In this document: positions 1-23,608 of the stretch, piece after piece
How positions within the stretch are numbered: the stretch's first letter is position 1
How the letters are laid out: every line of letters starts with the position of its first letter
IMG/VR virus record: IMGVR_UViG_3300049826_000052
Location: 1-23,608 of that record
Direction: 5' to 3' (one strand)
Origin: a virus
DNA: 23,608 nt
Program-made: the position numbers and the translations under genes
The notes under the pieces: model-generated
Databases searched by the model: none
The model's input: only the letters and a program-made list of their open reading frames with translations
What the model was told of the DNA's origin: nothing

Positions 1-204
1 TATATATATATTTTAATCAAAAAATGACGCTTTACTTATCTGTTTTATATCTATATCTATATATATATCACTAGATGATAAAGAGATGGCTATTAATAAA
101 AATACCTTACAAAAATAGTCAACAATAAAATAATCAAACCACAAAATAAAAAGTTTTCATATATATTTCCAATTTAGTATAACTCCCAAACAAAGGAGTT
201 AATC
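1..204. other. AT-rich non-coding leader
   Basis: No convincing gene lies here. The stretch is very AT-rich, with TA dinucleotide runs at 1-12 and around 46-69 and a short TATATC direct repeat between them. It ends in a promoter-like pair and a strong Shine-Dalgarno for the first gene. It may be an operon leader or a module boundary. The only ATG reading frame, at 24, encodes 16 low-complexity residues and has no ribosome binding site. Confidence 0.6.
154..183 (+). promoter_or_regulatory. Putative sigma-70-type promoter for the first operon
   Basis: TTTTCA at 154-159 (four of six matches to TTGACA) and TATAAC at 178-183 (five of six matches to TATAAT) are separated by 18 bases. They sit about 20 bases upstream of the first start codon, in the only sizeable gene-free stretch, ahead of a long series of co-directional overlapping genes. 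Such matches are easy to find in AT-rich DNA, so this is a plausible promoter only. Confidence 0.4.
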
Positions 205-333
205 ATGAATGTAAAAAACAAATTACTAATTATCCTAGCGGCTCTACTACTCGGCGCATGTTCTTCAAACAAGCAATTCATCAAAGACGGTGATTGTGAG
301 AAAATAAACGGAGGTTATGTATGCACCGTGTAA
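205..333 (+). CDS. Very small lipoprotein (42 aa)
   Basis: This 42-residue protein starts at an ATG preceded by a strong AAAGGAG. A short positively charged start (MNVKNK) and a leucine/alanine-rich segment end in the lipobox LLGAC, so signal peptidase II should cut before the cysteine and leave a mature lipopeptide of about 24 residues. Serine follows the cysteine, which by the usual +2 rule favours the outer membrane. The mature part has two further cysteines. Its end overlaps the start of the next gene, also a lipoprotein, by 13 bases, so the two are probably co-translated. Function is unknown. Small outer-membrane lipopeptides of phages include o-spanins and superinfection-exclusion proteins, but no inner-membrane partner is recognisable here. 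Confidence 0.7.
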   Translation: MNVKNKLLIILAALLLGACSSNKQFIKDGDCEKINGGYVCTV

Positions 334-839
334 TGTTCTTAGCAATCGCAGCATGGGCATTCTTTGCATTTACCGCTTGCGGAGATTCCACAGCCCCAAC
401 GGTTACAAGCGAGGATACGCCACGCGCCGAAATAACATGCGATGTGGACATGCACGTTAAGCAATTCACTATCGAAGCTCATAAACGATCCTTGGAGCTT
501 TCAATCAATCCAGTTGTTAAAGTAGTAACAAGAGACTGGTTCTTACACTCCAGCGGATGCAACGGTGCGAAAACTATTGCATGTGGTTGGGATAACAACG
601 TGCGGTTACTAGATACTTATTGGAGCGGCGCTTCATGCTATCAACGCGAGCAGACTCTATTCCATGAATTAGGGCACGCAATATTCTCCATGCCTCATGT
701 TCAGCCATTAGACATGATGCAACCATACGCAATAAGACAAGACATCTATAGCGATAACAGAGCTTCCATTTTAGATAGATTTTTCTTACGCGCCAGACTC
801 ACTGGCAGAAGAGCGACAAATGAAATCTGGCAAGACTAA
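321..839 (+). CDS. Lipoprotein with zinc-metalloprotease motif
   Basis: The 172-residue protein begins with a hydrophobic signal ending in a lipobox (FTAC, cysteine 20; Gly at +2), so it is predicted to be lipid-anchored, probably in the outer membrane. HELGH at residues 115-119 is the classic zinc-binding HExxH with its catalytic glutamate. It is followed by His126 and by MMQP at 132-135, which resembles the Met-turn of metzincins. The spacing from HExxH to the third histidine is one residue longer than the metzincin consensus, so family assignment is tentative. Four more cysteines (40, 80, 88, 106) could form disulphides in an exported protein. AACGGAGG precedes the start. Possible roles are altering the host surface, blocking superinfection or acting in lysis; none is shown by the sequence. 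Confidence 0.7.
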   Translation: MHRVMFLAIAAWAFFAFTACGDSTAPTVTSEDTPRAEITCDVDMHVKQFTIEAHKRSLELSINPVVKVVTRDWFLHSSGCNGAKTIACGWDNNVRLLDTYWSGASCYQREQTLFHELGHAIFSMPHVQPLDMMQPYAIRQDIYSDNRASILDRFFLRARLTGRRATNEIWQD

Positions 840-993
840 AAAACTAAAAGAGATATTCATTAACGAATACAAATGTGGAAGAAAAAAAGTAATTCACCAA
901 TGGCATTACACGTCTAAAAGAAAAGCTGAGAAAGCCAGAAACAAGTCTGCATTTTATCACCGCACTGTAATGTTCCGCGAGGTCAGACAGTGA
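820..993 (+). CDS. Small basic hypothetical protein (57 aa)
   Basis: ATG at 820, preceded by AGAAGAG, opens a 57-residue frame that overlaps the end of the lipoprotein gene by 20 bases and the start of the next gene by 4. The product is strongly basic, rich in Lys and Arg, with aromatic and histidine residues (for example HQWHY) and one cysteine. There is no signal or membrane segment. It fills an otherwise empty gap in a tightly packed operon, which supports it being real. A nucleic-acid-binding role would fit the charge, but I do not recognise the family. Confidence 0.6.
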   Translation: MKSGKTKKLKEIFINEYKCGRKKVIHQWHYTSKRKAEKARNKSAFYHRTVMFREVRQ

Positions 994-1202
994 AAAACAA
1001 CCCACGGTTAGAAGACCTAAAGCCAGGTATGAAGCTAGTCCACTCAGTTGGCAATAAAATCAACGGTAAAACTAAAGACACAAGCAGGCTTCAATTCTTC
1101 GAATGCGAAGTAATAGAAGTACAAACAGTAAACGTAAAAGTAAAATTCAGAGGCGGAGCAACCAAAACAGTTGCTCCGTGGAGTTTATGGTTGAACCACT
1201 AA
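990..1202 (+). CDS. Small hypothetical protein (70 aa)
   Basis: A GTG start overlaps the previous stop, with GAGGT upstream. The 70-residue product looks like a small beta barrel: an opening LEDLKPGMKLVHSVG-type segment is followed by alternating hydrophobic strands (CEVIEV, VNVKVKF) and a closing WSLW. That pattern recalls SH3-like or KOW-like folds, but this is only a shape argument. The following gene product has a similar opening (LNIGDKIKFV) and may be a related small barrel. No function is assigned. Confidence 0.6.
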   Translation: MKNNPRLEDLKPGMKLVHSVGNKINGKTKDTSRLQFFECEVIEVQTVNVKVKFRGGATKTVAPWSLWLNH

Positions 1203-1498
1203 ACATAGGCGATAAAATTAAGTTTGTCTGCGGATTTCTTGATGGAAATATTCTAGCAACAGTTCACAAAGTATTCCCAAACGGTAACTTAAGAGTAAAT
1301 TTTAAGCAGAAACCAAAGCATCTGGTGATTCACCCTCGCCAAATTACTCACAGGATAGTTAAAAAGAAGAAAAAAGCGCCAAGGAAGTTTTTTCTTGTAC
1401 TTAATCCCGATGGAACGATTTCTCACGGATCTAAATCCTCTGATTCAATTACCTTCCATGAATCCCAAACTCTTATAACAGTTCTGGAGTTATTATAG
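1187..1498 (+). CDS. Hypothetical protein with N-terminal beta barrel-like segment
   Basis: I choose ATG 1187, preceded by GTGGAG, over the upstream in-frame ATG at 1103. The latter would overlap the previous gene by 100 bases and adds a low-complexity basic extension. The resulting 103-residue protein has an N-terminal segment of alternating strands (IGDKIKFV, ILATVHKVF, NLRVNF), a highly basic linker (KKKKKAP, about residue 63) and a C-terminal part rich in Ser, Thr and Ile. The first part resembles the preceding small protein in layout. Function is unknown. The stop overlaps the next GTG by one base. Confidence 0.6.
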   Translation: MVEPLNIGDKIKFVCGFLDGNILATVHKVFPNGNLRVNFKQKPKHLVIHPRQITHRIVKKKKKAPRKFFLVLNPDGTISHGSKSSDSITFHESQTLITVLELL

Positions 1499-1968
1499 TG
1501 AAGCTAATTACCTTTAAAGAAATTCAGTCCTGGAATCCATGCTACTGCCCAAGTAAATACTTGCAAGAAAATTGGAAGGGGACGGCTCTGGACATTTTAA
1601 AAATGAAAGAGGTTCCTTTCAGGGACAGGCTTTGGGTGGTTTTAAGAGAAGAACTTTTAAGCGATAAGCTAATGCGTTTATTTGCCGTCTGGTGCGCTCG
1701 CCAGGTTCAGCATTTAATGAAAGATGAAAGAAGCATTGCTGCACTAGACGTTGCCGAGCGCTATGCAATTGGCAAGGCACGTGAAGAAGAATTGCGCCCC
1801 GCCAGGGCTGCTGCTAGGGCTGCTGCTGGGGCCGCTGCTGGGGCCGCTGCTTGGGCTGCTGCTAGGGCTGCTGCTAGGGATGCTGCTAGGGATGCTGCTT
1901 GGGCTGCGCAAGAAGAGAAATTAATTGAAATGATAGTTGCGGGAATAGAAACCGGAGACACAAAATGA
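1498..1968 (+). CDS. Phage protein with alanine-rich tetrapeptide repeats
   Basis: The 156-residue protein starts at GTG 1498, overlapping the previous stop. Residues 1-95 form a mixed region (LITFKEIQSWNPCYCPSKYL opening, then a helical part). A block of tetrapeptides of the form AAAR, AAAG, AAAW, DAAR and DAAW follows, about residues 101-137, and then a short charged helix. Similar alanine/arginine/tryptophan repeats occur in many phage proteins, sometimes named putative immunity proteins; that name rests on weak similarity. The block should form a long amphipathic helix. It is encoded by a 12-bp imperfect DNA repeat, so copy number can probably change by slippage. Function is unknown. Confidence 0.7.
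   Translation: MKLITFKEIQSWNPCYCPSKYLQENWKGTALDILKMKEVPFRDRLWVVLREELLSDKLMRLFAVWCARQVQHLMKDERSIAALDVAERYAIGKAREEELRPARAAARAAAGAAAGAAAWAAARAAARDAARDAAWAAQEEKLIEMIVAGIETGDTK
1798..1908 (+). repeat. 12-bp imperfect tandem repeat coding for Ala-rich tetrapeptides
   Basis: Units of the type GCTGCTxGGGCT run in tandem for about nine copies, in frame. They differ mainly at the first base of the Arg/Gly/Trp codon (AGG, GGG, TGG) and by occasional GCC for GCT or GAT for GCT. The period of 12 bases keeps the reading frame whenever a unit is gained or lost. Confidence 0.85.
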
Positions 1969-2180
1969 AGCTAATCATAGTATGCATAAGCCTTTACATT
2001 ACGGCATTTGGCCTGATTGCAGCAGGAATGGCTATAGAACGCGGATCATTTGCCAACACGCCAGAGTACCAAAAACGAATAGACGTTCTTAAAAAAAGCT
2101 GCATTAAAAGCTACAGAGATAAAGATGGCTTTACTAGATATTCGGGTTGTCGCCTGGGAGAAATAAATTATGAACAATAA
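1965..2180 (+). CDS. Small membrane or exported protein (71 aa)
   Basis: ATG overlaps the previous stop (ATGA) and follows GGAGACAAA. Residues 3-22 are hydrophobic with one lysine before them, so the protein is either anchored by one N-terminal membrane helix or secreted through a signal peptide. The remaining 45 or so residues are polar and charged, with two cysteines in the pattern KSC and SGC near the end. The size would suit an accessory lysis or envelope protein, but no spanin or holin family is recognised. Confidence 0.6.
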   Translation: MKLIIVCISLYITAFGLIAAGMAIERGSFANTPEYQKRIDVLKKSCIKSYRDKDGFTRYSGCRLGEINYEQ

Positions 2181-2895
2181 AATACACGAAGGCAATTTAA
2201 CGATATCCGAAGACGCAGAAATTGATTTTGATACCATAGCTGGATACTTAATAATAAAACCAGGCGCTAAATTAACGGCTGGCGCTCTAACTTCGGTCGG
2301 TGGCTACCTCGCCGTTTCCGGTAGTGCGAAGCTAGATGCTAGCGCTCTAACTTCGGTCGGTGGCAACCTCGCCGTTTCCGGTAGTGCGAAGCTAGATAAA
2401 GAATTGAAACACAACAAAAAATCATGGGCGATGGATTTTTCTACGCGGCTCAAATTTGAAATTAAAATCAAGGTTCGGAATGATTTCAGGAAAAACGGAT
2501 TTATTTTTGCCGATGAAATACTGGCGAAAATTGTTTCAGAAAAAACCATAGGCTCAAATACTGTTTACGAAACCATAATGCGAGGCAAAACTGCTTACTG
2601 CGTACAAAGCGGCGAGAAGTTTTCTCACGGCGACACAGTAGAAAAAGCAATTGAGGATTTACGCTATAAAATTGCGGATAGAGATCAGTCTGGCTTTAAA
2701 GAGTGGGCGCTAGAAAAAGAAATAAGCATCGACGAGGCAATTGAATCATACCGAGTGATTACTGGGGCTTGTGAGTTGGGCGTGAGGGAGTTTTGCGAAA
2801 GCATAAATATTCCCGAAAGCCTTACGGTAGCCAAAGTTATAGAAATAACAGAAGGCAGATACGGCCACGAGCAGTATAGGGAGTTTTTTAGATGA
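2170..2895 (+). CDS. Phage protein with beta-solenoid-like repeats and unknown C-terminal domain
   Basis: The 241-residue protein starts at ATG 2170 after GGGAG. Residues about 10-75 are a repeat region of roughly 20-residue units containing ALTSVGG.LAVSGSAKLD, the kind of short beta-helix or leucine-rich-like repeat common in phage proteins of unknown role. The last two units come from a near-identical 60-bp duplication. Residues about 80-241 form a separate mixed alpha/beta domain with YCVQSGEKFSHGDTVEKA, where the input often looks like a symbol or label lookup in other phage repeat proteins; no catalytic motif is visible. It may be a binding protein. Function is not known. Confidence 0.7.
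   Translation: MNNKIHEGNLTISEDAEIDFDTIAGYLIIKPGAKLTAGALTSVGGYLAVSGSAKLDASALTSVGGNLAVSGSAKLDKELKHNKKSWAMDFSTRLKFEIKIKVRNDFRKNGFIFADEILAKIVSEKTIGSNTVYETIMRGKTAYCVQSGEKFSHGDTVEKAIEDLRYKIADRDQSGFKEWALEKEISIDEAIESYRVITGACELGVREFCESINIPESLTVAKVIEITEGRYGHEQYREFFR
2282..2397 (+). repeat. Tandem duplication, 60-bp period, 55 of 56 bases identical
   Basis: Bases 2282-2337 and 2342-2397 are the same except at 2305 (T) against 2365 (A), which changes Tyr to Asn. The period of 60 bases equals one 20-residue protein repeat, so the frame is kept. The near identity at synonymous sites indicates a recent duplication or gene conversion. Confidence 0.95.
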
Positions 2896-3233
2896 GCAAG
2901 ATGGAAGAGATGGCGAAGGATCATTCAATTGAAGCATTTCCAATTCCTTGGGGTGAGCCACAGCACTCCGTAAACCGAATGAATGCCGTTGATTCATTTA
3001 TTTGTGGATGGAAGGCGTGCGAGAAAGAACACGAAGCCGTAGTTTCTATACTTAAAGAAGCTTTGGAGTTTTATGCAGACAGAAAAAGTTACTCTTTGGA
3101 TTACGACACAAGCAGCATGGTTTCACGCAGGGTTATTTTGTATTCCGATCAAGAGGAAATAAACGAATCAACGATTTTTGCAGGCATGCGTGCAAGAAAA
3201 GCACTAGCGCAAATAAAAAAGGGGGAAGAGTGA
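2892..3233 (+). CDS. Hypothetical phage protein (113 aa)
   Basis: ATG overlaps the previous stop (ATGA) after AGGGAG. The 113-residue product has no signal or membrane segment. Residues about 45-110 contain HEAVVSILKEALEFYADR, then a variable acidic stretch, then RARKALAQIKK. This helix pair, EALEFYA near the start and ARKALA at the end, is a familiar layout in small phage early or accessory proteins of unknown function. It lies in a cluster of such genes, so no role is assigned. Confidence 0.65.
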   Translation: MSKMEEMAKDHSIEAFPIPWGEPQHSVNRMNAVDSFICGWKACEKEHEAVVSILKEALEFYADRKSYSLDYDTSSMVSRRVILYSDQEEINESTIFAGMRARKALAQIKKGEE

Positions 3234-3571
3234 TGTTCTACAATTTTACGCTTTCAAATTTTGATAGAGGAAGAATTGTTGGGTTTAATTGCGGAGTAAT
3301 AAAGGCCAAAGAAGAGTTTGACCGCTGGAAAGATATATTTGAAAAAGAACTACAGACCAAAGTTCTAAAAGAATTTCCCGAACATTTTAAAATGCAGCTC
3401 AAAGTGGTAGATCGCGGATACCTTAGCCCAGTGGATTTCCACGGAGGACAAATTATTACCGCGCTTAGCGGAGAGATTGTTTCTTATGAGCTTCCAACAT
3501 TGTCTATGGCAATAATTCTTGAGCCAGTTAACAAGCGCATAATGATGCATGAGATTAAGGAGACAAAATGA
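3233..3571 (+). CDS. Hypothetical protein (112 aa)
   Basis: ATG 3233 is preferred over GTG 3230 because it lies 7 bases from a GGGGG ribosome binding site; only one residue is affected. The 112-residue protein is soluble with a charged N-terminal helix (KAKEEFDRWKDIFEKEL) followed by alternating strands (KMQLKVVDRGYL, FHGGQIITALSGEIVSYELP). It ends overlapping the lipoprotein transglycosylase gene (ATGA) and so is probably co-translated with it. I do not recognise it. Confidence 0.6.
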   Translation: MFYNFTLSNFDRGRIVGFNCGVIKAKEEFDRWKDIFEKELQTKVLKEFPEHFKMQLKVVDRGYLSPVDFHGGQIITALSGEIVSYELPTLSMAIILEPVNKRIMMHEIKETK

Positions 3572-4185
3572 AAAAACTAATAATAGCAGCGCTGCTGATT
3601 ACGGGGTGCGCGAGCGTTCCAGTGGAAGCTCCGAAGGAAGAAAAGCCAGCGGACGCGGTTGACATTGTAAGCACGGATAATTACTGGCCGAGCGCAGACA
3701 TGCTCATTGCAGCGCACATTGCCTTAAAGCAATACGGGAAAGACTTGCTTGCGTATGAGCCAAAGGACGCAAAAGAGTGGGGCCTTGGCGGTGATAAACT
3801 TGCGTATTACAGCAAGCTACTAAGTGCGATGGCCAAATTCGAAAGCGGCTACGATGCAAATCAAACTTACACAGAGAATTTTAAAGACCAGTGGGGAAAT
3901 CTTGTGCGCTCCGTGGGCATTATGCAGGTGAGCAGTGAATCTTGCGCAGGGTATTTGGGCAAGTACATCGCTGACAAAGACTTAAAGCTAAACGCAAACA
4001 ACTTAGCTTGTGCAGTAGCGATATTAAACAAGTGGGTGCCTAAGCATGGCGTAATCGCGCAGGGTAACGGACTTGGAGGCGCTATTTATTGGAGCGTCTT
4101 GCGTGAAAAGAACACGCAAAAAGGCGTAGGATCTACAAGGAAAGCAATCAAGGAAATGCTATGTGCAAAAAATGCAAAGAATTAG
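3568..4185 (+). CDS. Lipoprotein lytic transglycosylase (lysozyme fold)
   Basis: The 205-residue protein has a type II signal (MKKLIIAALLITGC, lipobox cysteine 14, Ala at +2), so it is likely to be anchored in the outer membrane facing the periplasm. Glu92 in FESGY and the later GIMQV at 117-121 are the hallmark of SLT/goose-lysozyme-type enzymes, with Glu92 as predicted catalytic acid. These cleave the MurNAc-GlcNAc bond of peptidoglycan. It is followed almost at once by an M15-type peptidase, so the pair probably forms the lysis set, though a virion-free lipoprotein hydrolase could also act in other envelope steps. AAGGAGACAAA precedes the start. No holin gene is recognised nearby. Confidence 0.8.
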   Translation: MKKLIIAALLITGCASVPVEAPKEEKPADAVDIVSTDNYWPSADMLIAAHIALKQYGKDLLAYEPKDAKEWGLGGDKLAYYSKLLSAMAKFESGYDANQTYTENFKDQWGNLVRSVGIMQVSSESCAGYLGKYIADKDLKLNANNLACAVAILNKWVPKHGVIAQGNGLGGAIYWSVLREKNTQKGVGSTRKAIKEMLCAKNAKN

Positions 4186-4367
4186 AGACAGCGAATGCGC
4201 TCCTCATTGAACGCATAGACAAGCTGACAGACAGAACAACAACGGAACAGCTATCTGTAGCACTCAAGAAAATATTTGCCCTAGTATCTCCAGGTAGATC
4301 ACAATTGGAGTGGGAGATATTCAAGATATGCAACTCACAATTGAAAATTTCAAAGACTCGAAAGTAA
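4161..4367 (+). CDS. Small coiled-coil hypothetical protein (68 aa)
   Basis: ATG 4161 follows AAGGAAATGCT and overlaps the transglycosylase gene by 25 bases. The product starts with a CKKC pair, then a heptad-like helix (ELETANALLIERIDKL) and a second helical part. No signal is present. It also overlaps the next gene by 40 bases. The long overlaps on both sides lower confidence, but without it the ribosome binding site and the gap up to the peptidase start would be unexplained. Confidence 0.5.
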   Translation: MCKKCKELETANALLIERIDKLTDRTTTEQLSVALKKIFALVSPGRSQLEWEIFKICNSQLKISKTRK

Positions 4368-4732
4368 AAGAACGCTTCGACCTACTACACCCGGAACTTA
4401 AATCAATAGCACTAGAGATGCACTTCTACTGCGCGGTTAACGTAATGCCTTTTGTTTTAACAGAAACCGCTACTTCACCAGAAGAGGACGCCTTGCTGCA
4501 GAGGAAATCGAAATCACACTCCGAATCACGCGCAATCGACATACGCACCAGAGACTGGCCTGATTGGTTTAGACTGAAATTCATCGCCGAGTTTACTACA
4601 CGCTACGGTGACATCGGCGCTATATCAAACACGGGACAGCGTAACTTTCTCGTGTATCATAACTCAGGCCACGGAGATCACATACACGCTCAACTAGATA
4701 CTACATTCGCCATAAAATCCGAGTTAACATAG
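4328..4732 (+). CDS. M15-type peptidoglycan peptidase (putative endolysin)
   Basis: From ATG 4328 the product is 134 residues; GTG 4310 would add six residues. Its key motifs are KSHSESRAIDI (His64, Asp71) and HGDHIH (His118, His120), matching the SxHxxGxAxD and HxH zinc ligands of the VanY/L-alanyl-D-glutamate peptidase family, although the usual glycine of the first motif is Ser67. Such enzymes cut the stem peptides of peptidoglycan. There is no signal peptide, so export would need a holin or another route. The size is typical of small M15 endolysins. Together with the lipoprotein transglycosylase just upstream it would attack both glycan and peptide bonds. Confidence 0.75.
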   Translation: MQLTIENFKDSKVKERFDLLHPELKSIALEMHFYCAVNVMPFVLTETATSPEEDALLQRKSKSHSESRAIDIRTRDWPDWFRLKFIAEFTTRYGDIGAISNTGQRNFLVYHNSGHGDHIHAQLDTTFAIKSELT

Positions 4733-4850
4733 ATGCATGCGCGGAGATCACGACGAATTATGCGGCATCAATAAATCAGAAGCCAAAAGCAAACGCCGAA
4801 GGCGTAGACGCTCACTTGCCAAAGTGCGTAAATAACTTCAAACTGTACTC
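4733..4850 (+). other. Short intergenic stretch with two hairpins and a possible tiny ORF
   Basis: This 118-base gap separates the lysis genes from the exonuclease. An ATG at 4737 opens a 32-codon frame ending at 4835, with a run of five arginines, but it has no ribosome binding site and I do not call it a gene. An imperfect hairpin (7 bp with a two-base bulge, loop TGCCAA) spans 4808-4829. It lacks a following T-run, so it is not a typical terminator. The next hairpin, 4845-4860, encloses the exonuclease start codon. Confidence 0.5.
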
Positions 4851-4860
4851 ATGCGAGTAC
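4845..4860 (+). promoter_or_regulatory. Perfect 6-bp hairpin with the exonuclease ATG in its loop
   Basis: GTACTC (4845-4850) and GAGTAC (4855-4860) are perfect inverted repeats around ATGC, so the start codon of the exonuclease would sit in a four-base loop. No Shine-Dalgarno is visible upstream of this gene. The arrangement could affect initiation; the effect is an inference. Confidence 0.45.
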
Positions 4861-5567
4861 TCCTTCTAGACATCGAGACAGCTCCAATCTTGGCCTACGT
4901 GTGGGATATATGGAATCAAAACGTAGGACTTAACCAAATCAAACAAGACTGGCACATATTGTCCTGGTCTGCTAAATGGCTAGATAAAACAAAAATTATT
5001 TACTTCGACCAGCGCAACTCTAAAGACATAACCAACGAAAAAGAAATACTTAGACCACTATGGAAACTTCTAGACCAGGCAGATATATTAGTCACTCAAA
5101 ACGGAATAAGATTCGACGCTAGAAAAATAAACGCTAGACTCATCCACCACGGCTTTAAACCACCATCATCATACAAACACATAGACACTCTTAAAATAGC
5201 AAAGAAACACTTCGCTTTTACTTCAAACAAGCTCGAATACATGGCCGATAAACTAAACGCCAAACACAAAAAACAAAAGAACGAAGGCTTCTCCCTCTGG
5301 ACAAGATGCCTAAACGGTGAACTAAAGGCCTGGAAAGAACTCGAACGCTACAACAAGCAAGACATCCTCGCACTCGAAGAACTCTATTACACCCTCTACC
5401 CCTGGGATAACAAAATAAACTTCCATCTACATACAGGAAAATGCCATTGCGGTTCGAACCAAATAAGAAAGAAAGGATTCGCTTTAACTGAAAAAGGAAG
5501 ATACCAACGCTTCCAATGCGGACAATGTGGCGCTGAACACAGAGACGGGATAAACTTACTAAAATGA
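4851..5567 (+). CDS. DnaQ-like 3'-5' exonuclease with C-terminal zinc ribbon
   Basis: The 238-residue protein has the exonuclease motifs of the RNase H-like DEDDy group: Asp7 and Glu9 in LLLDIETAP, Asp89 in QNGIRFDARK, and Tyr167/Asp171 in YNKQDILALE. These would bind two metal ions and remove nucleotides from 3' ends of DNA or RNA. After residue 190 comes a Cys4 zinc ribbon: CHC at 198-200 and CGQC at 223-226, a nucleic-acid-binding add-on. It resembles stand-alone phage exonucleases rather than a polymerase domain. The next gene overlaps it (ATGA). Codons ending in A or C are frequent, unlike genes further downstream. Its substrate is unknown; DNA processing or host nucleic acid breakdown are both possible. 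Confidence 0.8.
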   Translation: MRVLLLDIETAPILAYVWDIWNQNVGLNQIKQDWHILSWSAKWLDKTKIIYFDQRNSKDITNEKEILRPLWKLLDQADILVTQNGIRFDARKINARLIHHGFKPPSSYKHIDTLKIAKKHFAFTSNKLEYMADKLNAKHKKQKNEGFSLWTRCLNGELKAWKELERYNKQDILALEELYYTLYPWDNKINFHLHTGKCHCGSNQIRKKGFALTEKGRYQRFQCGQCGAEHRDGINLLK

Positions 5568-5809
5568 TGCTCTGGGCGACTAAAGACTCCTCCAATCAAA
5601 TATTCTCCCTTGACCCTCCAGAACAAGGCGACGAAGATAATTGGATCTTGCTAACCACAAGAGAAGTTCACTACAAAGACATGGCAAAAATGCTAGACAG
5701 ACAAGTTTCACAATATAATAAACAAGAAGACTATCGCGCCGCCAAAGTAGCAAAAGACCTAGCAGAAGAACTAAGACGCGCAGTCTACCAAAACACCACG
5801 GTTAATTAA
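5564..5809 (+). CDS. Small hypothetical protein (81 aa)
   Basis: ATG overlaps the exonuclease stop (ATGA). The product has an N-terminal region with NQIFSLDPPEQGDEDNWILL and a C-terminal charged helix (DYRAAKVAKDLAEELRRAV). No signal or motif is recognised. Its position between an exonuclease and the neck proteins, with overlaps at both ends (ATGA and TAATG), indicates membership of the same transcription and translation unit. Function is unknown. Confidence 0.6.
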   Translation: MMLWATKDSSNQIFSLDPPEQGDEDNWILLTTREVHYKDMAKMLDRQVSQYNKQEDYRAAKVAKDLAEELRRAVYQNTTVN

Positions 5810-6264
5810 TGAAGGCTTACAAATTTAACCCAATCAAAGAACTAGACCTTGAAATACCGCGCTCACATCGTCGCGAAGCCATGGAAGCCGCCGCAAACTA
5901 CATACGAGAAGCCATGCTAGATTACATAGGCGAAGGCAAGTCTCCAGTCTCAGGCGGTAAATGGGTTCGATCACTAACCAAAGAATACGCTAAACTTAAA
6001 TCTGAAGAATCATCTGCTGGATTTGCTAACTTAGAACTATCTGGAGATCTACTCGACTCACTCATAGTAGAATCAACAACAAACTCAATAACAATAGACG
6101 TTCCATCCGATCAAGAAGGAAAAGCAGAAGGCCACTTAACTGGAGTCTATGGCGATCATAGCAAATCAATCCGCCCACGCCAGTTCATGCCCCAACCAGG
6201 CGAAACATTTAAACGCGATATCCTCCAAGGACTAAAGGAAATACTAAGTGAGTTCGAAAGTTAA
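5809..6264 (+). CDS. gp10-like neck/tail-completion protein, copy 1
   Basis: The 151-residue protein resembles the HK97 gp10/virion morphogenesis family that joins head to tail: an N-terminal helical part, GKSPVSGGKW, NLELSGDLLDSL, and a late segment with EGH, RPRQFMPQPGETF and a closing helix. The same ordered landmarks appear in the next gene, so the two are tandem paralogues. Members of this family normally lie between connector and tail-terminator genes, and here both lie before the terminase. The start overlaps the previous stop (TAATG) and no strong ribosome binding site is seen. Assignment is by motif layout, without a database search. Confidence 0.6.
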   Translation: MKAYKFNPIKELDLEIPRSHRREAMEAAANYIREAMLDYIGEGKSPVSGGKWVRSLTKEYAKLKSEESSAGFANLELSGDLLDSLIVESTTNSITIDVPSDQEGKAEGHLTGVYGDHSKSIRPRQFMPQPGETFKRDILQGLKEILSEFES

Positions 6265-6739
6265 CCTAAAACTAGAGCCCCTAAAGCGGTTACTTAAAGA
6301 CATACCGTCCAAGGCCGCACTCGCCTCAAATAGAGAGATAGCAAAAACCGCTAAAGAAAAAATACTAGACCTAGTATCTAAAGGCATATCTCCAATAGAT
6401 GGCAAAGGCAGATTCCCTAACTACAAAAATACCCAGAAATACCCAAAACGAGCGCGAAAAAATTTCCCATCTAAACGTAATCGACCAGTCAATCTCACTC
6501 TCTCAGGTAAATTCCTCCGCGCATTAAAGTCATTCCCAAAATCACTAAACATAATCACTATAGGATTCTTCTCACAATACGGCGAAGACCTAGAACTAGG
6601 ACACCGCGAAGGCGCAAACTCACAACCACAACGCCCAATAATACCTCAAGATGGCGAATCATTTGCTAAATCAATACAAGCTGCTATCCTCAAACTATAC
6701 AGAGATAGCATTCTCGATTACATCAAACGCAATCGGTAG
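6248..6739 (+). CDS. gp10-like neck/tail-completion protein, copy 2
   Basis: GTG 6248 follows AAAGGAA and overlaps copy 1 by 17 bases. The 163-residue product shares with it the order GISPIDGKG, NLTLSGKFLRAL, ELGHREGA and QRPIIPQDGESF, then a terminal helix. Identity is low outside these blocks, so the duplication is old. It is more basic than copy 1 (several Lys/Arg runs in the central part). A division of labour in the neck, or one copy being a capsid or tail accessory protein, is possible. The stop at 6737-6739 lies within a small 5-bp hairpin (6733-6746). Confidence 0.6.
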   Translation: MSSKVNLKLEPLKRLLKDIPSKAALASNREIAKTAKEKILDLVSKGISPIDGKGRFPNYKNTQKYPKRARKNFPSKRNRPVNLTLSGKFLRALKSFPKSLNIITIGFFSQYGEDLELGHREGANSQPQRPIIPQDGESFAKSIQAAILKLYRDSILDYIKRNR

Positions 6740-6768
6740 ATACCGAACCAGACGGGGGAAGCGTTAAT

Positions 6769-7140
6769 ATGGCAGGCGGAAGGCCAACAGACTACAAGCC
6801 AGAATATTGTAAAATGCTCATAGAACATATGGAGCAAGGCTACAGCTACGAAACATTCGCAGCGATAATAGATGTTAGTAAACAAACTTTGTATGATTGG
6901 GAAAAAGTACACCAAGAGTTTCTTGACTCCAAAGGTAGGGCATTCGCCAGATGCCAACTATTTTGGGAAAAATTATCAATAGAAAATCCAATGATATCTA
7001 GACAGCATGGACTGAATACTGGAACTTGGGTTTTCAACATGAAAAACAGATTTAAGTGGACAGATAGAACTGAAATTGAAGCTGGAGAAAAAACAAGGGC
7101 CGCTCTTAAGCTTGCATATAATCTGGAAGATGATGAGTGA
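6769..7140 (+). CDS. terS: Terminase small subunit
   Basis: This 123-residue protein begins MAGGRPTDYKPEYC and contains a helix-turn-helix region around residues 27-50 (YSYETFAAIIDVSKQTLYDW), the usual start of phage small terminases. It would recognise phage DNA, form a ring and hand the DNA to the large subunit for cutting and packaging. The C-terminal half (NTGTWVFNMKNRFKWTDR) matches the oligomerisation part of this family. GGGGGAAG precedes the start, and the stop overlaps the large-subunit start. The size is at the short end of the family. Confidence 0.85.
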   Translation: MAGGRPTDYKPEYCKMLIEHMEQGYSYETFAAIIDVSKQTLYDWEKVHQEFLDSKGRAFARCQLFWEKLSIENPMISRQHGLNTGTWVFNMKNRFKWTDRTEIEAGEKTRAALKLAYNLEDDE

Positions 7141-8498
7141 CTCCAACACTACAGTCATTTAATCCAAAGAAAATTCCTTATCAGCTCAATGTAATCAAAG
7201 ACATAAGAAATAATTTTGACTACAAGAAGTATAGCTTTCATGAAGTACTATTAAGCGGCTCTGTTGGATCGGCAAAGTCTATATTGCTTGCTCACATTGC
7301 TGTTACTCACTGCTTGTTTTATCCAGGAGCAAGATTTTGTCTGGCTAGGCGTTCAATGCCAGATCTTAAGCGCACAATATTCCAAACAGTGATTGAGCAT
7401 ATCTCAGATCTTAACGACGACGACTATGTAATAAACGAAACGAAGGCCAGTATAAAATTCTCTAATGGTAGTGAGATAATTTCGACAAGCTGGGCTGACA
7501 AGAAGGCAAAGAAGGCGAGATCACTCCAGCTCAGCGGAATAGGATTCGAGGAAGTTACCGAAAATGACGATGACGATAAAAAAGCATACGATGAGCTAAG
7601 GCTTCGCGTTAACCGTTTGCCTCACATAAAAGAGCAGATAATTGTTGCCGCAACAAATCCAGATGCGCCCAGTCACTGGGCATATAAGCACTGGATTATT
7701 TCCAAAGAACCAAATAGGCACGTTTACTACTCGGTAACTACCGACAATCCATTCCTTCCAGCAACCTACATAGAGCAGCTTAAGCAAGACCTTGATCCAA
7801 AGATGGCAGAGCGCATGCTCAACGGTAAATGGATCGAGATTGAAGACGAAGTTGTTTATTATTCTTATTCACGAGATCGTAATTATAGAGACTACAATTA
7901 TCAAGTTAACCAAAGTCTTCCAGTTTACTTTAGTTACGACTTCAACATAGGAGCAGGCAAGCCTATGAGCTGTTGCTTCTTTCAAATTGCTAATGATACG
8001 TTTCATTTCTTTGACGAAGTTGTAATTGAAGGCGCTAGAACAGAAAACACGCTAGAGGAAGCAGCTAACAAAGGTCTGTTTGAGTTATCCGATATGTATT
8101 ATTGCAACGGTGACGCCGCGGGCAAACACAAAGACACTCGCTCAAATCAAACAGACTACGACATAATCGATAACTTCCTCAAGAGATACAAAAAGCAAAA
8201 TGGAACTTATTTAAGATATGAAAGAAAAATACCAAGCGCAAATCCTCCAATCCGTGATCGTCACAACATCGTCAATGCCTATTGCCACAACCTAAATAAT
8301 CAGGTTAGGCTTTATGTGTACAATAAATGCAAAACACTAGACGAAGGACTAAGACTAGTTAAATTGCGACAAGGAAGCCAGTACATTGAAGACGACTCCA
8401 AGCATTATCAGCACATTACTACCGCCGCTGGCTACGCAATCCATTATTATAATTCTACAAAAAATCACAACTCAACTGTGCAAATGATCAAGAGGTAA
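7137..8498 (+). CDS. terL: Terminase large subunit
   Basis: The 453-residue packaging motor carries an ATPase domain with Walker A GSVGSAKS (41-48), Walker B ending in FEE (137-139, Glu139 or Glu138 catalytic) and the coupling motif TNP (173-175). It also has a C-terminal RNase H-like nuclease domain with Asp268 (YFSYDFN), Glu294 and Asp326 (NGDAAG) as likely metal ligands. It uses ATP to push DNA into the procapsid through the portal and cuts the concatemer. The start GTG overlaps the small-subunit stop. Length is normal for the family. Confidence 0.95.
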   Translation: MTPTLQSFNPKKIPYQLNVIKDIRNNFDYKKYSFHEVLLSGSVGSAKSILLAHIAVTHCLFYPGARFCLARRSMPDLKRTIFQTVIEHISDLNDDDYVINETKASIKFSNGSEIISTSWADKKAKKARSLQLSGIGFEEVTENDDDDKKAYDELRLRVNRLPHIKEQIIVAATNPDAPSHWAYKHWIISKEPNRHVYYSVTTDNPFLPATYIEQLKQDLDPKMAERMLNGKWIEIEDEVVYYSYSRDRNYRDYNYQVNQSLPVYFSYDFNIGAGKPMSCCFFQIANDTFHFFDEVVIEGARTENTLEEAANKGLFELSDMYYCNGDAAGKHKDTRSNQTDYDIIDNFLKRYKKQNGTYLRYERKIPSANPPIRDRHNIVNAYCHNLNNQVRLYVYNKCKTLDEGLRLVKLRQGSQYIEDDSKHYQHITTAAGYAIHYYNSTKNHNSTVQMIKR

Positions 8499-8502
8499 CT
8501 CC

Positions 8503-9942
8503 ATGGAATGGAAGAGCATAATTCAGGAAATAGAATCAGACGAAAACAAGCGCAGAAAAGCTGAGCATGAGAAACGCTCCAGAGTTTATAATGATTATCA
8601 GCGCGAATACGTTCTAGAAATGCTAAGAAACGAGTTCTCTGAACAGACGGTTAGAGAAATGCGGACCATGACTAGTATCAATCTATGCAGAAGAATCATA
8701 GATGAGATGGCTAGCATTTATAAGCGCAAGCCAGAGCGTGAATTTAAGGAAGTAAACGAAACTCAGGAAGATGGAATAGAGACAATTTACCAAGATGCTA
8801 AGGTAGATACTTTTCTTAAGCGAGCTAACCAGAAATACAAGTTACATCACCAGTGTGCCGTGCAGGTTATACCAAAAGACGGTAAGATTTCTTTGCGTGT
8901 TCTTTCTCCAAATCACTATGACGTTATTCCTAATCCAGAAAACCCAGAAGAAGCTTTAGCATACGTAATCAGTGCATATGACAAGACCTTGGCAGACAAC
9001 GCAATCAACGCACAGAAAGACATCCAAGGTAACTACTACGGATCAAAGAACCAATCAGCGCCAGACGGTGTAAACCAAAAGATTGCAGACGAAGACGACT
9101 GGAAACAAAAGCAGAAGTTTTATGTTGTATGGACAAACGAAAGTGTTATCAAATTAGACAGCGACGGAAACGTTGTTAGTAACGATGTTAATCCAATAGG
9201 CATGCTTCCATTTATTGACGTTGCTGCTGAAAAGGACTTTGAGTTCTGGGTTAGAAGAGGCAGCGGAGTATCGGAATTCAATCTGGACTTCCTAGTTGTT
9301 TGCTCCGATACAGTAAACACAAATCGTTTACAGAGTTACGCCCAGCCCGTAATTGTTGCAGAGAAGATTCCAGAGTCTGTTACAGTTGGTCCACAGCATA
9401 TTCTGTTCCTACCTCTTGATCCAACACGGCCTGAAGTTAAACCAAGTTTTGAGTTTGCTTCTCCAAACCCTGATCTTAAGTCTTCTCTTGATCTTCAGGA
9501 CAGACTAATTAACTACTTCCTAACCGCTCAGGGTATTTCTCCTAAAACAATCTCAGGAACTGCAGAAAGTCAGAAGTTTACCTCTGGGCTTGAGCGGTTA
9601 CTTGCAATGATTGAACGTTTTGAGGCGTCGCAATCAGATATAGACTTATTTATAGACGTAGAAAATAAACTCTTCACAATCATGCGCGCCTGGTACGAAG
9701 CAATATCTGGAACAGACGCGCTAGATCAAAAATATAACTTCGGCGCATGGCCAGAAAGCTCTTACCTAAGTGTAGACTTCAAGGGTCCTGAAGCAGTTCA
9801 AACGGAAGCGGATAAAGAAGACTCAGTAATTAAGCGTCTAGACTCTGGATTAATATCTAAAGTAGAAGCAATCGCAGAGCTTAGAGGCATTAGTATAGAG
9901 GAAGCTAAAAAAATTGACCTGAACAACAACATGGAGGCATAA
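8503..9942 (+). CDS. Portal protein (SPP1 gp6-like)
   Basis: The 479-residue protein follows the terminase by 4 bases, with AGAGG before the ATG. An N-terminal helical part contains RRIIDEMASIYKRKPER. A central region has beta segments, and a long C-terminal crown or stem helix region contains TAQGISPKTISGTAESQKFTSG and FEASQSDIDLF. This layout matches the SPP1 gp6-like portal family. It forms the dodecameric ring at one vertex through which DNA passes, binding terminase and then the connector. The scaffold gene follows directly (TAATG). Confidence 0.9.
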   Translation: MEWKSIIQEIESDENKRRKAEHEKRSRVYNDYQREYVLEMLRNEFSEQTVREMRTMTSINLCRRIIDEMASIYKRKPEREFKEVNETQEDGIETIYQDAKVDTFLKRANQKYKLHHQCAVQVIPKDGKISLRVLSPNHYDVIPNPENPEEALAYVISAYDKTLADNAINAQKDIQGNYYGSKNQSAPDGVNQKIADEDDWKQKQKFYVVWTNESVIKLDSDGNVVSNDVNPIGMLPFIDVAAEKDFEFWVRRGSGVSEFNLDFLVVCSDTVNTNRLQSYAQPVIVAEKIPESVTVGPQHILFLPLDPTRPEVKPSFEFASPNPDLKSSLDLQDRLINYFLTAQGISPKTISGTAESQKFTSGLERLLAMIERFEASQSDIDLFIDVENKLFTIMRAWYEAISGTDALDQKYNFGAWPESSYLSVDFKGPEAVQTEADKEDSVIKRLDSGLISKVEAIAELRGISIEEAKKIDLNNNMEA

Positions 9943-10544
9943 TGTCAGAGAATACTCAAGACCAGTCGGTCACTGAAACACCAGCTCAGCCGAGCGAGGA
10001 ACAGCAGGAAAAACAACCAGAATGGACAGCAGAGCAGCTTGCTCAACGGCTAAGCAAAGCTAATTCTGAAGCAAAAGACTTTCGCAAAAAGCTCCAAGAG
10101 GAAAAGCGAAAGAACGATGATCTACAGAAAAAGTCTTTAGCAGAACAAGGACAATTTAAAGAACTTGCCGAAGTTTGGCAGCGTAAGGCTACAGAAGCCG
10201 AAAGCTACGCAAACAAAGTCAAGGAAGCCTTCGCCATGAAGTCCATCACTGACACTGTTGCATTTGAAGCACAGAAATTAGGCTGCGTAGACCCAGAGGC
10301 TCTAAGTAACTTAATCAATCTGTCGGAGCTTCCTCTAGACGATAACTTTAATGTAGACAAAACCCACGTTAAGGCGGTCTTAGAAGATATGAAGAAAAAG
10401 AAACCTTATTTCTTCAAACAAATAGCTCCTAAAATAACAGACGCTATTCCTGCCAGAGTAGAAGAACCACGGTTAGACCTCAACAAAATGTCTATCGCTG
10501 AGAGAGCAGCCCTTCTGTCTCAGTTAAAAAAACAGGGCAAATAA
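9942..10544 (+). CDS. Capsid scaffolding protein
   Basis: The 200-residue protein is very hydrophilic: residues 1-30 are a Gln/Glu/Pro-rich disordered region, about 35-90 a long coiled coil with KKLQEEKRKNDDLQ, and the rest shorter helices. A basic end (SQLKKQGK) could bind the capsid shell. Composition and position between portal and major capsid protein are typical of scaffolds that guide procapsid assembly and leave before or during packaging. No protease motif is seen in it or nearby. GGAGG precedes the start. Confidence 0.85.
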   Translation: MSENTQDQSVTETPAQPSEEQQEKQPEWTAEQLAQRLSKANSEAKDFRKKLQEEKRKNDDLQKKSLAEQGQFKELAEVWQRKATEAESYANKVKEAFAMKSITDTVAFEAQKLGCVDPEALSNLINLSELPLDDNFNVDKTHVKAVLEDMKKKKPYFFKQIAPKITDAIPARVEEPRLDLNKMSIAERAALLSQLKKQGK

Positions 10545-10546
10545 AT

Positions 10547-10562
10547 ATTCCTGGGAGGGAAT
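10547..10562 (+). promoter_or_regulatory. Strong Shine-Dalgarno of the capsid gene within a short inverted repeat
   Basis: GGGAGG (10553-10558), placed 9 bases before the capsid ATG, lies mostly in the loop of a 5-bp inverted repeat (ATTCC at 10547-10551, GGAAT at 10558-10562). The site is one of the strongest ribosome binding sites in the window and fits the need for high capsid expression. Whether the weak hairpin matters is unknown. Confidence 0.45.
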
Positions 10563-10567
10563 GATAG

Positions 10568-11404
10568 ATGGCACAAATAGGACTAACAGAAGTATCCGCA
10601 ACTTCGATGGACGTGATTGCGTCTATCGTTTTAGATACCCTTAAACAGGAAAGTAAACTAATCCCTCTAGTTGGCGATTATTCTGCTTTCGCGCAAAAAG
10701 GTGCGATGAGTGTAAAGGTTCCGCGCAGAACGCAATTCGCTGCTGCAGATAAAGCAGAAAATACTGCTCTTACTGCACAAGAATTAACTTTTGCAGTTGA
10801 TACTATCAGCTTAACAAAAAACAAGGCAATCTATGCGGCACTTGAACGTGTTGCAGAGATGCAGGCCACGCCAAATGTTGAGTCTGAAATAATTATGGAG
10901 ATGGCAAAAGAATTGGCACTACAAGTAGACAAAGATATTTTTGCTTGTATCGCCGCTGCTTCCGCCGCTGCTCCTGACCATCGTTTAGTCTTTGTTGGAG
11001 CTGACGTTGCTCAGGCCGACCTTCTAAGCGCACGATACTTGCTAAACGTACAAAACTGCCCACTGGATAACCGTTATCTTGGTATCGCACCAGATCAGGA
11101 GAAAGCTCTTCTTTCTATCTCTGATTTTGTTCGCGCCGACGCCTATGGTTCTGCCGGAGGTCTTGTAAATGGCGAGATCGGCCGTCTTTATGGAATGACG
11201 GTTGTAATGTCTAACGTGTTCACTGCTGCTCGTGCTTACGTTTGGCATAAGTCTGCTGTTGGCTTCGCTCAACAAATGACACCAGAATACAGCACTGACG
11301 TTGATCTTAAGAACACGGCAAAAGAATACTTGTTGCAACACATCTACGGTTGTCAAACCATGGACAGTGGTAAGCGTCAAGTTCTCTTGGGCTCTGCTGC
11401 ATAA
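10568..11404 (+). CDS. Major capsid protein (HK97 fold)
   Basis: The 278-residue protein has the features of a phage coat subunit: an N-terminal arm, the strand region SVKVPRRTQFAAADKAENTALTAQ, the long spine helix (about 94-135, with VESEIIMEMAKELALQVDKDIF), and a late A-domain segment GGLVNGEIGRLYGMTVVMSNV. It would form the icosahedral shell. There is no N-terminal delta domain long enough to act as a built-in scaffold, which fits the separate scaffold gene. A strong ribosome binding site and a structured region just after the gene suggest high expression. Confidence 0.9.
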   Translation: MAQIGLTEVSATSMDVIASIVLDTLKQESKLIPLVGDYSAFAQKGAMSVKVPRRTQFAAADKAENTALTAQELTFAVDTISLTKNKAIYAALERVAEMQATPNVESEIIMEMAKELALQVDKDIFACIAAASAAAPDHRLVFVGADVAQADLLSARYLLNVQNCPLDNRYLGIAPDQEKALLSISDFVRADAYGSAGGLVNGEIGRLYGMTVVMSNVFTAARAYVWHKSAVGFAQQMTPEYSTDVDLKNTAKEYLLQHIYGCQTMDSGKRQVLLGSAA

Positions 11405-11410
11405 TAATAT

Positions 11411-11623
11411 ATGTCTGGTAACTCTTTAAGAGCACCAAACTATCTTAAGGCGACTAGTCCGCAAGGGCTAGTTCGCCTCATGTTGTCTAATAATTCAAAG
11501 CAAGGAATGCAGTTTGACTATCAAATTGTCCACGATGGAAAATCATGGTTTGCTTGGTTCTATATTTTGCAAGATAACCGAGAGGCTCTAACAGATGCCA
11601 TTCAGTCCGGTAACTCTAGATAG
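11411..11623 (+). CDS. Small hypothetical protein after the capsid gene (70 aa)
   Basis: ATG 11411 lies 6 bases after the capsid stop but has no Shine-Dalgarno, so it may depend on ribosomes leaving the capsid gene. The 70-residue product looks folded (MQFDYQIVHDGKSWFAWFYIL). It could be a small head protein. A 13-bp GNRA-capped hairpin sits in its first third, which could hold expression low. It overlaps the next gene by 29 bases. I do not recognise the family. Confidence 0.55.
   Translation: MSGNSLRAPNYLKATSPQGLVRLMLSNNSKQGMQFDYQIVHDGKSWFAWFYILQDNREALTDAIQSGNSR
11448..11478 (+). promoter_or_regulatory. Strong hairpin with GCAA tetraloop just after the capsid gene
   Basis: Bases 11448-11460 pair with 11465-11478 to give 13 base pairs, with one bulged T (11473) and one G-T wobble, closed by a GCAA (GNRA) tetraloop. 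It begins 44 bases after the capsid stop. No T-run follows directly, so it is not a standard terminator. An RNA stabiliser, an attenuator or an unusual terminator is possible. Confidence 0.6.
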
Positions 11624-12272
11624 AGAGAGGGATAAGTTTGTAGAAAAACCCTCTGGCGAAACTGCCGTAAGGGTTTATGTTGCCAACTCTACTGGCGAAG
11701 GCATACCGATTGACGGTGCCATAGGAGTTGCCGCTCCTACTGGTCCATTTTCCATAACTCCAGCAACAATTTCAGACGTTTCTTCTAATCCAATAATAAC
11801 GCCACTTACAAACAGGGTTTCTGTATCGATAAGAAATCTAAGTGTGACAACAACGGTTTATGTTGGGCCGACTAGCGGCGTAACTGCAGACAACACTGCA
11901 ACCGGCGGGTGGGATGTTGGACCTGGTGAGGATTTACATTTAGACTTAGATGATTCAAACTTATTCCACATGATTACTCCAGCGACAGAAACTGCGCAGG
12001 TTAAAATCATGGAGATTGCTTCTACCTTCAGCGGTGGCGGCGGCGGAGGCTCTAGCTTGACATATATACAAGAGCAACCTACTGGGCCAGTTAATGGAAT
12101 AAATGTAACTTATTTACTTAGCCAGTTGCCTGACAGCGCTGGAGTATTTGTTTTATTCCTAAACGGTGTTTATCAAATACCAGGCACAGACTATACGCGT
12201 ACAGTAGCAACGGTAACAATGACAACCGCTCCTGCTATAGGACAAATAATGAGCGCATTCTATGGGTATTAA
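11595..12272 (+). CDS. Probable head fibre/decoration protein, two domains with Gly hinge
   Basis: The 225-residue protein starts inside the previous gene, with GAGAGG upstream. Residues about 65-142 form a beta module (NRVSVSIRNLSVTTTVYVGPTSGVT) shared with the gene at 12606. A hinge of six glycines and two serines (about 148-155) separates it from a C-terminal domain with VFVLFLNGVYQIPGTDYT, a motif found in many phage fibre and structural proteins. There is no enzyme motif. The position after the capsid gene and the modular beta design indicate a protein on the head surface, possibly binding host or environmental glycans; that is inference. Confidence 0.65.
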   Translation: MPFSPVTLDRERDKFVEKPSGETAVRVYVANSTGEGIPIDGAIGVAAPTGPFSITPATISDVSSNPIITPLTNRVSVSIRNLSVTTTVYVGPTSGVTADNTATGGWDVGPGEDLHLDLDDSNLFHMITPATETAQVKIMEIASTFSGGGGGGSSLTYIQEQPTGPVNGINVTYLLSQLPDSAGVFVLFLNGVYQIPGTDYTRTVATVTMTTAPAIGQIMSAFYGY

Positions 12273-12275
12273 CCG

Positions 12276-12593
12276 ATGAGTACAGTTACAAGTACAGTCA
12301 GAGCGCGGTTAGTACAATCCACTATCCCGACGATTTATAACCTATCAATGGCATTGGCAAACACTGAATATTCTCAGGCTCTTTCTACTGCTACAAAAAA
12401 AATACTAATCAAAACAAGAGACAGAACTGCAAGAATTAGGCTGGCGTTTGTCTCTGGCGATACATCAATTACTTGGATTACTGTAGAGCCAGGAAGCGTT
12501 TACTTTGAAGAGAATTTAGACCTGACTGGTGTTACAATTTATCTACAAACTAACAAGGCTTCTCAGATAGCTGAGATTTTAGAGTGGACATAA
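12276..12593 (+). CDS. Small beta-rich virion protein (105 aa)
   Basis: The 105-residue protein begins 3 bases after the previous stop. From residue about 38 it has strands KILIKTRDRTARIRLAF, then TVEPGSVYFEENLDL and TIYLQTNKASQIAEIL. This order (strand pair, PGS turn, charged strand, closing VxILE-type strand) resembles the terminal module of the flanking genes, so it is probably a single-module relative. Such proteins commonly decorate phage capsids. The ribosome binding site is weak. Confidence 0.6.
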   Translation: MSTVTSTVRARLVQSTIPTIYNLSMALANTEYSQALSTATKKILIKTRDRTARIRLAFVSGDTSITWITVEPGSVYFEENLDLTGVTIYLQTNKASQIAEILEWT

Positions 12594-12605
12594 ACAAGGA
12601 GGCGT

Positions 12606-13259
12606 ATGATTACTTTAGATAGTATTGATTATAGTTTGCACAGTATACAGATTAAAGACGCGGACGGGGATGCGCTTGCAATATCAGCAGCCGGAGAAAT
12701 CAGCGCTATTGTTTCAGACGGCGGAGGTTCAATTACCGTTGACGGCACTGTTGAACTTGGTGCCACAACGCTTGCTGCACTTGAAAGCATTACTGTTCAG
12801 AACGGGTCTGGAGCCTCTGCTGTAAATATTCAAGACGGCGGTAACTCTATTACCGTAGATGCAATTAATTTAGATATAAGAGATCTAACTCACGTATCTG
12901 ATTCTGTTAAGATCGGCGACGGTACTGATTTTCTATCAATAAACGCAGATGGTTCGTTAAACGTACAAACCGTAGAGGCCGGATATGCTTCGTGGTCTGT
13001 TGTTGCGGCAAGCGTTGACACAACAGCAGGTGGCGTGCAGCTTGTGGCTTCCCCACTTTCAAACAGATTAAGAATTGAAATTCAAAATCTTGGAACACAA
13101 GATATTTACATTAGACAATCAACTGGTGTTACCACATCAAATGGTCTTAAGATTCCAAAAGGATCTAGTTATGAGCAGGCTCTAGATGCTGGCGCTCAAA
13201 TTTGGGCAATTACGCCTTCTGGTACGAGCGACGTTCGCATAGCTCAATACGCAGCATAA
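12606..13259 (+). CDS. Probable head decoration/fibre protein with repeats
   Basis: AAGGAGG lies just before the start. Residues about 1-125 contain degenerate beta repeats (DGGGSITVDGTVELG, DGGNSITVDAINLD), typical of phage fibre-like stalks. Residues about 147-217 form a globular beta module with SNRLRIEIQNLGTQDIYI, STGVTTSNGLKIPKG and AITPSGTSDVRIAQYA. The same module is seen in the gene at 11595. A repeat stalk plus terminal module suggests a short head fibre or decoration trimer. No known enzyme motif is present. Confidence 0.65.
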   Translation: MITLDSIDYSLHSIQIKDADGDALAISAAGEISAIVSDGGGSITVDGTVELGATTLAALESITVQNGSGASAVNIQDGGNSITVDAINLDIRDLTHVSDSVKIGDGTDFLSINADGSLNVQTVEAGYASWSVVAASVDTTAGGVQLVASPLSNRLRIEIQNLGTQDIYIRQSTGVTTSNGLKIPKGSSYEQALDAGAQIWAITPSGTSDVRIAQYAA

Positions 13260-13269
13260 GGAATAGATA

Positions 13270-13458
13270 ATGGAACTGGAAAGAAGAGATGTTGAATTGT
13301 GTAAGGCTTTCCAGTCTATTATTAAGCAAGGGAAGTTTGAAATTAAAGGAGAGGCCGTTGCTCAGTGCGGCGGTCTTTTTAAATGGTTCATGGAGTTAGA
13401 CAAGAAGCTAGAAGCTGCAATTCTTGCAGCTCCACCTAAGCGCAAGGAACTTGAGTAA
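13270..13458 (+). CDS. Small hypothetical protein (62 aa)
   Basis: AAGGAATAGATA precedes the ATG. The 62-residue product is mostly helical (ELERRDVELCKAFQSIIKQG, LFKWFMELDKKLEAAILAA) with two cysteines and no signal. Its stop overlaps the next start (TAATG). It could be a small head protein or an assembly factor. I do not recognise it. Confidence 0.6.
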   Translation: MELERRDVELCKAFQSIIKQGKFEIKGEAVAQCGGLFKWFMELDKKLEAAILAAPPKRKELE

Positions 13459-14162
13459 TGGGATTTAGCCATCAAGATCTAACAGACAGTAATGATAAGC
13501 AAATAACTGCCTCAGAAAAAGAAAATAATTCTGCTGTGCCAGATTTTGCTTCTATGATTGGTGCCGACGACGGCACCAATATTAAAAGACTTCAAGGAAG
13601 AATCGCTCCTCCAATCCATACAGACTATGGTTTAATCACAAGGCCAGTTCCTTATGATCCGGCAACTTTTATTGGCTTTGCATCTGGAGTAGCTAACGTA
13701 GCAAACAAATCTATGATTTCTATTGCAAACACTGGTTCTACTGTTTGCAGAATTCATGAGATATGGTTAGCAAACATACAGACAACAGCAATAACTGGAA
13801 CAATGTCTTTTTACGAACTTCATAGAATAACAAGTCATTCAGCGGGCACATTAATTACAGCGGTAGCAAACGACACAGCAGACACACTTGGAGTTGGAAT
13901 TAGTGTTAGAACTGGAGCAACTGTTGCGGGAGAAGGCGCTACAATATTCAGGCAGCAATGGTCAAACGACGAGCATGGGGTAGGATCTCTAGATCAAGAG
14001 GGATATGATAAAGCATTTCAAAATGCGTTCCCATTCTACAGGGAAGGTCATAATCTGAAGTCTTTTGTTATAAGACAAAATCAAGGATTACATATAAAGC
14101 AGATAACTGGCGCTGTAGGCACTTTTGATTTGTGGGTTGTTTTTTCGGAGGCAACGGCATGA
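13458..14162 (+). CDS. Virion structural protein (beta sandwich-like)
   Basis: The 234-residue protein has an N-terminal segment with IGADDGTNIKRLQGRI, a pattern seen at the start of many phage head-surface proteins, and then a beta-rich body (MISIANTGSTVCRIHEIWLAN, SFVIRQNQGLHIKQI, TFDLWVVFSE). This looks like a jelly-roll or sandwich domain of a surface protein. No catalytic motif is visible. AAGGA lies before the start, and the next gene overlaps by 4 bases. A perfect 9-bp hairpin lies at 13557-13580 in the coding sequence. Confidence 0.65.
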   Translation: MGFSHQDLTDSNDKQITASEKENNSAVPDFASMIGADDGTNIKRLQGRIAPPIHTDYGLITRPVPYDPATFIGFASGVANVANKSMISIANTGSTVCRIHEIWLANIQTTAITGTMSFYELHRITSHSAGTLITAVANDTADTLGVGISVRTGATVAGEGATIFRQQWSNDEHGVGSLDQEGYDKAFQNAFPFYREGHNLKSFVIRQNQGLHIKQITGAVGTFDLWVVFSEATA

Positions 14163-14824
14163 TTGAGCTTTCTTGGGATAACTTTAAATCACAAGTTTTG
14201 GACACTGTCGGATGGTCATGGATATATTTTGATGTAGATGGACATTACAAAATATTTGCAAAACAGAATGATTTTACGGTTGTTTGCAAAATATATAAAG
14301 ACGATGGCTCTGATCAATCTGATTTTGAGTCAAATTATAAAGACAACGTTAGTAAGTTAATTGTTAACAATACAAAAACCCAGTTTGAGAGAGAAGATAT
14401 AATATTAAAGCTTTCAAGAGTCCAAGCTGACTTTGATGTAAGCGGGGAAGCAAAAATAAGTATAAAAGTACCAGGTACTCCAGGCACTTCAGACGTTAGA
14501 TATGTAGCCGGTGGCTATGCGTTTACAGATGTATTTTCATTTGGCGATGCTATGAATAAAATACAAGTTGTTGACGTTGATAATATTATAGGGATGGGTG
14601 CGAATACAGTTCTTAAAACATATCACGACGAAGAACTGGACGAAGAAAATCAAGGTTGGTATCTTTGGCCGTCTCCGCAAGCAGGAGGAGAAGTGGAAAT
14701 AGATCCAATTGGTTACTATGGAGAAATACCAGCCGGTCTTTATCTAGAGATATATTTCAAAAAAACAATTGTCTCTGGAGCCTCAAAAGTCTTCTGTGAT
14801 ATATGGTGGGGCAAAAACGAGTGA
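14159..14824 (+). CDS. Virion-associated hypothetical protein (221 aa)
   Basis: ATG 14159 is preferred over the upstream in-frame ATG at 14132 because CGGAGG lies 8 bases before it and it overlaps the previous stop as ATGA. The N-terminal part has WIYFDVDGHYKIFAKQNDF and a later SDQSDFESNYKDN, a combination that I recall from other phage head-region proteins. The C-terminal half is beta-rich with acidic loops. It has no enzyme motif. The phospholipase gene overlaps its stop by 4 bases, so the two are probably made together. Confidence 0.6.
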   Translation: MIELSWDNFKSQVLDTVGWSWIYFDVDGHYKIFAKQNDFTVVCKIYKDDGSDQSDFESNYKDNVSKLIVNNTKTQFEREDIILKLSRVQADFDVSGEAKISIKVPGTPGTSDVRYVAGGYAFTDVFSFGDAMNKIQVVDVDNIIGMGANTVLKTYHDEELDEENQGWYLWPSPQAGGEVEIDPIGYYGEIPAGLYLEIYFKKTIVSGASKVFCDIWWGKNE

Positions 14825-15624
14825 AGACAGCTCTTGTATTAAGCGGAGGCGGTGCAGGCGGAGCATTCCAAATTGGTGTTCTTAACAAGCTATGGCAAGA
14901 GGAAGAGCCTAAGGTTTCCGCGATTTATGGTACAAGCGTTGGTGCCCTAAACGGCGCGGCTTTAAAGCACATAGGACTAAAAGAATTAAACAAGATTTGG
15001 CTTAATATTAAGGGCAAGGGAGATGTTTTAAAGTTTAATTGGTTAACTTTAATAGGAATGTCTAAAGGAAAGTATAGCACCAAACCTCTTTCTGCGCTTG
15101 TGGAGTCTGTAGTTTCTAATGAGCCAGTGAACAAGATGATAGAAGTACTTGTTAGCGTTGTTAACCTAGAGACAAGTGAAATTAGTTACCACAAATCTGG
15201 TTCAATAGAGTTTCAAGATATGGTGCTAGCTTCTGCTTGTGTTCCATTCCACATGGAGCCCGTTGGTATGTTTGTAGACGGCGGAGTTAGAGATCACACG
15301 CCAATTGCAAAAGCCATAGAAGATGGCGCGAATAGAATCATAGTTATTTGCAACAACCCGCTACAGCGTAAGCAACGTGACATTGGATATAAGCCAAAAT
15401 GGCCATACTTAGTTGACATTGGTTTGCGATGCACAGACATTTTGCAGTCTGAAATACTCTACGGTGATTTAGTTAGAGCACTAGATTCTGGAATAGAGTT
15501 TGAGATTTACGCTCCAGACATTAGAATTATAGATACATTTGAGTATGATCCTGAGAAAATAAGACAAGCAATAGACCAGGGATATAATACCTTGCCCAAG
15601 TTTAACGGAGAGATTAGGATTTAA
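14821..15624 (+). CDS. Patatin-like phospholipase
   Basis: The 267-residue protein begins at GTG 14821, after GGTGGGG, so that the protein opens MKTALVLSGGGAGGAF; the ATG at 14803 has no ribosome binding site. The oxyanion-hole glycine run is at 9-14, GTSVG with nucleophile Ser39 at 37-41, and DGG with Asp152 at 152-154. All are intact, so the enzyme should be an active acyl hydrolase with a Ser-Asp dyad, acting on membrane phospholipids. It has no signal peptide. It overlaps the preceding virion gene by 4 bases and is followed after 3 bases by the connector, all in one direction, so it belongs to the phage operon. It could be a virion component that attacks the host membrane or a cytoplasmic lysis factor. 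Confidence 0.9.
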   Translation: MKTALVLSGGGAGGAFQIGVLNKLWQEEEPKVSAIYGTSVGALNGAALKHIGLKELNKIWLNIKGKGDVLKFNWLTLIGMSKGKYSTKPLSALVESVVSNEPVNKMIEVLVSVVNLETSEISYHKSGSIEFQDMVLASACVPFHMEPVGMFVDGGVRDHTPIAKAIEDGANRIIVICNNPLQRKQRDIGYKPKWPYLVDIGLRCTDILQSEILYGDLVRALDSGIEFEIYAPDIRIIDTFEYDPEKIRQAIDQGYNTLPKFNGEIRI

Positions 15625-15627
15625 TAA

Positions 15628-16467
15628 ATGCTCAAACAAAAGAACTTTCCTAGAGTGTTTATCTATGACGGTGTTACTTACACTGATTTAAGCTTTAAAA
15701 TGCTAAGCTTTGGTAGAGATTATTTTCAAGGATCAATCTTAACTACAGATTTTATTTACTTTGGGCGCTTCAAACAGTTTAGTTCTTTTTATGTTGAAAT
15801 GGGCTCTACAGTAAACGCGGTTTCTGCAAATCTAAATATAGAATATTGGAACGGAACGACTTGGGTTTCTGTTAGCTATCCGATTGACGACACAATATGT
15901 TTCTCTAGAAGTGGATTTGTTGAGTTCGAGTCTCCTAGCGATTGGGCAGCAAACACAATAAACGGAGTAGAAAACTATTACCTACGCTTAACCGTTTCGG
16001 TGAACACAACCGCAAATATCAGAATCCAAGGCATGAACGTTGTGTTTAGCGACGATCAAGACCTAAAAGGCGTTTACCCCACGGTTACAAATTATCTACA
16101 AAGTGGTGAGCTTAGTTTCATTCTTAGACATGAAAATTCAAGAGATTTAATAGTACAAGACATTAGAAACATCGCGATTAAAAAGCGCTCAGTAAGTGCA
16201 ACTTACTATGAAAACATTGATGCTTGGGATCTTTTAGAAATAGACGAAGTAAATATGTGGGCTACATATTTAACTCTTGAGAATATTTTCAGCGGGCTCC
16301 AGTCAAACGGCGGTGACTTCTACAAAGATAAGTCAGAGGAATATGCTAAAAAGGCAGAGTTTTACAAGAATGCTACATATCTAACTCTTGATAAAGATAA
16401 CGACGGTATTAAAGATTCTTCTGAGAGATCTTCAGATATTAGCGTCCGTAGGCTAGTTCGCAGATGA
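15628..16467 (+). CDS. Head-tail connector-like protein with N-terminal beta domain
   Basis: The 279-residue protein has an N-terminal beta domain (about 1-145, with NIEYWNGTTWVSVS and FVEFESPSDWAANTINGVENYYLRL) followed by a helical part (about 165-250) resembling gp6-like head-tail adaptors (NIAIKKRSVSATYYENIDAW, YLTLENIFSG, KSEEYAKKAEFYKNA). Near the end, DKDNDGIKD (255-263) fits a calcium-binding loop. The size is well above the usual adaptor of about 100-120 residues, so it is probably a fusion of a surface-type beta domain to an adaptor. Its position just before the tail-terminator gene fits a role in the neck. Confidence 0.6.
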   Translation: MLKQKNFPRVFIYDGVTYTDLSFKMLSFGRDYFQGSILTTDFIYFGRFKQFSSFYVEMGSTVNAVSANLNIEYWNGTTWVSVSYPIDDTICFSRSGFVEFESPSDWAANTINGVENYYLRLTVSVNTTANIRIQGMNVVFSDDQDLKGVYPTVTNYLQSGELSFILRHENSRDLIVQDIRNIAIKKRSVSATYYENIDAWDLLEIDEVNMWATYLTLENIFSGLQSNGGDFYKDKSEEYAKKAEFYKNATYLTLDKDNDGIKDSSERSSDISVRRLVRR

Positions 16468-16928
16468 GTTTAATTAGCACAGCATATGATTCTATGATTA
16501 CTAGGATTGAGGCGGTTTTAGACACCGTAAATCAAGGGTATAAAAGAATACACAACCCATACAGTATTCAAGATAACGAAGAGCTTTTTTTAGTAAAGGG
16601 ATATGGTTTAGCGGTCCTGACTGGCGAGAATACTCAGCGTGTAGTTAACTGCAAATTTACGGTTAATCGCAATGTTGAGGTTATTCTTACCAGGCTTTAT
16701 ACTGGCGCTGGTGAGGATGCAGTTCCAAAGGCAACGCTAGAGAAGCTTTTGTTAGAAGATCAATACAAATTAATAAATAATTTCGAACAAGACTTAACAA
16801 TCAACGGAACAACCATGTACACTAGATGGGTGAGCGACAGCGGAATAGAGTATGTTAATGGAGAAACTGGACGTTTCTTCATGCTTAGAACGCAGTTTTC
16901 ACTCGAATACCTTGAGACATTTATTTAG
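16464..16928 (+). CDS. Tail terminator-like protein
   Basis: ATG overlaps the previous stop (ATGA). The 154-residue protein has an alpha/beta layout with an N-terminal helix (STAYDSMITRIEAVLDTV), strands (FTVNRNVEVILTRLY), a middle helix (EKLLLEDQYKLINNF) and strands near the end (GIEYVNGETGRFFMLRTQFSLEYLE). Size, the position immediately before the tail tube gene and the closing strand pattern fit a tail terminator that caps the tube and docks to the head. No single motif is diagnostic, so the call leans on context. Confidence 0.65.
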   Translation: MSLISTAYDSMITRIEAVLDTVNQGYKRIHNPYSIQDNEELFLVKGYGLAVLTGENTQRVVNCKFTVNRNVEVILTRLYTGAGEDAVPKATLEKLLLEDQYKLINNFEQDLTINGTTMYTRWVSDSGIEYVNGETGRFFMLRTQFSLEYLETFI

Positions 16929-16941
16929 GGAGGAATGAAAA

Positions 16942-18447
16942 ATGGCTGAGAAGAATAGAGCGTCGTCGCTTGCTATCGTGGAAGAGACAACTGCAGGTAC
17001 GCCTGTAGCACCAACTTCTGGAACACAATTTATTGCATTACAAGAGGGTTTCACGCTTAACCCTAACTTTGATACGCTAGATAACGCAGAAATCCGTTCT
17101 AGCATCGGTCTTAGTAAACTGATTCAAGGTCTAGAGCGTCCAGAAGGATCTCTTGACCACTACTTACGCCATAGTGGAGTCGAAGGACAAGCTCCTAACT
17201 ATAGCTTGCTTCTAGAGTCTCTTATCGGAACCGAATCCGCTAACGGAACGGAACGCTTAACCGCTGCTGCATCGACGGTAAGTTTACTTAAGCTTGCTGC
17301 TGGCGGCGGCGACTTTGCAAAAGGTAAGGCAGTTCTTGTTAAAGATTCTACCTATGCAATTCGTCCAGTTGATTCTGTAAGCGGAAATGATCTAACTCTT
17401 GGTTTCAACTTAGCTACAGCTCCTGGCGCTGGTCTTGGAGCCGGTAAATGTGTAAACTACACTCCCGCCAATACTGGCCATCCTACGTTAACTACATGGT
17501 TATACCGTGGGGGTGGCGGCGCTCTTGAGGTTCTTGCTGGTACGCAAGTAACGCAGGCAAATATTTCTGTCGCCGCTGGGCAATTAGTTAACTCTAGCTA
17601 TAGTTTCGAAGGAACTAAGTACTACTTCGATCCAATAAACATTACAGCAGCGGACACGAAGCTTGATTTTACAGACGACGACGGCACTTTCGTGGCGACT
17701 GTTGAAGCAAAGCTTTATACTTCTCCGCATGAGCTAGCAAGCGCTTTGCAGGCCGCACTCAATGCAACTGCATCGACTGAGACATATACAGTTGTTTATC
17801 AGGATGCAGACGGTAAGTTTAAAATCACATCTACTTCGACGGTATTAAGCCTTCTTTGGAACACTGGTGCAAACACTGCAAATACAATCGGTGATAAGAT
17901 TGGCTTCTCTACTGCAGCAGATGATACTGGTAACTCTGGAGCAACTGGATACACTTCTGACAATGCTCAATCTTGGGCACCTTCGTTAACTCCTTCGTAT
18001 GACTCTGCAGATCCACAAGCAGCAAAGAACAACGAAGTTTTAATTGGCGATGCAGATGATTTAGTGTGTTTCTGTGCTTCGACTATCGACATCACTGTTA
18101 CAAACGATGTTCAAGACGTTGAGTGCGTATGCGCTGAGTCTGGTGTTCAAGAAAAAGTAATCCGCCAGCGTTCTGTTGAAATCAACGTTGTTGGTATCCT
18201 TGAAAGACACGATGCAGACAAGTTTAATAAGTTTGTGAATAATACAGACGTTAAATTCTTGTATAACTTCGGCTCTAAGTCCGGCGGTAACTGGGTTCCT
18301 GGAACATGCTGCTCTATTTATGTTCCAAAGTCGACTATTTCTAGCCATGAAGCTGGAGATGATAACGGACTTGTAACTATGAACATCAAGATTCGTCCAT
18401 ATGTACCAACCGACGGTTCTGGAGAATTCTATATTAACTTCCTCTAA
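16942..18447 (+). CDS. Major tail tube protein with inserted domain
   Basis: GGGAGG precedes the start. At 501 residues it is longer than most tube proteins (150-350). The first part (RASSLAIVEETTAGTPVAPT, then LDNAEIRSSIGLSKLIQGLE) and the last part (DVQDVECVCAESGVQEKVIRQRSVEINVVG, then MNIKIRPYVP) match the beta-barrel tube subunit that stacks as hexamers to form the tail. Between them, residues about 240-340 carry an inserted alpha/beta domain that also occurs in the distal tail gene at 21096. The insert probably projects from the tube surface. It is adjacent to the tail-assembly chaperone genes, as expected. Confidence 0.85.
   Translation: MAEKNRASSLAIVEETTAGTPVAPTSGTQFIALQEGFTLNPNFDTLDNAEIRSSIGLSKLIQGLERPEGSLDHYLRHSGVEGQAPNYSLLLESLIGTESANGTERLTAAASTVSLLKLAAGGGDFAKGKAVLVKDSTYAIRPVDSVSGNDLTLGFNLATAPGAGLGAGKCVNYTPANTGHPTLTTWLYRGGGGALEVLAGTQVTQANISVAAGQLVNSSYSFEGTKYYFDPINITAADTKLDFTDDDGTFVATVEAKLYTSPHELASALQAALNATASTETYTVVYQDADGKFKITSTSTVLSLLWNTGANTANTIGDKIGFSTAADDTGNSGATGYTSDNAQSWAPSLTPSYDSADPQAAKNNEVLIGDADDLVCFCASTIDITVTNDVQDVECVCAESGVQEKVIRQRSVEINVVGILERHDADKFNKFVNNTDVKFLYNFGSKSGGNWVPGTCCSIYVPKSTISSHEAGDDNGLVTMNIKIRPYVPTDGSGEFYINFL
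17659..17965 (+). other. Inserted domain in tube protein, related to one in the distal tail protein
   Basis: The encoded segment runs from LDFTDDDGTF through SALQAALNATAS, YTVVYQDADGKFKITS and IGFSTAADDTG to YTSD. It matches in order and spacing a segment in the gene at 21096 (nt 21243-21530): TATVTAGEYT, KSALEAAGAS, YTVSVHTDGRLKIVSD, IGYDTSADKTG. The similarity is at protein level only. It looks like an add-on domain used twice in the same tail. Confidence 0.6.
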
Positions 18448-18456
18448 GGAGATTGT

Positions 18457-18792
18457 TTGAAAGAACTTAAGTTTGTCCCAAAGTCTGAGAATTTTACTGG
18501 TTCAGTAACACTAAGAATGCCTTCATTTGATGAGCGCTACGAAGTGCTAGACAGTATGGGGCTAAAAGTAAGCGGAGACGGTGAGGTAAGCATGTCAGAT
18601 GCTACCTCATTTAGCTCCATTAGAAACCTAGTTAAGGCTTCTATTAAGTTCTATGTTTCTGTTGAACTAGATCACAATGATGGACGTAAGTTTAGATCAA
18701 CGGATGATCTTCTTATGGAACCAGACTGTGATGCAGTACTAATTGAAGTTGCTTCTGGCATTACCAAGGGCTTTAAGATGGGAAAGACTTAG
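18457..18792 (+). CDS. Tail assembly chaperone, short form (gpG-like)
   Basis: TTG 18457 lies 5 bases after AAGGAG; the next methionine (residue 20) would cut into the folded part. The 111-residue acidic protein has a small alpha/beta layout (KELKFVPKSENFTG, TLRMPSFDERYEVLDSM, SFSSIRNLVKASIKFY). It sits between tube and tape measure, where siphoviruses encode the chaperone that coats the tape measure during tail assembly. Translation normally ends at 18790-18792, just after the GGGAAAG slippery site; a fraction of ribosomes should shift to make the longer form. Confidence 0.85.
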   Translation: MKELKFVPKSENFTGSVTLRMPSFDERYEVLDSMGLKVSGDGEVSMSDATSFSSIRNLVKASIKFYVSVELDHNDGRKFRSTDDLLMEPDCDAVLIEVASGITKGFKMGKT

Positions 18793-19028
18793 AGGCTTCG
18801 CTTAAAAACGAAGCCAGGTGGTGGTTCTTAGGCGCTGCTGGTGGTGAACATAACTGGGCCAGGGAGACGGTCTACAGATATGTTAGAACCAAGAACATGA
18901 AAGAAATGGGTTACAGACTTGATCTCCCTGACAGTTTTACTATCGAATGCTTTGAGATAATTCAGGCAGAGATAGAAAAACAAAAAGCGCTTAAGGAGAA
19001 GCATGGCAAGGTCAACCGTCGAACTTGA
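18457..19028 (+). CDS. Tail assembly chaperone, -1 frameshift fusion (gpGT-like)
   Basis: Ribosomes slipping one base back at GGGAAAG (18780-18786) continue in the -1 frame to TGA at 19026-19028. The fusion has the 110 first residues of the short form followed by 80 more: DLEASLKNEARWWFLGAAGG, HNWARETVYRYVRTKNMKEM, then a charged helix (EIEKQKALKEKHGKVNRR). The -1 frame has no start codon near its beginning, so it must be made by shifting. It overlaps the tape measure start by 26 bases, as in lambda and relatives. The T-like part is thought to bind the tape measure and recruit tube subunits. Confidence 0.85.
18780..18815 (+). promoter_or_regulatory. Programmed -1 frameshift signal: GGGAAAG plus hairpin
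   Basis: The heptamer G GGA AAG at 18780-18786 matches the X XXY YYZ rule in the chaperone's reading frame and is the same heptamer used by phage lambda G/T. After a 7-base spacer come GGCTTCG (18794-18800) and CGAAGCC (18809-18815), a perfect 7-bp stem with an 8-base loop. The zero-frame stop TAG lies in the spacer. All elements of a -1 site are present at correct spacing. Confidence 0.9.
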
Positions 19029-21099
19029 ACTAGTCGCGCAAGTAAGCGAAGCCACCAAGACAGTTAAACGCTTTGCCGACGACACAAAGAAACAGCTAAG
19101 TGGTATCTCTCTTGCGTCAAACATAACTGCAATCGCTAGCGGATTTAATCTTTTGAGAGACGTTGCTGGTGGGGCTCTTGGAACTATAAATGATTTTCTA
19201 TCAGACGCAGTTGGTGAGGCTGTAGAAGCCGAAAGATCAATAACTAGTCTTGCAAATTCAATGCGGATTGTTGGTGATTTTTCAGAAGAAGCACTAAATC
19301 AATTTACGAATCTTGCAGATGAATTAGCAAAGACAACAACGCTAACCGATGATCAAGTCATATCTGCGGCTGCATTGGCTAAGACATATCAGCTAACAAA
19401 TAAAGAGACAAAGCAGGTAATTGAAGCCGCAAAAGACTTGAGCGCAATCACTGGCCAAGATCTAAATACTTCTGTAGAGAAACTTGCCAAAACTTATAAT
19501 GGATTTGTTGATAAATCACTAAAACAATTAGTCCCTGGCTTAAAGAGTCTTACTCAAGAACAACTTGCTAGTGGAGAAGCGGTAAAGCTAGTAGGTGATA
19601 GGTTCGATGGCACTGCTGAGACTCTTACAAACACATTTGGCGGGGCGCTTAAACAGCTAAATAATTCAATAAGTGAATTCAAAGAGCAAATTGGCAAAAT
19701 TGTTACTGAGTCTGAAGGAGCAATTCAGGTAATAAAGATTGCAGCACAAGCAATTAATGAACTTGGTAAAGCAACTGTTTTTGTTGTTAAGAATTTGAAT
19801 ATTTTCGAAACAGTTCTTGGTGCTATCGGAGCAGCAAGCCCATCTGTTGCTATTCTTTTAAGGATAGCAAGTGGTTTTAAATCTGTAAAAGAAGAATCAA
19901 ATGATGCAGCAGAAGGAACAAGAGAGTTACTTGATCAAATAAAATCAGCAGCGCGATCTGGTGGCGCTAAGATTGCAACAGATGAAGAAATAAAAAATAG
20001 AAGAAGCGCTTTAAGAGCACAGGAAGATGCTTTAGAAAAGTTTAATCAAGTTAGAGCAAGTCTTGAAACAGTTGGTTTAAGCGAAGTTGAAAAGATTAAT
20101 ATAGAGGCGCAAGAAAGAATAAATGCTGTCCGCGCTGGCGTATCTGGCGGCGCTTTATCTGCATCAAAAGCTCAAGATACAATTAAAAGAATAGAATTTG
20201 AAAGAATAACAAAAGTTAGAGCGTTCGAGGAGAAGCAACAAGAAGAGCTTGTAAAAAACCTGCTTGATCTTAGAAAAAAAACTGCCGATAGACTGCAAGG
20301 GATAATAAATGATCCAATTGGGTCTCTTATCCGTGGTGATACAGACCAAGGAACAGCATTGGCTGCTGGTCTTGCTCAGAAAGTATTGAAGGGCGCTCAG
20401 GGCGCAAAAGAATTATTGCAAGCTGGCGCTGGTGCCGCAGCAAGCGCCCTTCTTGGGCCAGCTTTTGGCCCTGTTGCTGGCGAGATAGTTGGTATCCTGT
20501 CTCAGGGGCCAGAAGAAGTTAAGAAGCAAGTTCAGGAGTTTGCTAGAGCCATTCCTGATTTGATTAAAAACTTAGCTGAAAGTTTACCTATATTGATTGA
20601 AACTCTTGTAACTGAACTTCCTCCAGCTTTGGCTAAAGCAATGCCCACAGTGGCTATTGGTTTTAGTACAGCATTGGCAAAAAATATTCCACAGATAGTA
20701 AAAGGCTTCGCAGAAGGCCTAGTACAAGCTGCGAAAGATTTCGTTAAGGCAATTATTGATCAGATTAAATCTGTCGGCGGTCTTCTTGACGGGATAAGCG
20801 GACAAGGGAGCGGTGGAATTTTCGAGGGTATACCAGTTTTAGGGGCCGTAGGCGGTTTCCTTGGTCTTGCCGGTGGCGGTAAAATCCCAGATAGCCCAAG
20901 ATTTTCTGGAGATAAATTCGGACCTGTTGCCCTTAACGCTGGCGAAAGAGTTTTAGACGATGGGCTTAACAGAAAGCTAGAAAGATTTCTGACTTCTGGT
21001 GGCTCTAGTCAAACACTTAACGTAAACTTTGCAATAGGACAGCAGCAATTTGCTAGAGCTGTTCTAGATCTTAACCGTAAGGGGTTTAGAACAGCATGA
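19003..21099 (+). CDS. Tail tape measure protein
   Basis: The 698-residue protein starts after AAGGAG and overlaps the chaperone fusion by 26 bases. It is largely helical with coiled-coil stretches (about 140-260 and 330-430), a hydrophobic Gly/Ala-rich section (about 465-500 and 590-620, with GAGAAASALLGPAFGPVAG), and the closing LNAGERVLDDGLNRKLERFL typical of tape measures. It sets tail length by spanning the tube lumen; at about 0.15 nm per residue this predicts a tail of about 105 nm. The hydrophobic section may help to pass DNA through the host membrane. No peptidoglycan-hydrolase motif was found in it. Confidence 0.9.
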   Translation: MARSTVELELVAQVSEATKTVKRFADDTKKQLSGISLASNITAIASGFNLLRDVAGGALGTINDFLSDAVGEAVEAERSITSLANSMRIVGDFSEEALNQFTNLADELAKTTTLTDDQVISAAALAKTYQLTNKETKQVIEAAKDLSAITGQDLNTSVEKLAKTYNGFVDKSLKQLVPGLKSLTQEQLASGEAVKLVGDRFDGTAETLTNTFGGALKQLNNSISEFKEQIGKIVTESEGAIQVIKIAAQAINELGKATVFVVKNLNIFETVLGAIGAASPSVAILLRIASGFKSVKEESNDAAEGTRELLDQIKSAARSGGAKIATDEEIKNRRSALRAQEDALEKFNQVRASLETVGLSEVEKINIEAQERINAVRAGVSGGALSASKAQDTIKRIEFERITKVRAFEEKQQEELVKNLLDLRKKTADRLQGIINDPIGSLIRGDTDQGTALAAGLAQKVLKGAQGAKELLQAGAGAAASALLGPAFGPVAGEIVGILSQGPEEVKKQVQEFARAIPDLIKNLAESLPILIETLVTELPPALAKAMPTVAIGFSTALAKNIPQIVKGFAEGLVQAAKDFVKAIIDQIKSVGGLLDGISGQGSGGIFEGIPVLGAVGGFLGLAGGGKIPDSPRFSGDKFGPVALNAGERVLDDGLNRKLERFLTSGGSSQTLNVNFAIGQQQFARAVLDLNRKGFRTA

Positions 21100-22202
21100 G
21101 AGTTTTTGATTCAAACTGGACTGTAGCTAATAAATCAATAAGTTCTGCAGCCACATTATACCCAGAAACAAACTTGTATGATCAGCGCAGAACAAAAACA
21201 TGGCGCTCTAGTGGATATTGGGAAGTAGTTTCTGGTTCTAACACTATTGTTTTTAGAGAGACAATCGGCGTAGATCTAACTGCCACGGTTACTGCTGGAG
21301 AATATACAACCGCAACTCTTATTACTGCCATTAAGTCCGCACTAGAGGCTGCTGGCGCTTCCACTTACACCGTCTCTGTTCACACGGATGGGAGACTAAA
21401 GATAGTTTCTGATGGATTAGGCGGGGGCGGTGTATTTCAATTAAGAGTTACTGCAGCGACTGCTTTCCCAGCATTAATTGGTTATGATACTTCAGCGGAC
21501 AAGACCGGATCTCTTACATACATTGCAGACTTACTTAGAATACATTCTTCTGAGTGGATAGAATGGGATATGGGATTTCCGATTAATCCAACTGCTTTTG
21601 CTATTGTTTCAGATAGAAATAAAGAGCTAATTATTTCTCCTTCTGCAGTTATCAAGATCCAAGGCAACCCAACAAATAATTGGTCTAGTCCTTCTGTAGA
21701 AATAACAGTTCCTTTTAGTGATTACGTACTTGCTTACGAAAATACTGCAGGATTTCACACATCGGCGCTTAGGTATTGGCGTTTTTACTTGGAAGACAAA
21801 GACAATCCATTTCAGTATGTCGAATTTGGGGCTGTATTCTTCGGAGAATCTTTTGTAACCGCGCGGGGCTGTGCAGTATTCCCACTAGAGACTAATTTTG
21901 TAGATAGATCGACGGTAGTTTTCACTGAGAATGGTCAAAAGTATTCCACAAAGAAACCAAAAACACAGACTTACGGGATTTCTTGGGAAGGATTAACAAA
22001 GGAAGACTTAGAGAGGTATGATGAAATATTCCATGAATTTGGTTTGCATAATTCTTTCTTTATTTCTCTTGATCCAGATGAGGCATTTAGTACAGATTCA
22101 TCTGCCAGCGTTAGGTATGTTAAGTTTGACGATGCACCAAGAGCGCGGCTAATATCTCCAAACAACTGGTCTATGGACTGGACGATTACGGAGGAAGTAT
22201 GA
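21096..22202 (+). CDS. Distal tail protein with domain shared with tail tube
   Basis: The 368-residue protein starts overlapping the tape measure stop (ATGA). Its N-terminus (VFDSNWTVANKSISSAATLYPETNLYDQRRTKTW) is a discoidin-like beta start seen in phage tail proteins after the tape measure. Residues about 50-145 form the domain also inserted in the tube protein. The rest is beta-rich (WIEWDMG, VEITVPFSDYVLAYENTAGFHTSALRYWRFYL). The position suggests a distal tail (Dit-like) hub, with the added domains on the outside. The exact family is not certain. Confidence 0.65.
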   Translation: MRVFDSNWTVANKSISSAATLYPETNLYDQRRTKTWRSSGYWEVVSGSNTIVFRETIGVDLTATVTAGEYTTATLITAIKSALEAAGASTYTVSVHTDGRLKIVSDGLGGGGVFQLRVTAATAFPALIGYDTSADKTGSLTYIADLLRIHSSEWIEWDMGFPINPTAFAIVSDRNKELIISPSAVIKIQGNPTNNWSSPSVEITVPFSDYVLAYENTAGFHTSALRYWRFYLEDKDNPFQYVEFGAVFFGESFVTARGCAVFPLETNFVDRSTVVFTENGQKYSTKKPKTQTYGISWEGLTKEDLERYDEIFHEFGLHNSFFISLDPDEAFSTDSSASVRYVKFDDAPRARLISPNNWSMDWTITEEV

Positions 22203-22669
22203 GTTGGAGAATGATTGGCAGGCCATATTCTACTGCAGATATTGGAACATTTGGGCAAAGGATTAGGATAAACAGCAACATTTCTCTTATTGGTGCGCAG
22301 GTTGGTTTATTATTTTACAACAACCCTTCTTTTACTTCGATTAACTTAAAGATTTATAGCGACTCTGCTAGCTCGACTCCTGGGAAATTGATTCACACAT
22401 CTACTAATAGCTGGACGAAAGCACAGCTTCAGACGCTAGATCATGCTTATAAAAATATTGGGTTTACTTTTTCAAAGCCGCTTTTGAAGAATAACCTATT
22501 CTACCACTTTGTATTAGACGCCGTTGCCTATACTGGTAACGATAGTGCTCATATTGCATGGAGAATATCCTATCCCGATCCACAGTATACTACTGGTTTA
22601 ACTTTGGACGCAGCCCACGGTGACAATCATCCTTTTGAGCTATCTTTGGTGGGCGATGAGTTACAATGA
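22199..22669 (+). CDS. Tail-tip protein with lectin-like beta sandwich
   Basis: GGAGG precedes the ATG, which overlaps the previous stop. The 156-residue protein has a beta-sandwich pattern (VGLLFYNNPSFTSINLKIYSDSASSTPGKLI, then KNIGFTFSKPLLKNNLFYHFVLDA, and SAHIAWRISYPDPQY) resembling small binding domains of phage tails and cell-surface proteins. It may bind glycans at the tail tip or act as an accessory to the distal tail protein. No catalytic residues were noticed. Confidence 0.6.
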   Translation: MSWRMIGRPYSTADIGTFGQRIRINSNISLIGAQVGLLFYNNPSFTSINLKIYSDSASSTPGKLIHTSTNSWTKAQLQTLDHAYKNIGFTFSKPLLKNNLFYHFVLDAVAYTGNDSAHIAWRISYPDPQYTTGLTLDAAHGDNHPFELSLVGDELQ

Positions 22670-23608
22670 TAATGCACTTTTATCGTCTGTTGATTCAAAC
22701 GTTTTCATTAAAGCGAAACCATCTATCCATGTTACTTCTGCGAATGGGTTTTCTTGGTCTATATATTCTGGCAATGTATGGGTTGGCTCTTGGAGCGGCG
22801 GTTATGTTGTTAATGTCTATAACGGAACAGATGAGCAGACATTAGAAGTAGACGCCGCATCTGTTGGCGTAAACGAATATTATTATGATCATGATGCAAA
22901 ACAGATTTACTTATATTCAACAGTTAATCCAAACACCGCCAATACATTTGTAATAACTTATGAAGTTTATTGGAGCACGCTAGAAGCTGCGCACGGACGC
23001 GTTCCAAGTTCTAGCTTAACGCCTGTTATTTGGGAAAACAGAATAGTAAAAGCTCCAGTTATTAATGAAGGACAGCCTGATTCTACTTTTGGTTTTCTAC
23101 CAATCAACGGAGGATCTGTTGAACTAGAAATGGCCAGCGGAGAGCTTAACGATTTATTTGTTAAGTCTTCTTTTAGTAGGGCGCAAGTTGAAGTTTGGCA
23201 TCTTCTTGGAGACTTGTCTGTTGTTAACTTCTACAACATATTTTTGGGAGTTATAGATAGAGTTGAAGTCAATGAAAATACAGTTAGTCTATCGCTACTA
23301 AATAACCAGTATTTTTTAGATCAAACATACCTTGGAGCTAAATACTTTTCAAAGTCCACGTTTGCAAATCTTGATCCTTCAGCGGAAGAGGGTAAGTGGC
23401 CGATTAGGAAAGTTTACGGGAGAGTAATTGGTTTTATCCCTGTAAACATTGATTTCTCTGATACGCCATCGACTACAAATAATAGAGACTGGGTTGTATC
23501 TCAGGGGCAATCAAACAAAGCATCCTATGATATAAATCAGGACCATACTGGTACAAATACAGCTACGCAAACAGCAATAAATGATACTGATAACTATATT
23601 GATGTTGG
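22656..23608 (+). CDS. Tail protein, cut by window end
   Basis: ATG 22656 overlaps the previous gene by 14 bases and the frame stays open for 317 codons to the end of the window, so the C-terminus is missing. The N-terminal part (FSWSIYSGNVWVGSWSGG, VITYEVYWST) is beta-rich. A later part (VELEMASGELNDLFVKSSFSRAQVEVWHLLGD, FYNIFLGVIDRVEVNENTVSLSLLN) resembles the hub region of siphovirus tail proteins that set up the baseplate ring, and KVYGRVIGFIPVNI follows. It is probably a tail hub or tip protein. The ribosome binding site is weak. Confidence 0.65.
   Translation, partial: MSYNDNALLSSVDSNVFIKAKPSIHVTSANGFSWSIYSGNVWVGSWSGGYVVNVYNGTDEQTLEVDAASVGVNEYYYDHDAKQIYLYSTVNPNTANTFVITYEVYWSTLEAAHGRVPSSSLTPVIWENRIVKAPVINEGQPDSTFGFLPINGGSVELEMASGELNDLFVKSSFSRAQVEVWHLLGDLSVVNFYNIFLGVIDRVEVNENTVSLSLLNNQYFLDQTYLGAKYFSKSTFANLDPSAEEGKWPIRKVYGRVIGFIPVNIDFSDTPSTTNNRDWVVSQGQSNKASYDINQDHTGTNTATQTAINDTDNYIDV

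Follow-up and report, generated by a model that had tools for sequence, protein, structure and literature searches.

The gene locus

The DNA analysed here, called the window throughout, is a linear-class virus record of IMG/VR with a total length of 23,608 bases. Its plus strand carries one long operon, which runs from the terminase large subunit (terL) via portal, scaffold, major capsid protein (MCP) and a series of surface-type genes to a patatin gene, followed by D1, D2, tail tube, tape measure and a distal tail gene (Table 1). Gene calls were made mechanically, and terL, portal, scaffold, MCP, tail tube and tape measure are supported by family matches (Pfam/PHROG). Both immediate neighbours of the patatin gene, U1 and D1, are without Pfam or PHROG match. 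The original prediction had placed the patatin between head-surface genes and the connector; the virion operon is borne out by the family matches, while "head surface" and "connector" are positional assignments, the second of which is supported by a PHROG head-tail adaptor at the D1 position in relatives. The patatin position between U1 and D1 is referred to as the slot.

Table 1 Annotated features of the window (aa amino acids, U1-N and U1-C N- and C-terminal domain of U1; L numbers designate viral loci used for comparison)
Feature	Position	Strand	Remarks
DslA-like lysozyme lipoprotein	3568..4185	+	outside virion module
Terminase large subunit (terL)	7137..8498	+	family match
Portal protein	8503..9942	+	family match
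Major capsid protein (MCP)	10568..11404	+	family match
U5, surface-type protein	12276..12593	+	homologues in L042, L015, L228
U4, surface-type protein	12606..13259	+	homologues in L042, L228, L247
U3, small protein, 62 aa	13270..13458	+	weak similarity to small U1-adjoining genes of L042, L228, L237
U2, surface-type cassette protein	13458..14162	+	relatives upstream of other viral patatins
U1, paired virion-operon protein	14159..14824	+	domains U1-N and U1-C
Patatin-like phospholipase, slot enzyme	14821..15624	+	Ser39/Asp153 dyad
D1, next after slot, head-tail adaptor position	15628..16467	+	homologues in 28 viral loci
D2, conserved after D1	16464..16928	+	comparison with relatives
Tail tube protein	16942..18447	+	family match
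Tape measure protein	19003..21099	+	family match

Scans of viral contigs with MCP and terL yielded few relatives, and the closest terL relative (L002, 82 %) stops short of the slot. An Rfam search of the window gave no match, and promoter and terminator scans of the window remained at chance level. Two related genes in front of terL (5809–6264 and 6248–6739) have homologues between portal and MCP in L009, L014 and L228 and may represent a relocated virion gene pair. In addition, the gene at 321–839 contains a HELGH motif and encodes a probable lipoprotein metalloprotease without Pfam match; the product of 4310–4732 resembles by eye an M15-type peptidase (SESRAIDIR...GHGDHIHAQ) and has no match in Pfam or the PDB. 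The small protein of the U1 cassette is conserved at the level of weak similarity, with counterparts of U3 at 8764–9033 in L042 and 6053–6307 in L228.

The patatin and its partner U1

The patatin gene encodes 267 aa with a GTG start and without internal stops. This start is favoured over a possible in-frame alternative, the ATG at 14803, because the GTG is directly preceded by GGTGGGG. The gene overlaps U1 by 4 nt (14821–14824, GTGA) and is separated from D1 by 3 nt (15625–15627), both exactly as predicted. The protein matches the Pfam family Patatin (PF01734) with E = 1.2e-20 and 74.9 bits against a cut-off of 27.7, covering profile positions 1–190 of 191. All catalytic motifs are intact (GGGxxG, G-T-S39-V-G and D153-G-G), and S39, D153 and G9–G11 are conserved in the alignments A4 and A9; the Ser/Asp dyad is kept in 98 of 99 viral patatins. 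An intact dyad with Ser39 had been anticipated correctly, the aspartate being residue 153 and not 152. An AlphaFold (AF2) model of high confidence (pLDDT 89.6) adopts the patatin fold, with Foldseek matches to PlpD, patatin and CapV. From its sequence an acyl hydrolase activity on phospholipid is predicted. Neither a transmembrane segment nor a signal was found in patatin, U1 or D1 of the window.

U1 is composed of an N-terminal domain of about 85 aa (U1-N) and a C-terminal beta-sandwich (U1-C). The likely start is the ATG at 14159 behind GGAGG, with a 4-nt overlap with the preceding gene, within a longest ORF of 14132–14824. U1 of the window possesses both domains and lies directly before the patatin gene, whose product is on this basis counted as a slot enzyme. 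The predicted structure (pLDDT 84) consists of an alpha/beta N-terminal domain and a beta-sandwich, a fold search returned weak jelly-roll matches only, and the modelled fold is as would be expected for a particle or binding protein. The U1 sequence contains no lipobox. Homologues of U1 and D1 sought in cultured phages were not found. Since the iterated U1 and U2 families may have drifted, the counts given below rest on U1 domain HMMs and leave-one-out profiles. In larger phages, U1-N likewise precedes the patatin in about 20 additional loci, and in many jumbo-phage loci the U1–enzyme pair is not located beside identifiable virion genes. In L207, a GIY-YIG homing endonuclease-like gene (9161–9886) lies between U1 and the patatin gene.

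Conserved position of the nearest patatin homologues

A scan of viral contigs with the single patatin protein gave no matches, and a profile scan based on alignment A1 revealed 80 loci. The four nearest homologues (L041 62 %, L042 42 %, L044 38 % and L043 37 % identity) form one clade with the window patatin (SH-aLRT 98), from which the nearest bacterial proteins are distant. All four are encoded in virion operons, which follow two layouts: L041 and L043 have head-tail adaptor, neck genes and tail tube behind the patatin, and in L042 and L044 the patatin is situated between portal and MCP. In each of them the gene directly upstream carries the U1-C domain, at a gap of at most 6 nt or with a 4-nt overlap. 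Leave-one-out U1-C profiles recovered U1 of the window (5e-18), L042 (3e-26), L044 (4e-36) and L043 (1e-12); the U1 fragment of L041 was missed by this approach and is supported by a direct tblastn match (5e-5). No member of the clade was found outside virion operons. The check for a conserved position that the original prediction had proposed therefore came out in its favour, with the same upstream gene in every case. The patatins of L046–L048 and of the cultured phage RM378 have unrelated contexts and were set aside.

Exchange of enzymes behind U1

Two relatives of the window have a different enzyme in the slot. L247 shares terL (48 % identity), portal (36 %), MCP (31 %), a small post-MCP gene, U4, U1 and D1 with the window, and L228 shares the genes from portal to distal tail in the same order. 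In both loci the slot is occupied by a permuted papain-like enzyme of the YaeF/YiiX type (C92) which replaces the patatin and is followed by D1. U1 of the window shows 29–32 % identity to C92-linked U1s (L233, L223, L247) and 24–28 % to patatin-linked ones (L044, L042), and is by this measure at least as near to the former as to the latter. A second case is provided by the jumbo phages L202, L208 and L203. Their U1s are 64–66 % identical and form a clade with 98 % support, and the enzyme behind U1 is a patatin in L202, a C92 protein in L208 and a lipase in L203; the following gene is also common to L202 and L208 (47 %). These gene orders are most simply read as an exchange of the enzyme while U1 was retained. 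Because the deeper branching of both the patatin tree and the U1 tree is weakly supported, independent swaps were counted from gene order, which gives a minimum number.

Absence of the patatin from close relatives with otherwise identical operons had been named as a sign of random insertion. Such relatives do exist (L247 and L228), but their slot holds a different acyl-bond enzyme, which argues for a virion-linked function. In 28 further loci related through D1, both the U1-N gene and the patatin are missing, so U1 and its enzyme appear to be gained or lost jointly.

To what extent U1 is followed by such enzymes in general was examined in the reverse direction. A scan of viral contigs with U1-N only detected 48 loci, of which 32 were new and non-redundant after removal of patatin-set contigs, near-copies and loci without downstream sequence. 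A hydrolase is encoded one to three genes downstream of U1-N in 25 of these 32 loci and directly adjacent in 19, often with a 4-nt or 1-nt overlap. These enzymes comprise 21 C92 proteins, two patatins and two alpha/beta lipases; the U1-N seeds were taken from patatin loci and the patatin count is thus biased upwards, whereas the C92 and lipase findings are unbiased. All enzymes of this kind in the 32 loci (25/25) fall within +3 of U1-N. When gene positions were shuffled 20,000 times, a mean of 4.7 and a maximum of 14 of the 25 lay within +3, and a mean of 1.6 and a maximum of 7 were adjacent. The remaining seven loci have no recognised hydrolase within reach. C92 occurred in just 1 of 120 loci selected otherwise than by U1-N, and a third scan with C92 as query led to two contigs not found before, in each of which U1-N precedes the enzyme by one or two genes.

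The profile of the C92 proteins matches YiiX (2if6, 1.6e-13) and BcPPNE (3kw0, 1.2e-12) in the PDB, the residues of the permuted His-Tyr-Cys order are conserved, and Pfam Peptidase_C92 (PF05708) is matched by 11 of the 21 members. The active-site pocket of YiiX binds fatty acid (PMC3142127), and LRAT-like relatives of C92 are phospholipases A1/2 (PMC7387801). A lipid substrate of the C92 slot enzymes would be consistent with this, though they could instead be amidases or wall hydrolases. The lipase-type slot enzymes of L203 and L245 are alpha/beta hydrolase lipoproteins with matches to Lipase_2 and Palm_thioest. Patatin, C92 and lipase folds are unrelated, and their common theme is a predicted attack on fatty-acyl bonds.

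A similar arrangement exists in cultured Bacillus phages of the Grass group, where a C92 gene lies directly behind the tail-fibre gene in a tail-baseplate operon. In Bacillus phage Grass itself (L249, 7010–7489) this protein is annotated as enoyl-CoA hydratase-like, probably wrongly. Related proteins that look GNAT-like by eye are encoded between C92 and the head-tail adaptor in L226 (9318–9842, without Pfam match) and L230 (9285–9827).

Since unrelated enzymes replace each other behind U1, the locus very probably represents a conserved, U1-linked slot for interchangeable acyl-bond hydrolases and not a random insertion.

Lysozyme and putative host

The lysozyme of the window resembles DslA of Bdellovibrio (6ta9, 9e-19; PMC7511926), a deacetylation-specific lysozyme acting in prey exit, and is likely the phage's own wall-lysis enzyme. 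Matches to it are present in 39 of 119 genomes from the class of a Bdellovibrio genome, in 1 of 143 from the class of a Pseudomonas genome and in 0 of 117 from the class of a Desulfamplus genome. Because of this distribution and the likeness to DslA, a predatory, Bdellovibrio-like host is plausible.

Putative function of the slot enzyme

The earlier reading of the patatin as a virion-operon enzyme is supported in part: entry, lysis and effector roles are, as it had stated, inseparable by sequence alone, and the evidence leans towards a virion partner of U1. The favoured proposal, to which a probability of about 50 % is assigned, is that the slot enzyme is carried in the virion and acts on the envelope at entry, its presence in the particle being deduced from the operon position. 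U1 would be a two-domain surface or neck protein, made alongside the head-to-neck genes, which may bind or position its cognate enzyme on the particle. The enzyme, in the window without signal peptide, would leave the cell with the particle and, as the particle adsorbs to the next host or its genome enters, hydrolyse fatty-acyl bonds in the envelope of that host; depending on the enzyme, the substrate might be phospholipids, lipoproteins or lipid A. More tentatively, U1 might be a general virion adapter with a plug-in position for unrelated acyl- or lipid-cutting enzymes, that is, a modular entry device which breaches or loosens the envelope and is spread over many uncultivated tailed phages, from siphovirus-like to jumbo.

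The enzyme might also serve lysis, being produced late together with the virion genes and breaking the membrane of the host, or of the prey of a periplasmic predator, for progeny release. The late operon position of the slot fits this proposal, a precedent is the proposed lytic cassette of phage WO, with a patatin and a holin-like gene beside the tail module (PMC9203015), and in L235 a VanY/M15-type endolysin comes after C92 in a lysis-cassette-like arrangement. However, the window encodes its DslA-like lysozyme lipoprotein and a small transmembrane protein elsewhere (1965–4185), far from the patatin, the slot flanks are free of a holin-like gene, and the enzyme gene is tied to U1 instead of lysis genes. 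A lysis function is therefore the weaker reading and rather unlikely.

A role in virion maturation is improbable. In this case the enzyme would act while particles are assembled, by processing or deacylating either U1 or a lipid-bearing protein of the particle, and would leave the host membrane untouched. This would suit the close coupling with U1 through 4-nt overlaps; furthermore, YiiX-type enzymes were suggested to cut fatty acid–peptide amides, the viral ones for particle maturation (PMC3142127). A single specific protein-processing step fits poorly with enzymes of three unrelated folds, among them classical types of phospholipase and lipase, and U1 of the window has no lipobox.

Similarly little probability is given to an effector that is injected or acts within the cell, or to an auxiliary metabolic enzyme, either of which would remodel host lipids or disturb membrane-based defence, the operon position reflecting late expression only. 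The usual label for viral patatins is auxiliary metabolic gene (PMC9723777), those of L046–L048 are placed among replication-type genes, and PlpD and the CBASS phospholipases CapV/CapE are the closest in fold to the window patatin. But members of its clade never occur outside virion operons, and an auxiliary metabolic role explains neither the pairing with U1 nor the swap with C92. An assignment to CBASS or another defence system was rejected on score, as the protein reaches 34.6 against the cut-off of 200 of the NCBIfam model CBASS_lipase (NF041079).

Insertion as random cargo (moron) without virion link, which the lack of a patatin in the 28 D1-related loci could suggest, was rejected after the slot comparison and is very improbable, since the same loci also lack the U1-N gene, relatives with U1-N keep an enzyme in the slot and the adjacency is conserved across two phage architectures.

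The conserved slot offers a testable function for three enzyme groups whose usual annotation is auxiliary metabolic or hypothetical, namely patatins, YiiX-type proteins and lipases, and a likely role as enzyme carrier for the unnamed U1 family. Little is understood of the passage of tailed phages through host membranes, in contrast to that through the cell wall, and tailed-phage virions have rarely been linked to enzymes acting on lipids.

Comparison with known systems

With PlpD, patatin-17 and CapV/CapE (PF01734) the window patatin has the GTSVG elbow, the Asp-Gly-Gly motif and the GGGxxG oxyanion loop in common, as well as the fold (Foldseek E 1e-11 to 1e-13, TM 0.67–0.71). It differs from known patatins in being a small single-domain protein of a virion operon with its own viral clade and a predicted activity, and by its score it is no equivalog of CapV/CapE.

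In the Wolbachia phage WO, a holin-like gene and a patatin adjoin the tail module, at a position that is taken by a GH108 endolysin in related phages (PMC9203015). The window is alike in that the patatin lies beside structural genes and is replaced by another enzyme in related phages. However, WO has holin-like and ankyrin genes and an endolysin as alternative, whereas the partner in the window is U1 and the alternatives are C92 and lipase. A holin-like small neighbour with a single transmembrane segment was not found among U3, U1, D1 and D2 of the window, and the patatin does not take the place of an endolysin, as the window encodes the DslA-like lysozyme. The YaeF/YiiX-like enzymes (PF05708) take this position after U1 in no fewer than 21 independent loci; they are unrelated to patatin in fold and absent from the window itself.

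The parvovirus VP1u phospholipase A2, a capsid-borne phospholipase at entry (PMC9505059), is an analogy in the way of working, and its entry model has been questioned (PMC11311400). VP1u is a capsid-protein domain of another fold in a eukaryotic virus, while carriage in the virion is putative for the window enzyme. A modular entry device based on U1 would, if true, be the phage counterpart of this capsid phospholipase. The virion-associated peptidoglycan hydrolases of tailed phages are comparable in concept, as they degrade the envelope and their genes lie with those of the virion; in contrast to them, the window patatin has no peptidoglycan-hydrolase domain, and its predicted substrate is lipid.
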